Assembly (NCBI RefSeq): GCF_028735875.1
Contig: NZ_CP117834.1
Span: 1,042,001 to 1,106,000, forward strand
DNA from: Shouchella hunanensis
GTDB lineage: Bacteria; Bacillota; Bacilli; Bacillales; Bacillaceae_D
DNA: 64,000 nucleotides
Direction of reading: 5' to 3'
The position numbers and the translations under genes were made by a program. This document shows, piece after piece, positions 1 to 64,000 of the stretch; position 1 is the first letter of the stretch, and every line of letters starts with the position of its first letter. The notes under the pieces are model-generated. The model did not search any database, was not told the origin of the DNA, and saw nothing but the letters and a program-made list of their open reading frames with translations.

Positions 1-746
1 ATCGGAATGTTCCAATCAGGGTGCATACCAGCGATTTGGTGAATGTGCATGTTCCCTGCTCCATTCTCAACTGAAAACGTTGACTGTCCACCTTCACCAT
101 CCCACGTATCCCAATGCGCCGTTCCCTCGGAAAAATCGCCATTCCGCACAAGATTCTCGCCTGTGCTAGGGGATTCATCGCTTTTTTGTTCAAGTGTATA
201 CGGCAACTGCAGATTTGAAGCGAGTTCTGGTGCATTTACTTTGATCTCTGCATCGCCATTCCCAAATCTCATCGACACTTCAACCTGAATCTTACCGTTT
301 TCAAATGCTTTGTAAGCATCTCCCTCCACATGAACCAATTCTCTTGTAAATTGTTCATAAGAGCCTTCTTCTAAAACCCCATCTGTCGCTATTAAATCCG
401 TTTCCTCTACTCGGTCCCACTGCCCATCTCCATCAAAGTCATAGGAAACACGTGCATCGATCCCGATACCGACTGCTGTCCCATTTAAGAATAAATCTGC
501 AACAGCTGTACCGCTTCCATCATACGATCCACTTATCTGTTCGATTAAATACACATTCCCCTCCCCAGATGCACGGATCGTATCTGCTTTTAACCCAGTC
601 CCTTGCACACTCGACAATGAGCGCTCCCCGTCTTGTTCTACTAAATAGAGTGTATTAAATAAAGTTGAAGCTTCCGTATTGTTACTCGTTGTTGTAGGAA
701 TGAACAATAAAGCCACCATAAAGAATAAGAACCACTTTCGTTTCAT
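1..746 (-). CDS. secreted carbohydrate-binding protein, N-terminal part (partial at left edge)
   Basis: The frame is open from an ATG at 746 to the window edge, giving about 248 residues with the C-terminus missing. It starts MKRKWFLFFMVALLFIPT, a typical signal peptide, so the product is exported. Residues 30-185 form a beta-rich acidic domain rich in Gly and Asp ('DFDGDGQWDRVEETDL'). From about residue 200 the pattern NLVRNGDFSEGTAHWDTW is typical of CBM4/9-like carbohydrate-binding modules. Seen: signal peptide and the module motif. Inferred: the missing part is a polysaccharide hydrolase such as a glucanase. A cre-like site and a palindrome lie directly upstream, which fits a catabolite-controlled extracellular enzyme. 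The catalytic family cannot be decided from this part. Confidence 0.72.
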   Translation of the reverse strand, partial: MKRKWFLFFMVALLFIPTTTSNNTEASTLFNTLYLVEQDGERSLSSVQGTGLKADTIRASGEGNVYLIEQISGSYDGSGTAVADLFLNGTAVGIGIDARVSYDFDGDGQWDRVEETDLIATDGVLEEGSYEQFTRELVHVEGDAYKAFENGKIQVEVSMRFGNGDAEIKVNAPELASNLQLPYTLEQKSDESPSTGENLVRNGDFSEGTAHWDTWDGEGGQSTFSVENGAGNMHIHQIAGMHPDWNIP

Positions 747-773
747 ACTAATGCCTCCTTTATTCAATTTTTA

Positions 774-787
774 TAAAAGCGCTTACA
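774..787 (-). promoter_or_regulatory. cre-like site upstream of the secreted carbohydrate-binding protein
   Basis: TAAAAGCGCTTACA matches the CcpA consensus TGWAARCGYTWNCW at 13 of 14 positions (mismatch at the G). It lies 28-41 bases upstream of the start codon, where CcpA binding would block transcription. Confidence 0.5.
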
Positions 788-802
788 TATACGTTCCCAC
801 TT

Positions 803-824
803 AACGAAAGCGCTTTCGTTAACC
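803..824. promoter_or_regulatory. 22-bp perfect palindrome, LacI-type operator candidate
   Basis: The half TTAACGAAAGC is followed by its exact reverse complement, with a central CG step as in LacI/GalR-family operators. It lies 57-78 bases upstream of the secreted protein gene and next to a cre-like site, so a dedicated LacI-type repressor plus CcpA is likely. The regulator is unknown. Confidence 0.5.
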
Positions 825-880
825 GTATCCTACTTCTATGAATCTTTCAATTGGGAAAATAGCAAAGTAGACATTTACTT

Positions 881-913
881 AAAAAAACTCGCCACTAGAG
901 TAACGGTGGCGAG
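881..913 (-). terminator. rho-independent terminator of the YueI-like gene
   Basis: On the minus strand an 8-bp stem CTCGCCAC/GTGGCGAG with a 10-base loop is followed by seven T. It lies about 75 bases after the stop of the gene at 988-1389. Confidence 0.8.
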
Positions 914-987
914 GTGTTGTATTATATCTAATTTGTTGCTCTCAATCTTTAAAACGACCATATTAACGTACAACCAATCTTGCCTAA

Positions 988-1389
988 TTAACTAGCTTCT
1001 AAAACGTCCTCTGCATCGAAATGAAAATGATGATCTTCTATAAACGGATTGTTCACATTAGACGGCACAGATACTGTTGCTAGAACTAACCCGAAAGGTG
1101 AGGCTCTCTTACTATGAACAACGGTGAAGGGTACACCTAATTTTATTGCGATCTGAACATAGAAGGCGTACTGGTTGTAAGGCTCAGAGCCATTAATCCA
1201 GAGACGTAAATCGTTGTCCTTTTCCATTTCTTCAAGCACTGCTTTGTAGACCTTTCCACTGTTTAATTGTTCTGTTGTTATCGCGATAACAACACGTTCA
1301 TAAATGGCATTTAAGAAAAGTCTCTTTTCGTCAATAAGCAGTTGGGGCTTTCCATAAATCTGTTGAAGAATATGCTCATAAACATTCAT
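988..1389 (-). CDS. YueI-like (DUF1694) protein
   Basis: A 133-residue soluble protein. The segment RLFLNAIYERVVIAITTEQL (residues 23-42) resembles the conserved core of Bacillus YueI, whose function is unknown. No signal peptide or membrane segment is visible. The start at 1389 has an AAGGGGG ribosome site seven bases upstream. The gene stands alone, downstream of the doxX-like gene on the same strand (51 bases between), and ends at a clear terminator. It may be read through from the doxX promoter. Family assignment is by motif memory only; nothing catalytic is visible. Confidence 0.62.
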   Translation of the reverse strand: MNVYEHILQQIYGKPQLLIDEKRLFLNAIYERVVIAITTEQLNSGKVYKAVLEEMEKDNDLRLWINGSEPYNQYAFYVQIAIKLGVPFTVVHSKRASPFGLVLATVSVPSNVNNPFIEDHHFHFDAEDVLEAS

Positions 1390-1440
1390 TCACGTTCCCC
1401 CTTACATAGTAGGTTCTAATAGATATGGTGCCGCTACCGA

Positions 1441-1959
1441 CTATGCTGGTTTCTCTATCGTTTTTAACGGTCGTTTTTTATTCTTTACCTTTTCTTCAAT
1501 AGCTGGTGTAAAACGATCGACGCCCAAACGCCCAGCGTTATGCTTGCTTACTAATAACGGAATGGTCATCAGAAGCATAAGTGGATTCGTTGATACAGTT
1601 CCAGCCAGCAAGAAAGATGTATTCATGACCCCTCCGAAAAATCCAGCCGTTTTCGTGAAAAGACCAATGATCAAAGCGATTCCTACGAACACCTCACCCC
1701 ACATAACCATAAAACTAAACAAGTCTGCATAAGGGATCGCTACGTTTTCAAGAAAAGCTACGTACAACGGGTAGGCTACTTCTTCCGTACCTCCTTTTAA
1801 AACCGGATTGGCTGCGGCTGCTTGTAAAAATCCACCTGCGTTAAATTCTCCTCCCATCACTTTTCCGATACCTGAGCTAAACCACATCCACCCTAAAGCT
1901 ATACGTAAAACCGTTAGTGCTACTTGAGCTAATTTAGATGATTGCAAGAACTGTAACAT
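1441..1959 (-). CDS. DoxX-family membrane protein
   Basis: 172 residues with four hydrophobic segments (roughly 13-30, 78-105, 107-125, 126-140) and the early motif RIALGWMWFSSGIGKVMGG, typical of the DoxX/DoxD family related to the small subunit of thiosulfate:quinone oxidoreductase. DoxX relatives in Bacillus are linked to quinone or thiol stress; the exact substrate here is unknown. The C-terminal 30 residues are basic and cytoplasmic. The start at 1959 follows a strong AAAGGAGG. Two Rex-type operators overlap its promoter and ribosome site, so expression should respond to the NADH/NAD+ ratio (inference). Confidence 0.85.
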   Translation of the reverse strand: MLQFLQSSKLAQVALTVLRIALGWMWFSSGIGKVMGGEFNAGGFLQAAAANPVLKGGTEEVAYPLYVAFLENVAIPYADLFSFMVMWGEVFVGIALIIGLFTKTAGFFGGVMNTSFLLAGTVSTNPLMLLMTIPLLVSKHNAGRLGVDRFTPAIEEKVKNKKRPLKTIEKPA

Positions 1960-1971
1960 GGTTTTTCCTCC

Positions 1972-1989
1972 TTTGTGAATTTTTTCACA
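1972..1989. promoter_or_regulatory. second Rex-type operator, overlapping the doxX-like ribosome site
   Basis: TTTGTGAA-TTTT-TTCACA matches the Firmicutes Rex consensus TTGTGAA-N4-TTCACAA at 13 of 14 fixed positions. It lies between the -10 box and the start codon and touches the ribosome site. The same sequence also fits a CRP/Fnr half-site pair (TGTGA-N6-TCACA). Confidence 0.6.
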
Positions 1990-2005
1990 TTCTCTTTATA
2001 CTCTT

Positions 2006-2033
2006 AGTATACACGCTTTCATGAATTTGTGAA
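2006..2033 (-). promoter_or_regulatory. sigma-A promoter of the doxX-like gene
   Basis: On the minus strand TTCACA (-35, 2033-2028), 16 bases, then TATACT (-10, 2011-2006). The -35 lies inside the upstream Rex-type operator, so repression by steric block is expected. Confidence 0.6.
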
Positions 2034-2045
2034 TAACTTCACAAA
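2026..2045. promoter_or_regulatory. Rex-type operator over the doxX-like -35 box
   Basis: TTTGTGAA-TAAC-TTCACAAA is a perfect inverted repeat with 8-bp arms and matches TTGTGAA-N4-TTCACAA at all 14 fixed positions. Rex is the NADH-sensing repressor of fermentative and respiratory genes in Firmicutes. Position over the -35 supports a repressor rather than Fnr-type activation. Confidence 0.68.
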
Positions 2046-2147
2046 CTAATTCACATAGTGTTCATAGTTTTGTTTACCTTGCTACTTTTAAACAATGTAA
2101 TAATCGTATTTCTATCTTATGAGAATCATCCATTTGAAAAAACACAT

Positions 2148-2175
2148 AAAAAAAGCCCCTTCATAAGAAGGAGCT
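2148..2175 (-). terminator. terminator of hag
   Basis: Minus-strand stem AGCTCCTTC/GAAGGGGCT (one G-U pair) with a TTAT loop followed by seven T, directly after the flagellin stop codon. Confidence 0.85.
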
Positions 2176-2184
2176 ACCACATTA

Positions 2185-3045
2185 TTATCCAAGTAACTGA
2201 AGTACTTGTTGTGGTTGTTGGTTTGCTTGAGCAAGCATCGATTGAGACGCTTGAGAAAGAATGTTTTGCTTCGTGAATTCCATGATTTCTTTCGCCATAT
2301 CAACGTCACGGATACGAGATTCTGCAGCTGAAAGATTTTCAGAAGCGTTATCAAGGTTATTAATTGTGTGCTCTAAACGGTTTTGGTTCGCACCAAGTTT
2401 AGAACGTTCTGATGATACAGTATCAAGAGCTGTTTGAATTGCTGTGATCGCTTCATCAGCAGCCGTTTGAGAAGAAACGTCAATACCACTTGCAGCTACA
2501 TTATTGTCAGCATCGGCTTCATCAATAACAGCATTTGTACCTACACCAAGAGTTTCTGCATCAAAAGCTCCGATAGAAAGAGAGATATTTTGACCTGCAT
2601 TAGCACCGATGTGGAATGTACCTTCGAAATCACCAGTCAAAAGTTTCTTATTATTGAACTCTGTATCGTTAGAGATACGTGTAATTTCTTCAGCAAGTGC
2701 ATCTACTTCTTTTTGAATTTCTGCACGATCTTCATCAGTAGCAGTGTCATTGGCAGATTGTACTGCTAACTCACGCATACGTTGAAGGATTGAGTGTGTT
2801 TCGTTTAAAGCACCTTCAGCTGTTTGGATCATAGAGATACCATCTTGAGCGTTACGGCTCGCTTGATCTAAACCACGAACTTGCGCGCGCATTTTTTCAG
2901 AGATTGCTAGACCTGCTGCGTCATCGCCTGCACGGTTAATGCGAAGACCTGAAGATAATTTTTCTTGTGCTTTTGCTGCCATTCCTTGGTTTACGCCAAG
3001 TTGACGGTGAGCGTTCATTGCGCTCAAATTGTTGTTGATAATCAT
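2185..3045 (-). CDS. hag: flagellin
   Basis: 286 residues. The N-terminal D0/D1 part (MIINNNLSAMNAHRQL, then SSGLRINRAGDDAAGLAISE) and the C-terminal part (ESRIRDVDMAKEIMEFTKQN, ending in QQPQQVLQLLG) are the classical flagellin ends that pack into the filament core. The middle domain (about 150-200) is short and acidic, as in compact Bacillus flagellins. The protein is exported by the flagellar type III apparatus, so there is no signal peptide. Expression is predicted from a sigma-D promoter, with a leader that carries CsrA-like sites. No other flagellar gene is in the window, so hag stands alone here. Confidence 0.97.
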   Translation of the reverse strand: MIINNNLSAMNAHRQLGVNQGMAAKAQEKLSSGLRINRAGDDAAGLAISEKMRAQVRGLDQASRNAQDGISMIQTAEGALNETHSILQRMRELAVQSANDTATDEDRAEIQKEVDALAEEITRISNDTEFNNKKLLTGDFEGTFHIGANAGQNISLSIGAFDAETLGVGTNAVIDEADADNNVAASGIDVSSQTAADEAITAIQTALDTVSSERSKLGANQNRLEHTINNLDNASENLSAAESRIRDVDMAKEIMEFTKQNILSQASQSMLAQANQQPQQVLQLLG

Positions 3046-3053
3046 TATTCAAC

Positions 3054-3094
3054 ACATCCTTATGTTTTTTTGATCTCCACATCCGTTTGGAGAT
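3054..3094 (-). promoter_or_regulatory. hag leader with two CsrA-like binding sites
   Basis: On the minus strand the leader forms a 7-bp stem ATCTCCA/TGGAGAT (3073-3094) that shows AACGGATG in its 8-base loop. A second GGA site, ACATAAGGATGTG, overlaps the ribosome site (3054-3065). Both fit the CsrA consensus (ARGGAUG, preferably in a loop). In B. subtilis CsrA binds two comparable sites in the hag leader and blocks translation until FliW frees it; the same arrangement is inferred here. Confidence 0.6.
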
Positions 3095-3118
3095 TGTCTT
3101 GCGGTGTTGCTACTCTAT

Positions 3119-3145
3119 ATATCGAACGGATTTTTAAGATGTTTA
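3119..3145 (-). promoter_or_regulatory. sigma-D promoter of hag
   Basis: Minus strand TAAA (3145-3142), 15 bases, then TTCGATAT (3126-3119), against the sigma-D consensus TAAA-N15-GCCGATAT. Only the first two -10 bases differ. Confidence 0.75.
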
Positions 3146-3187
3146 TAGTTTTTTAAAAGATTTTTTATGATAGCCTGAAAACAATTA

Positions 3188-3216
3188 AAAACCCCTGACA
3201 CATTGGTCAAGGGTTC
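3188..3216 (-). terminator. terminator of the peptidoglycan-binding protein gene
   Basis: Minus-strand stem ACCCTTGAC/GTCAGGGGT followed by a T run; it lies 16 bases after the stop codon at 3232. Confidence 0.8.
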
Positions 3217-3231
3217 TCCATTTATTGTTCT

Positions 3232-3831
3232 TTACGATTGTGGATCGGCTTCGACGACATCGCCATTTTTATAGACGTTGTAAAATCCGACTGTGCCGGA
3301 GCCGCCGCTATCAATTAAGTCTTGGCTTTGTGCTTTAAGGGAGTAGAAGTGGTTCCCTTCTGAATCTTCTCTTAAGACACCGTCACTACTAAAGATGAGG
3401 TCATCATTTTGAAGTTCATCTTCTGCATAGTGAATCGCTGTTTCTACTGGGAATTGTGCGTCATCATACTCTGAGAACAGCGCTACCCACGTATTGACGC
3501 CAACAATGCCGTCAGCAATCAGTCCGTGTTCGGCTTGAAAAGCCTTGACTTGTTCTTCCGTGTTTGGTCCAAATACCCCATCAACCTCGGTTTCAAATCC
3601 AGCTTGGCTGATCGTAAATTGAACAAAGTCAACTTCATTTCCATACATACCTGTGCTTCCTTGCGTAAGCGTCGGCTGGTGTTCTGGAGCGATGTTTAAT
3701 ACATTTTCATATTCATTTTGCTCATCTGTTGCCTGTACCATTTGATTTTCAGAGGCGGATGCGTGCTGCATGGGAAGTGGTGCTGCTACAAGCGCAACCG
3801 CCGGAACAATAGCGAACCATTTCTTATTCAT
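3232..3831 (-). CDS. secreted peptidoglycan-binding domain protein
   Basis: 199 residues. Signal peptide MNKKWFAIVPAVALVAA..., with likely cleavage after HASA (about residue 26). Residues 55-115 form a PG_binding_1 domain: LTQGSTGMYGNEVDFVQ, then VDGVFGPNTEEQVKAFQ and GLIADGIVGVNTW, the usual three-helix repeat signature. The C-terminal 80 residues (ETAIHYAEDELQNDD...) match no family I recognise and contain no catalytic motif. The protein is very acidic, as expected for an extracellular protein of an alkaliphile or halophile. The start at 3831 follows an AGGAGG site. It is probably monocistronic, lying between hag and the siderophore genes. Confidence 0.82.
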   Translation of the reverse strand: MNKKWFAIVPAVALVAAPLPMQHASASENQMVQATDEQNEYENVLNIAPEHQPTLTQGSTGMYGNEVDFVQFTISQAGFETEVDGVFGPNTEEQVKAFQAEHGLIADGIVGVNTWVALFSEYDDAQFPVETAIHYAEDELQNDDLIFSSDGVLREDSEGNHFYSLKAQSQDLIDSGGSGTVGFYNVYKNGDVVEADPQS

Positions 3832-3936
3832 CTCGATCTCCTCCTATTATTCAACTTATAGGATGGCTACCTTCCTAGAGGCAGAACGAAACGTCTTTAG
3901 CAATGGTTACATACTTTTTTAGGTTGCTTGAGTCTT

Positions 3937-4653
3937 CTACACAAGTTTGAGATGTGGACACGCTTCACAGTATTCCATCTTACCGACTTTATAATTAAAG
4001 CAACAAGTGCGCCTTTTTGGTGCTTCCACGTCAGGGTTATGCAAGTAGAGAAAGGAGTGAATGGGGTTCTTCTTGCATGCAAATAAGGCACCATCTGCTT
4101 GTTGTAAAAACGTAAAATCGTCGATGATACGTTGCCTTACAATGGGGCTTATGTCTTTTGAAAGCATTTTGCGATAAATGGAATTGATACGGACAGCAAC
4201 GTTTTCCCACAGTATGTTATAGGGCGCAGAAGAGACTTGTTTTATCGTCATGAGTAACGGCGTGAGATGATCTGCGAATAATTCAGATAGCAACGTTTGT
4301 CGCATGGTTGTTCGATTATCGTTTGGGATCGCTAGCCACAACTCGTCTGCATGAGGGATAGACAACTGGCGTCCGTTTTCACTTATGTACATCTGATCTG
4401 GTGGTAAGCGCAAGACCGCATCAGCGCTTGCCAAGTGATAAAGGGTAGAAGCAGCCACTATTCTGGCATAATGCTTTAGAAAAAGCGAGGCGGCAATCTT
4501 TAGATCCAATGCGCCGCAGCTAGCCATGTAACTCTCTAGAAAAGAACGACAGCCTGCTTCTTCAACTAAATAGGATAATCGTCTATGTTGTTCATTCGGT
4601 TGTTCTTTGTTTATAAAAAACGTGTGGTACTCATCTAGCTGGGTCGTGTCCAT
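3937..4653 (-). CDS. FhuF-like 2Fe-2S ferric-siderophore reductase
   Basis: 238 residues. The C-terminus has Cys217-Cys218-X10-Cys229-X2-Cys232, the unusual C-C-x10-C-x2-C motif that binds the 2Fe-2S cluster in FhuF-type reductases. The N-terminal 200 residues are poorly conserved, which is normal for this family; residues 55-110 (AGCRSFLESYMASCGALDLK...) fit a helical fold. Such enzymes reduce Fe(III) in imported hydroxamate siderophores in the cytoplasm so iron is released. The gene lies 110 bases downstream of the Btr-like regulator on the same strand, in a Fur-associated cluster. The start at 4653 has an AAAGGTG site nine bases away. Confidence 0.82.
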   Translation of the reverse strand: MDTTQLDEYHTFFINKEQPNEQHRRLSYLVEEAGCRSFLESYMASCGALDLKIAASLFLKHYARIVAASTLYHLASADAVLRLPPDQMYISENGRQLSIPHADELWLAIPNDNRTTMRQTLLSELFADHLTPLLMTIKQVSSAPYNILWENVAVRINSIYRKMLSKDISPIVRQRIIDDFTFLQQADGALFACKKNPIHSFLYLHNPDVEAPKRRTCCFNYKVGKMEYCEACPHLKLV

Positions 4654-4762
4654 TTATAGCCAACACCTTTTTATCAAGTTTATTCGACTAGTATACGGCT
4701 CACGATTAAAAAGAACATAGACATTCCAGTCTCATTTTTGGTGATTTCCGACCTTTATATGT

Positions 4763-6289
4763 TTAGCCAATGAATTGGGCAAATTTTTGCAGCATCAACT
4801 TATGTGAATACGCGTTGTAGCTCGTATACAAATGCTTTTCTTCAAAGATTTCATGGACGTGATGGTCTTTTACTGCGCGAATCGATTGCCAGACTGGGTT
4901 GTTTTGTAGGCGACTTAATTGCGTTCGAATCTGCTTGTTACTTGGCAGCTGGTTATGCTTTCGGTACACGGTAACGATGATACGGTCTGGTTCGTATGCC
5001 GCTATCCTTTGCACACTCACTTCCTCTATGTGCGCAATCTGGTCAATGCCTTCCGGAGCCCTTACGTGCAAGTCTCCGTACAGGACGGAGCCGATGTTTC
5101 GCTTTCCATAAATACACTGAGTACCGTCACCAATACCTATAATTAGAACCCGCTCATCCCTTACATGGTGGCGTATCTGTTCTTTCACGTTCTCGACTTG
5201 CTCTCTATAGGCTGTTAAAAAGGCAGCTGCCTCTTGTTCTCGTCCGATGACTTTCGCAATCGTGTTCAAATGGGCACGCCAATCGTCTTGATAATTCAGG
5301 ACGATGGTAGGAGCAATATGGGTTAAAAGCGCTTCTTTTTGGGTTTGAGATTGATTGGTCTTCCCTGTCCGTACAAGTAAATCTGGTTTCATCGCCAGTA
5401 ATCGTTCTAAATCCGGACCTTTCTCCCCTATGGACTTGGTGTCCATTAAATGCTCTAGCGCAGGAAACGATTCATCTATAATGGCCGCGTATGGTTTTAC
5501 GCCAAGGGCAATTAAATGTCCCGTAACCAAATGATTCAAAGAAGCAATCCTTTGGGTCTGTTTAAACGTATGGCTATAAACAGAAGGGGCATAGCCTTCT
5601 TTTCGTTTGAATTTGCGGCTAAAATAAAACTCATCATTAAACCCAACCTGCCTTGCAATCGCGTGCACGCTTAACCGACTCTCAAGCAACAGCTTCTTAG
5701 CTTCTTGCAATCGAACGTGGTTCACATACGCCATCGGACTCATTTTCACATGCTCCTTAAATTTTCTCGCGTAGTAGTCGACTTGAAGCCCCGTTCTCTC
5801 AGCGAGTTGTTCTCGGGTCAGCTCTTGATGATAATGGGTTTCGATATAAAGCTTGCTTTGTGCGATTCGGGCTTCAATGGATTCGTTCATCTCTTGCTGT
5901 TTATCTAAAAGTGTACTCACTAATTCTTGGAAATAGCCATTTGCTCGAAGATAGCCTATATCTGATCCTTCTTTAAAGTGTGTGACCATTTCATCGAGTA
6001 GGTGCTCAAAACGATAAGGCATTTCCGACTTGGTCGCCTTTGGAAAAAGACATGCAGTCGGTTTGAACACATGATCCTCTTCTTTTAATGCAAGGAATTC
6101 AATATAGTAGCCGCTTGTAAGCTCCATTGTCTGATTCTGTTCAAAATGCGCAGGGATAAACCTTATGTTCCTCTCACTCGATGTTATTTCCACTAGGAAG
6201 CCATGATGACCCTGTGCTTGTCTTATCACTTGAAGGCTTTGAGCGTATGTAATCGATGTTAATTGAAGGATCATTTCCTTCCCCATCAT
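4763..6289 (-). CDS. AraC-family regulator fused to a siderophore-binding domain (Btr-like)
   Basis: 508 residues from the ATG at 6289, chosen because AAAGGGG lies eight bases upstream; an ATG eight codons earlier (6313) has no such site. Residues about 1-120 resemble the AraC N-terminal region. About 140-245 hold two helix-turn-helix units (LTREQLAERTGLQVDYYARK and LSVHAIARQVGFNDEFYFSR). About 250-505 form a periplasmic-binding-protein-type domain (IASLNHLVTGHLIALGVKP, then VLIIGIGDGTQCIYG). This is the layout of B. subtilis Btr, which activates siderophore uptake when its C-terminal domain binds ferric siderophore in the cytoplasm. It is divergent from the binding lipoprotein across a Fur box, so it probably activates that gene. 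Confidence 0.87.
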   Translation of the reverse strand: MMGKEMILQLTSITYAQSLQVIRQAQGHHGFLVEITSSERNIRFIPAHFEQNQTMELTSGYYIEFLALKEEDHVFKPTACLFPKATKSEMPYRFEHLLDEMVTHFKEGSDIGYLRANGYFQELVSTLLDKQQEMNESIEARIAQSKLYIETHYHQELTREQLAERTGLQVDYYARKFKEHVKMSPMAYVNHVRLQEAKKLLLESRLSVHAIARQVGFNDEFYFSRKFKRKEGYAPSVYSHTFKQTQRIASLNHLVTGHLIALGVKPYAAIIDESFPALEHLMDTKSIGEKGPDLERLLAMKPDLLVRTGKTNQSQTQKEALLTHIAPTIVLNYQDDWRAHLNTIAKVIGREQEAAAFLTAYREQVENVKEQIRHHVRDERVLIIGIGDGTQCIYGKRNIGSVLYGDLHVRAPEGIDQIAHIEEVSVQRIAAYEPDRIIVTVYRKHNQLPSNKQIRTQLSRLQNNPVWQSIRAVKDHHVHEIFEEKHLYTSYNAYSHKLMLQKFAQFIG

Positions 6290-6386
6290 AATCGAATCCC
6301 CTTTCACAATCATAAAAGTCGTTTTCTTTCATATTAAAACGGAAATATCCATGGACGCTTCTCTCTTGCTTTACTATCATTATAGT

Positions 6387-6407
6387 TGATTATGATTCTC
6401 ACTATCA
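6387..6407. promoter_or_regulatory. Fur box between the Btr-like regulator and the siderophore lipoprotein
   Basis: Two overlapping 7-1-7 elements offset by six bases: TGATTATGATTCTCA (13 of 15 against TGATAATNATTATCA) and TGATTCTCACTATCA (12 of 15). The overlap of two 7-1-7 units is the usual form of a Bacillus Fur box. It can control both divergent genes. Confidence 0.75.
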
Positions 6408-6425
6408 ATTGAAAGCAGGGTATGT

Positions 6426-7346
6426 ATGAACGATACATGGAAAAAAACAAGTCTTGTATGCATGACGCTCCTTCTCAGTGCCTGTTCAACGAGCACAGAA
6501 GAAAACATAGAGCATTCAGATAACGAAGTCATTGAACATATAAAGGGTGAATTTGTCGTAGAAGACAAGCCAGAGCGAGTGGTTGTATTAGATGTACAAT
6601 TTTTAGACCAAATGATGGCTTTAGACGAGATCCCTGTCGGAACCGTATACGCTGAAACCGATAACGGTCTGCCAGAGTATCTAGGGGAGGCGCCTAGTGA
6701 TGCGACTTTGCTAGGTACCTACCTCGAACCGAATTTAGAAGCGATCATTAGCACCGATCCTGATCTCATTATTGCCACAGACACCCATGAAGACATCTAT
6801 GATCAATTAGAACGAATTGCTCCTACCATCATGTTCGATCGAATGGAAGATTGGCAAACCGTACTCCTTTCCTTTGGAACACTCTTAAATCAAACGGAAA
6901 AAGCAGAAACGGTGATAGCCGATTACACAACAAAAGTGGACGAGCTAAAAGCCGATTTGGAAGAATCGGTAGGCGATGAAGTCGTCAGTCTCATTCGACC
7001 AAGGGATGATATGATACGCCTTCACACTACATCCCACCGAACAGCACAAATCTTGTATGACGATCTCGGGCTGACGCCACCAGAAATGGCTACGGTAAGT
7101 TCTGATTCCAGTACGATGATCTCCCTTGAAGTCATGCCAGATCTAGAAGCTGACCATCTCTTCTTACTGCAAGACGACACAAACCTAGACTTAACAGCGT
7201 CTTTCCAAGCATCCTCTGTTTGGCAAGGGCTAGATGCTGTAAAGAACGATCACGTCTACGAGAAAAACACCGGTTTATGGATTGGCTACTACGGTCCAAT
7301 TGCTATAAACTTGGTCGTTGATCAAATTGCAGAAGAACTGCTGTAA
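6426..7346 (+). CDS. ferric-siderophore ABC transporter substrate-binding lipoprotein
   Basis: 306 residues. The lipobox LLSAC puts the lipidated Cys near residue 20. Residues 45-300 are a FecB/TroA-type (Peripla_BP_2) domain: ERVVVLDVQFLDQMMALDEIPVG near the start, DPDLIIATDTHEDIYDQLERIAP in the middle and WQGLDAVKNDHVYEKN near the end, all typical of hydroxamate or catecholate siderophore binders such as FpuA, YfiY and FeuA. It delivers ferric siderophore to a FecCD-type permease. No permease or ATPase gene is nearby, so it must share one encoded elsewhere. It is preceded by a Fur box and followed by a strong terminator, so it is monocistronic. Confidence 0.9.
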   Translation: MNDTWKKTSLVCMTLLLSACSTSTEENIEHSDNEVIEHIKGEFVVEDKPERVVVLDVQFLDQMMALDEIPVGTVYAETDNGLPEYLGEAPSDATLLGTYLEPNLEAIISTDPDLIIATDTHEDIYDQLERIAPTIMFDRMEDWQTVLLSFGTLLNQTEKAETVIADYTTKVDELKADLEESVGDEVVSLIRPRDDMIRLHTTSHRTAQILYDDLGLTPPEMATVSSDSSTMISLEVMPDLEADHLFLLQDDTNLDLTASFQASSVWQGLDAVKNDHVYEKNTGLWIGYYGPIAINLVVDQIAEELL

Positions 7347-7356
7347 CGACACAAAT

Positions 7357-7398
7357 AAAACAACCACCCTTTCGAGATTTAAGGGTGGTTGTTTTTTG
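7357..7398 (+). terminator. terminator of the siderophore lipoprotein gene
   Basis: Stem CAACCACCCTT/AAGGGTGGTTG (7361-7371 with 7381-7391), extended by an A/T-rich base and followed by six T. Confidence 0.9.
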
Positions 7399-7427
7399 TA
7401 TTTAAAGAAGATGATCATTCGAGTTTA

Positions 7428-7456
7428 TTGTTTAAAATTGGATAATTTGTTAAAAT
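7428..7456 (+). promoter_or_regulatory. probable sigma-A promoter of the ATT-start membrane protein
   Basis: TTGTTT (7428-7433), 17 bases, TAAAAT (7451-7456). Transcription would start near 7462, downstream of all ATG, GTG and TTG codons that lie upstream in frame, which supports initiation at 7489. Confidence 0.45.
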
Positions 7457-7488
7457 TAAATTGTTCTTATCCGAAAGGAGGGGTCTAT

Positions 7489-7887
7489 ATTAGAAATAAA
7501 CGCAGTCTTTTCATTACTGCCATTTTCCTTCTAGGCACACCAATAGCCATGTATATCTTCAACTTACTTCCTGGCATGTTTACCTATGAGACAACCGAGA
7601 CTCAACTCTTTGTACGACAAGGTGCGTTTCAACCACATTCCATTTCTTTAGACAAAGAAAATTTTATCGAGCAAGAGTTGTCTTTGATTACACATTCAAT
7701 TGACTCGTTACAAGCACGAGGTTTGATGTATTCTTCCCTATTAGCAATGAATGTCGGTTTCGTCCTACTTAATTGGCATCGACCAAAGTGGAGAATCCTT
7801 TTTCTCGTGATCGCTTTAGCCCTCATTCCCCTTTTTTCCTTCTTGTATCTAGACCAGATCCAATCCATTAAAGACTTGTTGCCTTAA
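7489..7887 (+). CDS. small membrane protein with apparent ATT start codon
   Basis: 132 residues if initiated at ATT 7489. The frame is open further upstream to 7318, but that stretch runs through the preceding terminator and has no ribosome site. The only good Shine-Dalgarno, AAAGGAGG (7474-7481), lies seven bases before ATT. No ATG, GTG or TTG in frame occurs there until the Met codon at about residue 21, which would cut the first membrane segment. Three hydrophobic segments are predicted (about 6-30, 82-100, 105-128), with an extracytoplasmic loop (about 31-80). No known family was recognised. Confidence 0.6.
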   Translation: MRNKRSLFITAIFLLGTPIAMYIFNLLPGMFTYETTETQLFVRQGAFQPHSISLDKENFIEQELSLITHSIDSLQARGLMYSSLLAMNVGFVLLNWHRPKWRILFLVIALALIPLFSFLYLDQIQSIKDLLP

Positions 7888-7979
7888 GGAGGGTTCTCGC
7901 TTTTCCTTAAGGTCTACTGCTTTTCTTCTTAGTCACTCATGGCTTGCATATTTTAATACAGCCTTTTAAATAAATCAGT

Positions 7980-8360
7980 TCATTCATTTATTATTGTCGG
8001 TAGATTAGAATCTTTTTTGAACGTATAGGTTTCATGATCGATTTCGATTCTTACTTCGTCATTCCCGTTAAACATCATTTCTTGTCCATTAAATTTTTCA
8101 CTGTTTATCTTATAGATAGTCTCTGAAACGTTTTCATATGTTCCTTTATCCGTTTCACTTTCGTTGTAGAAATAAAATGTACGATTATCATCTAAATCAA
8201 ATACCATTGTTGCAAAAGGTAGATCACTGCTTAAATAGGTTCCTTTAAGCGCACTATTTTTTGGAGGTTTGTTAAATACTAATGCAATGACAGAGATTAG
8301 CAAAATAATTAAAAAGATACCTATGACAATTGATTTTTTCGAAATCTGGTTTTTGCTCAA
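7980..8360 (-). CDS. small membrane-anchored protein, unknown function
   Basis: 126 residues. A positively charged N-terminus (MSKNQISKKS) is followed by one hydrophobic segment (about 11-30) and then an acidic beta-rich domain (KGTYLSSDLPFATMVFDLDDNRTFYFYNESETDKGTYENV...). Repeated 'GTY' turns and alternating hydrophobic residues suggest a small extracytoplasmic beta-barrel of the kind seen in many Bacillus exported hypothetical proteins. The start at 8360 is preceded by GAGGAGG-like purines. No operon partner: the flanking gene at 7489 is convergent. Function unknown. Confidence 0.65.
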   Translation of the reverse strand: MSKNQISKKSIVIGIFLIILLISVIALVFNKPPKNSALKGTYLSSDLPFATMVFDLDDNRTFYFYNESETDKGTYENVSETIYKINSEKFNGQEMMFNGNDEVRIEIDHETYTFKKDSNLPTIINE

Positions 8361-8447
8361 AATAGAAAGAACCTCCTCTTTTAGGTCTACATACTATCAT
8401 TATGCTACAAGACCATTCCTTATTTTCTTTTTAGCTTTATGCTATTT

Positions 8448-8603
8448 TTAGTCCATACTCGGAGAATCATTTACAGCCAAAATGTCTAAATCATCAGTTG
8501 ATAATTTAATACATTCTCGTTCAAATTCATAAAATCCTAGCTTCCCGCACAATTTTACAATTTGATTTATCCTCAATCCAAATTCTTCGGTAGTGGCATT
8601 TAA
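8448..8603 (-). pseudogene. short coding remnant
   Basis: The minus strand is open for 51 codons and reads like real protein (EEFGLRINQIVKLCGKLGFY..., ending ILAVNDSPSMD), but it has no plausible start: an in-frame stop lies at 8604-8606 and no ATG or ribosome site follows. Probably the 3' end of a decayed gene. The rest of 8361-8863 shows only the hairpin at 8717-8739 and the terminator at 8805-8842. Confidence 0.35.
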
Positions 8604-8716
8604 TTAAATCGATTCACTACACCCATACACTCTACTAAAAACAACAGAAGAAACTAGAATATTTAAACAAATTGGACCCTTTCATTACATGTTATTTTAT
8701 CAGAACAAATGGTAAA

Positions 8717-8739
8717 TAACCCTGCCATTAGCAGGGTTA
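8717..8739. terminator. stem-loop in the 8.4-8.9 kb gap
   Basis: Perfect 9-bp stem TAACCCTGC/GCAGGGTTA with a 5-base loop. Neither side has a good T run, so it is only a weak terminator; it could end leftover transcripts in the gap. Confidence 0.4.
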
Positions 8740-8804
8740 AGGGTACGGAATAAAAATCTTTTTCATTTTCCTACTTTTTTGTATAAGTCCCCTCTTGCTT
8801 CACA

Positions 8805-8842
8805 CTAAAAACCCCTCTGACTGTTTCCATAACCAGAGAGGA
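8805..8842 (-). terminator. terminator of the uronide ABC importer operon
   Basis: Minus-strand stem CCTCTCTG/CAGAGGGG (one G-U pair) followed by TTTTT, just after the binding-protein stop at 8864. Confidence 0.8.
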
Positions 8843-8863
8843 ATGATTATTGGTCCTGCTTCA

Positions 8864-10195
8864 CTAACGAGAATGAATCCATTCTGTACTTTCAGCCTGT
8901 GCTTCTTTTAGCGCTTGCTCGACGGACAGGGTTCCTGTCAGAGCGCCTTCTATCTTCGCTTGAAGAATGTATCGTGGTTGTGAGGATGCCCACGGATACC
9001 TCGGTGTGACAGCGTTTGTCATGGCTTCTAGTACAGGGGTCATGAGCTCCATTTCTTGAATGCTTTCCCATTCTACCGCTTCTTTAATCACAGGGGTGCT
9101 ACCCCATTCTTCCCAGAGAAAGCGCTGAAAATATTCGCTTGAGCTGAACTTAATAAATTCCCAAGCTAGGTCTTTATTTTGACTGGTTTCCCCGATCGCA
9201 AAGGGGCTGCCAGAGAACATACTTCCGACTCCTTCTGCGTTTTTAAATGTTTGCACAACAGGAAAGCGGTCTTCTAATTCCTGTGCGTAAATGGGCTTCA
9301 TGTTTCCATTTCCTTGGTTCACAGAGATGGCAATATTATTACTTGGTGTTAGCCAGCGGTCATTGCCTTGACCATTTACAAAGCTTCTTGGCATATAGTG
9401 AGACAGTTCCATCATAGCATGCAGCGCTTGCTCCATTTCTTCTGAATCAAAGTTCAACTCGATTTCTTCCCACCGTTGACCAGTGCCCCATTCACCACCA
9501 AATCCCTCCATAAAATTAGTTGCTGTTAAGGCGGTGTCATGAGTGCCTGCAAAGTAAATGCCATAGTTTTGTTCACCTGTGACCGGGTTCTCTCCTGTCA
9601 TTTGCTTTGCTTTTTCCATTACTTCTTCAACAGTCGGGTAATCCGATAGTGGTTCCACGCCCCATTGTTCAAATAGCTCCTTATCATATTGAATAAATCG
9701 GCCATCTCCAAGCACAGGTAGGGAGTAGATTTGCAAATCATCGTCTTCTGGCCCAAATGTCATCCAGCCTTCTACTAAATTATCGTGGTAGACACTTAAA
9801 TCAAACGCATCTTCCTCAATGTATGGTTGCAGCGGTTCCAGTAAGCCTTGAGCTGCAAAGTCATTCACACCCGGCATTTGATAGACGTCTGCTTGACTTC
9901 CGGCTATCATCGCTTGAGTATTTGGTACATAATTATTCCATGGCATGATGACAAAATCGATGGTAACACCGGGATGCAGTCGTTCAAACTCTTCTTTCAC
10001 TGCATGAAAACCAGTTGATTTGTGGGCCGTGATCGGATCGGTTGTGTCTTGAAACTTAAATTCTCCAATCATCGCAATGGTTAAATCACTTTCCTCTAGC
10101 TGATTGCCTTCCTCTCCTTCTTGAGGCAAGCAGCCTGGTAAGAGTAATAGAGAAGTGGCGACGAGACAAACAACTGGCAATCGCTTTACATCCAT
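8864..10195 (-). CDS. ABC importer sugar-binding lipoprotein (CUT1, family 1)
   Basis: 443 residues. Lipobox LLPGC (Cys about 22) after a hydrophobic signal. The family-1 solute-binding fold is visible: ITAHKSTGFHAVKEEFERLHPGVTIDFVIMPWNNY, then the hinge SLPVLGDGRFIQYDKELFEQWG, and SPFAIGETSQNKDLAWEFIKF near the C-terminus. It captures an oligosaccharide outside the cell for the two permeases encoded just upstream. It is the last gene of the minus-strand run GH88, permease, permease, binding protein, which suggests an unsaturated oligouronide ligand (inference). The start at 10195 has an AGGAGG site. No ATPase gene accompanies it. Confidence 0.9.
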   Translation of the reverse strand: MDVKRLPVVCLVATSLLLLPGCLPQEGEEGNQLEESDLTIAMIGEFKFQDTTDPITAHKSTGFHAVKEEFERLHPGVTIDFVIMPWNNYVPNTQAMIAGSQADVYQMPGVNDFAAQGLLEPLQPYIEEDAFDLSVYHDNLVEGWMTFGPEDDDLQIYSLPVLGDGRFIQYDKELFEQWGVEPLSDYPTVEEVMEKAKQMTGENPVTGEQNYGIYFAGTHDTALTATNFMEGFGGEWGTGQRWEEIELNFDSEEMEQALHAMMELSHYMPRSFVNGQGNDRWLTPSNNIAISVNQGNGNMKPIYAQELEDRFPVVQTFKNAEGVGSMFSGSPFAIGETSQNKDLAWEFIKFSSSEYFQRFLWEEWGSTPVIKEAVEWESIQEMELMTPVLEAMTNAVTPRYPWASSQPRYILQAKIEGALTGTLSVEQALKEAQAESTEWIHSR

Positions 10196-10206
10196 TTGAA
10201 CTCCTC

Positions 10207-11049
10207 CTATTCTTTTAAACCGCTTAGTGCGATGCTTTGAATAATATAGCGCTGTAAAAAGACAAAGACGATAATGATAGGCAAGACGCTCATTGTCGCA
10301 AGGGCCATGGTCATTCCGGCGAGAGATGTACCATTTTCTAATGAAAAACTTGCTAAAAAGAGTGGAATGGTGTGCAAACGTTCCGAGTTTAACACAACAA
10401 GAGGCCAGACGAATTCATTCCAATTGCCCATGAACGATAAAATGATTAACGTGGCGGTAATCGGTCCTGCCAACGGCGCATAAACCTGAAAGAATGTTCT
10501 GAATTCACTAGCGCCATCAATTTGCGCGGCTTCACGCAAGCTGTCTGGAACTTGATCAAAAAACTGTTTGGCAAGAAACACGCCAAATCCATATAAAATC
10601 GACGGTACGATAACAGGCCAAAACGTATTCAGTAACCCTGCTGAGTTAAACATGGTGTAAAGAGGAATGAGTCTCGCTTCTATTGGAATCATCATCGTTG
10701 CGAGCACCATGATAAACAAGAGTTTTTTCCCTTTAAATTGCCCTTTAGAAAACGCATACCCTCCTAACAAAGCAGCTGAGATTTGTAAGAAAACCGAGCA
10801 AAACGTAACAAACGCTGAATTCAGGTACGCGCTGAAAATGCGGCCGTTTTCAAACACAAGCTCATAGTTAAACAAGGAAAACGGGTCCGGAATAAACGTT
10901 GGTGGAAATGGTACTTGGATATTAGCCAGTCGATCAAAGCTAATGCTTACCATCCACACAAAAGGGGCGACGACAATGATCGCCACGATTACGAGAGCAG
11001 CATACAAAACGACCTGTGTTATCTTCTGCATGTTTTTATGGTTATTCAT
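10207..11049 (-). CDS. ABC importer permease (MalG type)
   Basis: 280 residues from the ATG at 11049; a GTG four codons earlier abuts the AGGAGG directly and is less likely. Six membrane segments. The conserved permease loop EAAQIDGASEFRTFFQVYAPLAGP (about 187-210) is the EAA motif that contacts the ATPase; the N-terminal FVWMVSISFD and C-terminal YIIQSIALSGLKE are typical of the MalG half of CUT1 importers. It pairs with the MalF-type permease whose stop lies 15 bases upstream. Probable cargo is an unsaturated oligouronide, from context only. Confidence 0.9.
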   Translation of the reverse strand: MNNHKNMQKITQVVLYAALVIVAIIVVAPFVWMVSISFDRLANIQVPFPPTFIPDPFSLFNYELVFENGRIFSAYLNSAFVTFCSVFLQISAALLGGYAFSKGQFKGKKLLFIMVLATMMIPIEARLIPLYTMFNSAGLLNTFWPVIVPSILYGFGVFLAKQFFDQVPDSLREAAQIDGASEFRTFFQVYAPLAGPITATLIILSFMGNWNEFVWPLVVLNSERLHTIPLFLASFSLENGTSLAGMTMALATMSVLPIIIVFVFLQRYIIQSIALSGLKE

Positions 11050-11064
11050 CTTCTCCTTCACCTC

Positions 11065-11976
11065 CTAAAGCTTTAAGCGAGTTAGTTTGATGTTGAGCAC
11101 CGTAAAGAGCAGAATAATCAGAAATAAAAGAACGGTAATCGCCGAAGCAATGCCAAACTCAAATCCGCCAAAACCACGCTCATAAATAAGGGCAACCATC
11201 GTTTGTAACGACCTTCCAGGACTTCCCCCGGCTCCTCCTAATACAAAGATTTCTTGAAATCGCTGCAATCCAGAAATCCAGCCCATAATAATAAGAAAAG
11301 CAAAAGTTCCTGCCATATTCGGAATGGTAATAAAGAGCCATTGTTGAAATCCTGTAGCACCGTCGATTTCCGATGCTTCATAAAGTTCAGGCGAGATTGC
11401 CTGTAAGTTCGCCAGACAGATAATAATGACAAATCCAATCCAATGCCAAATTGTGAGTAAAATAACGCCCCATTTTGATGTTCCCGGATCGGACAACCAC
11501 GGTGATGTTGGTAAGCCAAGGGTATCTAACACATGGTTAATTAAGCCAACTTCCGGCTGGAGCACGAACATAAAGATCATCGCTGCGGCGACAATGGACG
11601 TAACGTTTGGTAAGAAGAACATCACTTTAAACACACTTTTAAAGCGGTTAATACGATTAATCATACTCGCTAAAATAAACCCGATTGGAATGGCTAACAG
11701 CAATTGAAAGAAAGCGATATAAAATGTATTGTATACAGCATTCCAAAATGCACCCTGACTTAGAACGCGCTGATAGTTCGTTAAGCCTACCCACGTTTCA
11801 ATCGTTCCGTTTGAGTTATAAAAACTTAAACGGAATGATTCGAAAACAGGGTAGACTATAAAACAAGCAACACCTAGAAACGTCGGTAATAAAAAGACGT
11901 ACCAGCTAAGTGTTGATTTGATTGATTTGTTCCGTCTCGTTTGGACATTTGCAGGCATCTCAACCCCTGTTTTCAT
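11065..11976 (-). CDS. ABC importer permease (MalF type)
   Basis: 303 residues from the ATG at 11976, which has GGAGG seven bases upstream; the 17-codon extension to 12027 overlaps the end of the GH88 gene and lacks a ribosome site. Six membrane segments and the EAA-type loop YEASEIDGATGFQQWLFITIPN (about 200-222). The N-terminal FLLPTFLGVACFIVYPVFESFRLSFYN is typical of MalF/UgpA-like CUT1 permeases. It forms the translocation pore with the MalG-type partner. The ATP-binding subunit is not encoded here and is probably a shared MsmX-like protein. Confidence 0.9.
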   Translation of the reverse strand: MKTGVEMPANVQTRRNKSIKSTLSWYVFLLPTFLGVACFIVYPVFESFRLSFYNSNGTIETWVGLTNYQRVLSQGAFWNAVYNTFYIAFFQLLLAIPIGFILASMINRINRFKSVFKVMFFLPNVTSIVAAAMIFMFVLQPEVGLINHVLDTLGLPTSPWLSDPGTSKWGVILLTIWHWIGFVIIICLANLQAISPELYEASEIDGATGFQQWLFITIPNMAGTFAFLIIMGWISGLQRFQEIFVLGGAGGSPGRSLQTMVALIYERGFGGFEFGIASAITVLLFLIILLFTVLNIKLTRLKL

Positions 11977-12001
11977 TCCTTCCCCTCCTGTTTGCTTCAA
12001 A

Positions 12002-13111
12002 TTAGAAGATTCGTCGCTTCCAGCCATCTAGCTTAGCAATTGCTTCTGCGTAGTAATAGTCTCCATAAATAAGGGAGACATTGATATCGCGTCCAGCTGG
12101 ACAATGGCCCGTTGCAAAAGAAAGAATGGCTTCAGATTGACTCGGTGCAAGCGCATGGGAAGTTAGCCCTTTCACCAATCGTCTAGCCGCCTGTCCATAG
12201 AGTTGCTTTTCCTTTGGATCAACGGCTTCCTCTATTTCTAAAAGACCTGATGCTGCAATTGCACCTGCCGAACTGTCTTTAGGTGCATGGTCACGTTCAA
12301 CACACCGGAAATCCCATAGAGGTACGTCATCTTCTGGTAAAGCCGCAATAAAGTGGTGTGCAATCTTCTTTGCCGCTATTAAATACGCCTCCTTTCCAGT
12401 ATGTCGATAGGCATTTGCAAAGCCGTAAAGTGCCCACGCATTTCCTCTACTCCATGCTGAATCGGCAGCCTCCCCTTGGCCCCCTAACGCTTCAATAAAA
12501 GCCCCAGTGTGGGGATCAAAAGAAAGAATATGGCTTGTCGTCCCATCTTCTCGAACACCATATTTAAGAGTTGTATCTGCATGTTGATTGGCAATATGGG
12601 CATAGCTTGGATCATTGGTAACAGTGCTTGCCCAATAAAGTAAGGAGATGTTCATCATGCAATCAATAATCGCCCATCCTTTTTTTTCATCGCCATTCCA
12701 TGCCTTAATAAAGCCACCAACAGGGTTAAAACGACCAGCTAAGTAATTTGCCGCCTTTAGCCCTACTCGTAAGCTATTTTCACTTCCAGTTTGTTCATAA
12801 TCCATGACCGCTGTTAAGAGAAACTGAAATCCAACATCATGGTGGAGCACAATTGGATGGGCATCGAAAGCGGCTTCAATTTTTTCCGTCCATGGTTCTG
12901 CTTGTGCACGATAAAACGGGTCACCCGTAAGGTCGTGCATCAGCCATAATAAGCCTGGATAAAACCCAGATGTCCACCAATCAACGTTCAGGTCATCGTA
13001 ATGCCCTTCAGCGTTCGTGGCATGAGGTGATTTCTCCCCTATGCTCTTTGCCATCTCCATAACCTTTTCGTTCAGTTGCATGGTTGTCATTCGTGTTTTC
13101 TCTGTAATCAT
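12002..13111 (-). CDS. GH88 unsaturated glucuronyl hydrolase
   Basis: 369 residues from the ATG at 13111, chosen for its AAGGAGGAGG site and because the family is about 370-380 residues; a longer frame to 13249 would run into the divergent AraC gene. The (alpha/alpha)6 barrel motifs are clear: DWWTSGFYPGLLWL (44-57), HHDVGFQ with Asp92, AIIDCMMN with Asp150, AWSRGNAWALYG and KDSSAGAIAASGL. Asp92 and Asp150 match the two catalytic Asp of Bacillus GL1 UGL (88 and 149). The enzyme is cytoplasmic (no signal) and hydrates the double bond of 4,5-unsaturated uronyl oligosaccharides made by lyases, releasing 5-keto-4-deoxyuronate for KduI. First gene of the importer operon; a cre site lies upstream. 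Confidence 0.9.
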   Translation of the reverse strand: MITEKTRMTTMQLNEKVMEMAKSIGEKSPHATNAEGHYDDLNVDWWTSGFYPGLLWLMHDLTGDPFYRAQAEPWTEKIEAAFDAHPIVLHHDVGFQFLLTAVMDYEQTGSENSLRVGLKAANYLAGRFNPVGGFIKAWNGDEKKGWAIIDCMMNISLLYWASTVTNDPSYAHIANQHADTTLKYGVREDGTTSHILSFDPHTGAFIEALGGQGEAADSAWSRGNAWALYGFANAYRHTGKEAYLIAAKKIAHHFIAALPEDDVPLWDFRCVERDHAPKDSSAGAIAASGLLEIEEAVDPKEKQLYGQAARRLVKGLTSHALAPSQSEAILSFATGHCPAGRDINVSLIYGDYYYAEAIAKLDGWKRRIF

Positions 13112-13148
13112 GCTCTTCCTCCTCCTTGTCATTGGACGTTCTTTTTTA

Positions 13149-13162
13149 TGATAGCGCTTCCA
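13149..13162 (-). promoter_or_regulatory. cre-like site upstream of the GH88/importer operon
   Basis: TGATAGCGCTTCCA matches TGWAARCGYTWNCW at 13 of 14 positions. It lies 38-51 bases upstream of the GH88 start and 72-85 bases before the divergent AraC gene, so CcpA could repress both. Confidence 0.6.
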
Positions 13163-13233
13163 AATAGATGAAAGTAGTGATACAATGATGAAAAATATTG
13201 TTCTGTTGTTCAAAATGGGAAGGATGATGATGT

Positions 13234-14091
13234 GTGAGTAAACCGTCATTCCAGTTCATACCAGAGCACAAAAAGGCGGTTGTCTGGCATAACAATAAAA
13301 CGAGCTTTCCGATTGAATACTATCACTGGCACCAAGGTTTCGAGCTATTAATTGTCTTTAAAGGCTCTGGAAATGTGATTTTAAATCAGCGTGTGACACC
13401 GATAAAGCCAGGGAGGTTGTTCTTTTTTCAACCGTTTCAATTACACCACGTTGCCACATTAAAGAATGAACCTTATGAACGATCAACCCTTCACTTTGAT
13501 CCACTTCACACCGAGAGACTTCTACACATGTACCCTTCTATGCTTCAACTCTTTTACCACATGCAAAACGATACGTTTGAACATCAGTTCATTGACTTTA
13601 CCCAAGACTTCTCCTATATTCAACAGCTTTGTCAGCTTTACGACGAGAGCTTAGGAACTTGCCCATTAAAAGAGCAAGTCGATCGAGAAAATGTGTTCCT
13701 TATTCAGTTGTTAGGCTATGTCCAACATCAGCTAAAACACCATTCACCCAGCTTACAAACCCGGAATCTCCCCTATGCAGAACGGGTCATGCGCTGGATT
13801 GAAGCGAATCTCTCAAGACCGTTTAAGCTTGATGAACTAGCAGATGAATTATTCTTATCTAAATCGTACATTTCAAAACGTTTTCGTCTAGAGACAGGCA
13901 GTAGCATCACGACTTACTTAACCGCCAGAAGAATGAAAGAAGCCTGCCATTTGTTGCAAACCAGTACCCTATCGTTAGAAGCCATTTGTTCACGAATTGG
14001 CATCACAAATGTCTCTTATTTCATTCAAATGTTCAGACGCGAGCTGCAAACCACTCCCCACCAATATCGACTAAATTTGCAGAAGCAATGA
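13234..14091 (+). CDS. AraC-family regulator (cupin plus two HTH)
   Basis: 285 residues, starting at GTG 13234 with AAGGA nine bases upstream. Residues 20-100 are a cupin-type sugar-sensing domain (YYHWHQGFELLIVFKGSGNVILN, RLFFFQPFQLHHVA). Residues 185-282 hold two helix-turn-helix motifs (FKLDELADELFLSKSYISKRF and SLEAICSRIGITNVSYFIQMF). It is divergent from the GH88/importer operon and followed by the oxidoreductase genes, so it probably activates one or both in response to an uronide. It shares layout with the second AraC regulator at 16452, which suggests an old duplication. Confidence 0.88.
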   Translation: MSKPSFQFIPEHKKAVVWHNNKTSFPIEYYHWHQGFELLIVFKGSGNVILNQRVTPIKPGRLFFFQPFQLHHVATLKNEPYERSTLHFDPLHTERLLHMYPSMLQLFYHMQNDTFEHQFIDFTQDFSYIQQLCQLYDESLGTCPLKEQVDRENVFLIQLLGYVQHQLKHHSPSLQTRNLPYAERVMRWIEANLSRPFKLDELADELFLSKSYISKRFRLETGSSITTYLTARRMKEACHLLQTSTLSLEAICSRIGITNVSYFIQMFRRELQTTPHQYRLNLQKQ

Positions 14092-14193
14092 CAATCTCGT
14101 ATAAATGGATGGACAAAATCAGCAATCGCAAAACAGTTTTTTAATGAGTGTCACCCTAGACTAAACGTAACATGATAAAAAGGAGACGATTGA

Positions 14194-15351
14194 ATGGACA
14201 TTGTACGCATTGGTATTATCGGGCTTGGTAATATGGGTACTTCGCACGCTTCTTACTTGTATCAAAACAAAATTGAAGGCGCTGTCATCGGGGCTTTTCT
14301 AGAGGAACGATCTGGGCGGGTGGCGGAATTACAACAACATTTTGATGCGATTCCTTTTTTTACAGATGAAGACGCCTTCTTCCATTCAGGGTTGTTTGAT
14401 GCTGTATTAATCGCCACTCCTCACTATAGTCACCCTCGCCTCGCTCAAAAAGCATTCGCAAACGGGCTTCACGTTCTTTGCGAGAAACCTTCTGGTGTTT
14501 TCACGAGTGACGTACGTGAAATGAATGAAGCAGCCGCTAAAAGCGGTCTCGTCTTTTCCCTTATGTATAATCAACGAACGAAGCCTATCTATCAAACGTT
14601 GCGAAAGCTAATTCATGACGGTGAACTCGGATCGATTAGGCGAATGAACTGGATCATTACAAACTGGTATCGATCACAAAGTTACTACGATTCAAGTAAC
14701 TGGCGCGCAACTTGGGCAGGAGAAGGTGGTGGTGTCCTTATTAATCAATGCCCCCATCAGCTCGACCTTTGGGGATGGTTACTTCAAATGGAGCCGAAGC
14801 GCCTGCGAGGGTTTTGTTCATTTGGTAAATATCGAGACATTGAGGTGGAAGACGAAGTAACGACCTACCTCGAATACGAAACAGGTGCGACCGGCGTCTT
14901 CATTACGACAACGGCTGAAGCACCCGGAACGAACCGGCTAGAAGTAACCGGAACGAGGGGAAAGGTCGTGATCGAGAACGATGAACTGACGTTTTGGCAG
15001 TTGGAAACAGAGGAACCCGCATTTAACCAATCGTACAAAGGTGGTTTCGGCGCACCAAACAGCCAACTTATTCCGATTGAAGTGAAAGAGGGTGCCACTG
15101 ATCATGAAGGGATTACCCAAAACTTCGTCAATGCGATCCGAACAGGAGAGCCGTTGCTTGCGCCAGGTGAAGAAGGTATTTATGGGTTAACGCTTTCCAA
15201 TGCGATGCAGCTCTCGACTTGGATTGATGATTGGGTGTCCTTTCCACTCGATGAATCGTTGTATGAAAAAGAATTAACAAAGCGCATTCAGCAATCTCAA
15301 GGAAAGAATCATGCTACTGAAACGACATTGGATGTGTCTGGTAGTCATTAA
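14194..15351 (+). CDS. Gfo/Idh/MocA-family oxidoreductase (first)
   Basis: 385 residues. N-terminal Rossmann domain (IGIIGLGNMGTSHASY, residues 5-20) binds NAD(P); CEKPSG (about 97-102) is the usual catalytic-lysine motif, and GGGVLINQCPHQLDLWGWLL (about 181-200) carries the conserved His/Asp region. The C-terminal alpha/beta domain binds the sugar. Members oxidise or reduce sugars, inositols and deoxy-sugars in the cytoplasm; the substrate here is unknown. The start at 14194 follows AAAAGGAG. It is 102 bases after the first AraC gene and 12 bases before the second oxidoreductase, so the two are co-transcribed and perhaps act in sequence. Confidence 0.88.
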   Translation: MDIVRIGIIGLGNMGTSHASYLYQNKIEGAVIGAFLEERSGRVAELQQHFDAIPFFTDEDAFFHSGLFDAVLIATPHYSHPRLAQKAFANGLHVLCEKPSGVFTSDVREMNEAAAKSGLVFSLMYNQRTKPIYQTLRKLIHDGELGSIRRMNWIITNWYRSQSYYDSSNWRATWAGEGGGVLINQCPHQLDLWGWLLQMEPKRLRGFCSFGKYRDIEVEDEVTTYLEYETGATGVFITTTAEAPGTNRLEVTGTRGKVVIENDELTFWQLETEEPAFNQSYKGGFGAPNSQLIPIEVKEGATDHEGITQNFVNAIRTGEPLLAPGEEGIYGLTLSNAMQLSTWIDDWVSFPLDESLYEKELTKRIQQSQGKNHATETTLDVSGSH

Positions 15352-15363
15352 GGAGGGCCTATA

Positions 15364-16455
15364 GTGGGAAAGCAGGACGGCATGACGTATGCACCAAAAG
15401 GAAAACCAAACCAAGTTGTACAGCCAGGGGAATTTTTATTTGCAGCCATCGCTCTTGATCATGGGCATATCTACGGGATGTGTAATGGATTGATGGAAGC
15501 AGGCGGGACACTGGCAGCGGTTTATGACCCAGACCCAGAGAAGGTTGCCCGCTTTACCGACGCGTACCCTAGCGTTCGTGTTGCTTCATCTGAAAACGAG
15601 ATTCTGACGAATTCCTCCATCCACTTGATTGCGGCGGCCGCCATCCCGTCTGAGCGAGCGAACCTTGGCATTCGCTCCATGGAAGCAGGTAAAGATTATT
15701 TTACCGATAAAACCCCTTTTACAAGCCTTGAACAACTCGAATTAGCGAAAGCAGCCGTTAAGCGAACAGGAAGAAAGTATATGGTCTACTTTAGCGAGCG
15801 TCTTCACGTGGAATCCGCAGTCTATGCAGGTGAACTCATTTCGAATGGAGCGATTGGTGATGTCATTCAAGTGACAGGCTTTGGTCCTCATCGACTTCAA
15901 GCAGACAATCGACCTGAATGGTTTTTTCAAAAAGACAACTATGGTGGCATCCTCTGTGACATTGGTAGCCATCAGATCGAGCAGTTTTTGTTTTATGCGG
16001 GTTGCTCAGACGCTCAGATTCTTCAGAGTAAGGTTGCGAATTACGCAAACCCATCCTTTCCCGAATTAGAAGACTATGGAGACGCCACATTAGTTGGGAA
16101 TACAGGGGCAACTCAATTTTTTAAAGTGGATTGGCACACGCCTGATGGGTTAAGCACATGGGGCGACGGTCGAACGTTTATTACAGGAACAAAAGGGACG
16201 ATTGAACTCCGCAAGTATGTGGATGTCGCGCGCGAGAAGAGTGGGGATCACCTTTACTTAGTCAATCAAGATGGTGAGCACCATTTGTCGCTGCAAGGAA
16301 AAGTCGGTTATCCGTTTTTTGGTGAACTCATTCTAGACTGCATCCATAGGACGGAGCGAGCCATGACCCAAGCACACGCTTTTAAAGCAGCAGAACTCTG
16401 TTTACTTGCGCAACAACAAGCCGTTCATCTTACCTCAAGGGAGAATGTCCGATGA
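15364..16455 (+). CDS. Gfo/Idh/MocA-family oxidoreductase (second)
   Basis: 363 residues with a GTG start at 15364 behind AAGGAGGG. It is the divergent subtype in which the nucleotide motif is degenerate (FLFAAIALDHGHIYGMCNGL) and the usual EKP is DKTPF, followed by KRTGRKYMVYFSERLHVE and YGGILCDIGSHQIEQFL. The C-terminal domain has the usual FITGTKGTIELRKY strand. Because both the glycine-rich loop and EKP motif differ from the first enzyme, the substrate or even the reaction may differ. It overlaps the second AraC gene by four bases (ATGA), so the three genes form one operon. Confidence 0.85.
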   Translation: MGKQDGMTYAPKGKPNQVVQPGEFLFAAIALDHGHIYGMCNGLMEAGGTLAAVYDPDPEKVARFTDAYPSVRVASSENEILTNSSIHLIAAAAIPSERANLGIRSMEAGKDYFTDKTPFTSLEQLELAKAAVKRTGRKYMVYFSERLHVESAVYAGELISNGAIGDVIQVTGFGPHRLQADNRPEWFFQKDNYGGILCDIGSHQIEQFLFYAGCSDAQILQSKVANYANPSFPELEDYGDATLVGNTGATQFFKVDWHTPDGLSTWGDGRTFITGTKGTIELRKYVDVAREKSGDHLYLVNQDGEHHLSLQGKVGYPFFGELILDCIHRTERAMTQAHAFKAAELCLLAQQQAVHLTSRENVR

Positions 16456-17300
16456 GCGGGCTTCTCCCACTTAACGAACGATTAAACTTTACGTATCGGG
16501 CAAATCATAAAAATGTTCAGAGCCTCCCCTTTCATTCTCACGAACTCGCTGAAATTTACTATTTTCATCAAGGAAAATGCACGTATTTCATTGGCGATCA
16601 AATCTTACATTTACAGCCTGGCGATCTGATTTTAATGAACGGTTTAACACTGCACTGTCCGAAGTTATTTCGCGATCAGCCCTATGTCCGTTCCACCCTT
16701 CATTTTGATCAAGCTTATTTTCAACGTATTTTTGAAACAATGGGCTATCCGACTATGCTTGCAACATTCACTCAAGTGAAACCGCTCCTCCTTCCGTTTC
16801 GAGGAGCGGAAAAGGAGAAAGTGGAGGCCTATTTGAAACGATTAAACGATCGTCATCCTTTAAGAGAGTCAGATGAATTTGCTCGCTTTCAACTTGCTTT
16901 TATGGATTTCATCTCGTTTCTATCGTCTCATTCCGATAAGCATGGAGATCGGCCTTCATCTTATATGAGTCAAAAAGAGAAGACGGTGCAAGCCATCGTG
17001 GGGTTTATTGAAGCGAATTATCAAGAGGACTTAAAACTTGAGGCGATTGAGGTTGCGTTGCATATGAGCAAGTATCATTTGGCGAAAGTGTTTAAAGAAA
17101 TGACTGGGGCAACTATTTTTAAATATTTATACCAACGACGGGTCAATCAAGCAAAAATTGAATTTCTTCTCCACCAGACAAGCGTTACAGAAGTCTGTTA
17201 CCAAGTCGGCTTTAACTATCCGTCCCACTTCACAAAAGTGTTCAAACAATTAACAGGCTTGACACCTGAACAATACAAGCGCCAAGCCATCGCTGAGTAA
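16452..17300 (+). CDS. AraC-family regulator (second copy)
   Basis: 282 residues. N-terminal cupin region (residues 15-95: LPFHSHELAEIYYFHQGKCTYFIG, LILMNGLTLHCP), then two helix-turn-helix motifs (DLKLEAIEVALHMSKYHLAKVF about 190-212 and TSVTEVCYQVGFNYPSHFTKVF about 238-260). The start overlaps the stop of the preceding oxidoreductase (ATGA), with AAGGGAGA upstream, so it is translated from the same message. It probably senses a sugar acid related to the oxidoreductase substrate and controls this or the neighbouring operons. Followed by a strong terminator shared with the convergent isomerase gene. Confidence 0.87.
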   Translation: MSGLLPLNERLNFTYRANHKNVQSLPFHSHELAEIYYFHQGKCTYFIGDQILHLQPGDLILMNGLTLHCPKLFRDQPYVRSTLHFDQAYFQRIFETMGYPTMLATFTQVKPLLLPFRGAEKEKVEAYLKRLNDRHPLRESDEFARFQLAFMDFISFLSSHSDKHGDRPSSYMSQKEKTVQAIVGFIEANYQEDLKLEAIEVALHMSKYHLAKVFKEMTGATIFKYLYQRRVNQAKIEFLLHQTSVTEVCYQVGFNYPSHFTKVFKQLTGLTPEQYKRQAIAE

Positions 17301-17330
17301 GCTGGTTGCTTTCACCAGCTTACTTTTTTT
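17297..17330 (+). terminator. terminator after the second AraC gene
   Basis: Perfect 10-bp stem GTAAGCTGGT/ACCAGCTTAC with a 7-base loop followed by seven T. It overlaps the stop codon of the convergent isomerase gene. Confidence 0.9.
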
Positions 17331-18099
17331 GCTTTTGTTCCTGAAGCGCATCTGCATAACGGTGCAGGTTGCTTAGACTCAATCGTAAACTATCCATTGG
17401 CGCCATTTTGCATACATCTTGCTCGACGACGTACCACTCAATTCCATGCCGCTCTCCCCATTGTAAGAGCGGTGGGAAGTCAATGATTCCTTCACCTACT
17501 TCTGCAAACGTTCGGTCCTCATCTGCGGTCATATCTTTCAAATGGATAACCGGCATTCTTCCTTTGTAAGGCTCCACATAGGAAAGGGGATCATGCCCAC
17601 CTTTTGCTACCCAAAATACATCAATCTCAGCAAGAATCGCATTATCCTCACGTGGCTCTAGTAAATAGGAGAGCGCATCCATTCCTTCAACCTGCGTTTC
17701 GAATTCAAACGCATGATTGTGATAGCCAATTCGTAACTCTGGTGCTGCTTTCGCTACCCCATTTAATGCCTTTTTCACTTCACGATACCCACTCTCCGTA
17801 CGAAGAGACTCAGGCAAATACGGACAAAACACGTCAGTTGTCCCGTATTTTTTTGCTTCTTGTCTGACAAGATCGAGTTCGTTTGTCAAACGGTCAAATG
17901 AAACGTGCATCCCTGCCGTAGCAACACCATTCTTTTTTAAATGGTAGGCGACTTCGTCTTGATCATAGCCAGGTGGCAACCCAGAAAGTTGAATACCCGC
18001 ATAGCCCATTTCCGCAATTTCTTGAAAAACAGGACCGATACCTGCCGATTTCAACTCATCCCTTACCGTAAATAACGTTGCAGCAAACTTATCTTTCAT
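17320..18099 (-). CDS. sugar phosphate isomerase/epimerase family TIM barrel
   Basis: 259 residues, AP_endonuc_2-type TIM barrel as in IolE/IolI and tagatose epimerases. Visible pattern: AATLFTVRDEL, MGYAGIQLSGLPPGY, YHNHAFEFET (metal His about 153), LLAEIDVFWVAKGG (metal Asp), VIHLKDMTADEDRTFAEVGEGIIDFP and WYVVEQDV (metal Glu). The metal-binding E/D/H/E set of the family therefore appears complete. Such enzymes isomerise, epimerise or dehydrate keto-sugars in the cytoplasm. It lies convergent to the oxidoreductase operon and downstream of a duplicated promoter-operator. The true substrate is unknown; a step acting on the oxidoreductase product is an inference. Confidence 0.87.
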   Translation of the reverse strand: MKDKFAATLFTVRDELKSAGIGPVFQEIAEMGYAGIQLSGLPPGYDQDEVAYHLKKNGVATAGMHVSFDRLTNELDLVRQEAKKYGTTDVFCPYLPESLRTESGYREVKKALNGVAKAAPELRIGYHNHAFEFETQVEGMDALSYLLEPREDNAILAEIDVFWVAKGGHDPLSYVEPYKGRMPVIHLKDMTADEDRTFAEVGEGIIDFPPLLQWGERHGIEWYVVEQDVCKMAPMDSLRLSLSNLHRYADALQEQKQKK

Positions 18100-18118
18100 T
18101 GGATCAGCTCCTTACGCC

Positions 18119-18200
18119 TTTTCTCTTACTATAAAAGGATATTGGAGAAAACGCTTTTCTCTTACTATAAAAGGATATTGGAGAAAACGCTTTTCTCTTA
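18119..18200 (-). repeat. tandem 36-bp repeat carrying a duplicated promoter-operator
   Basis: Two identical 36-bp units (18119-18154, 18155-18190) plus the first 10 bases of a third. Each unit has a minus-strand TATAGT (18128-18133, 18164-18169), and each junction makes the near palindrome GAGAAAACGCTTTTCTC (7-bp arms). The array sits just upstream of the isomerase ribosome site, so it probably duplicates a -10 box and an operator. No good -35 accompanies either copy. Confidence 0.75.
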
Positions 18201-18241
18201 TTGGCTTACATCCCGATCTAGTAACACTAAATTGCTACACA

Positions 18242-19072
18242 TTACGTTAACGCTTCCATTGGAACTGGATCCATATCGGTGAATGTATAATTCTCACCTG
18301 CCATGGCCCAAATAAATGTGTAATGACTTGTTCCCACACCGGAATGAATAGACCACGGTGGCGAAATAATCGCTTGTTCGTTTTTCACAATGATGTGACG
18401 GGTTTCGTTGGGCTGTCCCATAAGGTGCATAACCCTTGAAGCTGGCGCCATATCAAAGTACAGATACGCTTCCATTCGTCGATCGTGTAAATGAGCTGGC
18501 ATCGTATTCCACATATTATTCGGCTCAAGTAACGTCATGCCAACCATGAGCTGGCAGCTTTGGATCCCTTCCTGATGAATATACTTATAAATGGTGCGGC
18601 GATTTGATTCTGCGTCTGTGCCAAGCTTAGTCGGCACCGCATCCGCGATCGGCAGTTTCTTCGTTGGATATGGTTGATGCGCCGTTGCAGAGACGAGATA
18701 GAACCGAGCCGGATCAGTCGCGTCCTTGCTTTCAAATTGGACCATTTCCTTCCCTTTTCCAATGTACAAGCAATCTCGTTTGACGAGGGAATAGGATTCC
18801 CCATCCACGTTCACTGTCCCTTCACCACCAATATTGATCACAGCGATTTCTCTCCGCTCTAAAAAATAAGCCGTTTTTAAGACATCGCCCCATTCCAATT
18901 GTAACGTTTTCTCTACAGGTACCGCTCCACCTATAACAAGTCGATCATAATGCGAATACGTCCATTGCAAGGTGTCTGTTTGGAACAGCGATTCAATTAA
19001 AAATGCTTTTCGAACCTCACTTGTGCTGTACGACTTAAAATCAATCGGATTCACTTCATACCGAATATCCAT
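18242..19072 (-). CDS. kduI: 5-keto-4-deoxyuronate isomerase
   Basis: 276 residues, the usual KduI length. Start MDIRYEVNPIDFKSYSTSEVRKAFLIE and the cupin metal site MPAHLHDRRMEAYLYF (His194, His196, Glu201) with SIHSGVG (His243) match the zinc ligands of the E. coli enzyme (196, 198, 203, 245). It converts 5-keto-4-deoxyuronate, formed spontaneously after GH88 cleavage, into 3-deoxy-D-glycero-2,5-hexodiulosonate in the cytoplasm. It lies 21 bases downstream of kduD on the same strand, so the two make one operon for adjacent steps. Confidence 0.96.
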   Translation of the reverse strand: MDIRYEVNPIDFKSYSTSEVRKAFLIESLFQTDTLQWTYSHYDRLVIGGAVPVEKTLQLEWGDVLKTAYFLERREIAVINIGGEGTVNVDGESYSLVKRDCLYIGKGKEMVQFESKDATDPARFYLVSATAHQPYPTKKLPIADAVPTKLGTDAESNRRTIYKYIHQEGIQSCQLMVGMTLLEPNNMWNTMPAHLHDRRMEAYLYFDMAPASRVMHLMGQPNETRHIIVKNEQAIISPPWSIHSGVGTSHYTFIWAMAGENYTFTDMDPVPMEALT

Positions 19073-19093
19073 TCCCTCGCCTCTTTTCCTTCA

Positions 19094-19840
19094 TTATGAA
19101 CTTAACCATCCACCATCTACTGCAAGAATATGCCCATTCACATACGACGAAGCATCTGATGCAAGAAACACCACCGGCCCTTTTAAATCAGCAGGCTGCC
19201 CCCATCGCCCCATCGGAATTCGTGAAGAAATCGATTCATATCGTTGTTCATCGTTTCGAACCGCTTCTGTGTTGGACGTCACCATGTAACCAGGTGCAAT
19301 CGCATTGACGCGAACCCCTTTCTTTCCCCATTCGTTCGCGAGAGATTTTGTCAATCCAGCAACCGCATGCTTGCTTGCCGCATACGCTGGAACACGTAAA
19401 CCACCTTGAAACGAGAGCATCGATGCAATCGTAATAATGGAGCCTTGCCCTTGTTCCACCATTCGCTTCCCTACTTCTCTTGAAAGCGAAAAGACAGAAT
19501 CCAAGTTGATTTGCATGACCGACCGCCACATCTCATCGGTAAACGCTTCTGCTTCTGCACGCTTAATCGTTCCTGCATTATTCACCAAAATGTCAACGCT
19601 TTCAAAAAGGTCAAACACTTGCTCAGCAAGATTTTCGGCTCCTTTTGCAGCGGCTAAATCGGCCTCTAGTCCAATAAAGGTACTGCCACACTGCTCTATA
19701 GCAGCCTTTGTCTCACTCATATCACTTACGCCAGCACCAATAATCGTTGCCCCTGCTTCTGCAAGGCCCATGGCCATCCCCTGACCTAGGCCACGACTGG
19801 TACCTGTTACTAAAGCAGTTTTTCCATTTAGTGAGAACAA
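19094..19840 (-). CDS. kduD: 2-dehydro-3-deoxy-D-gluconate 5-dehydrogenase (SDR)
   Basis: 248 residues, classical short-chain dehydrogenase: TGTSRGLGQGMA (8-19) for NAD(H), NNAGTI, the catalytic Ser in IASMLSFQGG, and YAASKHA (Tyr-X3-Lys). The start is TTG at 19840, seven bases after GGAGG; no ATG is nearby. KduD reduces the KduI product to 2-keto-3-deoxygluconate. It shares an operon with kduI. The promoter (TTGTCT-N17-TACTAT) lies at 19882-19910, with DeoR-like direct repeats over its start region. KdgK and KdgA, which would follow in the pathway, are not in the window. Confidence 0.93.
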   Translation of the reverse strand: MFSLNGKTALVTGTSRGLGQGMAMGLAEAGATIIGAGVSDMSETKAAIEQCGSTFIGLEADLAAAKGAENLAEQVFDLFESVDILVNNAGTIKRAEAEAFTDEMWRSVMQINLDSVFSLSREVGKRMVEQGQGSIITIASMLSFQGGLRVPAYAASKHAVAGLTKSLANEWGKKGVRVNAIAPGYMVTSNTEAVRNDEQRYESISSRIPMGRWGQPADLKGPVVFLASDASSYVNGHILAVDGGWLSS

Positions 19841-19855
19841 TCAATACCCTCCTAA

Positions 19856-19885
19856 TGTTCATTTATGTTCGTTTAGGTTTGATAG
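19856..19885 (-). promoter_or_regulatory. 10-bp direct repeats, DeoR-family operator candidate
   Basis: TGTTCATTTA, TGTTCGTTTA and the weaker GGTTTGATAG lie head to tail with a 10-bp period. They cover the likely transcription start of kduD-kduI. DeoR-family repressors often bind such direct repeats, and a DeoR gene lies directly upstream. Confidence 0.5.
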
Positions 19886-19910
19886 TAGCACAATTATTCT
19901 CACTAGACAA
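19882..19910 (-). promoter_or_regulatory. sigma-A promoter of kduD-kduI
   Basis: Minus strand TTGTCT (19910-19905), 17 bases, TACTAT (19887-19882). Lies between the deoR stop and kduD. Confidence 0.6.
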
Positions 19911-19915
19911 TCTTT

Positions 19916-20668
19916 TTAATACACTTGTATGCCTTGTTTAATCAACGCTGCTTTTATGGATTCGTCGATTTGCGTATCTGTCACAATCCTGTCAAGTGCG
20001 TTTACATCAGCAAATGTCATTAATCCGGTCTGACCAAATTTTGTTGAATCTGCCAGTAGAATCACTTCTTCTCCAGCAGTGATTATTTTTTTCTTCCATT
20101 CAATATGTTGTTGATTTAATACCGACAATCCATTCTTGACTGAGATACCAGTCGTGCCGATAAATGCTTTCTTTACATAAAAGGAATCAAGCATGTTCAT
20201 TGTCTCTTTGCTATAAAGAGCAGAACTCGTTCCTTGACGAACGCCTCCTAGCATGATGAGTTGAATTTTTTCTTTCTGGTAGAGCACAGCTCCTACTTGA
20301 ATGTCATTTGTAATAACCGTTAGTGGTTGATCGCCTAACGTTTCAGCAAATGCCACCGTAGTGCTGCCTCCATCTAGCAAGATGACGTCGTGATCCGCTA
20401 AGCATATCTTGGCTTTTAAAGCGATTTCCCTTTTCTTTTCGCCGTGGCTCTGCTGTCTTTTTTGAATGGGATACAAGCTTGTCTCTGTCTCTAGCAAAAC
20501 GGCTCCACCATGTACACGCTTAAGGAAATGCTTGGCTTCAAGCGCCTCTAAATCAAGGCGGATGGTTTTTTCTGTTACGTTCAATTGCTTACTCGCTTCG
20601 GATACCCGGATGGACTTATGTTCAGCTAAATAAGCGAGTAAACGTTCATGCCGTTCAATCGTTAACAT
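19916..20668 (-). CDS. DeoR-family transcriptional repressor
   Basis: 250 residues from the ATG at 20668, which has GAGGTG six bases upstream. N-terminal DeoR helix-turn-helix (IERHERLLAYLAEHKSIRVSEASKQLNVTEKTIRLDLEALE, about 3-45, then HFLKRVHGGAV). The C-terminal DeoRC ligand domain resembles phosphosugar isomerases: VILLDGGSTTVAFAE, LTVITNDI, AFIGTTGI, VILLADSTKFG. The effector is probably a phosphorylated sugar acid. It is placed just upstream of kduD-kduI, in whose promoter DeoR-like direct repeats are found, so it likely represses that operon (inference). Confidence 0.9.
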   Translation of the reverse strand: MLTIERHERLLAYLAEHKSIRVSEASKQLNVTEKTIRLDLEALEAKHFLKRVHGGAVLLETETSLYPIQKRQQSHGEKKREIALKAKICLADHDVILLDGGSTTVAFAETLGDQPLTVITNDIQVGAVLYQKEKIQLIMLGGVRQGTSSALYSKETMNMLDSFYVKKAFIGTTGISVKNGLSVLNQQHIEWKKKIITAGEEVILLADSTKFGQTGLMTFADVNALDRIVTDTQIDESIKAALIKQGIQVY

Positions 20669-20743
20669 GCTTTTCACCTCATTAGTAAATATCGCACATA
20701 ATCAAACATATGTAAACGTAGGCTTAAAACATCTTTATCATGC

Positions 20744-20781
20744 AAAAAAAGTAACCACCCTACCAACGAAGGATTGGTTAC
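20744..20781 (-). terminator. terminator of the xyl operon
   Basis: Minus-strand stem GTAACCA/TGGTTAC with an interrupted inner part, followed by seven T, 11 bases after the xylB stop. Confidence 0.8.
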
Positions 20782-20791
20782 TCACCTGTTC

Positions 20792-22291
20792 TTATTTTCT
20801 AAACGTAGATAATTGTTCATTCAGTTCAGCCGTTTTCCCATATACCTGTTGATAGATGTTGAAAAGTTGCTGATACGTCTTTACGTTTGCTTCGTTAGGG
20901 ATGAACTCTTGCTCAATGGACAGAAACGCATCGCCACATTCCTTCAAAGAGTTAAACCATCCACACCCATAAGCAGCAAGCATAGCAGCTCCCATCGCAG
21001 GGCCTTGCTCTGTTGACAACTTCACGACCTTGGCGTTAAAGATGTCGGCTTGAATCTGTAACCACGAGGCACTTTTTGCCCCACCACCAATGGAAACAAT
21101 CGTTTCAATTGCTTTTCCATATTGTCTAAACAACGTCACAGATTCATGTAAGGAGAACGTAATGCCTTCGACAACTGCACGAACAAAATGGGCACGCTTA
21201 TGACCACTGTCCATGCCGATAAAACTAGCTCGAATGGTCGCATCAGCATGGGGAGTTCTCTCACCTACAAGATAAGGTGTAAACAGCAAACCATTCGCTC
21301 CCGCCGATACTTCATCTAGTTCAGCGAGGACTTCATCAAAACGTTTTTCTTGCGCAAACGTTTCTTTAAACCATTGTAGACTGTAGCCAGCCGCAAGGGT
21401 TACCCCCATTGTATAAAAGCGATCTGCGACCCCGTGATGGAAATAGTGAACGTTGCCTTGAAAATCTTTGTCGTTGCTTTCTTCGTAAGAGAGGACCACA
21501 CCAGACGTTCCAATACTGACGAGTGTTTTCCCTTCTTCATAAACACCTGCACCGATTGCGCCGCAAGCATTATCCGCTCCTCCAGCGAAAACGTTGGTAT
21601 CCTTTGAAAGACCAGTACGTCGAGCGATCTCATCCGTTAATACCCCTACCTTGTCATGAGCGTTTACAAGTGGTGGAAACAGGGCTTTATCAAGACCCAC
21701 TAATCTCGCAATCTCTTCACTCCAGCATGATTGTTTGACATCTAATAAAAGGGTACCAGCTGCGTCCGAATAGTCCATATGTAGCGCATTGGTCAGCTTG
21801 AGACGAAGATAATCTTTCGGTAAAAGAAAGCTTTTTGCTTGTTGAAATACCTCTGGCTCATGGTTTTTCACCCACAGCAGTTTCGGTAACGTAAACCCGT
21901 CTAAAGCTAGATTTTGCGTCAGCTCAAGCAGTTTTTCTCTGCCTACTTTTTCGTAAATCTCCTTGCACTCTTCTCCCGTTCTCGTATCATTCCAAAGAAT
22001 GGCATGCCGTAATGGCTGTTGCTGTTCATCTAATAGAACAAGACCGTGCATTTGGCCAGAAAAGCTCATTCCTTCTATATCCAATGGATTGCCTGTAAAG
22101 AGAGTAACCATTTCGGCTAGCCCTTCTACTGTTTTCTCCACCCACTCGTTTGGATCTTGTTCGCTATACGCAGATTTATTTTGGATAAGGGGGTACGTTT
22201 TTGATCGCTCATGAACCGTTTCACCTTTACGGTTAACTAGAGTGATTTTCACCCCACTTGTTCCTAAATCAATGCCAATCACATACTTCAC
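20792..22291 (-). CDS. xylB: xylulokinase
   Basis: 499 residues, FGGY kinase. N-terminal ATPase-fold signature YVIGIDLGTSGVKITLVNRKGE, MSFSGQMHGLVLLDE, and AILWNDTRTGEE; C-terminal GLLFTPYLVGERTPHADATIRASFIG and SIGGGAKSASWLQIQADIFN are xylulokinase signatures. It phosphorylates D-xylulose to xylulose 5-phosphate with ATP in the cytoplasm. Start at GTG 22291; the ribosome site (GGTGTGG) is weak, which fits translation coupled to xylA, whose stop is 30 bases upstream. Last gene of the xyl operon. Confidence 0.96.
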   Translation of the reverse strand: MKYVIGIDLGTSGVKITLVNRKGETVHERSKTYPLIQNKSAYSEQDPNEWVEKTVEGLAEMVTLFTGNPLDIEGMSFSGQMHGLVLLDEQQQPLRHAILWNDTRTGEECKEIYEKVGREKLLELTQNLALDGFTLPKLLWVKNHEPEVFQQAKSFLLPKDYLRLKLTNALHMDYSDAAGTLLLDVKQSCWSEEIARLVGLDKALFPPLVNAHDKVGVLTDEIARRTGLSKDTNVFAGGADNACGAIGAGVYEEGKTLVSIGTSGVVLSYEESNDKDFQGNVHYFHHGVADRFYTMGVTLAAGYSLQWFKETFAQEKRFDEVLAELDEVSAGANGLLFTPYLVGERTPHADATIRASFIGMDSGHKRAHFVRAVVEGITFSLHESVTLFRQYGKAIETIVSIGGGAKSASWLQIQADIFNAKVVKLSTEQGPAMGAAMLAAYGCGWFNSLKECGDAFLSIEQEFIPNEANVKTYQQLFNIYQQVYGKTAELNEQLSTFRK

Positions 22292-22320
22292 GTTATCACC
22301 ACACCCAGCCCTAGGTTTTT

Positions 22321-23646
22321 CTATTGATCTGTGTACATTGTTAGTACGTATTGATTGATTATGGCTTTTATACGCTCGAGTTTTCCAGACGTTTGTTGGA
22401 TTGTATCTAACGTATACGCATGTTGCTCTAATTCTTGTAAGCTAACCGTTCCCTCTACAATCTTCTTACCAATCCCTGTTGAATAACTTTGGTAGCGATC
22501 TTCAATAACTGCTTCAAGGGCGCCATCATTAAGCAGCTTTTGTGCTACTTTTAATCCGACCGCAAAGCTATCCATACCCGCTATATGCGCTTCAACTAGG
22601 TCTTCTGCTGCGAAGGAGCCTCTTCTCACTTTTGCGTCGAAGTTTAATCCTCCACGTCCAAGCCCTCCATTCTTTAAAATCTCATACATGGCAAGCGTTG
22701 TCGCATAGATGTCTGTTGGAAACTCATCTGTATCCCATCCTAACAGAGGATGACCTTGATTGGCATCAACTGAGCCAAGCATTCCATGTATACGTGCGTA
22801 GTGAAGTTCGTGCTCAAATGTATGACCTGCTAATGTCGCGTGATTGGCTTCAATGTTAAATTTAAAATCCTTCTCTAGTCCGTAGTGTTGGAGGAACGCG
22901 TAGCCACTCGCCACATCAAAATCATATTGATGGGAGGTAGGTTCTTTTGGCTTCGGTTCAATTAAAAACTGTGCATCAAACCCAATTTCTTTTGCGTACG
23001 CAACAGCTAAATGAAAGAAGCGTCCAAGATTATCGAGTTCCAATTTCATATCCGTATTCAAGAGGGTTTCATAGCCTTCACGCCCTCCCCAAAACACATA
23101 GTTTTCCGCACCGAGCTCTTTTCCGACTTCTAGCCCTTTTTTCACTTTAGCCGCAGCATAAGCGAACACATCCGCATGGTTGGACGAAGCAGCTCCATGG
23201 ACAAAACGAGGGTGGGAGAAATTATTCACTGTATTCCACAATAGCTTTGTCTTGCTATCTTTCATATAGTCTTTGATCATAGCAACAATGACATCTTGAT
23301 TTTTATTGCTTTCCTTCAGGTTTTCTCCTTCCGGTGCAATGTCTACATCATGAAAACAAAAGTAAGGCACGCCTAATTTTTCAAAGAACTCAAACGCTGC
23401 TTCTACCCGAGCCTTAGCCAAATCAAGACCCTTTAAATGATTCCACGGTCTAATCGCCGTTCCTACTCCAAACGGATCTGTTAAATCTTCTGTAAACGTA
23501 TGCCAGTAGGCTACACCAAATCGTAAATGCTCTTCCATCGTCTTATCGCCAATAACCTCTTCTGCATTGTAAAATTTAAAGGCAAATGGATTGGTTGAAT
23601 GCTTCCCTTCGTAGCGAACGTTTGATACCGTTGAAAAATAAGTCAT
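22321..23646 (-). CDS. xylA: xylose isomerase
   Basis: 441 residues, class II xylose isomerase length. [15 protein letters not shown] (catalytic His and Asp about 101-104), [33 protein letters not shown] (metal Glu and Lys) and [19 protein letters not shown] match the family throughout, with [15 protein letters not shown] near the C-terminus. It interconverts D-xylose and D-xylulose using Mg, Mn or Co. Start at 23646 behind AGGAGG. It lies between the importer permeases and xylB in the same transcription direction, with gaps under 35 bases. Confidence 0.98.
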
Positions 23647-23664
23647 TGTTCATTCCTCCTATAG

Positions 23665-24486
23665 TTATCCTTTAACAGCACTAGATGAAATCCCTTCCAC
23701 AATCTTGTTACTAAAAAAGAAAAATGCGATTAAAATCGGTAACACACTAATGACGAGCGTTGCTCCAATAGCGCCCCAATCCGTCATATACTGCCCAACA
23801 AAGTTTTGGATACCGACCGTTAACGTTTTGTATCGGTCGGAACTAATAAACGTATTCGCAAAGACGAACTCATTCCAGTTGTAAATCATATTGATAATCG
23901 CCGTTGTTGATAAAACGGGAATGGTCAGCGGCAAAATAATGGTGAAAAAGAGCCGATGTAAGGAAGCGCCGTCAATAATAGCAGCCTCTTCAATTTCTTT
24001 TGGAATCGTATAATAAAATCCTAGCAGAATCATCATCGTAATCGGCAAATTATAAGCCGTATAGGTTAAAACGATTGCCCAAGGATTATCAATAATCCCG
24101 GCATCTAGAAACATACTAAACAATGGAATGAGCGACGAATGAATGGGAATCATTAACCCGATCATAAACAGCCCAAGAACGAGCTTATTTAGCTTCCAAT
24201 GCATTCTCGTAATAACGAACACGGCCATACTGGCAAAAAGTAGTGTAAAGAAAATCGATACTGTCGTAATCCAGACACTATTAAAAAAGTAATTACCAAT
24301 ACCCGCTTCCCAGACGCTGTAGTAATTTTCCCATTTAATCGCTTGCGGTAGCGCAAATGGATTCCCTGCAAAAATTTCACGGTTGTCTTTTAAAGAAAAG
24401 AGAAACAGCCACACAATAGGGAACACTTGAATGATGGCTACGATACTCAAGCTCCCATATAACAGGAAGTAACCGAGTTTTTTCAT
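23665..24486 (-). CDS. xyl operon ABC permease (MalG type)
   Basis: 273 residues with six membrane segments. The ATPase-contact loop EEAAIIDGASLHRLFFTIILPL (about 168-189) and the N-terminal VFPIVWLFLFSLKDNREIF are typical of the MalG half of CUT1 importers; the end NKIVEGISSSAVKG is the usual terminal tail. The start at 24486 has GAGGTG. It is joined to the MalF-type partner with 12 bases between, and xylA follows 18 bases later, so import and isomerisation are one unit. Probable cargo xylose or short xylo-oligosaccharides (inference from context). Confidence 0.9.
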   Translation of the reverse strand: MKKLGYFLLYGSLSIVAIIQVFPIVWLFLFSLKDNREIFAGNPFALPQAIKWENYYSVWEAGIGNYFFNSVWITTVSIFFTLLFASMAVFVITRMHWKLNKLVLGLFMIGLMIPIHSSLIPLFSMFLDAGIIDNPWAIVLTYTAYNLPITMMILLGFYYTIPKEIEEAAIIDGASLHRLFFTIILPLTIPVLSTTAIINMIYNWNEFVFANTFISSDRYKTLTVGIQNFVGQYMTDWGAIGATLVISVLPILIAFFFFSNKIVEGISSSAVKG

Positions 24487-24498
24487 ACAATCACCTCG

Positions 24499-25377
24499 TT
24501 AATATTGGATATCTTCTTTATTCGCAGTTAATCTGCGAACGATATAGGTGACGATTAAGGTAATAACTAGAAGAGCAAAACCGACTGCACTACCGTAGCC
24601 AAAGTTATAGCTGCCAAAAGCGAGTTTATACATATAAGAAGCCATCACTTCGCTTGCTCCGTTAGGTCCTCCGCCAGTCATGACGAAAATTAAATCAAAG
24701 TATTTTAGTGAGCCTACAACGGCTAGAACGATTGTGACTTTAATCACACCCATAATTAATGGAAGCTTAATTCGAAGCGCAATTTGCAACGGACTCGCGC
24801 CATCGATCTTTGCTGCTTCAATAATGGTTTCTGGTATCCCCTTTAAAGCTGCATAATAAATCAGAATATAAAATCCAGCGTACTGCCAAAGTATCGGAAT
24901 AAAGATGGAATAAAGAACAATCGATGGATCCGCAAGCCATAGCGGTGGATTTTCCACTCCGATCCAGCCCAACATGGTATTGAGCATTCCGTTTGAAGGG
25001 TTATAAATCTTAATCCATAGCTGAGCAATCGCCACGGAAGATAGAAGCATCGGAATTAAATACACTTTACGGAATACATTGGCACCTTTAATTTTTGACG
25101 CTAGTATAAGCGAGACGGCTAGGTAGAGAAGTAAACTTAAAGTTGAAAACAATGCTAGCAAAAACGAGTGACCGGCACTCTGCCAAAAAGTAGCATCTTG
25201 TACAACGTTTATGTAGTTGTCAAGACCAATAAAACTCATTGCGCCTATCCCATCCCAGCTCATTAAGCCATAATAGCCAGTCAAAAGAAGTGGGATAAAG
25301 ATTAATACCGTCAGTAACAATAGGGCTGGAAGAAGGTAGAGGGTTATAAACCACTTATTCGACATCACTTTGTTCAT
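24499..25377 (-). CDS. xyl operon ABC permease (MalF type)
   Basis: 292 residues from the ATG at 25377, behind GGGGGTG; an ATG seven codons earlier (25398) has no ribosome site. Six membrane segments; EEA-type loop ETIIEAAKIDGASPLQIALRIKLPL (about 190-213). N-terminal WFITLYLLPALLLLTVLIFIPLLLTGYYG is typical for CUT1. The gap to the binding-protein gene upstream holds a strong hairpin, so permeases are probably made in smaller amounts than the binding protein. Works with the MalG-type partner and an ATPase not encoded here. Confidence 0.9.
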   Translation of the reverse strand: MNKVMSNKWFITLYLLPALLLLTVLIFIPLLLTGYYGLMSWDGIGAMSFIGLDNYINVVQDATFWQSAGHSFLLALFSTLSLLLYLAVSLILASKIKGANVFRKVYLIPMLLSSVAIAQLWIKIYNPSNGMLNTMLGWIGVENPPLWLADPSIVLYSIFIPILWQYAGFYILIYYAALKGIPETIIEAAKIDGASPLQIALRIKLPLIMGVIKVTIVLAVVGSLKYFDLIFVMTGGGPNGASEVMASYMYKLAFGSYNFGYGSAVGFALLVITLIVTYIVRRLTANKEDIQY

Positions 25378-25404
25378 TTCACACACCCCCAATTTCAAGA
25401 AATG

Positions 25405-25437
25405 AAAAGGGCTCTTCTTTATTAAAAAAGCCCTTTT
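25405..25437 (-). terminator. intra-operon stem-loop after the xyl binding-protein gene
   Basis: Arms AAAAGGGCT (25405-25413 on plus) and AGCCCTTTT (25429-25437) form a 9-bp stem; on the minus strand it ends in TTTT. Located between the binding-protein and permease genes, it likely acts as a partial terminator or 3' stabiliser that raises binding protein over permease. Confidence 0.65.
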
Positions 25438-25465
25438 GTTCGAAACGATGGATCATGTACGTGTA

Positions 25466-26761
25466 CTATTCATCTGCTAAAGCGTTTTCATTTGCTTCTG
25501 CAAATTCTTCAGGTGTTATTTCTAATCCGAATAAGGACTGAATCAAATCAAGATGTGTTTGGGCTGTCGCTGCTGACATTTGAACATCTGCATAAAGGGT
25601 TAAATTCGTCGCTTCATTCAAGTCATTTAAAACATCTACATACATGTCAGGTAAGTCTAGAGCATCACTGTCTACTGTTGTTGCAGGAAGTACGCCAGCT
25701 TCAGAAACCGCTCGCTCTCCCCATTGCTCTACAAAATACGTAGCAAACTGCTTCGATTCTTCTTTTACATCTGAGTCTTCACTGATAAATAAACCAACAC
25801 CAGGTCCACCAACATAGCTCTTTGCATCGCCAGAACCATCTACAGTCGGAAACGTAAAATACCCGACACTGTCTCTAAATTCCTGAGGAATGTCTTCATT
25901 TGTTGTAAAATTCGGTAAATCCCACGTCGCAATCATGTACATAGCTGCTTGCTCGTTCATAAACATGCTCTTCGCTTCTTCATCTGCTAATCCGTTAAAC
26001 CCACTCACAAACGAATCATTCTCGACCATTTCTTGGATTTTTGCCGCCGCTTCAACGAGGGCTTCATCTTCAAACGAACCAGAACGATCAATGGCACTCG
26101 TTAAGGTTTCACTACCGCCAATTCGATCTGCAAAGTACATATACCACATGGATCCGGTCCAGCGATCGCCATTCCCTAAAGCAATAGGATTGACATTCTC
26201 TTCCTTCAAGGTGTTGATCACTTGTTCAAATTCTTCATACGTTTCAGGCACTTCTAACTGGTAGTCATCAAAAATGGATTTATTGTAGTAAATGTATACT
26301 GTGTTTAATTCAAGCGGTAAACCGTATGTTTCTCCTTCTTTTTCATAGGCTTCAAGTGTCCCTGCAACAAACTCTTCTCTTAGTCCGTCTTCCAATAAAT
26401 CATCTAACGGCGCAAATTTATTCCCCTCCACAAAGGGGTCTAAATAACCTGCTGCCCACGTCATTCCAACATCCGGAAGACTATTGGAAGCAGATAAGAT
26501 CGTAATTTGATCTTTGTACTGCTCGTTACTTAGTACTTGCATATCAACAGAAATACCGCTCTCTTCCTCAAAATCAGCTACGATCTCATTGACAATACGA
26601 TGGTGTTCAGCGGAACTCCCTTGTGGCCATAGATGCATAAATTCAATTGTTTCCGCCCCCCCGTTGCTTGCTTCACCACCAGAACCATTTGAACACCCTA
26701 CTGCAAGAAGTGACACTAAACTACAAGTCGACATTAATGTAATCGCTTTCTTTTTGTTCAT
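25466..26761 (-). CDS. xyl operon sugar-binding lipoprotein (CUT1, family 1)
   Basis: 431 residues from the ATG at 26761 with AAGGAGG upstream; a 21-codon extension to 26824 reaches into the promoter and lacks a site. Lipobox LLAVGC (Cys about 23), then a Gly/Ser linker. Family-1 binding fold: IEFMHLWPQGSSAEHHRIVNEIVADFEEESG, GLPLELNTVYIYYNKSIFDDYQLEVPETYEEFE, AMYMIATWDLPNF and ESKQFATYFVEQWGE. First gene of the operon importer-xylA-xylB, controlled by a XylR operator. Ligand probably xylose or xylo-oligosaccharides (inference). Very acidic mature protein. Confidence 0.9.
   Translation of the reverse strand: MNKKKAITLMSTCSLVSLLAVGCSNGSGGEASNGGAETIEFMHLWPQGSSAEHHRIVNEIVADFEEESGISVDMQVLSNEQYKDQITILSASNSLPDVGMTWAAGYLDPFVEGNKFAPLDDLLEDGLREEFVAGTLEAYEKEGETYGLPLELNTVYIYYNKSIFDDYQLEVPETYEEFEQVINTLKEENVNPIALGNGDRWTGSMWYMYFADRIGGSETLTSAIDRSGSFEDEALVEAAAKIQEMVENDSFVSGFNGLADEEAKSMFMNEQAAMYMIATWDLPNFTTNEDIPQEFRDSVGYFTFPTVDGSGDAKSYVGGPGVGLFISEDSDVKEESKQFATYFVEQWGERAVSEAGVLPATTVDSDALDLPDMYVDVLNDLNEATNLTLYADVQMSAATAQTHLDLIQSLFGLEITPEEFAEANENALADE
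26738..26751 (-). promoter_or_regulatory. cre-like site inside the start of the xyl operon
   Basis: Plus-strand TGTAATCGCTTTCT matches TGWAARCGYTWNCW at 13 of 14 positions, within codons 4-8 of the binding-protein gene. CcpA sites inside the first xyl gene are known in other bacilli and act as roadblocks. Confidence 0.5.
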
Positions 26762-26825
26762 GATCTTCCTCCTTAACGTATTTTGAGATGGTGGAACGAA
26801 TGTCAAAATTAGAATAGCATGCAAA

Positions 26826-26854
26826 ACTTAGTTTGTCTAGTAGATAAACTAAGT
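26826..26854. promoter_or_regulatory. XylR operator between xylR and the xyl operon
   Basis: Perfect 9-bp arms ACTTAGTTT and AAACTAAGT around an 11-base centre, resembling the Bacillus xyl operator (TTAGTTTG...CAAACTAA). The -35 boxes of both divergent promoters lie inside it: TTGTCT-N17-TATAAT (26833-26861, plus, xylR) and TAGACA-N17-TATTCT (minus, xyl operon). XylR bound here would block both until xylose is present. Confidence 0.85.
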
Positions 26855-26953
26855 GTATAATGAATAAATAAAGTATCATTTTCGATGGCGTTTCGTGTTT
26901 TCGTACATTATAGTGTACCTAATAGTACTCGTTATCTTGAAGGGATTGATTTT

Positions 26954-28135
26954 TTGATTAAGACGTACAATCAGCATGTAGTGAAACAGCGAAACAAGTC
27001 CATTATCTTGCAACTCATTAAGGAATCTTCCCCGATTTCAAGGGCTGATATAGCAAATCAAACTGGCCTCAACAAAGGAACTGTTTCATCGTCCGTTAGT
27101 GAACTTCTTGACAATGAACTCATACTTGAATTAGGTCCAGGCTTATCAAATGGCGGACGCAAACCCGTTATGCTGTTGTTTAACCAGGAAGCCGGCTACT
27201 CAATCGGGATTGATATTGGCGTTAACTATATTCTTGCGATTCTCACGGATCTACAAGGAACAATTGTTTACGAAAAGCAAATTGATATTGACGAGTTCCC
27301 ATTTCCAACGGCAACACAAGTCCTTTTCTCTTTAATTGATGAGTTACTCTCTGTTACGCCTAAAAGTCCGTACGGGGTTATTGGGATTGGGATTGGTGTC
27401 CCAGGCATGATAAACAAAGATGGTGAGATTTTACTTGCTCCAAACCTGAATTGGAAAAACGTCACGATTAGTAAGCTCGTCGAAGAGAAGTACAATATTC
27501 CTGTTACGATTCATAATGAAGCCAACGCAGGTGCTTATGGCGAAAAACGATTTGGTGCTGGTCAAGAGTACCGAGATGTTATTTATATCAGTGTGGGCAT
27601 CGGGATTGGTGTAGGGCTTATCTTAAATAACCAACTTTACCTAGGACAACACGGACTGTCAGGTGAGCTTGGACATATGACCATTGATAAAGACGGACCT
27701 GTTTGCACCTGTGGAAATAAAGGGTGTTGGGAACTATTCGCTTCAGAAAAAGCGTTAGTACGTAAAGGAAAAGAAGCTGGGCTGACCCCTCTCAACCAAA
27801 AATCACTTTCACTCGAGACCATTGTCCAATTGGCAGAAAAAGGCGACGTACAGACCATTGAACTTATTCAACTCATTGGAAAAAATTTAGCTATCGGTAT
27901 TACGAACATTATTAATGTCTTCAATCCTGAGCAAATTATCATTGGGAACCGCCTAGCTGTTTTGCACAAGTGGCTTTCAGATGACATTATGGCTCATCTC
28001 GAACAATCGTCTCTGTCAAATCAAACATCGGCTACGCAGCTACAGTTTTCTAAATTGGAAAAACGATCTGCCGCGCTAGGTGTTGCTGCTTTTTCCAGTG
28101 AGCATTTTATCAACCATTTTCTAGAGCACAATTAA
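26954..28135 (+). CDS. xylR: xylose repressor, ROK family
   Basis: 393 residues from TTG 26954, eight bases after GAAGGGA; an ATG at 26885 lies 24 bases after the xylR -10 box, has no ribosome site and makes an atypical extension. N-terminal winged helix (LQLIKESSPISRADIANQTGLNKGTVSSSVSELL), then the ROK fold: YSIGIDIGVNYILAILTDLQG, GIGIGVPGMINKDGEILLAPN, ELGHMTIDKDGPVCTCGNKGCWELFAS with the zinc motif CxCGxxGC. Close in pattern to B. subtilis XylR, which releases DNA on binding D-xylose. Divergent from the xyl operon and overlapping its operator; GH43 follows on the same strand 161 bases later. Confidence 0.95.
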   Translation: MIKTYNQHVVKQRNKSIILQLIKESSPISRADIANQTGLNKGTVSSSVSELLDNELILELGPGLSNGGRKPVMLLFNQEAGYSIGIDIGVNYILAILTDLQGTIVYEKQIDIDEFPFPTATQVLFSLIDELLSVTPKSPYGVIGIGIGVPGMINKDGEILLAPNLNWKNVTISKLVEEKYNIPVTIHNEANAGAYGEKRFGAGQEYRDVIYISVGIGIGVGLILNNQLYLGQHGLSGELGHMTIDKDGPVCTCGNKGCWELFASEKALVRKGKEAGLTPLNQKSLSLETIVQLAEKGDVQTIELIQLIGKNLAIGITNIINVFNPEQIIIGNRLAVLHKWLSDDIMAHLEQSSLSNQTSATQLQFSKLEKRSAALGVAAFSSEHFINHFLEHN

Positions 28136-28254
28136 CTCGGTTGTTTAAAGTCATGGATGGAGGTGATCAGTCGTTCTTGCTCGTACAAAAACAGAAGGAG
28201 TATAGCTTGTTCATACAGGAATCCCTAGAACTGGCTATTTCCTGCTCACCCTAT

Positions 28255-28268
28255 TGTTAGCGCTTTCA
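28255..28268 (+). promoter_or_regulatory. cre-like site upstream of the GH43 xylosidase
   Basis: TGTTAGCGCTTTCA matches the cre consensus at 13 of 14 positions, 29-42 bases before the start codon. No XylR-type inverted repeat was seen here. Confidence 0.6.
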
Positions 28269-28296
28269 ACTATTATGTAAAGGTGGAATTATTGCT

Positions 28297-29904
28297 ATGA
28301 CAACGATTCAAAACCCTATTTTAACTGGATTCAACCCTGACCCAAGTATTTGTCGAGCTGGAGACGATTACTACATTGCCGTCTCGACTTTTGAATGGTT
28401 CCCAGGTGTAGGCATTTATCATTCGAAGGATTTAAAAAACTGGAAGCTCGTTGCAAGACCCCTTAATCGACTATCCCAGCTAAATATGAGCGGAAATCCT
28501 GATTCAGGTGGTGTATGGGCCCCTGCTTTGTCCTATTCAGACGGGAAATTCTGGTTAATTTTCACAGATGTTAAGGTCGTGGCCGGACAATGGAAGGACT
28601 GCCATAATTACCTCGTTACGTGCGATACAATCGATGGCGACTGGTCTGATCCCATTCACTTAAACAGTTCCGGCTTTGATCCATCGCTGTTCCATCATGA
28701 AGACGGTAGAAAATATTTCGTTAACATGGTATGGGATCACCGTATACCCAATCATTCTTTCTACGGCATTGTTCTACAAGAATACGACCCAGTGAAACAG
28801 ACATTAGTTGGAATAAAAGAAGTGATTTTCAAAGGAACAGACATGAAACTAACGGAAGCTCCTCATCTTTATTTCATTAATGGCTATTACTATTTGTTAA
28901 CGGCAGAAGGTGGGACGCGTTTCGAACACCAGGCAACAATCGCTCGGTCAAAAGATTTATGGGGCCCTTATGAAGTGCACCCAGAAAATCCATTACTGAC
29001 GTCGTATCCATATCCTAAAAACAAGCTTCAAAAAGCTGGCCATGCGTCCATCGTCCACACGCACACGGATGAATGGTTTCTTGTTCACCTTACTGGCCGA
29101 CCGTTACCTAGGAATGGTCAACCCTTACTGGCACCGAGAGGCTATTGTCCACTAGGAAGAGAAACAGCGATTCAACGCCTAGAATGGAAAAACGATTGGC
29201 CTTATATGGTCGGGGGAAATGAGCCCTCCCTTCAGATTGAAGGACCTGCTATGACAGAATACCCGTTTGAACAAGAAGACCAAACCGATCATTTTGACAA
29301 AGAGACGTTACCTATGAATTACCAAACGTTACGCATCCCTCTAGACAAAAAGTGTCTTTCTCTGCAAGATCGTCCTGGACACTTGCGTCTGTATGGAAAA
29401 GAATCGTTAACATCGAAATTTACACAATCATTTGTAGCAAGAAGATGGCAACATTTTCACTTTAAAGCTGAAACAAAGGTCCATTTTCAACCAGAAACCT
29501 TTCAACAAGCTGCGGGACTTGTAAACTATTACAACACAGAGAATTGGACCGCTCTGCAAGTCACCTACAACGAAGAAAAAGGCAGAGTGCTTGCACTTAC
29601 AGCCTGCGACAATTTCTCTTTTTCACAACCACTAGGGAATCAAGAGATCCCCATCCCAAATGAAGTGGAAGATGTCTATTTACGTGTTACCGTCGAAACC
29701 GAAACGTATCATTACTCTTACTCGTTCGATGGTGTACATTGGACAAGAATAAACATACTCTTTGATTCTTATAAACTATCGGACGATTATGTTCGTGGGG
29801 GAGGCTTTTTCACTGGCGCTTTTGTCGGGATGCAATGCCAAGATACATCAGGCGAGAGTCTTCCAGCTGACTTTGATTACTTCACTTATGAGCCACTCGA
29901 CTAA
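28297..29904 (+). CDS. xynB: GH43 beta-xylosidase
   Basis: 535 residues, no signal peptide, so cytoplasmic. The five-bladed propeller carries the catalytic set Asp15 (NPDPS), Asp128 (GFDPS) and Glu187 (LTEAPH), at the same positions as in Geobacillus XynB3. The C-terminal part (about 330-535) is the beta-sandwich domain of subfamily 11 enzymes ([34 protein letters not shown]). It cleaves xylobiose and longer xylo-oligosaccharides to xylose, feeding XylA. Start at 28297 after AAAGGTGG. It is downstream of xylR and controlled by at least a cre site. Some family members also have arabinofuranosidase activity. Confidence 0.95.
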
Positions 29905-29910
29905 TAAAGT

Positions 29911-30187
29911 GGAAGAGGCTGGGACATAACGAAAAGTAGTATTTGAAAAGACGAATAGTCTAAAATATGCTGAGTAGCACTGCTACAGGAGAATCCTTCG
30001 CTTTCCGGGGACACGGCCTCAGCCTCCTCCGTGGAAAACCGCCACTCCGAGTCTTCAGACACGTGCTGATCCCCCAGGAGTCTTCGGATTCTCCTTCCGC
30101 TCATTTTCATATAAAACAAACGACGAACGTTCCTATTTTTAGGAATGTTCGTCATTTTGGTCTGTCTATCTACTTTTGTCCCAGCCT
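29911..30187. repeat. intergenic repeat element with terminal inverted arms
   Basis: GGCTGGGAC (29917-29925) and GTCCCAGCC (30178-30186) bound the element, with AAAAGTA/TACTTTT just inside. Within it is a GC-rich stretch (GGAGAATCCTTCGCTTTCC...) and a hairpin of 13-bp arms with one mismatch (30122-30134 with 30141-30153). The composition differs from neighbouring genes, and similar sequences are, from memory, scattered through Bacillaceae intergenic regions. It carries an 84-codon minus-strand open frame that I consider spurious. Confidence 0.6.
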
Positions 30188-30852
30188 TTTATGATTTTTA
30201 GAATAAGGTACAAGAGACCACCGACTACGACATAAATCCACCAGTCTAAAGAAAGCTCAGGCCCGAAACTTGGAACAAATGTATAGAACAAAAACAGCGG
30301 GACAAACCAAAGCATGCCATATAAGCCACCTTTTAGGATCATCCAAGTATCGCTTTTCTTCTGATCTGGTTTAAATAGAGACTGTCGAACGAAACCAAAC
30401 ACCATGCTAATTGCCAAAGGAATCGAAAACCCTACATAGATGGCAATGACAAGCGCGTTCCCTAGTGAAATCGTCTGGTTAAAGTCAAAAAAGAGTGGCA
30501 AGAGGCCATTTACTGCGCCTTGTATAATAAAAATAAAGGCAAGTGTACTGAAGAACGCATCAGCGACTACCGCTAGCTGGTGCTTCTTTTTTTCACGTGG
30601 TAAGTGAGCAATAAGTTCTTCTGCATAGGCTTTCGGATTCTCACCAAATAGATCATAAGCGGTCTTTCCTTCTTTCTCCGCTTCTAGTAAATGATCTAAT
30701 ATATCCATTAACAATTCCTCTGCTTGCTGTTCAGCTATTCTTAAATCCGTTCGAAAATACAAAAGGAAATCTTCATAAACCTGTTGATTCCTTTCAGATA
30801 ACGCTTCTCGCTTTTCGTTGTTCAGTTCAATTAATTCTTCTGTATACGTCAT
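30166..30852 (-). CDS. DUF1129/HAAS-type membrane protein
   Basis: 228 residues. The N-terminal 95 residues are a helical soluble domain with many charged residues (YTEELIELNNEKREALSERNQQVYEDFLLYFRTD, then LLMDILDHLLEAEKEGKTAYDLFGENPKAYAEEL), typical of HAAS/DUF1129 proteins that accompany PadR regulators. Four membrane segments follow (about 102-125, 135-158, 175-195, 203-222). The start overlaps the padR stop by four bases (ATGA), so the pair is translationally coupled. Role unknown; such pairs are thought to sense membrane or antibiotic stress, but nothing here proves it. Its C-terminus lies at the edge of the intergenic repeat. Confidence 0.85.
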   Translation of the reverse strand: MTYTEELIELNNEKREALSERNQQVYEDFLLYFRTDLRIAEQQAEELLMDILDHLLEAEKEGKTAYDLFGENPKAYAEELIAHLPREKKKHQLAVVADAFFSTLAFIFIIQGAVNGLLPLFFDFNQTISLGNALVIAIYVGFSIPLAISMVFGFVRQSLFKPDQKKSDTWMILKGGLYGMLWFVPLFLFYTFVPSFGPELSLDWWIYVVVGGLLYLILKIIKGWDKSR

Positions 30853-31178
30853 GTTTCATCCTTCCTTCCAAGAAGCTCGTTCACAGGGGTAACAATCGTG
30901 TTCCATTGTTGAATAATACTGTTCAATTCCTCTTCCCCCTCCTTCGTTAAGTAGTAATACTTTCTTTTTGGTCCTGATGGGGAATCCTTTAATTCACTAA
31001 AGATAAAGCCTTTCTTCTGTAGACGAAGCAGCACAGGGTAAATCGTCCCATCGCTTATTTCAGGTAGCCCTACTTCTTGTAACCTCACTGCTAATTCGTA
31101 CCCATAAACCTCGTCTTCTTTAATAATCGTCATCACACACGCGTCTAAGATTCCTTTTAGAATTTGTGTTCTTGACAT
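30849..31178 (-). CDS. PadR-family transcriptional regulator
   Basis: 109 residues, the short PadR class. Winged-helix features: SRTQILKGILDACVMTIIKEDEVYGYELAVRLQEVGLPEISDGTIYPVLLRLQKKGFI, then GPKRKYYYLTKEGEEEL and a short C-terminal dimerisation helix. It likely represses itself and the coupled membrane protein. Its promoter region carries two 15-bp direct copies of GGTATTACCAAGTAG. The start at 31178 is preceded by AGGTGA. Confidence 0.93.
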   Translation of the reverse strand: MSRTQILKGILDACVMTIIKEDEVYGYELAVRLQEVGLPEISDGTIYPVLLRLQKKGFIFSELKDSPSGPKRKYYYLTKEGEEELNSIIQQWNTIVTPVNELLGRKDET

Positions 31179-31199
31179 CTAGTCACCTACTAACTATAT

Positions 31200-31250
31200 G
31201 GTATTACCAAGTAGTAATGATTTTAGCAGCTACTCGGTATTACCAAGTAG
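31200..31250 (-). promoter_or_regulatory. two 15-bp operator repeats of the padR promoter
   Basis: GGTATTACCAAGTAG occurs at 31200-31214 and 31236-31250, 36 bases apart, on the same side of the DNA. The second copy is also framed by CAGCTACT/AGTAGCTG. PadR operators of this ATACTACTTGGTAAT-like type are common in Bacillaceae. Confidence 0.6.
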
Positions 31251-31304
31251 CTGTCTTTATCTTATATGATCGGACCAACATTATCAAGAAGAAGTTTGGT
31301 TTTT

Positions 31305-32609
31305 TTACCGATCTCCTTTTAGCTGCTCTTTTAAAAATTGCAGCGTTTCCTCCCATGATTGCTCTGCTATTTTCGCATTTTGCTTCTTTGTCCCTCCAAA
31401 CATTATCGTCATATTATAGTTGGTACTCGCGATTGTTTGTGGAAGATGAGGCAGACCGCTCGGAAACGCCGAAAAGTGTCCTGCTCCCGAGTGTTTAATA
31501 TAGATGTGGTTGTCAGCATATTCGTGACCCTGTAACGCTTTTTGTATTCGCTCCATAAAAAATACCGCAGGTTGAACATGATCATCTGTACCGGCAAAGA
31601 CCATGATCGGCGCTTTTATCTCTGTAACTGGAATCGAGTGTGCCTTCATTTTTTCTTCGTCTTTTAAATTCTTCTCCATTGTTGAGAGCATGGAATAAGG
31701 TTTTTTTGTTATCCAATGGCGGAAAAAGGAAACGGTATCTTTTAGGCTTCTTTCAGTTTTTAAGAAACCAAGCGGTACGTTATTGTGTGTCCAAGCTGAC
31801 TTGGACGTAAGCTGAAAGTTGACCATTCCTGAGAACAGAATGGAGCTCGGGGCGCTTGCGATCACCGCTTTTAGTTTTGGATACTTTGAAGCATATAGAA
31901 GAGCCAATTCAGAACCTCTTGAATGTCCGATTAAACCGAATGTAGATGCATCAATAAACGGTTTGTTTTCTAAAAAACGATAGGCTCGATTCACATATTC
32001 GAGGGGAATCTCTTCAATCCCCTTTGGTAAATTCCCCTGACCAAAATACGCTAGTGCAATGACACCATACCCTTGTGCAGCAAGCAAAGCAGCTGCTCCT
32101 TCGTGCACACTACCGTCAGATCCTCCCAAAATCACAATACCTGGCAGGTTTTTTTTCTCTTTCGGATAATACAGAGATCCTACCAGCTTCCCTTCTAAAC
32201 ATTCTTCCACTACTTGTTCTTCTTTAAAAGTTCGTGTAAATGTTTGTTCTGCAATCACCTTTCCTCTTTCATCAGAAGCCTTTATGTAAAATGAAATTGG
32301 CGATGCACTATGTTTTTTAAATAGGTGTTCTTTTTGGTCTTTCGCCTTCATGGACCAAAATAATCCGGATGCGTCAACGGTTTGATAGTCTCCAGATAAA
32401 GGCGCTTGAGTCGCTACATCAAGCATCCCGTTTGAATTCGTTTTAAATGTTGCTTCTGATCGAAACATGCGATTATCTTCATCCATCGTTTGTACCATCA
32501 GTTTCACTTTCTCATTTGCCTGTTGTGTTTTTAACTTGATTGAAATGGAATCGACAATGTTTGCTGTTTCCGCCATGCAGAACGTAGGGTGAACCTCTAT
32601 TTGATTCAA
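31305..32609 (-). CDS. BAAT-type acyl-CoA thioesterase/hydrolase
   Basis: 434 residues. N-terminal beta-sandwich (about 5-130; Bile_Hydr_Trans type: ADSISIKLKTQ-like strands, GLFWSMK) and C-terminal alpha/beta hydrolase (about 140-430; BAAT_C type). Nucleophile Ser230 in LIGHSRGSE; IVILGGSDGS forms the oxyanion region; MVFAGTDDHVQP holds the Asp and HSGAGHFSAFP the His. Family members hydrolyse acyl-CoA or transfer acyl groups; the substrate is unknown. TTG start at 32609 with GGAGGGG upstream. Monocistronic; no signal peptide. Confidence 0.85.
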   Translation of the reverse strand: MNQIEVHPTFCMAETANIVDSISIKLKTQQANEKVKLMVQTMDEDNRMFRSEATFKTNSNGMLDVATQAPLSGDYQTVDASGLFWSMKAKDQKEHLFKKHSASPISFYIKASDERGKVIAEQTFTRTFKEEQVVEECLEGKLVGSLYYPKEKKNLPGIVILGGSDGSVHEGAAALLAAQGYGVIALAYFGQGNLPKGIEEIPLEYVNRAYRFLENKPFIDASTFGLIGHSRGSELALLYASKYPKLKAVIASAPSSILFSGMVNFQLTSKSAWTHNNVPLGFLKTERSLKDTVSFFRHWITKKPYSMLSTMEKNLKDEEKMKAHSIPVTEIKAPIMVFAGTDDHVQPAVFFMERIQKALQGHEYADNHIYIKHSGAGHFSAFPSGLPHLPQTIASTNYNMTIMFGGTKKQNAKIAEQSWEETLQFLKEQLKGDR

Positions 32610-32639
32610 AATAAACCCCTCCTCATTATGAGAATACTC

Positions 32640-33050
32640 CGTATTTTACTCTCCTCTATTCTTACCCACTCACTACTTGTTGACCAATCCTATACGATGA
32701 ACACTACTCCTACTACGAATCAAGCATGATATCGGTTTCAATACACCTTGAGCAGTTACGATGAGTTTAGTAAAACACTATCGTTTAAGGGGCCATTTAC
32801 GCTTTCTATTCCCCTGTTTTACTTTACGCAAATGCTTGCTTAAACCGAGTAACTCTGCTATCTTCTAACTAAGTTGCAGTCTATCGAAAGAACTAGCTTA
32901 TCTATAAAGAGATTGGTAGAATCGGACCTACGGGCATCTGATTGTCCCAATGAGCGTAACCACCCTTCGATAGGGACATCGACTTTGGGTGTTTTTTTCT
33001 GTCCTATTCCCCCTCTAAGAGACGATTTACTCAACCTTCTGTCTTCCATT
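32640..33050 (-). pseudogene. degenerate coding remnants in the 32.6-33.1 kb gap
   Basis: Two minus-strand stretches read like protein without a usable start: KVDVPIEGWLRSLGQSDARR... (about 32860-33000) and KIAELLGLSKHLRKVKQGNR... continuing past one TAG to ...LIVTAQGVLKPISCLIRSRS (about 32670-32855). They may be decayed parts of a mobile or repeated element. On the plus strand a hairpin (32965-32999, arms CACCC/GGGTG and TCGAT/ATCGA) ends in seven T. No intact gene was seen. Confidence 0.3.
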
Positions 33051-33065
33051 CTTACATATGAACAA

Positions 33066-33108
33066 CTAACAAAATTTGATATAATACTAACATAACTAAC
33101 AAAATCAG
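33066..33108 (+). promoter_or_regulatory. CTAACA direct repeats upstream of the LacI gene
   Basis: CTAACAAAAT (33066), CTAACATAA (33087) and CTAACAAAATCAG (33096); the last two are nine bases apart. A TATAAT (33080-33085) lies between the first and second copy. A 23-bp stretch (33087-33109) matches the region before the binding-protein gene at 34276-34289 and its upstream copy, so both are probably bound by the same regulator. Confidence 0.5.
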
Positions 33109-33129
33109 ACAGGTTCAGGCGGTGTAAAT

Positions 33130-34176
33130 ATGAGTCAAAGGAAAGTTACCATGCAGGTCATTGCCGATACTGTAGGTGTGTCTAAATACGTAGTGTCAAA
33201 AACATTAAATAATAAGCTTGGTGTAAGCGAGGCGACTAGACAGAAAATTTTATTCACCGCAAAACAACTCGGCTATTCTAAAGATGGTCCCTCAGAAGGT
33301 CCAAGCCTACCATTAGAGACAGAAATCGAAAATGGGTATATTCTAGTTGTGCTGCCAAACTATGAATATCAAAGCATCTCTTACACATATTGGGGGACTG
33401 TATTCCAAGGCATATCCCTTCATATCCAAAGTAAAAAAGCCGGTATGATTGTCATTACAAGTGAAATGGATTTAACCAAAAAAGTAGATGTGGCAAATTT
33501 AATTGGCATCATCACAGTCGGAACGCTAGATGAGCAAACCTTACTTGCGTTATCCACTTACAATCTACCTATTGTTACATTAGATCACGAAGCTAGGATT
33601 ATTCGTACCGACAGCATCTTCATGGATAACCTCGGCGGTATTGAGCGGATGACCGATCATTTAATCGGTTTGGGACATAAGCAGTTACTGTTTATCGGTA
33701 ATATCCATTATTCCCAAAGCTTCTACGAGCGTTGGACCGGTTTTCGCAATTCGTTAGAGAAAGCAGATATAGCGATTGCACAAGGCAACCAAAAGGTTCT
33801 AACGATTCCTTACAACGATGATATGGAAGTCGCTCTCCAACAACACTTTGAAGAACTCGGAATTCATTCTACTCATTTCCCAACAGCTTTCGTTTGCGCA
33901 AACGATCACATTGCAAGACGTATGATTGTACTATTAGAAAAGAACGGCTTGGCATGCCCGAAGGATGTTTCAGTCACTGGCTTTGACTCCCTTGAAGAAG
34001 ACAAGCATCTCTCACCTACACTCACAACCGTTCAAGTATTAAAACAAGTGATGGGCCGCCGAGCAGTCGACCGCCTTATCTGGCGTGCTAAAAATAGAGA
34101 CTACCCACCTGAAAAGCTCTTAATAGTCGGAGATATCGCTTTTAACGAATCAATAGACACACCAAAAAAACGATGA
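33130..34176 (+). CDS. LacI-family transcriptional regulator
   Basis: 348 residues. N-terminal helix-turn-helix and hinge (VTMQVIADTVGVSKYVVSKTLNNKLGVSEATRQKILFTAKQLGY), followed by a periplasmic-binding-type effector domain (GTVFQGISLHIQSKKAG, VTLDHEARIIRTDSIFMDNLGG, TAFVCANDHIARRMI, SVTGFDSLEEDKHLSPTLTTVQV). It likely represses the importer-glycosidase operon that starts 123 bases after its stop, because both promoters share CTAACA repeats. It has its own terminator. The effector is unknown, probably the imported sugar. Confidence 0.92.
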   Translation: MSQRKVTMQVIADTVGVSKYVVSKTLNNKLGVSEATRQKILFTAKQLGYSKDGPSEGPSLPLETEIENGYILVVLPNYEYQSISYTYWGTVFQGISLHIQSKKAGMIVITSEMDLTKKVDVANLIGIITVGTLDEQTLLALSTYNLPIVTLDHEARIIRTDSIFMDNLGGIERMTDHLIGLGHKQLLFIGNIHYSQSFYERWTGFRNSLEKADIAIAQGNQKVLTIPYNDDMEVALQQHFEELGIHSTHFPTAFVCANDHIARRMIVLLEKNGLACPKDVSVTGFDSLEEDKHLSPTLTTVQVLKQVMGRRAVDRLIWRAKNRDYPPEKLLIVGDIAFNESIDTPKKR

Positions 34177-34196
34177 GCCTTGTCTCATCGTTTTTT
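34164..34196 (+). terminator. terminator of the LacI gene
   Basis: Stem CGATGAG/CTCATCG extended by A7/T6, with a 6-base loop, overlapping the end of the coding region. Confidence 0.9.
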
Positions 34197-34208
34197 CACT
34201 ATTTAAAA

Positions 34209-34222
34209 ATAAAGCGTTTACA
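34209..34222 (+). promoter_or_regulatory. cre-like site before the LacI-controlled operon
   Basis: The core AAAGCGTTTACA fits the cre consensus except the first two bases (12 of 14). It lies about 80 bases upstream of the binding-protein start. Confidence 0.4.
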
Positions 34223-34254
34223 TATTGATTGCGAAGTGATATGTTTATCAACAA

Positions 34255-34288
34255 TAACAAAATAAACTAACAAAGCTAACAAAATCAG
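34255..34288 (+). promoter_or_regulatory. CTAACA direct repeats upstream of the binding-protein gene
   Basis: TAACAAAAT (34255), CTAACAAAG (34267) and CTAACAAAATCAG (34276). The last two are nine bases apart, as upstream of the LacI gene. They abut the AGGAGG ribosome site, so a bound protein could also block translation or early elongation. Confidence 0.5.
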
Positions 34289-34299
34289 GAGGGGTTTAT

Positions 34300-35565
34300 A
34301 TGGTTCGTTCTGTACTTAAATCTTTAGTGGCGATTGGAAGTATCGGTTTGGTGGCGGCTTGTTCTTCCGGCTCTAGTTCAAGTGAGTCCACTGGAGGAGG
34401 AGACATTACATTAACAATGTGGCTTTGGCCTGGGATGGGGTTTGCGGAAAAAGCTGCCCAATACGAAGAAGAAAACCCAGGAATCAACATTAATATTCAA
34501 GAGGCTGAATACGCTGATGCACACCAAAACCTGATTACCGCACTTGCTGCTGGTTCTGGTGCTCCTGATATTTCTGGTGTAGATGAAGGGTACCTTGAGC
34601 GTATTAAAGAAAGCAGTCACTTGTTCTACGATCTATCCGATTATGGGGCTGCCGATTTAGAAGGCGACTATCTCGATTGGAAATGGAACCAAGCCTCTTC
34701 TGATGACGGTTCTGTTATCGGTATTCCTACCGATATCGGTCCAATGGCCATGGCCTATCGTGTGGATTTATTCGAAGAAGCAGGCTTACCTACAGATCCA
34801 GATGACGTTGCTGAAGCAATGGGTACATGGGACGATTACATCGAAGCTGGTAAGCAGTTAAAAGAAGAGACAGGTAGCTTCATGTTTAGCGATGTAGCAG
34901 ATATGTATTCTGCGATTCGTGAGCAAGGGGATAAACAATATTTTGAAACAGACGGCACCTTAATCATTGAAGATAGCCCACAAATTTTAAAAGCGTGGGA
35001 TAAGTCGATTGAAGCAATGGACATTCAAGCCAATATTGAACGTCAGACACCTGAATGGGGTGCAGCCATTGCAAATGGTGATTTTGCGACGGTTTTCCTT
35101 CCACCTTGGATGCTGCAAAATATTAAAAACGACGCGCCTGATACTGCTGGTTTATGGGACATCGCGTTAATGCCTGAAGGCTCAGGGAACTGGGGCGGCT
35201 CTTTCTTAACAATTCCGTCTCAAAGCGATCATCCAGAAGAAGCCTATGCGTTTATCACTTGGCTCATGTCGCCTGATAATCAATTAGATATTTTTGAAGC
35301 AAACGGGAACTTTCCTTCCACTCCTGGAATTTATGATGAACCAGCTGTGAAAGAACTCGATGACGGCTTCTTTATTCGAGATGATATTGGCGCTATTTTT
35401 GCAGAGGCCGCCACCCTTGTTAAAGATGTGTATCGAGCTCCAGATACCGCTCCGATTAACACGATTATGCAAGATGCTCTTGGAACTGTAGCCGATGGTG
35501 TAGCAGAACCTGAAGCGGCATGGGACAGTGCCATTCAAGAAGTGAACCGTCAAACGTCGCGTTAG
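34300..35565 (+). CDS. ABC importer sugar-binding lipoprotein (CUT1, family 1)
   Basis: 421 residues. Lipobox VAAC (Cys about 21) followed by a Ser/Gly linker. Family-1 fold: LTMWLWPGMGFAEKAAQYEEENPGI, GVDEGYLERIKESSHLFYDLSDYG, IGIPTDIGPMAMAYRVDLFEEAGLP, SFLTIPSQSDHPEEAYAFITWL. Start at 34300 after AGGAGGGG. First gene of an operon with two permeases and a large glycosidase; ligand probably an oligosaccharide that the glycosidase then cuts. Its message ends in a hairpin before the permease genes. Confidence 0.92.
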   Translation: MVRSVLKSLVAIGSIGLVAACSSGSSSSESTGGGDITLTMWLWPGMGFAEKAAQYEEENPGININIQEAEYADAHQNLITALAAGSGAPDISGVDEGYLERIKESSHLFYDLSDYGAADLEGDYLDWKWNQASSDDGSVIGIPTDIGPMAMAYRVDLFEEAGLPTDPDDVAEAMGTWDDYIEAGKQLKEETGSFMFSDVADMYSAIREQGDKQYFETDGTLIIEDSPQILKAWDKSIEAMDIQANIERQTPEWGAAIANGDFATVFLPPWMLQNIKNDAPDTAGLWDIALMPEGSGNWGGSFLTIPSQSDHPEEAYAFITWLMSPDNQLDIFEANGNFPSTPGIYDEPAVKELDDGFFIRDDIGAIFAEAATLVKDVYRAPDTAPINTIMQDALGTVADGVAEPEAAWDSAIQEVNRQTSR

Positions 35566-35577
35566 GTAACAGTGGAG

Positions 35578-35605
35578 ACAGCGTAGGTCATCTTACGCTG
35601 TTTCT
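35578..35605 (+). terminator. intra-operon stem-loop after the binding-protein gene
   Basis: 8-bp stem ACAGCGTA/TACGCTGT with an 8-base loop and TTCTT after it. It lies between binding protein and permease, as in the xyl operon. Confidence 0.6.
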
Positions 35606-35635
35606 TATGAACATTCATCAGAAGGGATGGACTCT

Positions 35636-36568
35636 ATGAATACAGAAGTGCGCCAGCAACACCCACATACACCACAGAAAAAACAGAAGAAATATAATCA
35701 ACGAACGAGAGATCGAATTTCCGGCTACCTTTACATTTCTCCTTTTTTCCTCTTATTTGGTGTTTTCGGGATGTTCCCACTTATTTTCACAGCCTATTTG
35801 TCTTTTCACCGTTGGAACATTCTCGGTGAAAGAGAGTTTATTGGTTTGTCAAATTACATCGGTCTGTTCACAAACGATCCACTGTTTTGGAAAGCAGTCG
35901 GAAATACGTTTAGCATATGGGCGCTGTCCACCATTCCGCAGCTCTTTGTCGCCTTAGTGCTTGCGTTTATTTTGAACCAAGCGTTTTTAAAAGGAAAAAG
36001 CTTCTTTCGCTTAAGTATTTTTATGCCAAACGTAACGTCGATTGTCGCCGTGGCCATCGTCTTCTCTGCTATCTTTGGTACCCAATACGGGATTATCAAT
36101 TATGCCCTTAGCTTAGTTGGCCTTGACCCTATTAACTGGAAGGGTTCTTACTTTGGCACACATGTGGCGATCTCTTCCATGGTGATGTGGCGCTGGGTCG
36201 GCTATAACACCATCATTTATTTAGCTGGTCTTCAAAGCATTTCGAAAGACTTGTACGAGGCCGCTACGATTGATGGAGCCAATAAAATTCAACAGTTCTT
36301 TTATATTACGATTCCAATGATTCGACCCATTATTATTTTCACTGTACTCCTTTCCTCCATTGGAGGCATGCAAGTCTTTACTGAGCCGTTGCTCTTTGGA
36401 GTTGGTTCTGATTCACAAGGCTTAACGATGACTCTTTATCTTTACCAGGAAGCATTTGAACGATTCTCCTTTGGCTATGCTGCCGCCATTGCATGGGTTC
36501 TGTTTTTAATTATTATGATTGTCTCACTCATCAATCTCATCGTTACACGTCGTATCAAATCAACTTAA
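35636..36568 (+). CDS. ABC importer permease (MalF type)
   Basis: 310 residues from ATG 35636 with GAAGGGATGG upstream; an ATG three codons earlier is part of that site. A basic tail of about 35 residues precedes six membrane segments. ATPase-contact loop DLYEAATIDGANKIQQFFYITIPM (about 203-226). The N-terminal YLYISPFFLLFGVFGMFPLIFTAYLSFHRWNI is typical of CUT1. Pairs with the MalG-type permease 22 bases downstream. Confidence 0.92.
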   Translation: MNTEVRQQHPHTPQKKQKKYNQRTRDRISGYLYISPFFLLFGVFGMFPLIFTAYLSFHRWNILGEREFIGLSNYIGLFTNDPLFWKAVGNTFSIWALSTIPQLFVALVLAFILNQAFLKGKSFFRLSIFMPNVTSIVAVAIVFSAIFGTQYGIINYALSLVGLDPINWKGSYFGTHVAISSMVMWRWVGYNTIIYLAGLQSISKDLYEAATIDGANKIQQFFYITIPMIRPIIIFTVLLSSIGGMQVFTEPLLFGVGSDSQGLTMTLYLYQEAFERFSFGYAAAIAWVLFLIIMIVSLINLIVTRRIKST

Positions 36569-36590
36569 AAAAGAAGGGAGACAGCTTGAA

Positions 36591-37427
36591 ATGAAAGAAG
36601 TTGGTCAAAAGAAACTACCCAAGATCTTCTTGTATCTTTTCTTAATTGTGAGTTCACTCGTATCTTTATTTCCGTTCTACTGGATGTTCGTCATTGGGTC
36701 CAACTCCACGACGTCCGTCAATCAATTTCCACCTGCCATGATTCCAGGAACACAGTTTTTTGAAAACGCCAGAAACGTATTTGAGCGAATCGATTTCTTT
36801 GGCTCGATGTTAAATTCCTTTATTATCTCTGGAACCGTCACGTTGTCTGTGTTGTTTTTTTGTTCCTTGGCTGGGTTCGCATTTGCAAAATTGAATTTTG
36901 AAGGCAAAAATATGCTGTTCGTTTTTTTACTTGCCACCATGATGATTCCACCACAGCTTGGGCTTATTCCTTCTTTTATGATCATTAGTCAATTAGGCTG
37001 GATTGATACCCTTCAAGCGGTCATTGTTCCTGCTATGGTTAGTGCATTCGGTGTGTTTTGGATGCGTCAATATATCTCTTCCGCCATTCCTGATGAGCTT
37101 TTGGAAGCAGCACGGATGGATGGGTGTAGTACGTTTCGCACGTATTGGAATATTGTTCTCCCAACAGTCAAACCTGGTCTTGCTACACTCGGAATTGTCA
37201 CGTTTATGAATACATGGAACGATTTTTTATGGCCCCTTGTCGTATTAAAGGACCAGAGTGTTCACACCATCCAGATTGCCTTACGGACATTAAACGATGT
37301 GTTTTATACCGATTATTCGATGATTCTGGCAGGGACGTTTATGGCCACTGTTCCTATCTTAATTGTCTTTCTCTTATTTAGCCGCTACTTCATCGCTGGC
37401 TTAACAGAAGGCGCTGTTAAAAACTAA
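36591..37427 (+). CDS. ABC importer permease (MalG type)
   Basis: 278 residues from ATG 36591 with AAGGGAG upstream; a longer frame to 36519 overlaps the previous gene. Six membrane segments, loop ELLEAARMDGCSTFRTYWNIVLPT (about 170-194), and the terminal RYFIAGLTEGAVKN. It completes the translocation pore with the upstream permease. The glycosidase gene starts 16 bases later. Confidence 0.92.
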   Translation: MKEVGQKKLPKIFLYLFLIVSSLVSLFPFYWMFVIGSNSTTSVNQFPPAMIPGTQFFENARNVFERIDFFGSMLNSFIISGTVTLSVLFFCSLAGFAFAKLNFEGKNMLFVFLLATMMIPPQLGLIPSFMIISQLGWIDTLQAVIVPAMVSAFGVFWMRQYISSAIPDELLEAARMDGCSTFRTYWNIVLPTVKPGLATLGIVTFMNTWNDFLWPLVVLKDQSVHTIQIALRTLNDVFYTDYSMILAGTFMATVPILIVFLLFSRYFIAGLTEGAVKN

Positions 37428-37443
37428 TACAAAGGAGCACGTT

Positions 37444-40400
37444 ATGTCTTATTTATTTTTTTACGATTCCACATTTCCATTTGATGGGGTGCGTCCATCA
37501 TCTACTCAATTAGCCGCACTTACTGATGTTGTTGATACAAGCGAGATGGACGAAGCACTAAATAGCGGTCGGTATGATACATTTATTAATTTACATGGTT
37601 CCTATTTTCCTAAAGATACATGGCCGTCTCTGCTGCGTTTTCTTGAAACAGGCGGCGGGCTTGTACATATTGGCGATATTCCATTCCGATATCCTGTCTA
37701 CAAAGACAATCATGAATGGAACATTGAAGTGGAACAAACCGCTTATCATCAGCAACTTCAAATACATGAAGCGTTGGCGGTTCAGACGGATCAAGTGCAA
37801 ATGCTCGTACCATCAAGCGACCGCCCGCTCTTACAGCCATTTGTTAAGACCATTAGCATTCAACCGACCTATGGGTTTGTGCTTCACGTGACGAAACAGG
37901 ATGATCATCCATCAGAGAACGGATCAAGCGGACCGATGGATGCGCACATTTACCCTCTTCTTGTAGGAAAGTCAGCTGATAACCGGAACATTTCAGCCCC
38001 TGTCGTCTTAATTGAAAATACGAAAGGCTCCTTTGCAGGCGGACGGTGGATTTTCTTTAATCAACGAATCGATTCATTGTTTTGGGAACAAGGGATTGAT
38101 TTACTAAACAAACTTGCTTGGTATACTGCTGAAGGGGTTACGGAGATATGGATTAAACCGGGTTATGCCAGTTATTATCCGCAAGAAGTGCCGACTCTTA
38201 CGATTCAATTACAAAGTCTTTCTTTGCATCATCGTCCTGATCAAGAGAAAGAGTGGACGCTTCACTTACGTGTGAATAAGGATCAGGATTGTTTGTACGA
38301 AGACGTCATCCATGTTACACAATCCCTGCATTTGTCTTTACTTAAAAGAACACTCCCTTTTCAAGTTCAAGAAGGATTTTACACTGTCGACATGCAAGCG
38401 ACATCCACCGCAGGAGAAAAGATTGAACTCAATCAAGGTTTTTGGGGGTTTTCAGAAACATTGCTTGCATCTGGTACGCCGTTAAAAGCCAATCGGGATT
38501 ATTTTGAGAAAGACGGAAAACCGTTTCCAATTGTTGGGATGACCTATATGACGTCAGATGTAGCACGCAAATTTCTATTCCTACCCAATGCTCACGTCTG
38601 GGATCGGGATATGGAACAGATGAAGAACGCCGGTATTAATCATATTCGTTCAGGAATTTGGACAGCATGGCGCCAAATTATGTTTGTAGACGGACACCCG
38701 TCTGAAGAAGTGCTGCGTGCCATCGATGCCTTTGTACTAACTGCGAAAAAGCATGAGCTTGATCTGTGCTTCACCTTTTTTGCCTTCACCCCTGAGACGT
38801 GGGAAGGAAGCAATCCATACTTAGATCCACGAAGCCTTGAAGCGCAGAAACGATTTATCGCAGCGATAGCGTCGCGCTATACAGAAGCGACTCATCTACA
38901 CTGGGATTTAATTAACGAGCCTTCTATGTTTGATCCAAAGCGTATCTTTTCCGGACCACGTTCGGCACGCGACCCTTATGAGATAAAGGCTTTCCAAGAT
39001 TGGACCCGGGAAAAATACGGAACGATCCGTCGTGTACAGGAAGCATGGAATTATTCATCAGCAGAACTGCCTGATTTCCATTACATCGCAACACCGGAAC
39101 AGGCAGAGATGAATATGGATGTTCAAGATATGCGTAACCCGAGTAAAAACCTTATTTGGCTCGACTATACGTTATTTACGATGGATATGCATAACCGATG
39201 GGTATCCGATTTATCAACCGCATTGCAAGCAATGAACCCAAATCGATTAATAACAGTTGGTCAAGATGAGGCATTATGTTCACAACGACCTACTCCATTC
39301 TTCTATGCCTCAACCGTTGACTATACAACGAATCACACTTGGTGGCAGCAAGATCATCTAGTATGGGATGGTATCTTTACGAAAACAAATGGAAAACCAA
39401 ATCTTATCCAAGAAACAGGCATTATGTATCTAGAGCAACCCGACGGATTAGCGAAGCGGACTGAAGAAGAATTACGCACTATTTTAGAGCGCAAGTATGC
39501 CTATGCTTTCTCTACTGGTGGAGCAGGAGCCGTACAGTGGCTGTGGAATACCAACTTCTACATGGACAACGTGAATGAGTCCAATATCGGAGCGCTACGT
39601 GCTGACGGAACGGAAAAACCAGAAGCAGACGTATCCTATGACTTTGGCGCTTTTATGGAGGTGTCTAAATCGCTCTTTGTCAATCGAACTCTTGAAGAAG
39701 TCGCAGTGGTTTACCCGTATTCAAACGATTTTTCTACACGAAAACTCGCCTTTGCCGCAACGACTAAGGCTGTACGAACGCTATCCTATGGATTAAATAC
39801 CCACGTAAGAGGCTTGAGTGAATATCATTTACATGACTTGCTGGAACATCCACCTAAACTCGTTGTCGTGCCAAGCGCCCATAATTTTAGTGATGCAGCA
39901 TTTGAACAGCTCATCACCTACACGCAACAAGGAGGTACACTCCTCTTCTCTGGACCGTTACGACTGAATGCAAGCTGGAAACATTCGGAGCGACTAAAAA
40001 AGGAGATCGGGAAAACGACACGGCAAAACGTTTTACGTGAAGAAGTGCTAACGATAAATGGCACGTCTTACGCAGTTAGCTTTGGCGCAAGACGCATTGC
40101 AGAGCTTGTAAAAGAAAAGGTTAATGGTTTGAACAAAAACGAAGTGACATCGCTCCCTCTTGGACAAGGAACCTTTATTTGGAGTCCCTTACCAGTTGAG
40201 TTAAACGATCGGTCGGAAGTGCTTGAAACGCTTTATCGCTATGCGCTTCAACAAGCCGATGTGACGAATGAACTTATTTGGCATAAAGGCGGAGATAACC
40301 CAGGCGTCTACGGTCGCAGACTTTCATATAAAGAAGGAGACCTGTTCATTTTCGTCTCTGAATTTGCTGAAGATGTAGAGATTGAAGTAACGAACCCTCA

Positions 40401-40536
40401 TACAGGTAGAACCTATGCTTTTATCCTCGAACAAGAACGGTCTGTTCTTTACCATACTGATTTAACCGGTACTGTCGTGAACAGCTATCGAAACGTTACC
40501 ATTAACCAACGAAAAACAACCGTCCATTCATCGTGA
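37444..40536 (+). CDS. large cytoplasmic glycosidase, clan GH-A, with GATase-like flanking domains
   Basis: 1030 residues, no signal peptide. About 1-240: class I glutamine-amidotransferase-like fold (INLHGSYFPKDTWPSLLRFLETGGGLVHIGD), without a clear catalytic Cys. About 240-345: beta-sandwich (EIWIKPGYASYYPQEVPTLTIQL). About 345-760: TIM barrel with acid/base Glu492 in LINEPSMFD and nucleophile Glu657 in LIQETGIM, the Asn-Glu-Pro and Glu-Thr-Gly pattern of GH5/GH42-like enzymes. About 770-900: a second GATase-like domain (LVVVPSAHNFSDAAFEQLITYTQQGGTLLFSG), as in the beta-galactosidase trimerisation domain. The last 100 residues form a beta domain. Last gene of the LacI-controlled importer operon, so it should act on the imported sugar. 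Specificity unknown; beta-galactosidase, -mannosidase or -glucosidase are all possible. Confidence 0.8.
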   Translation: MSYLFFYDSTFPFDGVRPSSTQLAALTDVVDTSEMDEALNSGRYDTFINLHGSYFPKDTWPSLLRFLETGGGLVHIGDIPFRYPVYKDNHEWNIEVEQTAYHQQLQIHEALAVQTDQVQMLVPSSDRPLLQPFVKTISIQPTYGFVLHVTKQDDHPSENGSSGPMDAHIYPLLVGKSADNRNISAPVVLIENTKGSFAGGRWIFFNQRIDSLFWEQGIDLLNKLAWYTAEGVTEIWIKPGYASYYPQEVPTLTIQLQSLSLHHRPDQEKEWTLHLRVNKDQDCLYEDVIHVTQSLHLSLLKRTLPFQVQEGFYTVDMQATSTAGEKIELNQGFWGFSETLLASGTPLKANRDYFEKDGKPFPIVGMTYMTSDVARKFLFLPNAHVWDRDMEQMKNAGINHIRSGIWTAWRQIMFVDGHPSEEVLRAIDAFVLTAKKHELDLCFTFFAFTPETWEGSNPYLDPRSLEAQKRFIAAIASRYTEATHLHWDLINEPSMFDPKRIFSGPRSARDPYEIKAFQDWTREKYGTIRRVQEAWNYSSAELPDFHYIATPEQAEMNMDVQDMRNPSKNLIWLDYTLFTMDMHNRWVSDLSTALQAMNPNRLITVGQDEALCSQRPTPFFYASTVDYTTNHTWWQQDHLVWDGIFTKTNGKPNLIQETGIMYLEQPDGLAKRTEEELRTILERKYAYAFSTGGAGAVQWLWNTNFYMDNVNESNIGALRADGTEKPEADVSYDFGAFMEVSKSLFVNRTLEEVAVVYPYSNDFSTRKLAFAATTKAVRTLSYGLNTHVRGLSEYHLHDLLEHPPKLVVVPSAHNFSDAAFEQLITYTQQGGTLLFSGPLRLNASWKHSERLKKEIGKTTRQNVLREEVLTINGTSYAVSFGARRIAELVKEKVNGLNKNEVTSLPLGQGTFIWSPLPVELNDRSEVLETLYRYALQQADVTNELIWHKGGDNPGVYGRRLSYKEGDLFIFVSEFAEDVEIEVTNPHTGRTYAFILEQERSVLYHTDLTGTVVNSYRNVTINQRKTTVHSS

Positions 40537-40566
40537 TAAAAACTACTATTAAATAAGCGTTGGAGC

Positions 40567-40597
40567 ACGAGACCATATCAGATGGTCTCGTTTTTTG
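40567..40597 (+). terminator. terminator of the LacI-controlled glycosidase operon
   Basis: 10-bp stem ACGAGACCAT/ATGGTCTCGT with a 5-base loop and six T. Confidence 0.92.
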
Positions 40598-40758
40598 GAT
40601 GAATATAGAAGAGATTATCCACTAATTCTTAAGTTTTTCTAAACTCTTCGTCCGTCATATTGACGTCAATTTGCTCCATTGCTTATGATGAATCTATAGA
40701 CTCTGCTCTTTATCAATCGTCCTTTTTAAAGAGCCTTGTGGTAATAGGAGCGTTGATT

Positions 40759-41220
40759 ATGAAAAAGAAACGATTGTTTATTCCGTTAGCCATTCTCCTA
40801 GCACTCGGTTGCTGGGTACTCATTTCCATTACCTTACCGCCTAAATGGGTCGGCATGTCTGAAACGGAATTGTGGGTGGCAGACTTCAATCACGAATCTC
40901 TCGCACAAAAAGCGAATTGGGTAGGCCAGGTTTATTGGCATGGACATTTGAACGTATCTCTTATTGGCGTTGAATTATACCGTCACGGGAAGCTCTTATC
41001 GGAGACACGTAAGAAGAATACATACCTTGGGCATAATGATGCCATTGACTATAAGCATACAACCGATGCAGTATTTGATCGTGACGACCAGCTTGAATTA
41101 ATTATAAAGTGGGAAGCAAATAATCACGTGTACGAAGAGTCAATCCCTCTTCAATCACGAAAACGCTTCTTTGCTCTTCCATCATTCTTGAACCCAAAAA
41201 CCTCCGCTTACAGTATGTAA
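40759..41220 (+). CDS. small exported or membrane-anchored protein, unknown function
   Basis: 153 residues from ATG 40759 with TAGGAG eight bases upstream; the longer frame to 40660 has no ribosome site. A short basic N-terminus (MKKKRLF) and one hydrophobic segment (about 8-25, ending SITLPPKW) anchor it. The rest is a beta-rich domain (TELWVADFNHESLAQKANWVGQVYWHG, LIGVELYRHGKLLSETR) of unknown family. It could be a lipoprotein, but LALGC is a poor lipobox. Convergent with the glucosaminidase gene. Confidence 0.65.
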   Translation: MKKKRLFIPLAILLALGCWVLISITLPPKWVGMSETELWVADFNHESLAQKANWVGQVYWHGHLNVSLIGVELYRHGKLLSETRKKNTYLGHNDAIDYKHTTDAVFDRDDQLELIIKWEANNHVYEESIPLQSRKRFFALPSFLNPKTSAYSM

Positions 41221-41232
41221 GCGAAGGTTTTT
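41197..41232. terminator. bidirectional terminator between the small protein and the glucosaminidase
   Basis: Imperfect 12-bp stem ACCTCCGCTTAC/GTAAGCGAAGGT with a 5-base loop, A-rich on one side and T6 on the other; serves convergent genes. Confidence 0.75.
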
Positions 41233-41236
41233 TCTA

Positions 41237-44098
41237 CTATCCATCAAATCTCGGAATCTCCAATACGAGATTATAAGATCCAATTTCTTGATAAAGAGTA
41301 TACATGTTATTCACTTGTTTAAACGCCCAGCCAATATCCGTCGCATATTGATGAGTAGGTCGACCATTCTCAATTAGCCCATCAATGTTCCAACGCATTT
41401 TATACAGCGTATTTTGTCCTGATTTTACATAGTTATTACCAATGAAACTTGCTCCACCAACAATCGCTTTATATGGAGAATCCCAACCTTCATTGTAAGC
41501 ACGCTCTAGTCCACACTCGTTTGGACATGCATCAACAGCACCAATTCCAAACATATTGTAGACAATTGTACCATTGTACTCATTTCCTGATGCGAGAAAC
41601 GATGTGCCATGACCTGTTTCAAGTAGTGCATGAGAAAGCAAATAAATTTCATTCACACCGTGCATTTGTCCAGCATCAATAAATGCTTGACCTTGACCGC
41701 TTAGCGTTCCCTTTCCTTGCAAATACCGATTTAGCACCTCTGCGGTTACACCACTTGATTGTGTTAAATCAAGAAACTGAAATTTTTGCCTCTCGTCATT
41801 TATGAAGTTATTGGGATTCATGTAGTACGCGATATCCTCTACGGATGCTCGAACCCAGTGAAGTTGGTACCATCCATTTTGCGGATTGCCACGAACCGTT
41901 ACTCTTGTATCTCGCGTTAAACGGTCAACGACTGCATAAGCAGTACTTGGTCCACTACGTACATTTAACACGTCTGTATTTACATAGTAGTAATTCCCAG
42001 CACTATTATAAGAAATATACTCTGCCGAAACAAATTGACGATACGTGTCCGTTACAGCGTAAACCCCATGCTGACGCTGAGCGGCTTCTTCTAGGGAGAT
42101 GTTATAGGACTTATATGTGTGCTCGTTAACATGGGCCGCCTTTATCCAAACTTGCTGGCCATTCAACATACCGCGATACCAGACCTCATTTCCAACTTGT
42201 TCAGTTAAGTGAACGTCAAAGCGTGCGTTTTTATGACTACTGAGATCAAACAGCTTGTTTGCACTACCGCCCCAGGCTGTGTTAAATGCAGCACCTTCCC
42301 CACTAACGTAACGCACTTTACTTGTTCGGTCAATTTGTACATGTGGTGCTGAAACGATCTCAGATTCGCGTACCCAACCAATAAGACCATTAACCGCACT
42401 TGCCTGCGTACTTAGAAGATAATACAATTCGCCGTTTACTGTTGCTTGTTGTTTTATAAAGAATGCACGGTTAAGATACGATCGGTTGTCAACCGTCCCA
42501 CTCTGCCTAAGATCAGTAAAGATAGTTGTATTCATTGAGAGCATTCCTTTTCGACTTACCGACGAAAGCTCAGTTCCTGCTGGATTCAAATGGTTACTAT
42601 GAATCCACATACGTTCACCATTTACATCCCCACGATACCAAATGTTATTCCCTATTGATTCCGTTAAATGGACTTGGAATGTTGCTCCTGCTAGATCACT
42701 AAGTTGAGATTTTACAAGATTTTGTTTTCCTCCCCAAGCCGTATTATAAGATACTCCTCGACCACTAAGGGTAAATGTTTTTGAATCACGATCTACAGTG
42801 CGATGCTCATGGGATGTGACTTCACTCGCTCGCGCCCAACCAATAACACCATTCACAGCGGAAGCCTGGGTACTTAAATGAAGATACGTTTCACCGTTAT
42901 AAATTGCTTGTTCCTTTACAAAAAACGAGCGGTCTTGATGCGCCACATTACTAATTGGATTCGCATCACCTAGTTCCTTATAAATAAGAGTATTGCTTCG
43001 GATTTGCGCCTTTTTACTTACTGCTTCAATATCTTCCACGATCGGATTGGTATGCAAATGATTGCTGTGAATCCACATACGCTGACCATTCACGTCGCCT
43101 CGATACCAAATATTATTTCCAATCGACTCCGTTAAATGAACATCGAATCGTTCGCCTCTTAGTCCACTTAACGTTGTTATAAGCTGCGTCGTACCTCCCC
43201 AAGCTGTTGTATATGAAACACCTCTACCAGAAAGATAGAATGTCTTATTTTCACGATCAACGGTTTGGTGCGTATGCGACGTCAGTTCAGACGCTTTTGC
43301 CCAACCAACGACACCAGATGTCGCTGAAGCTTGTGTACTAATGAGTAAATAAAGATCCCCATTATACGTGGCTTCTTGTTTAACAAAAAAAGTTCGATTT
43401 AAATGAGGCGTTGGATCAATTGTCTCGTTATCGCCAAGATTTCTTACAACCGTTGTGTTGCTACGGACTTGTGCTTTCTTACTCGTTGCATTAGCTAGAG
43501 GGTCTACAATTAAGGCAAACGGTTGAATGTTTTCATCCTCTTCCATTGATTTGTCGCTTGGATCTTCTGCTTCAACCTCTTCTGTTCCCTCTTCCGTCGA
43601 TTCTACAGCCTCTTCTTCGACTGTTTCTTCTTGCTCTTCTTCTACTACTTTTTCACGGTTCTCTTCTTCTTCAAACAGTTCTTCTTCAATTGGAAATTCT
43701 TCAACGTCTTCCTCAATCTCAACGTTAGGTGCTGTAACGCCTTCTGTTGGATCAAGATCATCTTCAGGGTTAAAGACTTCACCCTCTTCTAGATCTTCTT
43801 CTTTCACTAAAGAAAGTTGTTCATTTATGTAATGATCTAGTTGTCTTAGGGCTTCTTCTTCTGCCACATCATAGTTTTCTAAAATGACTGATACGTATTG
43901 CTCTCTAGCTAATTCGTCGTTTTGAATTGCGTTAAACAAACAATCATCCTTAAATAAGTCAGCAAACGTTTCTTCACGATCCTGTAAACATTTCTCAATT
44001 GACAGTTGTTTTGTTTCCTCAGCGGCTTGCATTAAATAAGGAAAGAAAAGATTCGTCGTTAATAGTGCGATTAAAAAAACCAAACCAATTTTTTTCAT
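41237..44098 (-). CDS. secreted beta-N-acetylglucosaminidase autolysin (LytD-like)
   Basis: 953 residues from ATG 44098 with GAGGAG upstream; the 14-codon extension has no site. Signal peptide MKKIGLVFLIALLTT... (cleavage near AAEE). About 100-210 is a very acidic Glu-rich linker. About 215-660 holds three repeats of about 150 residues, each with two SH3/GW-like halves (VGWAKASELTSH, RGVSYTTAWGG, NIWYRGDVNGQRMWIHSNHL) for cell-wall binding. An SH3b-like unit (NVRSGPSTAYAVVDRL) follows. The C-terminal glucosaminidase domain has Glu827 in HALLETGHGTS. It cuts the glycan backbone of peptidoglycan. Co-directional and 68 bases after the amidase gene. Confidence 0.92.
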   Translation of the reverse strand: MKKIGLVFLIALLTTNLFFPYLMQAAEETKQLSIEKCLQDREETFADLFKDDCLFNAIQNDELAREQYVSVILENYDVAEEEALRQLDHYINEQLSLVKEEDLEEGEVFNPEDDLDPTEGVTAPNVEIEEDVEEFPIEEELFEEEENREKVVEEEQEETVEEEAVESTEEGTEEVEAEDPSDKSMEEDENIQPFALIVDPLANATSKKAQVRSNTTVVRNLGDNETIDPTPHLNRTFFVKQEATYNGDLYLLISTQASATSGVVGWAKASELTSHTHQTVDRENKTFYLSGRGVSYTTAWGGTTQLITTLSGLRGERFDVHLTESIGNNIWYRGDVNGQRMWIHSNHLHTNPIVEDIEAVSKKAQIRSNTLIYKELGDANPISNVAHQDRSFFVKEQAIYNGETYLHLSTQASAVNGVIGWARASEVTSHEHRTVDRDSKTFTLSGRGVSYNTAWGGKQNLVKSQLSDLAGATFQVHLTESIGNNIWYRGDVNGERMWIHSNHLNPAGTELSSVSRKGMLSMNTTIFTDLRQSGTVDNRSYLNRAFFIKQQATVNGELYYLLSTQASAVNGLIGWVRESEIVSAPHVQIDRTSKVRYVSGEGAAFNTAWGGSANKLFDLSSHKNARFDVHLTEQVGNEVWYRGMLNGQQVWIKAAHVNEHTYKSYNISLEEAAQRQHGVYAVTDTYRQFVSAEYISYNSAGNYYYVNTDVLNVRSGPSTAYAVVDRLTRDTRVTVRGNPQNGWYQLHWVRASVEDIAYYMNPNNFINDERQKFQFLDLTQSSGVTAEVLNRYLQGKGTLSGQGQAFIDAGQMHGVNEIYLLSHALLETGHGTSFLASGNEYNGTIVYNMFGIGAVDACPNECGLERAYNEGWDSPYKAIVGGASFIGNNYVKSGQNTLYKMRWNIDGLIENGRPTHQYATDIGWAFKQVNNMYTLYQEIGSYNLVLEIPRFDG

Positions 44099-44166
44099 CT
44101 TTTTCTCCTCTTCTATTTTGTCCGAAAAAGAGAGCAACAACGTATTACGCTGATGCTCCTTTTTCC

Positions 44167-46596
44167 TTACCTAAAGTATTCGCCTACCCCAAGCAAAATG
44201 CCTCTTGCGGCACGATCGTGATAAACCGTTTGACGAAGCTTTGCAGCATCACCAGCATGGTCCATAAATCCAACCTCTAAGAGAATACTTGGTATTCTTG
44301 TTTCCCGCACAACGTGGAAGTTCCCTTCCGCAACGCGACGGTAGTTCGTATTTACTTGACCAACAACTGCATTTTGTACTGCATGAGCGAGACGTTGACT
44401 GTTCGCACTCTGATGACGAGTGTGGTAGAACGTTTCTGTTCCATTTGCCCGACCATCAAATGCATTATTGTGAATGCTAATAAAGATGTCTCCACCTGAT
44501 TCATTTGCTACCTTCGCACGATCCGCTAATGTCACAAACACATCTGTTGAACGCGTCATAATAACTCGGGCTCCAGCTGCTTCAAGTAACGGTTTTGTAC
44601 GTAAAGCCATGCTTAAGTTTAAGTCTTTTTCAACCATGCCTCCTGCACGTGCTCCACCATCAGTGCCGCCATGTCCAGCATCAAGAACAATCGTTTTGCC
44701 ATCTAAACTCGTCACATCGTTTCGATGGATAAAGCCATTCTTCCATTCTCCATCAATTCGCACAGTTGCTGTATACCATTCACTGTTTAGGGTCTTAAAT
44801 TTAAGTGTACTTCCAGTAGAATATGAACGTAGCACAGAAGAATTTCTAGATGTACTTGTATACACATTCACGTTTTGCAATGCTACTCCGTGCTTCGTTT
44901 CTTGCGCATTTGTCGGAATTAAATCACCTGCTGGTATAAAGCCTTGAACAGCACGGCCATTCAAAATAACTGTAGCGCTATGCCATGAGCTATTAAATGG
45001 ACGATATGTTAGTACTTGCCCTGCATTGTAACTTCGTAGAACTTCTGAGTTCCGGGAGGGCTCACCATATACAGCTGTGTTTCGTTGCGCAATTTGTTGT
45101 TGCTGCGGACTCCGTTCGTCCATAACGTCTGACTTCGCAATATAACCTGTCTCCCACTTGCCATTAATCATGACTGTAGCTTGGTACCAGTTGCTAGTTA
45201 ACGTTCGTACCTTAAGAGCATGGTTAAAGGTATAGCTGCGATACGTAGTGGCAGATTTAGAAGGGCTAGTGTACACGTTTGTTGGTTGTTTACCAGCAAA
45301 AACATTCCGCTCCTCTTGCGCATCTGTCAACAGAACAATATCACTTTTATGAATAAATCCATTTTTCCATTCACCATTTATTCGAACAACAGCAGAATAC
45401 CAATTTTCGGTATACGGCCTAAACTTCAGCATTTGTCCTTCATCATAGTTTCGTAAAACAGTTGAAGTACGAGACGTTTGACTATATATAGATACTCGGT
45501 CTTTTGCATAACCCTCAAGTTGTTCGGGAACTTCATCAACAGGACGCAAATCATCTGCATGTATAAATCCTTGAGTAGCCGTCCCATTCAAAATGACAGT
45601 TGCACTGAACCATTCTGAAGTAAAAGGTCTGTATTTTAGAATTTGTCCTTCGTTGTAAGAACGTAAGATTGTGGAATTGCGAGAAACATCACTGTAAACG
45701 GCCGTTCTATTTTGCTTCGCAACCCCTTCTAACTGTGCTGCCCTTGCAAACTCAACATCTGTATGAGCAATATACCCAGTTTCCCACACACCATCAATTC
45801 TCACTGTAGCTTCAAACCACGAATCATTGTACTCTCTTACTTTTAAGGAATGTCCAAACGAATAACTTCGATAAGTAGAAGCTGATTGGGATGGACTTGT
45901 GTATACATAAGTTGGCTGCTTACCTGCAAAGACATGATGTTCTTGCTGTTCAGCTACACGTGCCAGTTCTTCTTCCTTTTTCGTAGATTCAGAGTTTTCG
46001 TGTGTAACGTCTTCTTCTTGAACCTCTTCTGGTGAGTCTGAAGCTTCTTCCTCTACTGCTTCTTCCGGTGCTTCTGAGGTTTCTTCCTCTACTGCTTCTT
46101 CCGGTGCTTCTGAAGTTTCTTCCTCTACTGCTTCTTCCGGTGCTTCTGAAGTTTCTTCCTCTATTGCTTCTTCTGGTGTCTCTGAGGTTTCTTCCTCTAA
46201 TAATTGGTCTTTATGTAAATAATACTCTCTTGGTGTAAAAGCATCGTCACTTCGCCAATGTAGAAAATCTTTTACATCTTCCTCGAAGACGATGTAATTG
46301 CTATCGATGTAACCAGTCATTTCCTCTTCTAACTCATTTGTATATGTAAGCAAGAAATGATCTTCTTCAAATGCTAAAACTGTCGCCTCTGTTCCCTCTT
46401 CAATTGTAGAAAGTGCTACTGCTTGATCACGGCCTTCGTAGACATTTATGACATCCTCTGTATTCCCAAATACATAGACTGTCTCCAGATCACCACTGGT
46501 CCCTTGTAAAGGGTTTGCTTGAGCTGTCATTGTCGTCATTTGTAGAATAAGCATCGTAATGAGTAAATAGACAGTAGCTGAATACAGCTTTTTCAT
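44167..46596 (-). CDS. secreted N-acetylmuramoyl-L-alanine amidase (Amidase_3)
   Basis: 809 residues. Signal peptide (MKKLYSATVYLLITMLIL..., cleavage near AQAN). About 25-120 is an SH3-like region. About 133-215 is acidic with five copies of a 12-residue repeat (EEETSEAPEEAV type). About 225-630 holds six SH3-like wall-binding units (VYTSPSQSASTYRSYSFG..., W-T/N-G-FIH pattern). The C-terminal Amidase_3 domain (634-809) has zinc ligands His642 (DAGHGG), Glu656 and His709 (SIHNN) and catalytic Glu774 (LLEVGF). It cleaves the bond between muramic acid and the peptide stem. With the glucosaminidase it resembles the LytC/LytD autolysin pair. A WalR-type box lies upstream. Confidence 0.95.
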   Translation of the reverse strand: MKKLYSATVYLLITMLILQMTTMTAQANPLQGTSGDLETVYVFGNTEDVINVYEGRDQAVALSTIEEGTEATVLAFEEDHFLLTYTNELEEEMTGYIDSNYIVFEEDVKDFLHWRSDDAFTPREYYLHKDQLLEEETSETPEEAIEEETSEAPEEAVEEETSEAPEEAVEEETSEAPEEAVEEEASDSPEEVQEEDVTHENSESTKKEEELARVAEQQEHHVFAGKQPTYVYTSPSQSASTYRSYSFGHSLKVREYNDSWFEATVRIDGVWETGYIAHTDVEFARAAQLEGVAKQNRTAVYSDVSRNSTILRSYNEGQILKYRPFTSEWFSATVILNGTATQGFIHADDLRPVDEVPEQLEGYAKDRVSIYSQTSRTSTVLRNYDEGQMLKFRPYTENWYSAVVRINGEWKNGFIHKSDIVLLTDAQEERNVFAGKQPTNVYTSPSKSATTYRSYTFNHALKVRTLTSNWYQATVMINGKWETGYIAKSDVMDERSPQQQQIAQRNTAVYGEPSRNSEVLRSYNAGQVLTYRPFNSSWHSATVILNGRAVQGFIPAGDLIPTNAQETKHGVALQNVNVYTSTSRNSSVLRSYSTGSTLKFKTLNSEWYTATVRIDGEWKNGFIHRNDVTSLDGKTIVLDAGHGGTDGGARAGGMVEKDLNLSMALRTKPLLEAAGARVIMTRSTDVFVTLADRAKVANESGGDIFISIHNNAFDGRANGTETFYHTRHQSANSQRLAHAVQNAVVGQVNTNYRRVAEGNFHVVRETRIPSILLEVGFMDHAGDAAKLRQTVYHDRAARGILLGVGEYFR
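46023..46198 (-). repeat. 36-bp tandem repeat array inside the amidase gene
   Basis: About five 36-bp units, the central three nearly identical, encode the 12-residue acidic repeat EEETSEAPEEAV. Such in-frame repeats expand or shrink by slippage or recombination, so linker length may vary between strains. Confidence 0.85.
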
Positions 46597-46624
46597 TAGT
46601 TTTGGCGTTCCTCCTTCACTATTT

Positions 46625-46641
46625 TTTACATATTCATTACA
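46625..46641 (-). promoter_or_regulatory. WalR (YycF) box upstream of the amidase
   Basis: Minus-strand TGTAAT-GAATA-TGTAAA fits TGTWAH-N5-TGTWAH perfectly. WalR controls wall hydrolases in Bacillus. The probable promoter (extended -10 TGCTATAGT, 46681-46689) lies about 40 bases upstream, so the box would sit after the transcription start and act as a repressor site. Confidence 0.5.
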
Positions 46642-46729
46642 TAAGTACCAATACTTACTACATATTGATACGCAATTCTAACTATAGCATATTTTCATTT
46701 GTATAAAAATAGATAATATTGAATGGTCA

Positions 46730-46764
46730 AGAAAGAACCTAGTAACATAATGACTAGGTTCTCT
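46730..46764 (-). terminator. terminator of the TPR gene and TagF-like gene operon
   Basis: 10-bp stem AGAACCTAGT/ACTAGGTTCT on the minus strand with a 9-base loop and a T-rich tail. Confidence 0.8.
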
Positions 46765-46826
46765 CTTTAATTCGTCTATTCTCGGGCATATTCTACTTCT
46801 TTTGACACAGCAGACATTGGCGAGAA

Positions 46827-48305
46827 TTAAGCTTTTTGTACCAGTACTTTCGACCATCTTTCTTTCCCTCTGTTTTCACATTCGTTAGCTAACGCACACA
46901 GGTGCAAACGGTGCACTTCCATAAAACTTAAAGCATGTGAATGCGTAACAAAGTGACGTAAATATGTCGCAAATAATCGATCGCTAATGGAATCTTTCTT
47001 TTCACCTAGAGCTTTTAAACGAAATGGATAACGATTACCGTCTACAGACATGGATTGTTTCAATGAATCCCAATCTTGGTTATCTATTATTGAATCAAAC
47101 AAGATAGTTAAAGCGGAATGGTTTGCGAACATCTTCACTAGTGTTTCGTCATACTTCGGATTAAAAATAAGCGCCTCTCCATTAAGGTTCTTCAAAATGT
47201 AGGAAGTAGATTCATTCACTTGTTCAAAACCGATTATAATAACACGAGCATAGTGAGAAGCAATCCGCTCTAATTCATCCACCTCTTCGTTTAGGTTTAT
47301 TTTCACGGTCAGAATATCGACTGGTTCCTTCTTTAATGAGCTAATTGACGTTTTAACAGCACCTTTATAAACCCCGTTCTTCTCCTCAACGATTACAAGC
47401 GTTGATGTCCTATGATTTGTTTTGTACATGAGTATAGTTTCAGATAACCACAGTGGCTTATGAAAAACACGTTCTCCTACTCCATGTGACCAGCTCTCCG
47501 CCTCTTTCTTTTGATCAAGCATCATGGCAGCTGTTGCCATCGTTGCTTGACACGCTTTTGTAGCATCCTGTTTGTCACCAATTTCCGTCAAGAGTTGCTC
47601 GCCTCTTATCACTACAGCTTCCCAGTCTAGCTTTGTTGCAGCAATAAAAATAAGACGTTCGAGTAACCTTTTATCGCTTTGATAATGTATGAGCCCTTCA
47701 TGTATGGTTTCTTCCGCTTGATTATACTGTTTTAATTCTGTCAATGCGCTTGCATAACGGTCTAATTCAGGAGGCTTTAACTGTTTATTTAAACGCTCAA
47801 CTTTCTCATAGTGATAAATTGTCTGCTCCCAATCCCCTTGTTTGAAGGCGACTACTGCTGCTGCTAGGTGCAAGGTAGAATTATCTGGGAAAAGGATCAA
47901 TCCTTTGTAAACTACTTCTTCTGCATACTTTAGCTTTTTTAAACGAAGCAAACATTCACTCATCCCAATAAAAGTTGATTTCAGATAGGCTTCTTTTTCT
48001 GAAGACTGTTGCCATACCGCTTTTGCTTTTTTGAAATCTTTTTTTAACAGATTAACAAGTACTGATTGACTCCTCAAGACCGTTGAGGAGGGGTTTGCGG
48101 TAGCACCATCTAACGCCACTCGGAGCGCTCCTTTTATATCCCCTTTTGCGACTTTCTCTTTTTGGTGTTTCAAGAACGTAGCAGCATCTTCATCTAAATA
48201 ATTGAGGAGACGATCATATGCATGAAGAGCTTCCTTCCATCTCTTTAACTTCTTTAGTTGCTTCGCTTTGTTATACTGTTTTGAAATTCCTATATAGGCT
48301 GTCAC
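46827..48305 (-). CDS. TPR-repeat protein, unknown function, partner of the TagF-like gene
   Basis: 492 residues, GTG start at 48305 behind GGAGGTGG. About 5-270 are tetratricopeptide-like helical pairs (AKQLKKLKRWKEALHAYDRLLNYL, KLKYAEEVVYKGLILFPDNSTLHLAAAVVAFKQGDWEQTIYHYEKVERL, QYNQAEETIHEGLIHYQSDKRLLER). About 280-490 is a domain I do not recognise (STLVIVEEKNGVYKGAVKTSISSLKKEPVDIL, NLNEEVDELERIASHYARVIIIGFEQ). No signal or membrane segment, so cytoplasmic. It lies 21 bases after the CDP-glycerol transferase gene on the same strand, so a role as a scaffold or length control in teichoic acid synthesis is plausible but not shown. Confidence 0.75.
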   Translation of the reverse strand: MTAYIGISKQYNKAKQLKKLKRWKEALHAYDRLLNYLDEDAATFLKHQKEKVAKGDIKGALRVALDGATANPSSTVLRSQSVLVNLLKKDFKKAKAVWQQSSEKEAYLKSTFIGMSECLLRLKKLKYAEEVVYKGLILFPDNSTLHLAAAVVAFKQGDWEQTIYHYEKVERLNKQLKPPELDRYASALTELKQYNQAEETIHEGLIHYQSDKRLLERLIFIAATKLDWEAVVIRGEQLLTEIGDKQDATKACQATMATAAMMLDQKKEAESWSHGVGERVFHKPLWLSETILMYKTNHRTSTLVIVEEKNGVYKGAVKTSISSLKKEPVDILTVKINLNEEVDELERIASHYARVIIIGFEQVNESTSYILKNLNGEALIFNPKYDETLVKMFANHSALTILFDSIIDNQDWDSLKQSMSVDGNRYPFRLKALGEKKDSISDRLFATYLRHFVTHSHALSFMEVHRLHLCALANECENRGKERWSKVLVQKA

Positions 48306-48326
48306 TCTTATCCACCTCCTTTGCTT

Positions 48327-51300
48327 TTACGAAAAAAGCTTGTCTACAACACGTATCGTTGCCCGCCCATCCTCATACGGCGCATATGTTTTCCTGAACT
48401 GTTCATAAGAATCTTCATATGTCTCTTCTATTGAAGAAAGATTCTTAAGCTCTTGAATTAAATCTGTTGAATTGTAAACAAGTGGTCCAGGAGCTTCGTT
48501 CTCAAAATCTATATAAAAGCCTCTCAGATCATTTTTGTATTCCTCTAGGTCATAGGTGAAAAACACCATCGGTTTTCCTGTATTCACATAGTCAAACATT
48601 ACTGAAGAATAATCAGTTACTAGTCCATCTGATAATAGCATCAACTCTTGGATGTCTGGATAATTTGATACATCAAAAACAGTGTCTTTCAGTTCAGCGG
48701 GAATGCTCAAACGTCCGGCAATAACGACATGCATACGTAAGAGTAGAACATACTCTTCTCCCAATTCCTCCTTAAATGATTCCAAATCAATTTTCAATTG
48801 AAAGGCAAACTTATTGCTCACTTTGTCATTGTCTCGGAAGGTTGGGGCATAGAGAATAACTTTTTTAGTTGGATCTAAATGTAATTGTTCACGAATGGCT
48901 TCTCTTTTATGATCCCTATCAACACGGTAAAATAGATCATTACGAGGGTATCCCACCTCAAGTATACGATTTCCAAAGTAAAAGGCGCTTGTAAACGATC
49001 GAGACGCGTAAGGAGATGGAGACAACAAGACACTCCAATTTTTGGCTGCAGCTGTCACTCGATCAACATATGAATCATCTCTTCCGTGAACTTGTTCAAT
49101 GTCATTCGCCATTTTCTTTAACGGTGTCCCGTGCCACGTTTGAATGTAAGTTGTCCCACTGCGCTTCTTCAAATAGGTTGGGAAGTTCTGATTATTAACC
49201 CAGAACTTCGATCGCGCCAAATAATAGAAGTAACGTGGCGATAGACGCTCAATGACAGTCGTCTGCTCATTTTTTATTGGGAATTTATCGTTGTGAACCC
49301 AAATGTACTGGTATGGATAATCTCTTCGCAGTAATTCCTCGTATATAGCTCTTGGGCTATCTTCATAACGCTTCCCGACACCACTCTCAAATAGAATAAC
49401 CTCTTTTTTCACTGGTGTTAACCATTTTAAAACCTTAAACATTGTTTTCATCGTCGGCAAGTATAGAGTTGAAGCTCTAAAATATCGGTACACATCTGCA
49501 AGTTGCCTCGATTGTGAAAGTCGATATGACCAATCGTTTCGTTTCTTATGATGACGAATGGCTTCCACTATCCGCGCACTTGCTTGACCATCCCGCTGAT
49601 CAATAAAAGCGTTCGCTCGGCGTTTGTATAGGTCACTCATTTCCAAATCGTTGTTCACAACCGTTTCTAATTCTCTTAGTAAAGCTTCATGGTTGTAAAC
49701 AATTTCTCCAGGTAAATCATTCTGCAAATTAAGATGTGAAGGATAGTTACCAAGGAACGCATCTTGGTCAAACTGGTAGTAGATGACAGGTTTATGAAGA
49801 ATCGCAAAATCAAAAGCAACACTTGAATAATCTGTTATCATGACAGCACTTTCTTTAATGAGTTCCTGTACATCCCTCTCTCCTTGTCGCACAATTGTGA
49901 CGGGTGCATCTTCAAAATAAGAAATGAAATTTTTCATATTTGGGTGCAAACAAAAAACAACCTCTAGGTTCCAGTCCTCTTTTAGTTGTTTTAAGCGTTG
50001 ATCATGTAAAAGCGATTGAAAACGCTTAAGGTACTCACTCTCTTGAAAGCGCATGTCATTTACAAGCCATTCACGCCACGTAGGAATGATAAGAATTTGT
50101 CTCTTTTTTTCTACATCTTGTTTGAACAGACCTTCAAATCTCGGTATACCAGTAACAACAACATCAGATGAATCATACTTCAAATCATCTATTACAATTT
50201 CCGCCTCTTTTTTCGAACTCGTAACGAATAAATCCGTTATAAAATCACCAACATTTTTTTCGTACATATGCTTAATATTTTTAGTTCCTAAAATTCCGTG
50301 CTGGAGAAAGATCTTCTTTGTTTTCTCTTTCTTCATAAAACAATGAGAGCGAATCGGATATAACCCTTGCGGATGGTGAGTCCCGCATATATATTTTGCC
50401 TCTAGCATCTTCTCAAAATGTTCTTTTGATTTATAAATAAGGATATTTCCAAAAGGTTCTACATTTCTTCGTTCTGGTGAATCGTCATTAATAACATAAT
50501 ACGCCTCTACATCTGGAACGTGTTCTCGAAGGTATTTAAAGAAATAATAACCATTATCTTGTGCTTTATAAGGATATTCTCCAATAATCCATACGTCTTT
50601 TTGAACCCTTTTCCTGCTCACTGACCGCTTTTTATATAAATTGATATACGAACGATATGCTTCTTCATCATACTGATTAAATATAAAAGATAGATTTGTA
50701 CTCTTTGTCGTTAAATAAGGAACGAGCGAAAGACGTTTATCGTCTCCTTTTTTAATCCAAGTTTCACCTTTTGTATAGCGATGTAACGTTAATCTCTCAC
50801 CACCTAAACGTATCAGTAGAGGATCACCTAGTTCATCCGTAGCTACTTCTAAAAAAAGATCAATTACGTCTTCCCGGTACGGAATAGCCAGTAGACTTTC
50901 TCTTAAATCATCTGTCTTGATCGTTTCATTGTATTTAATTATATTATTTTTGAGTGTCCAAGATCGTATATTCATGCGAATCTGTTCATTATTTGTACGC
51001 GGGATAAACACAAAGTTCAATTGTTTAATGTTTAACAATTGAATAGCGAGCATACCTTTTAATTGAATATGCTTATCATTCATTGCAAGTTTGGTTAGTT
51101 TTCTGTCGGTTATATAATTTCTTATAGGTGCTTTATTATTAATTCGTACCGCTACGTTACCACGCATTGTTATGTATGGGTAAAATACAGCCCCTTGTTT
51201 CGTTTCATAAGCACTTAATAGTTGAACTTTATCTTGCTCTGGATGAACCTTTAGACGCTTTCGCGTCGCTTTCTTTCCTTTGATACGCACATAAAAATCC

Positions 51301-51515
51301 ATTTTGCTCACTTCAGTTGTACTAACCTGAAATGTTTCAGCAAGAAGATCTAAATCGACTTTAAAAAAGCGGTCTGAATTCCTTCTAGCCGTGTTTGCAA
51401 ATGTATGCTGAACCCCATTCATTCGCACCACAAGCTGATTAAAGGAATGTTCTTCTGCTGTATATGAAAACGTAAGAAATCTTCCCTGTTGACCAATTAA
51501 AAAACTCACTGCCAT
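48327..51515 (-). CDS. tandem-domain CDP-glycerol glycerophosphotransferase (TagF/TagB family)
   Basis: 1062 residues from the ATG at 51515; one three codons earlier is too close to the AGAGGA site. About 1-290: N-terminal beta-rich region of unknown function. About 300-640 and 690-1060: two Glyphos_transf domains. The first has FLQHGILGTKNIKHMYE and MITDYSSVAFD; the second has YIQTWHGTPLKKMANDIEQ and LVTDYSSVMFD, so both keep the His and Asp-Tyr-Ser-Ser motifs that bind CDP-glycerol. Known TagF has one such domain and about 750 residues. Function: extending or priming poly(glycerol phosphate) wall teichoic acid at the inner membrane face. Two active domains suggest priming plus polymerisation, or two acceptor types (inference). 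Confidence 0.9.
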   Translation of the reverse strand: MAVSFLIGQQGRFLTFSYTAEEHSFNQLVVRMNGVQHTFANTARRNSDRFFKVDLDLLAETFQVSTTEVSKMDFYVRIKGKKATRKRLKVHPEQDKVQLLSAYETKQGAVFYPYITMRGNVAVRINNKAPIRNYITDRKLTKLAMNDKHIQLKGMLAIQLLNIKQLNFVFIPRTNNEQIRMNIRSWTLKNNIIKYNETIKTDDLRESLLAIPYREDVIDLFLEVATDELGDPLLIRLGGERLTLHRYTKGETWIKKGDDKRLSLVPYLTTKSTNLSFIFNQYDEEAYRSYINLYKKRSVSRKRVQKDVWIIGEYPYKAQDNGYYFFKYLREHVPDVEAYYVINDDSPERRNVEPFGNILIYKSKEHFEKMLEAKYICGTHHPQGLYPIRSHCFMKKEKTKKIFLQHGILGTKNIKHMYEKNVGDFITDLFVTSSKKEAEIVIDDLKYDSSDVVVTGIPRFEGLFKQDVEKKRQILIIPTWREWLVNDMRFQESEYLKRFQSLLHDQRLKQLKEDWNLEVVFCLHPNMKNFISYFEDAPVTIVRQGERDVQELIKESAVMITDYSSVAFDFAILHKPVIYYQFDQDAFLGNYPSHLNLQNDLPGEIVYNHEALLRELETVVNNDLEMSDLYKRRANAFIDQRDGQASARIVEAIRHHKKRNDWSYRLSQSRQLADVYRYFRASTLYLPTMKTMFKVLKWLTPVKKEVILFESGVGKRYEDSPRAIYEELLRRDYPYQYIWVHNDKFPIKNEQTTVIERLSPRYFYYLARSKFWVNNQNFPTYLKKRSGTTYIQTWHGTPLKKMANDIEQVHGRDDSYVDRVTAAAKNWSVLLSPSPYASRSFTSAFYFGNRILEVGYPRNDLFYRVDRDHKREAIREQLHLDPTKKVILYAPTFRDNDKVSNKFAFQLKIDLESFKEELGEEYVLLLRMHVVIAGRLSIPAELKDTVFDVSNYPDIQELMLLSDGLVTDYSSVMFDYVNTGKPMVFFTYDLEEYKNDLRGFYIDFENEAPGPLVYNSTDLIQELKNLSSIEETYEDSYEQFRKTYAPYEDGRATIRVVDKLFS

Positions 51516-51724
51516 ACTCTCCATTCCTCTTGATCGCTCATTCCATCACTCTATATTGTATCAAAAATTCCTTGAATTCATGAGATTAATTTGTCACATG
51601 CACCTCGTTTTTGTCACTTTTTATTCATATGCAATGACTTATCCCTAATTCCTCCTTCCTTTACCTTCACATTTATTCTTTTTTTCAGAATAATGCATTA
51701 CAATAGAAAAAAGGAAGCGACAAT

Positions 51725-52174
51725 ATGTCATCTATTCGTGATTTAACAAGGATGATTGAAGTGATAAGGCAGTTGAAGGAAGTAAAAGAAAACGCCCTTT
51801 TAGAGCCTATCGCAGAGGGAAAATGGTCGATCCGTGAGATTGTTGGTCATCTTTATAATTGGGATGCTCATAACACATCGAATATGGTACCGTTTATGGA
51901 AAATGGCGCACAAGTACCCGCTTTTCCTAGCCACGACTCATTTAATGAGGCTGGTTTGAAGGGACTAGAAAACGTTGATGTCTATACACTTATCAACCAC
52001 TTTATTTCACAACGTGCTCAATTCATTGAAACGTTAGAAGCGGTTGATCCATCAGCTCAATTTACCATTGGTAAAGGGAAGCGTAAGTTTTCAGTGGAAA
52101 GCTTTGCGAAGGTATTTGTTCACCATGATCAAGAGCATCGACCACAGCTCCACGAAAAGGCTGACCTCAGATGA
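51725..52174 (+). CDS. DinB/YfiT-family protein
   Basis: 149 residues, four-helix DinB fold: MSSIRDLTRMIEVIRQLKEV, WSIREIVGHLYNWDAHNTSNM (with metal His about 44), FISQRAQFIETLEAVD, FVHHDQEHRPQLHE (His residues about 134, 135 and 139). The His set would bind a divalent metal. Family members include thiol S-transferases and damage-inducible proteins; the reaction here is unknown. Start at 51725 behind AAAGGAAG. It overlaps the Nudix remnant by four bases (ATGA). Confidence 0.85.
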   Translation: MSSIRDLTRMIEVIRQLKEVKENALLEPIAEGKWSIREIVGHLYNWDAHNTSNMVPFMENGAQVPAFPSHDSFNEAGLKGLENVDVYTLINHFISQRAQFIETLEAVDPSAQFTIGKGKRKFSVESFAKVFVHHDQEHRPQLHEKADLR

Positions 52175-52659
52175 CTAGCTTAGACGTTTATTGGGGAAAT
52201 GGTCTCGTTCAATTGACTTGGGTACCAATGACGACTCTCCCTTTTGCTGAGAAGATAACAAGTGCTCACGGATTTTGCTTCTATTAAAATCAGGTAATGC
52301 TCGTTTATTTAAAAAAGAGGGGCTGGGATTTGCCTGGAGGGCATGTGGAAAAAGGGGAGACACCTAAAGCCGCTTTCCAGCGAGAATGTTTTGAAGAAGG
52401 GTATGTCTCAGGTGATTGCACGTTGCTTGGCTGCATCAAAGTGAACCATGAAAAAAATAGTGCTTGGAATGAAACAAGCCCCTACCCTAAAATCGGCTAT
52501 CAAGCTTTTTATCGAATGAATGTATCAACGCTCCACCCCTTTTCCGGACATTTCGAAGCAACGAAGCGAACGTTTGTGGATCCGAATCAGTATGGAGGTT
52601 GGCACCATGGCTGGCATCGTGTGTATGCGTCGGCGCTCACAGAAGCTCTACGCTTCTGA
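52171..52659 (+). pseudogene. Nudix hydrolase with an in-frame TAA stop
   Basis: The frame starts at ATG 52171 (MTSLDVYWGNGLVQLTW...), reads 38 codons to a TAA at 52285-52287 and continues in the same frame (NQVMLVYLKKRGWDLPGGHVEKGETPKAAFQRECFEEG...), ending in WHRVYASALTEALRF. The Nudix box is GHVEKGETPKAAFQRECFEEG. A single base change to TAA explains the break. The 120-residue part from ATG 52297 could be made by reinitiation but lacks part of the first Nudix strand and a ribosome site. The gene is overlapped by the DinB gene (ATGA), so it was probably its operon partner. A sequencing error cannot be excluded. Confidence 0.75.
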
Positions 52660-52702
52660 CGCCTGATCATGTCATTCGTTAAAAGAAGGAGTGTAATAGG
52701 AA

Positions 52703-52783
52703 ATGGTTTTGCCACTTGAATATGAAATTAGAGCGCATACAATTAGCGCTCTAACGAGAAAATCAAAAGACGGGGTTAAGTAA
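52703..52783 (+). CDS. 26-residue small open frame, uncertain
   Basis: ATG 52703 follows an AAGGAG (about 12 bases away) and TAGGAA. The product starts MVLPLEYEIRAHTISALTRK. The pattern L-Y-E-I-x3-T-I-x-A-L faintly resembles the N-terminus of ComK, so it might be a remnant of such a gene. It overlaps a 9-bp hairpin (52728-52754) that may be the terminator of the histidine-kinase gene. Low confidence. Confidence 0.25.
   Translation: MVLPLEYEIRAHTISALTRKSKDGVK
52728..52754. terminator. stem-loop downstream of the histidine-kinase gene
   Basis: Perfect 9-bp stem TTAGAGCGC/GCGCTCTAA with a 9-base loop. On the minus strand the tail is AT-rich (TTTCAT) without a long T run; a weak terminator for the two-component operon. 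Confidence 0.45.
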
Positions 52784-52795
52784 AGAAAGGATTAC

Positions 52796-55000
52796 CTAAA
52801 GCGCAGGCAAGAGAACCGTCGCTTTAAAGAGATCACCGTCTACTTCAAGCTGTACATCCCCTCCATGTAATTGGGCAATCGATTTAGCAATAGCGAGCCC
52901 GAGACCTGACCCTTCTGTATGACGTGATGAATCACCACGCTTAAACCGCTCAAATAATTCGTCTACATTATCCCCTAATTCATAGTTTGTAACGTTTTTA
53001 AAGCTGATTTTTATTCGATTTTCTTCTTTTCGTGCGTGTATATACACCCGGGTTTCAGGAAGCGCATAACGCAGGATATTTGTCAGCAGATTATCAAACA
53101 CACGCCAAAGCTTTTGCCCATCCACTTTTGCATACAATGGTTCGCTCTCCTCTTTTACGCGAAAATGGAGAGAAGAGGCTTCAATCGCTTGATTACTTTC
53201 CGCTAACGCTTGCTTAAGCAATTGATTTAAATCTACGGTTTCCGTTTTTAACTCTACGTTCCCACTCGCCATTTTTGATGCTTCAAATAAATCCTCTATT
53301 AACAGTTTAAGACGCTGTGATTTTCGATCAATAATATCAATATACGAAGCTCGTTCTTCATGGCTAAGGTTATCGTTTTTTAGAAGCTCTGTGTACGTAA
53401 TGACTGAGGTAAGTGGTGTTCGTAAGTCATGGCTAACATTTGTAATTAATTCTGTTTTCAAGCGCTCACTTTTTAGTTGTTTTTGCTGTGAGTGCTGTAA
53501 GCCTTCTTTTAGTTGGTTAAGGGTTTGTGCTAGATCACTAAGAACAGCGCCTCCTTTAATTGGAAGGGGCTCAGCGGCTTCGCCTGCAACGATTTTTTTC
53601 GACTCTTTTATCAGGTTGTTAAAATAACCAACTCTTTTTAAAAGAAGGATGAACAGCGGCAATCCGACTAGTAACAAAGCGATAAAATAGAAAAGAAGAA
53701 AAATAGCTTCTATAAAAAAGAGTGGAAACCCTACTCCAAATAAAAACACTGTCCCGAGTAATAAGCTCAATTGTATTCCAACCGACCGATGTTCAAACGC
53801 CTCTTTTATCATCGTAGTGAAACGGTACATTATTGAACGCTTAGCTAATTCTTTAAGTGACTCCGTCTTCTTCATTGTCAAACATCTATAGACGACGATG
53901 AAAAGCAGCCCAATGCACAAAAGAAACATCGCTAGTGAAAAAAGAGTTGAAGCAGTTGAATACTCACTTAAATAGAGCAGATTGTTGGCAAACTGATCCC
54001 CAAAAATAAGCAACAAGATACTTAAGATGATGGCGATACCGAGTAAAAGATCTGTCGGGACACGTTCTAACTTTAACCCCTTCGTTGATTCGGCTAACTC
54101 GTTACGAATCCTTCTAAACGATCTGCCTGCTGTTGTGACCAAACCGACGCCTAAAAGAGCGAACCCTACTAAGGAAAGCTGTCTTTTTCTATAGTCATCA
54201 GCCGCTGATGTTATGGCGCTTGTTCGGTCAGATGGAATGCCAATTGCTCCTTCATAGCTCATGTTTGTTTCTTCATTAGTTGTAGCAGTAGCCTCACTTA
54301 AAAACCAGCCTTCAGAATTGTAGAATGGATAGTTACTCTCCATCAACCCATTCATATCCGTATAAGACTGGTACATTTCCATACTATCTTCATTGAACGA
54401 TTCCTCCCAGCGGCTTTTGACAACGTGATCCATATTCGTGTAGACATCGCCTGTTTCGTGAGAGATAAAATAATAGTGAAAGGTTGATTCTAGTCGATGG
54501 AAAATTTGACGTTCTCTTTCAAGATAGACAAACTGATCTTTTAGTTGCTGTTCTTTTTCTGCTTGAATTCTAGCGGTAAGGGCCTCATCATCAAAGATTT
54601 CACGGACTGCAACGATGTCTTTATCCCGTTGTTCTCTTAAAACTTGAGCCATCTCACTCCCTTCGTCAAGCTCATTCCACTCTAATTCATCTTGGTAGTG
54701 CTGATGAATGGATTGAATGTCTCCGAACTCTGCCCCATACTCATAGCGGTACTCATTCAAATCTTCTTCCGTCACTTTAATTGCTTCTATCTCTTCTTCC
54801 AACGTTTGGTCTTTAAATTCAAACTGAACCACTTTGGTCAGAAAATCATCCAATTCATGTTGAAATGTTGGTGTTTTATAATAGTTTTTATACGTATAGG
54901 TGTCGCTATAATAAAGAACAACAAACAATGATCCAATTCCTGCGCTGAGAAGAAACAGCCAGCCAATTTGTTTCCATCTACTTTTCCATTTTGTAGCCAA
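52796..55000 (-). CDS. sensor histidine kinase with large extracytoplasmic domain
   Basis: 734 residues, TTG start at 55000, overlapping the regulator gene by 23 bases. Membrane segment about 12-30, then an outside domain of about 240 residues rich in Glu and Gln (EDLNEYRYEYGAEFGDIQSIHQHY...). From about 270 to 460 there are several membrane segments, followed by a HAMP-like linker. HisKA has the H-box NVSHDLRTPLTSVITYTEL; the ATPase domain has TNILRYALPETR (N-box), GDNVDELFERFKRGDSSR and TEGSGLGLAIAKSIAQLHGG (G-boxes). A complete kinase. The signal is unknown; the partner is the OmpR-type regulator encoded just upstream. Confidence 0.92.
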   Translation of the reverse strand: MATKWKSRWKQIGWLFLLSAGIGSLFVVLYYSDTYTYKNYYKTPTFQHELDDFLTKVVQFEFKDQTLEEEIEAIKVTEEDLNEYRYEYGAEFGDIQSIHQHYQDELEWNELDEGSEMAQVLREQRDKDIVAVREIFDDEALTARIQAEKEQQLKDQFVYLERERQIFHRLESTFHYYFISHETGDVYTNMDHVVKSRWEESFNEDSMEMYQSYTDMNGLMESNYPFYNSEGWFLSEATATTNEETNMSYEGAIGIPSDRTSAITSAADDYRKRQLSLVGFALLGVGLVTTAGRSFRRIRNELAESTKGLKLERVPTDLLLGIAIILSILLLIFGDQFANNLLYLSEYSTASTLFSLAMFLLCIGLLFIVVYRCLTMKKTESLKELAKRSIMYRFTTMIKEAFEHRSVGIQLSLLLGTVFLFGVGFPLFFIEAIFLLFYFIALLLVGLPLFILLLKRVGYFNNLIKESKKIVAGEAAEPLPIKGGAVLSDLAQTLNQLKEGLQHSQQKQLKSERLKTELITNVSHDLRTPLTSVITYTELLKNDNLSHEERASYIDIIDRKSQRLKLLIEDLFEASKMASGNVELKTETVDLNQLLKQALAESNQAIEASSLHFRVKEESEPLYAKVDGQKLWRVFDNLLTNILRYALPETRVYIHARKEENRIKISFKNVTNYELGDNVDELFERFKRGDSSRHTEGSGLGLAIAKSIAQLHGGDVQLEVDGDLFKATVLLPAL

Positions 55001-55667
55001 TACCCCATACCACCTTTATATACGTTGGATTTTTCGGGTCTAATTCAATTTTCTCGCGAATGCGACGAATATGAACAGCGACCGTATTTTCAGATTGGTA
55101 ATGTGGTTCATTCCACACTCGTTCATAAATCTCTTCAATCGAAAAGACGCGCCCAGCATAGGTTAGCAATAGTTCTACAATTCGAAATTCAATTGGAGTA
55201 AGTTTGATTAGCCGATCATCAACACATACTTGTTTTGCGCTTTTATCTAGTGTGAGGCCTCGTAAATGAAGGGCTTCACTTTTTATGTATTGTTCGAATT
55301 TTACATAGCGGCGTAACTGTGACTTTACTCGGGCAACTAGTTCAAGAGGGTTAAACGGTTTGGTAACATAGTCATCTGCTCCAACCTGTAGTCCGATAAT
55401 TTTGTCTGTATCTTCACTTTTTGCACTTAATAGAATAATAGGGATGTGCTGCTTGTCTCGAATTTTTAGTGTCGTTTTTATTCCGTCAAGTTTAGGCATC
55501 ATAACGTCTAATACAATTAAATGGATGGTTTTCTCTTCTAGCATTTGAATAGCCTCAAGTCCGTCACCTGCATGAACAACGTCAATGTTTTCATGTCGTA
55601 AATAAATGCTAATTGCTTCTCGAATTTCAACTTCATCATCCACTACTAGTACTTGGTAACGATCCAT
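54978..55667 (-). CDS. OmpR-family response regulator
   Basis: 229 residues. Receiver domain with Asp54 (LIVLDVMMP), the acid pair DD at 10-11, the Thr/Ser switch LLSAKSED and Lys in VTKPFNP. Winged-helix DNA-binding domain in the C-terminal 100 residues (LTPIEFRIVELLLTYAGRVFSIEEIYERVW, VAVHIRRIREKIE, WGIGYKMEK). Pattern close to VanR-type regulators. It is phosphorylated by the kinase encoded downstream with which it overlaps. Targets are unknown. Confidence 0.94.
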   Translation of the reverse strand: MDRYQVLVVDDEVEIREAISIYLRHENIDVVHAGDGLEAIQMLEEKTIHLIVLDVMMPKLDGIKTTLKIRDKQHIPIILLSAKSEDTDKIIGLQVGADDYVTKPFNPLELVARVKSQLRRYVKFEQYIKSEALHLRGLTLDKSAKQVCVDDRLIKLTPIEFRIVELLLTYAGRVFSIEEIYERVWNEPHYQSENTVAVHIRRIREKIELDPKNPTYIKVVWGIGYKMEK

Positions 55668-55826
55668 TTGAATCTACACTCCTTTCCCCCTCTTAGTATA
55701 GCGTGTCTTTGTTCTTAACGTTAGTATAGCTGGTAAATCTTACTACAAAGTGACGATTTTTCTTAAGAATTTCTTACGAAAGCTGGTCCCTTCCATTATG
55801 AGAAGCACGCGAGAGACCAAGTGGAA

Positions 55827-55868
55827 AAGAAAAAAGCCGTACGAGCATACCGCTCATAAGGCTTTTCT
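55827..55868 (-). terminator. terminator of the tct operon
   Basis: Minus-strand AAAAGCC...GGCTTTT arms with an inner GAGC/GCTC stem and a T6 tail, adjacent to the tctA stop at 55872. Confidence 0.75.
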
Positions 55869-55871
55869 GTC

Positions 55872-57380
55872 CTACATTCCAATTGATTGATCACTGCTTT
55901 TGCGTCGTTTGACTGCATTTCTCCACGTCGGGATCACAAGCGAGAGGACCGTTAACACAATTAATGATAAAGCAAGCGGACTTTGTGCGAAAATCGCTAA
56001 TGAACCATCAGAAATGGTTAAAGATTGACGTAACATTTGTTCCATCATCCCACCAAGGATAAAGGCTAAAATGAATGGTGCTGCAGGAAAAGCAAAAATG
56101 CGCATAAGATAGCCAAGGATGCCAAACAAGACAAGCAAATAAAGATCAAACGTACTAAAGCTAACCGCGTACACGCCGACTAAGCTAAAGATCACGACAA
56201 GTGAAATCAGCAAAGGTCGAGGAACAGCTAAAATCTTCACGAAATATGGGATGAGCGGTAGATTTAAGATTAATAGAAAGACGTTACCAATGTACATACT
56301 GGCAATGACACCCCAAAAAACGGTTGGGTTTTCTGTAATTAAAAGCGGTCCCGGCTGTAAGCCTAATACGAGAAACGCACCTAGCATGACAGCTGTTGTT
56401 CCTGAACCTGGAATCCCTAGGGACAGAAGCGGCACAAACGCACCGCTAGTAGCGGCATTATTGGCCGTTTCAGGTCCAGTCAGTCCTTTAATAGACCCCT
56501 TACCAAACTCCTCCGGATTCTTCGCTAGTTTTTTCTCGGAAATATAAGCAATGAATGAAGAAATCGTCGCACCTGCTCCTGGTAAGATACCAAGGAGAAA
56601 ACCGAGAAACGATTGTCTTGTCATTGGTCCTTTCATTTCATTTAAATCTGATTTACTCAGCTTCAAACTGCCAATATTTTTAAAGCCACTCATGGATTCT
56701 CGTCGATTTAAAATAAGGAAACACACTTCAGCGAGCGCAAAAACACCAAGGGCAATAATCAAGAAGTCAATCCCATCCAATAAGTTAACGCTTCCAAAGG
56801 TAAAGCGTGTCGTACCTGTTTGTGAATCAATCCCAATGGTTACGACCATGAAACCTAAAACAGCGGAAGTTAGTGCTTTTAACGTTGAGCCTTCGCTTAA
56901 ACTGGCGATTGCCGTAAGACCGAGCAGCATAAGCGCGAAGTACTCAGGTGGTCCAAAATAAATCGCGACACTTGCAAGCATGGGTGCAAACAACATAAGT
57001 AAAATAACACTTACTGTCCCACCGACAAAGGAAGCAATTGCTGATATCGCAAGAGCTTTTCCAGCTTTCCCTTGCTTCGCCATCGGATAGCCATCAAATG
57101 CCGCAGCGACTGTCCCCGCTACCCCAGGAGCGTTTAACAAAATGGAAGAAGTCGATCCTCCATACATCGACCCGTAATACACACCTGCCATCATCACAAG
57201 CGCTATAGTAGGGTCCATTCCGTACGTGATCGGAATCATAATGGCAATGGCACTAATAGGGCCAAGTCCCGGTATCATTCCGATAATGGTTCCAAGCAAC
57301 ACACCAATAAAAACAAACAAAATGCCTTCCCAACTAAAAGCAGCTGAGAACCCTTGCATTAACCCATCAAATGAACCCAT
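55872..57380 (-). CDS. tctA: tripartite tricarboxylate transporter, large membrane subunit
   Basis: 502 residues with about 10-12 membrane segments. Signature region GVLLGTIIGMIPGLGPISAIAIMIPITYGMDP (about 20-52) and YGSMYGGSTSSILLNAPG; a second Gly-rich stretch GFLLGILPGAGATISSFIAY (about 256-275) and ETANNAATSGAFVPLLSLGIPG are hallmarks of TctA. It moves a carboxylate driven by the ion gradient. Co-directional with tctB and tctC (tctC-tctB-tctA order, gaps of 11-12 bases). Substrate is not determined by sequence; citrate, tartrate or other carboxylates are possible. Confidence 0.96.
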   Translation of the reverse strand: MGSFDGLMQGFSAAFSWEGILFVFIGVLLGTIIGMIPGLGPISAIAIMIPITYGMDPTIALVMMAGVYYGSMYGGSTSSILLNAPGVAGTVAAAFDGYPMAKQGKAGKALAISAIASFVGGTVSVILLMLFAPMLASVAIYFGPPEYFALMLLGLTAIASLSEGSTLKALTSAVLGFMVVTIGIDSQTGTTRFTFGSVNLLDGIDFLIIALGVFALAEVCFLILNRRESMSGFKNIGSLKLSKSDLNEMKGPMTRQSFLGFLLGILPGAGATISSFIAYISEKKLAKNPEEFGKGSIKGLTGPETANNAATSGAFVPLLSLGIPGSGTTAVMLGAFLVLGLQPGPLLITENPTVFWGVIASMYIGNVFLLILNLPLIPYFVKILAVPRPLLISLVVIFSLVGVYAVSFSTFDLYLLVLFGILGYLMRIFAFPAAPFILAFILGGMMEQMLRQSLTISDGSLAIFAQSPLALSLIVLTVLSLVIPTWRNAVKRRKSSDQSIGM

Positions 57381-57392
57381 TACACGTCCCCC

Positions 57393-57851
57393 TTAAAACG
57401 GCAGGATTCCAGCCGGTAGGCGGATCGCTAAGCCATAATTAAACAAACTGTAGACACCCACTGAGAAAATGAGTGCGGTTAACATATTCACGATCCATTT
57501 TTTGTAGCCGAGGATACGTGAAGAGATAAGAATAAATAAAGCCGTCATGATAACAAATCCAACTACTTCTAAAACGGTAATATAGATAAGGACAAGCCCC
57601 ATCATTCCAAAAAGCATATACGCCTCTTTTTTTGGGATCGTCCGCTTCTTTTTCTGTTCCTCCGTATCTACGTCTTTTGCAAAGAAGAAACAAATGCCGA
57701 GCACCAGTAAACAAGCCCCGAGTAATTTTGGAATTAAGTCCGAATCAACAGGCACAAAAGCATACTCAGGTAGTTGAAAGGCCATGATTAAATACGAAGC
57801 CGCAATAAAAATTAATACAAGTGAAATTCCACGGTTTACTGTTAGTTTCAT
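57393..57851 (-). CDS. tctB: tripartite tricarboxylate transporter, small membrane subunit
   Basis: 152 residues with four membrane segments (about 8-27, 40-60, 77-100, 108-145). The length and topology fit TctB, which completes the TctAB membrane complex. Charged loop VDTEEQKKKRTIPKKE lies between segments 2 and 3. It is encoded between tctC and tctA. Start at 57851 with GGAGGATCACTG upstream. Confidence 0.9.
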   Translation of the reverse strand: MKLTVNRGISLVLIFIAASYLIMAFQLPEYAFVPVDSDLIPKLLGACLLVLGICFFFAKDVDTEEQKKKRTIPKKEAYMLFGMMGLVLIYITVLEVVGFVIMTALFILISSRILGYKKWIVNMLTALIFSVGVYSLFNYGLAIRLPAGILPF

Positions 57852-57862
57852 CAGTGATCCTC

Positions 57863-58861
57863 CTATCCACCAAATCCAAGTTCATCTAATGCTGCTTGCA
57901 AGTCAACAGACTGCTCATCTAAAAATTCCGTAAATTCTTCATGCCCCATATACAGTTCATCCCATCCGTATGCTTCTCGAACTTCGGCAAATGAATCCGA
58001 AAGAGATGCTTGTTTAAATACATCCTCGTAGTAGGCAAGTTGTTCATCGGTCATGTCGGGCGGACCAAACACACCTCGCCACACAACAAATTCAGCGTCG
58101 ATCCCTTGCTCGATAGCTGTTGGTAGTGTTGATAGATAGTCACCCTCTAAACGTTCAGGTGCTGTAATGCCTAGTATTTTCATTTTACCTGCTCGCGCTT
58201 GTTCAGCAGCCTCTGAGACACCTGTTGACACAATATCAACGCTTCCGTTTAAAACTGACGTCATCGCACCGCCATCTTGATCAGAAACGTAGCGAATTTT
58301 TGTAATATCCACACCAGCAGCTTGCGCAAATAGTATAAACTGCATGTGATCCATACTGCCTGGAGAGGATACACCAATCGTTGTCACTTGCGATGGGTCT
58401 TCTCGCATATCAGCAAACAGTTCGTCTAACGTATCCCATTTTGCGTCGTCTCGAACGGCAAACGCACCGTAGTCCGCTATTAAATTAGCAATTGGTGTAA
58501 AATCTTTGTAGCCATATTGTGACTGCCCAGCTAACTCAACAAAGTGAAGTGGAGGCGATCCAATAAAGATATTGTGCGGGTCATTTCGCTTATGAATGTA
58601 TGCCCAGGCAACAGCCCCTCCACCTCCTGGCTTATTCACCACACCAAAACTTTGATTCGCGAGATTGTTTTCATCAATCGTCTTTGAAAGCATTCGAGCC
58701 GTCGTGTCCCATCCGCCTCCTGCTGCAGCCGGAGCAATGAATTCAATGGAACGATCAGGCTTCCAATTCCCACTTGCATCGACTGATCCATGTTGAACAG
58801 GCATGGAGCAAGCACCTAGAAGCACCGTACACGCAAGCGGAAGTAGCCATGATTTCTTCAT
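57863..58861 (-). CDS. tctC: tripartite tricarboxylate transporter, substrate-binding lipoprotein
   Basis: 332 residues from ATG 58861, which has AAAGGG eight bases upstream; GTG 58870 overlaps that site. Lipobox LLGAC (Cys about 18). TctC/Bug-type fold: ADRSIEFIAPAAAGGGWDTTARMLS, VVNKPGGGGAVAWAY, FIGSPPLHFVELAG, GVSSPGSMDHMQFILFA, VSDQDGGAMTSVLNGSVDIVS. It captures a carboxylate outside the cell for TctAB. First gene of the tct operon with a clear promoter upstream. Confidence 0.95.
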   Translation of the reverse strand: MKKSWLLPLACTVLLGACSMPVQHGSVDASGNWKPDRSIEFIAPAAAGGGWDTTARMLSKTIDENNLANQSFGVVNKPGGGGAVAWAYIHKRNDPHNIFIGSPPLHFVELAGQSQYGYKDFTPIANLIADYGAFAVRDDAKWDTLDELFADMREDPSQVTTIGVSSPGSMDHMQFILFAQAAGVDITKIRYVSDQDGGAMTSVLNGSVDIVSTGVSEAAEQARAGKMKILGITAPERLEGDYLSTLPTAIEQGIDAEFVVWRGVFGPPDMTDEQLAYYEDVFKQASLSDSFAEVREAYGWDELYMGHEEFTEFLDEQSVDLQAALDELGFGG

Positions 58862-58920
58862 ACGAAACACCCTTTCTAGGATATAATAGGTCTATAATAA
58901 CGATAATAAAAGTAGAACGA

Positions 58921-58948
58921 TTATTGAATGGGTAGCTGCTTTGTCAAA
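58921..58948 (-). promoter_or_regulatory. promoter of the tct operon with a 27-bp inverted repeat around the -35
   Basis: Minus strand TTGACA (58948-58943), 16 bases, AATAAT (58926-58921). The arms GGTAGCTG (58932-58939) and CAGCTACC (58952-58959), 12 bases apart, frame the -35 box. This could be an operator or the hairpin that ends the ligase transcript. Confidence 0.55.
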
Positions 58949-58965
58949 AACAGCTACCTTTATTT

Positions 58966-58979
58966 TTAAAGCGTTTTCA
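58966..58979 (-). promoter_or_regulatory. cre-like site at the end of the ligase gene, upstream of tct
   Basis: TTAAAGCGTTTTCA matches the cre consensus at 13 of 14 positions. It covers the last codons of the ligase gene and lies 18 bases beyond the tct -35 box, where CcpA could affect tct. Confidence 0.4.
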
Positions 58980-60606
58980 TTTTGTTGATCGCTTGTTCTT
59001 TAAGCTTAAATTTTTGAATCTTTCCTGACGCTGTCATCGGAAATTCCTCGCACACCTCGATATAGCGGGGAATTTTATAATGAGCAATCTTGCCTTTACA
59101 ATAAGCGATTAATTCTGATTTTTCTATTTCCATTCCTTCTTTTACCCGAATCCAAGCCATCACTTCTTCCCCGTATTTCGCATCTGGAACGCCGATAACT
59201 TGCACATCTAGAAGAGCAGGATGAGTGTAAAGAAACTCCTCGACTTCACGGGGATAAATATTCTCTCCTCCACGGATAATCATATCTTTTAGGCGTCCTG
59301 TAATCGTGCAATTCCCAGCTTCGTCCATAACTGCTAGATCACCTGTATAGAGCCAACCGTCTTCGTCGATTGTGTTATCCGTTGCTTCTTGATTTTTGTA
59401 GTAGCCTTTCATGACATTATAGCCACGACAACAAATCTCTCCTTGTACACCTAGTGGTACCTCTTGTCGAGTCGAAGGATCAACAATTTTCGCCTCGATA
59501 TGTGGCATGGCTCGACCAACTGTCTGCACACGTACGTCTAGCGAATCACCTGTACGTGTTTGCGTAATACCAGGAGATGTTTCTGTTTGGCCGTAAACAA
59601 TCGTTAATTCGTTTGCTCCCATATCGTCTGAAACTTTTTTCATCACTTCGATTGGACATGTTGAGCCTGCCATTATCCCTGTTCGTAATGAAGATAAATC
59701 GTATGACTTGTAAGCAGGATCATTTAACTCAGCGATGAACATCGTCGGTACTCCGTGAACAGCTGTACAGCGCTCCTTCTCAATCGAGGTAAGGACATCA
59801 GCTACATTGAACTCTTGAACGGGCACCATCGTTGCTCCACTTGTGACACAAACCAACGTCCCTAACACACAACCGAAACAGTGAAAGAATGGAACTGGTA
59901 TACACAAGCGGTCTTTATAGGTGAAATTCATCCCTTCTCCAGCATGCTTTCCTGTATTAATAAGGTTATGGTGCGTAAGCATGACACCTTTCGGAAAACC
60001 GGTTGTGCCTGACGTATATTGCATGTTAATGACATCACTAGGATCAAGCTGTTCAAGACGTTCGTCAAGTGCTGCATGCGTCACTTGATCTGCAAAAGCA
60101 AGGAAATCTCGCCAATTAAACATACCAGGGTAACGTTCTTCACTTAGCACAATAACATTTTTTAGGTAAGGCAACGTGTTCGATTGAAACTGTCCTGGAG
60201 TCGCTGTTTTTAATTCAGGAAGAATCTCATAGATGATATCTAAGTAGGAGACACCTTTAAACGATTCCATTAAAATAAGCGTTTTTGAATCCGACTGCTT
60301 GAGGAGATACTCTAGCTCTCTTGCTTGATAATTCGTATTGACCGTAACAAGTACCGCACCCATTTTCCCCGTCGCAAATTGTGTAGTCACCCATTCCGGC
60401 GTATTTGACGCCCAAATAGCTACGTGGTCCCCTTGTTTCATTCCGAGACCTATGAACGCTTTCGCAACATGTCTACACGCTTCATTAAACTGGTTATAAG
60501 ACAGACGTAACCCGCGATCCACATAGACAAGCGCATCATTGTTTGGCACTTCTCTTGCTTTCGTCTCAAGCAACTTTCCGATGGTCGTATTCATCAATTT
60601 GCTCAT
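58966..60606 (-). CDS. acyl-CoA synthetase, AMP-binding (YngI-like)
   Basis: 546 residues from ATG 60606 (MSKLMNTTIGKLL), matching the start of B. subtilis YngI; the three-codon extension has its ATG too near the ribosome site. ANL-family signatures: MQYTSGTTGFPKG (P-loop), AYGQTE-like IVYGQTETSP, GWLYTGDLA, GRLKDMIIRGGENIYPREVEEFL and the catalytic Lys in MTASGKIQKFKL. It activates a fatty or other carboxylic acid with ATP and CoA. Tracks almost the whole length of YngI. It lies between the TetR gene and the tct genes and could activate the acid imported by Tct (inference). Confidence 0.92.
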   Translation of the reverse strand: MSKLMNTTIGKLLETKAREVPNNDALVYVDRGLRLSYNQFNEACRHVAKAFIGLGMKQGDHVAIWASNTPEWVTTQFATGKMGAVLVTVNTNYQARELEYLLKQSDSKTLILMESFKGVSYLDIIYEILPELKTATPGQFQSNTLPYLKNVIVLSEERYPGMFNWRDFLAFADQVTHAALDERLEQLDPSDVINMQYTSGTTGFPKGVMLTHHNLINTGKHAGEGMNFTYKDRLCIPVPFFHCFGCVLGTLVCVTSGATMVPVQEFNVADVLTSIEKERCTAVHGVPTMFIAELNDPAYKSYDLSSLRTGIMAGSTCPIEVMKKVSDDMGANELTIVYGQTETSPGITQTRTGDSLDVRVQTVGRAMPHIEAKIVDPSTRQEVPLGVQGEICCRGYNVMKGYYKNQEATDNTIDEDGWLYTGDLAVMDEAGNCTITGRLKDMIIRGGENIYPREVEEFLYTHPALLDVQVIGVPDAKYGEEVMAWIRVKEGMEIEKSELIAYCKGKIAHYKIPRYIEVCEEFPMTASGKIQKFKLKEQAINKMKTL

Positions 60607-60898
60607 GCGTTCCATTCCACCTCTTTTTTTGAAAGACTAAAAAAGACAGCTTCTAACTGAAAAGTCCGAAAACAAAAGACCTTACTACATTTAAAGCTGC
60701 TCTTTTACCTTTTACAGTTCTCCCCTTACCCTTCAACTCCTTCTAGAAATAAGAAGCAAGGGCATTAAGACGTTGAATTCACTTCAATCGCATCACTGAG
60801 TTTTATTTATCTTACACAAACAACGCACAAATGTAACCGTTTTCAATTTATTGTTCATTTTGTTCATAAAGTTTATATGGGTTGTATTTGAAAACGAT

Positions 60899-60933
60899 GT
60901 AGAGGCGCAGAAAATACATGCATTAGCCTCTAC
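60899..60933 (-). terminator. terminator of the TetR gene
   Basis: 8-bp stem GTAGAGGC/GCCTCTAC that overlaps the last codons, followed by ATCGTTTT on the minus strand. Confidence 0.55.
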
Positions 60934-61531
60934 TCGTTACTTTAAACTCTTTTGCAAATGATTCGAGTATATGGATAAGACGCTCAGCCATATCATTTGG
61001 ACTAATGGGATATTCTTTTTCAATCCAATCGACTAATAAGCCTGCTGTACCGTGAGCCATATATAACTTATGTGCATCATAGTTAATATCTCGGTCTTGA
61101 TTTACAGATACCAGCTGGAAGTGTTCTTTTAACACCTCATAGATCGCTTGCGGTAAGTCACGATGCAGACTCGGAATCGTATCTTCTATGATGTATAAAT
61201 TAAAAAAAGGCTGGTTGGCATAAATGAAATGGGTCAATTCAAATGATCCAGAATTCATTGTACCCGTTGTAACGCTTTTTCCTTTTTCGTATTTATTCAT
61301 GCTCGTATCTTTAATCTGTTGATACATCTGTGCTTTCAATTCATCTGAAAGACAATACTTGTCCTGATAATAAAGATAAAAAGTGGTTCGATTATAATCT
61401 GCTTTTTTCACAATATCTGTAACAGACACATGGCTAAACCCTTTTGCATGAACGAGGCTGATAAACGCTTGTTTAAAATTGTTTTTTGTACGTTCACTTT
61501 GTTTTGACGAACGTTTTTCACTTGAAGTCAT
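60923..61531 (-). CDS. TetR-family transcriptional regulator
   Basis: 202 residues from ATG 61531 with GGAGG eight bases upstream; the upstream TTG (61546) overlaps that site. N-terminal TetR helix-turn-helix: RTKNNFKQAFISLVHAKGFSHVSVTDIVKKADYNRTTFYLYYQDKYCLSDEL. The C-terminal part (AKGKSVTTGT..., LLVDWIEKEYPISPNDMAERLIHIL) is the variable ligand domain. It is divergent from the SDR gene and upstream of the ligase on the same strand. Ligand unknown; an acyl-CoA is plausible. Confidence 0.93.
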   Translation of the reverse strand: MTSSEKRSSKQSERTKNNFKQAFISLVHAKGFSHVSVTDIVKKADYNRTTFYLYYQDKYCLSDELKAQMYQQIKDTSMNKYEKGKSVTTGTMNSGSFELTHFIYANQPFFNLYIIEDTIPSLHRDLPQAIYEVLKEHFQLVSVNQDRDINYDAHKLYMAHGTAGLLVDWIEKEYPISPNDMAERLIHILESFAKEFKVTSRG

Positions 61532-61691
61532 GTATGATTCCTCCAAAATTCAACATAATAACCAAAGGTGTAGATTCTATCGACACATCCGTTCTGATTA
61601 ACGATTGTTCTACACAATGAATCCGTTTACACTCGAAGTAGAAATTCCTTACCTTGTTTTTATTATAGCATCGCTGGAAGGAGACGTTTTT

Positions 61692-62474
61692 ATGAATCGT
61701 TTTGAAGAAAAAGTTATTATTATTACTGGTGGTGGCTCTGGATTAGGAAGAGCAGCTGCAAAGCAAATGGCGTCTGAAGGAGCAACATTAGTCCTTGTTG
61801 ATTTAAATATGGCAGGTCTTGAGGAAACAAAACAAGTCATTATAGACGAGAATCCAAACGCCACTGTGGAATTAGTGGAAGCGAACGTTGCAAATGAGGA
61901 AGACGTCCAGAAATATGTACAGTATACAAAAGACACATTTGGCAAGATTGATGGGTTCTTTAATAATGCTGGCGTTGAAGGAAAACAAAACCTTACAGAG
62001 GACTACGGCATTGAAGAATTTCAAAAGGTTGTCGACATCAACTTAAATGGTGTATTTTACGGAATGAAGCACGTCTTAAAGATTATGAAAGAACAAGGCT
62101 TTGGTTCGATTGTGAACACGGCATCTGTTGGAGGCATTCGCGGTGTCGGTAACCAATCCGGATACGCAGCAAGTAAACATGGTGTTGTCGGTTTAACCAA
62201 AAACTCAGGCATTGAATATGGCCAGTTCGGTGTCAGCATTAAAGCCATTGCCCCAGGTGCCATTATGACCGCTATGGTAGAAGGCTCTTTACGTCAAATT
62301 GGGGGAGATAACTGGGAAGAAGCAGGGAAAGAATTCGTTAAAGCGAACCCGATGCTCCGCTTTGGTAAACCTGAAGAAGTTGGCTACCTCGTTGCTTTCC
62401 TATTGTCGCACCAAGCAGACTTTATTAATGCAACCGTTATTCCGATTGATGGTGGTCAGTCCTATAAGTATTAA
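61692..62474 (+). CDS. short-chain dehydrogenase/reductase (SDR)
   Basis: 260 residues from ATG 61692 with GGAAGGAG upstream; a longer frame starts at 61605 with no site. Classical SDR: TGGGSGLGRAAAKQM (12-26) for NAD(P), NNAGVEG, the Ser in VNTASVGGIRG, YAASKHG (Tyr-X3-Lys), and PGAIMTAMVEG. Asp at the end of strand 2 (LVLVDLNM) suggests NAD(H) preference. Substrate unknown; it may act on a hydroxy acid or a hydroxyacyl compound related to the neighbouring ligase. Confidence 0.9.
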   Translation: MNRFEEKVIIITGGGSGLGRAAAKQMASEGATLVLVDLNMAGLEETKQVIIDENPNATVELVEANVANEEDVQKYVQYTKDTFGKIDGFFNNAGVEGKQNLTEDYGIEEFQKVVDINLNGVFYGMKHVLKIMKEQGFGSIVNTASVGGIRGVGNQSGYAASKHGVVGLTKNSGIEYGQFGVSIKAIAPGAIMTAMVEGSLRQIGGDNWEEAGKEFVKANPMLRFGKPEEVGYLVAFLLSHQADFINATVIPIDGGQSYKY

Positions 62475-62489
62475 CGATGAGAATTATTA

Positions 62490-62530
62490 AAAAACGAACC
62501 CACACACATGTTCATGGGTTCGTTTTTCTT
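62490..62530 (+). terminator. terminator of the SDR gene
   Basis: 13-bp stem AAAAACGAACCCA/TGGGTTCGTTTTT with a 12-base loop and a T-rich tail; it may also serve the convergent regulator gene. Confidence 0.9.
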
Positions 62531-62603
62531 TTTGTAGCCGGCTCAGTCACTCGCGTTTCATTTTTATAAAACACTGATTGCCACGCCTGTGCCATTTATA
62601 GCG

Positions 62604-63275
62604 CTACAGCTTCCAATATTTCCGCTCTGGTCTTCCGACTATGCCGTATTCTAATTCTGCTTTCGCTTCATCTATTGAAATCAAATATTCTAAATAGCGG
62701 CGGGAAGTTGTTCGTGATGCACCAAATTGCTTACCAAGAGCCTCTGCTGTTATCCCGTCTTGCTGTTCTTGAAGAAGATGACGAACCTTTTCTAATGTAA
62801 GCCGATCAATTCCTTTAGGCAATTCATCTTCTTTATCGCTATTGTCTTTTACACGGAGAAAAAAAGAATCCGCGAGAGCTTGGGTTATACGGGGAGACTG
62901 TCTTAATTGGTTACTTTGCGCCTGGGCCTTCTCAATGGCTTCCTTCAATCGTTCAAAGGCAATGGGTTTAATGAGGTAATCGATAACGCCAAGGTGAAGA
63001 GCTTCTGTAAATATCTCTTTTTCTGTAGCAGCTGTGATAAGAATAATTTGCACATGAGGGGCGACTTCATATAACTGCTCGACGACATCGACTCCTAATT
63101 GATCTGGTAAATAAACATCCAGTAAAACTAAATCCGGTTGATGTTGATCAACGAGCTGAATGGTTTCACTCGCTGTCTGGGCTTTAGCAATGACGTGTAT
63201 GTCTTGAAGTTGTTTCAAAAATTTCTCATGAATACCAGCTACATGATAATCATCTTCTGCTATCATTACGTTCAC
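62604..63275 (-). CDS. CitT/DctR-like response regulator
   Basis: 223 residues. Receiver domain with Asp53 (LVLLDVYLPD), acidic pocket EDD at 7-9 and Lys in LIKPIAFERL. The C-terminal part (LTLEKVRHLLQEQQDGITAEALGKQFGASRTTSRRYLEYLIS) is a winged-helix-like domain typical of the CitB/CitT/DctR class. It acts with the kinase encoded immediately upstream; the stop and start overlap by 26 bases. It probably activates a carboxylate transporter, maybe tctCBA (inference). Confidence 0.93.
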   Translation of the reverse strand: MNVMIAEDDYHVAGIHEKFLKQLQDIHVIAKAQTASETIQLVDQHQPDLVLLDVYLPDQLGVDVVEQLYEVAPHVQIILITAATEKEIFTEALHLGVIDYLIKPIAFERLKEAIEKAQAQSNQLRQSPRITQALADSFFLRVKDNSDKEDELPKGIDRLTLEKVRHLLQEQQDGITAEALGKQFGASRTTSRRYLEYLISIDEAKAELEYGIVGRPERKYWKL

Positions 63276-64000
63276 TTCGTTCTCCCACCTGTTCTTTTGG
63301 AATGTATAAGCTCATAATGGTCCCTGATGGTTGATTGTGTTCGATTTCTAGTGTTCCGTTTAATTCCTTAAGCGCCGCTTTCACTAGTGCTAGACCATAC
63401 CCTCTTTGTCCACTTTTTGTTGTCGTTCCTTGCTCAAATAATTGCGCTTGTATCGATTCAGCGATCCCTGATCCGTTATCTGCCACTTCAACAATTAGTT
63501 CTTTTCCAAGATCGGTTAAAAACACTTCCACTGTCGGTTTGTCACGTCCTATTACCGCGTCAAATGCATTGTCTACAACATTTCCAATAATGGTTACGAG
63601 AGGGGCAGCTGCTTCTGCTGGCCATTGCCATTCAACCGTGCTCGCTGGATCAAGAGTGAAGCTGATTTTTTTCTCAGAGGCTTTTGAACGCTTACCAATG
63701 AGAATGGCTTGAATCGTAGGGTCCTGAATTTGTTCGAAAACAATCCGGTCATCACGAGATTGCGTACCTGTTTCTTCTTCAATAAAATCAATTGCTTCAT
63801 CATAATAGCCTAACTGAAGATAGCCAGATATGGCGTACAATTTATTTGTATATTCATGAGTCTGCGCACGAAGATCCTTTGAATACTGTTGAATTTCCGA
63901 TAAAGCGTTCACTAACTCCTGTAATTCTGTCCGATTTTGAAAGCGAGCGACTTTCCCTGCATAGTGCCCATCTTCACTGATTATTTGATAGTAAATAATT
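63250..64000 (-). CDS. CitS/DctS-like sensor kinase, C-terminal part (partial at right edge)
   Basis: The frame is open to the window end, so the N-terminal sensor domain is missing; about 250 residues are visible. NRTELQELVNALSEIQQYSKDLRAQTHEYTNKLYAISGYLQLG is the DcuS/CitS-type linker and phospho-acceptor region (His in QTHEYTNKL). The ATPase domain shows IGNVVDNAFDAV (N-box), VADNGSGIAESI and GQRGYGLALVKAAL (G-boxes). This class senses extracytoplasmic di- or tricarboxylates. An internal GTG at 63912 is not the start. Confidence 0.92.
   Translation of the reverse strand, partial: IIYYQIISEDGHYAGKVARFQNRTELQELVNALSEIQQYSKDLRAQTHEYTNKLYAISGYLQLGYYDEAIDFIEEETGTQSRDDRIVFEQIQDPTIQAILIGKRSKASEKKISFTLDPASTVEWQWPAEAAAPLVTIIGNVVDNAFDAVIGRDKPTVEVFLTDLGKELIVEVADNGSGIAESIQAQLFEQGTTTKSGQRGYGLALVKAALKELNGTLEIEHNQPSGTIMSLYIPKEQVGERSERNDSRR

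Follow-up and report, generated by a model that had tools for sequence, protein, structure and literature searches.

The gene at positions 37,444–40,536 (+ strand) of the window, the whole 64,000-nucleotide stretch of Shouchella hunanensis DNA analysed here, encodes a clan GH-A enzyme (1030 aa, 117.9 kDa, pI 5.45). We propose, somewhat more in favour than against, that it is an intracellular, retaining exo-beta-D-mannosidase acting on Man-beta-1,4-GlcNAc from trimmed, imported N-glycans. Its family stands sharply apart, and because the genes of its relatives adjoin those of mannose-removing enzymes, the last beta-linked mannose of glycoprotein glycans is probably its target.

Domain architecture

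The open reading frame starts with ATG and runs, exactly as in the first-pass annotation, over 1030 residues. No signal peptide was seen by eye, and the intracellular location suggested in that annotation holds. The gene is an ordinary conserved gene: its protein is 91% identical in another Shouchella, 73–74% in Alkalicoccobacillus and 51–57% across Paenibacillaceae and other Bacilli. A plasmid collection contained one partial relative.

Structure prediction of the whole protein (pLDDT 85, pTM 0.85) gave a GATase-like domain, an Ig-like sandwich, a clan GH-A barrel, a second GATase-like domain and a C-terminal beta domain, in that order. The first domain (residues 1–230; 37,444–38,133, +) lies within a segment, residues 1–350, that was also modelled separately (pLDDT 91.8). 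It is of the GH42-trimerisation/ThuA-like type, aligning to a GH42 GATase-like/trimerisation domain and to a ThuA-like protein (VIA Z about 11–12, 179–191 residues). The predicted Ig-like sandwich (residues 232–337; 38,137–38,454, +) matched sandwich domains of transglutaminase, dextranase and GH2 proteins (VIA Z up to 13.2, about 100 aa). The catalytic (beta/alpha)8 barrel (residues about 345–745; 38,476–39,678, +) was delimited by Pfam, DSSP, structural alignment and a barrel profile. It is followed by the GH42M-like second GATase-like domain (residues about 748–940; 39,685–40,263, +; Pfam and structural alignment), where matches to Pfam DUF4350, GLMA_2nd and GH42M all fall under the cut-off, and by the C-terminal beta domain (residues about 943–1025; 40,270–40,518, +; DSSP and structural alignment). 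Whole-model alignments to GH42 and GH164 span residues about 343 to 1009.

In the predicted model, two amidotransferase-like domains thus frame the barrel, as had been suggested from the sequence, and structural alignments agree. Beta domains are also present, as two separate ones (residues 232–337 and about 943–1025) and not the three originally counted. Internal duplication as the origin of the two GATase-like domains was considered and gained no support from BLASTP, which found no similarity between them. Behind the barrel, the second GATase-like domain and the beta domain are of the GH42/GH164 type, and on these grounds the enzyme may form trimers.

Predicted catalytic residues

By alignment and DSSP of the model, Asn491-Glu492 (38,914–38,919, +) is the predicted acid/base motif, with Glu492 following strand 485–488 (beta-4), and Glu657 (39,412–39,414, +), at the end of strand 653–657 (beta-7), is the predicted nucleophile. 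Among the aligned ORFs, 87 of 87 have both glutamates, and their strand positions in the model fit the clan GH-A barrel with this catalytic pair that the first-pass annotation had put forward. By the same evidence a GH5-type HxW motif, His631-Thr632-Trp633 (39,334–39,342, +), follows beta-6; its H and W are invariant, as are R402, N491 and W699. With strands placed by DSSP, the enzyme matches by strand position the residue pattern of mannose-active GH5 enzymes (list taken from PMC6160142): a Glu pair after beta-4 and at beta-7, an Asn before, an Arg on beta-2, HxW/Y on beta-6 and a Trp on beta-8. By strand position, R402, N491-E492, H631/W633, E657 and W699 correspond to R41, N139-E140, H215/W217, E259 and W295 of CaMan5_18.

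Family boundary and structural relatives

Profile searches support the earlier statement that the enzyme cannot be placed with confidence in a known GH family. Pfam GH42 (PF02449; 43.2 bits, cut-off 21) and GH5 (PF00150; 25.2 bits, cut-off 23.5) both pass, as partial or weak matches, GH42 over positions 110–236 only (127 of 376 model positions). An NCBIfam search named no family, and PDB sequence searches returned weak, partial matches only, the nearest being GH5_7 and GH42. All 37 family members examined match Pfam GH42 and 36 of them match GH5 at E 0.01; Pfam-based annotation would name the family 'beta-galactosidase' or 'cellulase'. The family is nevertheless sharply separate from other proteins: in a profile search of 398 Bacilli genomes, members scored at least 1375 bits and other proteins at most 22.5 bits, the non-members near the profile being GH42-sized proteins (675–697 aa).

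Could the enzyme belong with GH42, as a beta-galactosidase or an alpha-L-arabinopyranosidase that carries a further module at its N terminus? GH42 is its best Pfam family, a GH42-like segment follows the acid/base, and the model has the GH42 domain order of barrel, GATase-like trimerisation domain and beta domain. GH42 structures align with Z 24–26.6 over about 580 aa; the best of them, 5e9a (Z 26.6), ties with mannose-active matches and aligns over more residues. We nonetheless consider this reading improbable: identity is about 15%, Pfam coverage is partial, GH42 enzymes lack the N-terminal module, scores collapse at GH42-sized proteins, the HxW after beta-6 is of GH5 type, and the operon partners in relatives (below) target alpha-mannose. 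We give equally little credence to a different retaining beta-glycosidase activity serving the same pathways, such as that of a beta-glucosidase, exo-glucosaminidase or transglycosylase. The top Foldseek match, the beta-1,2-glucosyltransferase 7vkw, speaks for such an activity and, like the GH42 similarity, against a beta-mannosidase; a weak GLMA_2nd similarity pointing to exo-glucosaminidases also favours this reading. These resemblances, however, sit in the shared GH42-like architecture, and GH20, where present, covers GlcNAc removal.

Several other structural relatives of the barrel act on beta-mannosides. GH5_7 mannanases and exo-mannosidases were the best barrel matches both by VIA (mannanase 1rh9, Z 27.7, 302 aa, 2.9 Å; RmMan5B, 26.9; CmMan5A, 25.9) and by barrel profile against the PDB (mannanases 3ziz, 2.7e-6, and 1qno, 3.4e-5; exo-mannosidase 4lyp, 0.0068), but these alignments are confined to the barrel (about 300 residues, 17–19% identity). 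The GH164 enzyme Bs164 (6t6g and others; Z 27.5, 562 aa, 3.9 Å) shares with our model the GH42-like fold of clan GH-A barrel, GATase-like/trimerisation domain and beta domain. It is a retaining beta-mannosidase, the activity proposed here; in contrast to our enzyme it lacks the 340-residue N-terminal module, and the structural alignment shows 12% identity. Op5Man5 (Z 25.6, 482 aa) likewise joins a GH5-like barrel to a GATase-like domain, but has 594 aa, no N-terminal module and manno-oligosaccharide specificity. Four GH5_18 entries aligned with Z about 24 (350 aa), and the barrel profile reached 9y4v (GH5_18) at E 0.4. The GH5_18 N-glycan-core beta-mannosidases (CaMan5_18, BlMan5B; 9y4v, 7lqx, 6mpc, 7lr8) catalyse the reaction we propose and match in catalytic residue pattern. 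CaMan5, however, is a bare, non-modular barrel (PMC8233224), whereas our enzyme has 1030 aa and four domains besides the barrel.

The operon in Shouchella

Pfam identified the genes around the enzyme as those of a LacI-family regulator (33,130–34,176, +), an extracellular solute-binding lipoprotein (SBP; 34,300–35,565, +) and two permeases of an ABC importer (35,627–36,568, + and 36,519–37,427, +; the true start of the second is probably downstream of the listed TTG), so that the operon with a CUT1-type importer and LacI control noted earlier stands. Directly after the enzyme gene lies a hairpin that resembles a terminator and leads into a run of T (40,567–40,591, +). A likely promoter, TTTACA-17-TATGTT (34,217–34,245, +), has its -35 within AAGCGTTTACA, a stretch that five of five intergenic regions compared have conserved ahead of the SBP gene. 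Since a promoter scan by itself was uninformative (16 found against 16.8 expected), this call was made from conservation only.

The nearest PDB chains to the SBP are 8bfy, which binds cellobiose, and 5ixp. This resemblance, and the lack of an alpha-mannosidase in the window operon, count against our proposal and would suit a beta-mannosidase for plant-mannan beta-1,4-manno-oligosaccharides (mannobiose and longer), taken up by CebE-like import, with no role for N-glycans. The top barrel matches, being mannan-active GH5_7 and the manno-oligosaccharide enzymes GH164 and Op5Man5, point the same way. We regard the mannan reading as unlikely: GH125 and GH38, whose genes adjoin the enzyme gene in most relatives, are useless on beta-mannan, and neither GH26 nor GH130, the two families searched for in this connection, was detected in the window's genome.

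Searches of this genome for GH125, GH20 and GH85 also detected none, which, like the missing GH130, counts against our proposal. In its favour, a separate locus holds GH29, GH38 and GH3 genes with an importer; it is compatible with plant N-glycans, for which a GH3 beta-1,2-xylosidase has been proven (PMC9522356). Because the enzyme's own operon holds only importer, LacI and enzyme genes, its substrate in Shouchella is one that we infer. The importer's cargo there is likely a small manno-disaccharide with a beta-1,4 linkage, for instance Man-GlcNAc.

Gene context in relatives

Of 92 loci, ORF clustering recovered the enzyme in 87. For L020, L026, L040 and L071 the clustering retained an antisense ORF instead, and L091 is a weak GH42-like match. 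Alignment A1 omits L040, which has a stop codon inside the matched range; alignments A2 and A3 have 33 and 27 rows, and the tree 80 of the 87 rows (L001 and L082–L087 omitted as repeats). Context was counted in the closest 80 of 175 confirmed loci, with neighbour families typed by Pfam on representatives.

A GH125 alpha-1,6-mannosidase gene lies directly upstream on the same strand in 69 of 80 loci. A GH38 alpha-mannosidase gene lies directly downstream in 66, and this GH38 is present at some position of the locus in 71. For a second GH38, a match count (56/80) that mixes two GH38 kinds was set aside in favour of the ORF cluster count. GH3 occurs in 22/80 loci and GH20 in 5/80, and nine loci, those of Shouchella and Alkalicoccobacillus included, lack GH125 as well as GH38. 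In the tree, one 66-row clade takes in the Paenibacillus and Cohnella rows linked to GH125 and leaves out the window's enzyme; we count both observations against our proposal. Among the typed operon genes we saw no further family of beta-mannosidases.

An independent arrangement of the same set of neighbours occurs in a genome from another bacterial family (G206). There the enzyme gene diverges from a GH38-GH125-GH20-GH2-GH38-permeases-SBP-two-component gene series, has mannose-6-phosphate isomerase and ROK kinase genes beside it, and the SBP is 50% identical to that of Paenibacillus.

Two other roles were considered and rejected. Since xanthan is another substrate on which GH38 and GH3 are used, we looked at the xanthan cluster of P. 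taichungensis I5, which is described with GH9, PL8, GH88, GH38 and GH92, GH125 being in another cluster with GH76, in the part of the source available to us (PMC12827396); PL8, GH88 and GH9 were all absent among the neighbours typed on representatives. Yeast alpha-mannan would fit GH125 and GH38, but leaves no clear task for a clan GH-A beta-glycosidase or GH20.

Discussion

In the N-glycan-core pathway that we favour, an imported N-glycan would first be stripped of its branches by alpha-mannosidases. The cytoplasmic clan GH-A enzyme would then remove the core beta-1,4-mannose from GlcNAc, acting on Man-beta-1,4-GlcNAc with or without the second GlcNAc by a retaining mechanism, with Glu492 as acid/base and Glu657 as nucleophile. 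A parallel is known from C. acnes, where a locus with GH38, GH5_18 and GH20 was proposed to dismantle the Man3GlcNAc2 core and the GH5_18 enzyme was shown to cut Man-GlcNAc (PMC6160142); GH5_18 loci resemble those of our family in their GH38, GH20 and importer genes. GH164 enzymes, in contrast, lie in Bacteroidetes loci read as beta-mannan systems, not N-glycan systems (PMC7105311). The new specificity for which the first-pass annotation had thought the enzyme a good candidate is therefore not the best reading: the genes that surround its relatives suggest a reaction already known, the cleavage of beta-mannosides during N-glycan breakdown.

Removal of the core beta-mannose is so far known from few enzyme families. 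The family described here is absent from those named for the N-glycan beta-mannoside step in a 2023 review, and a search of open-licence PMC found no literature on it. We see an even chance that these proteins, which are frequent in Paenibacillaceae and sporadic in Bacillaceae, make up an unclassified family of clan GH-A that is a further solution for Man-beta-1,4-GlcNAc beside GH2, GH5_18 and GH130, and that the N-terminal module of GATase-like and Ig-like domains, which GH42 and GH164 lack, aids glycan recognition or shapes the oligomer. If our proposal is true, the enzyme would be a further GH42-like scaffold for beta-mannose, after GH164 and Op5Man5, and an additional tool enzyme for splitting Man-GlcNAc. 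It would also name the substrate of a conserved operon that dozens of species in Paenibacillus and Cohnella carry, and supply the missing core step of N-glycan use in a large group of soil Bacilli.

Operon and predicted fold of the enzyme

The gene of the proposed beta-mannosidase (37444-40536, plus strand) is uninterrupted by stop codons over its 1030 residues, as the first-pass annotation had described it, and it is the last in a series of five genes on that strand. Pfam identified the others as a LacI regulator (starting at 33130), a solute-binding protein (34300) and two permeases (35627 and 36519), in agreement with the importer-containing, LacI-controlled operon that had been proposed. 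Downstream of the enzyme gene, at 40567-40591, a hairpin followed by a T run resembles a terminator. The likely promoter 5' of the binding-protein gene, TTTACA-17-TATGTT, is kept in 5/5 intergenic regions compared, and its -35 falls within AAGCGTTTACA, which we take to resemble cre/LacI operators. The genome measures 4.06 Mb; S. miscanthi AK13 has a copy of the enzyme that is 100% identical across the whole match. On the minus strand, 41237-46596 encodes two large, probably secreted proteins with repeated SH3-like segments, whose C-terminal ends, judged by eye, look glucosaminidase-like in one and amidase-like in the other, suggesting cell-wall hydrolases.

An AlphaFold2 model built from 37 rows (pLDDT 85.2, pTM 0.85) supports the GH-A barrel of the earlier reading. 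We read residues 363-367, 400-405, 440-445, 485-488, 603-604, 628-632, 653-657 and 695-698 as its eight strands. On this reading Glu492 follows beta-4 and Glu657 ends beta-7, where clan GH-A enzymes carry their acid/base and nucleophile. N491, E492 and E657 are identical in 87/87 rows, and R402, H631, W633 and W699 are also among the columns at least 99% identical. When residues 1-350 were predicted alone (pLDDT 91.8), residues 1-230 gave a GATase-like domain, which aligns with GH42 and ThuA-like domains at Z 11-12, and residues 232-337 gave an Ig-like sandwich with Z values of up to 13. BLASTP found no resemblance between this GATase-like domain and the second, C-terminal one, where all Pfam matches fell below cut-off. 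In a Foldseek search with residues 1-350 (37444-38493), oligosaccharyltransferase subunit chains 6s7t_G and 6ezn_G ranked first (E ~1e-8, TM only ~0.34); what they share with the module is a GATase-like plus beta arrangement, perhaps one that binds glycans.

Family boundary and nearest structures

The enzyme had been left without a confident GH family, and profile searches gave the same picture: Pfam GH42 covered part of the barrel (43.2 bits, cut-off 21), GH5 was above threshold (25.2 bits, cut-off 23.5) and NCBIfam gave no match. A 37-row family profile searched against 398 Bacilli genomes found real members in 29, with top rows of 1375-1831 bits per genome. Nothing scored between 279.7 bits, the second piece of a split gene in one genome (G1004), and 22.5 bits. 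Five further genomes had weak matches only, and the weak matches sit in ORFs of 675-697 residues, the size of GH42 enzymes. In the phylum sample 6/398 genomes matched at 1e-10, all from the same class; in the order sample 11/298 matched at 1e-3, including one weak 17-bit match. Together, the score gap, the GH42-sized weak matches and the taxon sampling indicate that the enzyme belongs to a compact Bacilli family and is not a stray GH42.

Structural alignment with VIA, in a ranking that includes ties, gave 1rh9, a GH5_7 mannanase (Z 27.7, 302 residues, 2.9 A), 6t6g, a GH164 beta-mannosidase (Z 27.5, 562 residues, 3.9 A), RmMan5B (Z 26.9), the GH42 entry 5e9a (Z 26.6, 590 residues), CmMan5A (Z 25.9), Op5Man5 (Z 25.6) and GH5_18 entries (Z ~24), among them 7lr8 with Man-beta-1,4-GlcNAc bound. 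Foldseek ranked a beta-1,2-glucosyltransferase first by E-value, then GH164 and GH42, and the top PDB sequences for the barrel profile alternated between GH5_7 mannanases and GH42. Because scores are nearly equal across GH5_7, GH164 and GH42, the modelled structure by itself is compatible with both mannose and galactose. A GH42-type, galactose-active enzyme would fit the tie with 5e9a as well as the above-threshold Pfam match, but GH42-sized ORFs match the family profile at 22.5 bits at most. A beta-mannosidase on this scaffold would have precedent: GH164 (PMC7105311) and Op5Man5 (PMC8233224) are beta-mannosidases with GH42-like domains.

Gene neighbourhood and proposed activity

In Paenibacillus and Cohnella the operon comprises a two-component system, a binding protein, two permeases, GH125, the enzyme and GH38. 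Among the best 80 of 175 relatives' loci, GH125 lies on the same strand within 600 bases upstream in 69, GH38 within 1500 bases downstream in 66 (anywhere in the locus in 71), GH3 in 22 and, by Pfam, GH20 in 5; these counts are lower bounds, since contig ends interrupt some loci. Nine of the 80 (L002-L007, L009, L016, L033) have neither GH125 nor GH38. One locus of this kind, in Paenibacillus filicis (L006:8767-15889), represents another type of context, with the enzyme adjoining a divergent LacI gene, a binding protein and a GH4 enzyme. A subgroup of the relatives' loci carries a second GH38 and a GH3 (ORF clusters 8 and 9; 23/92 and 22/92 loci).

In G206, a genome from another family of the same order, the enzyme gene is divergent from GH38, GH125, GH20, GH2 (beta-galactosidase type), a second GH38, permeases, a binding protein sharing 50% identity with its Paenibacillus counterpart, and a histidine kinase; it adjoins mannose-6-phosphate isomerase (ManA) and a ROK kinase. 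The locus (L129, L132, L133; G206:C15:238000-285000) lies beside the MurNAc genes AnmK and NamZ. This linkage, reshuffled yet intact, is stronger evidence than shared synteny. The G206 enzyme groups with those of Shouchella (SH-aLRT 81), on a long branch whose placement is flagged as unsure. Comparison with representatives revealed no mannosidase at three outgroup loci (two in G037, one in G077), and of two Gracilibacillus-like loci (G271, G094) only that of G094 has GH38 nearby.

GH125 and GH38 take off alpha-mannose and GH20 takes off GlcNAc; Man-beta-1,4-GlcNAc is the bond remaining between them in every N-glycan core. As the enzyme is the sole partner in the common operon from a beta-mannoside-capable clan, we read it as the cutter of that bond: GH125 and GH38 would strip alpha-mannose, GH20 would strip GlcNAc, and the enzyme would cleave the core linkage. 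Gene context, rather than structure, decides for mannose. We consider a beta-mannosidase of some kind quite probable, and action on the N-glycan core somewhat favoured; the remaining doubt comes mostly from the structural tie with GH42 and from the absence of alpha-mannosidases from the window's operon. The C. acnes locus GH38/GH5_18/GH20 is a published parallel, in which the GH5_18 enzyme was shown to cut Man-beta-1,4-GlcNAc (PMC6160142). A 2023 review lists GH2, GH5_18 and GH130 as families with this activity (PMC10154615). The GH3 partner fits plant N-glycans, since a Bacteroides massiliensis GH3 enzyme removes their core beta-1,2-xylose (PMC9522356).

Substrate in Shouchella

The window's operon has no alpha-mannosidase. 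A search of its genome found no GH125, GH20, GH26, GH85 or GH130, and a single GH38, away from the operon. That GH38 lies in a second glycan locus (L101, G000:C1:2222000-2240000, ORFs 3149-16054) with permeases, a binding protein, a GH29 fucosidase, GH3 and a regulator; the GH38 and GH3 are 51% and 47% identical to the Paenibacillus cluster 8 and 9 proteins. Among PDB chains, the window's own binding protein is nearest to a cellobiose binder. We infer that the enzyme would split a small disaccharide with a beta-1,4 linkage, either Man-GlcNAc or a manno-disaccharide, brought in by the Shouchella importer, and the second locus could strip plant-type glycans and serve the use of plant N-glycans.
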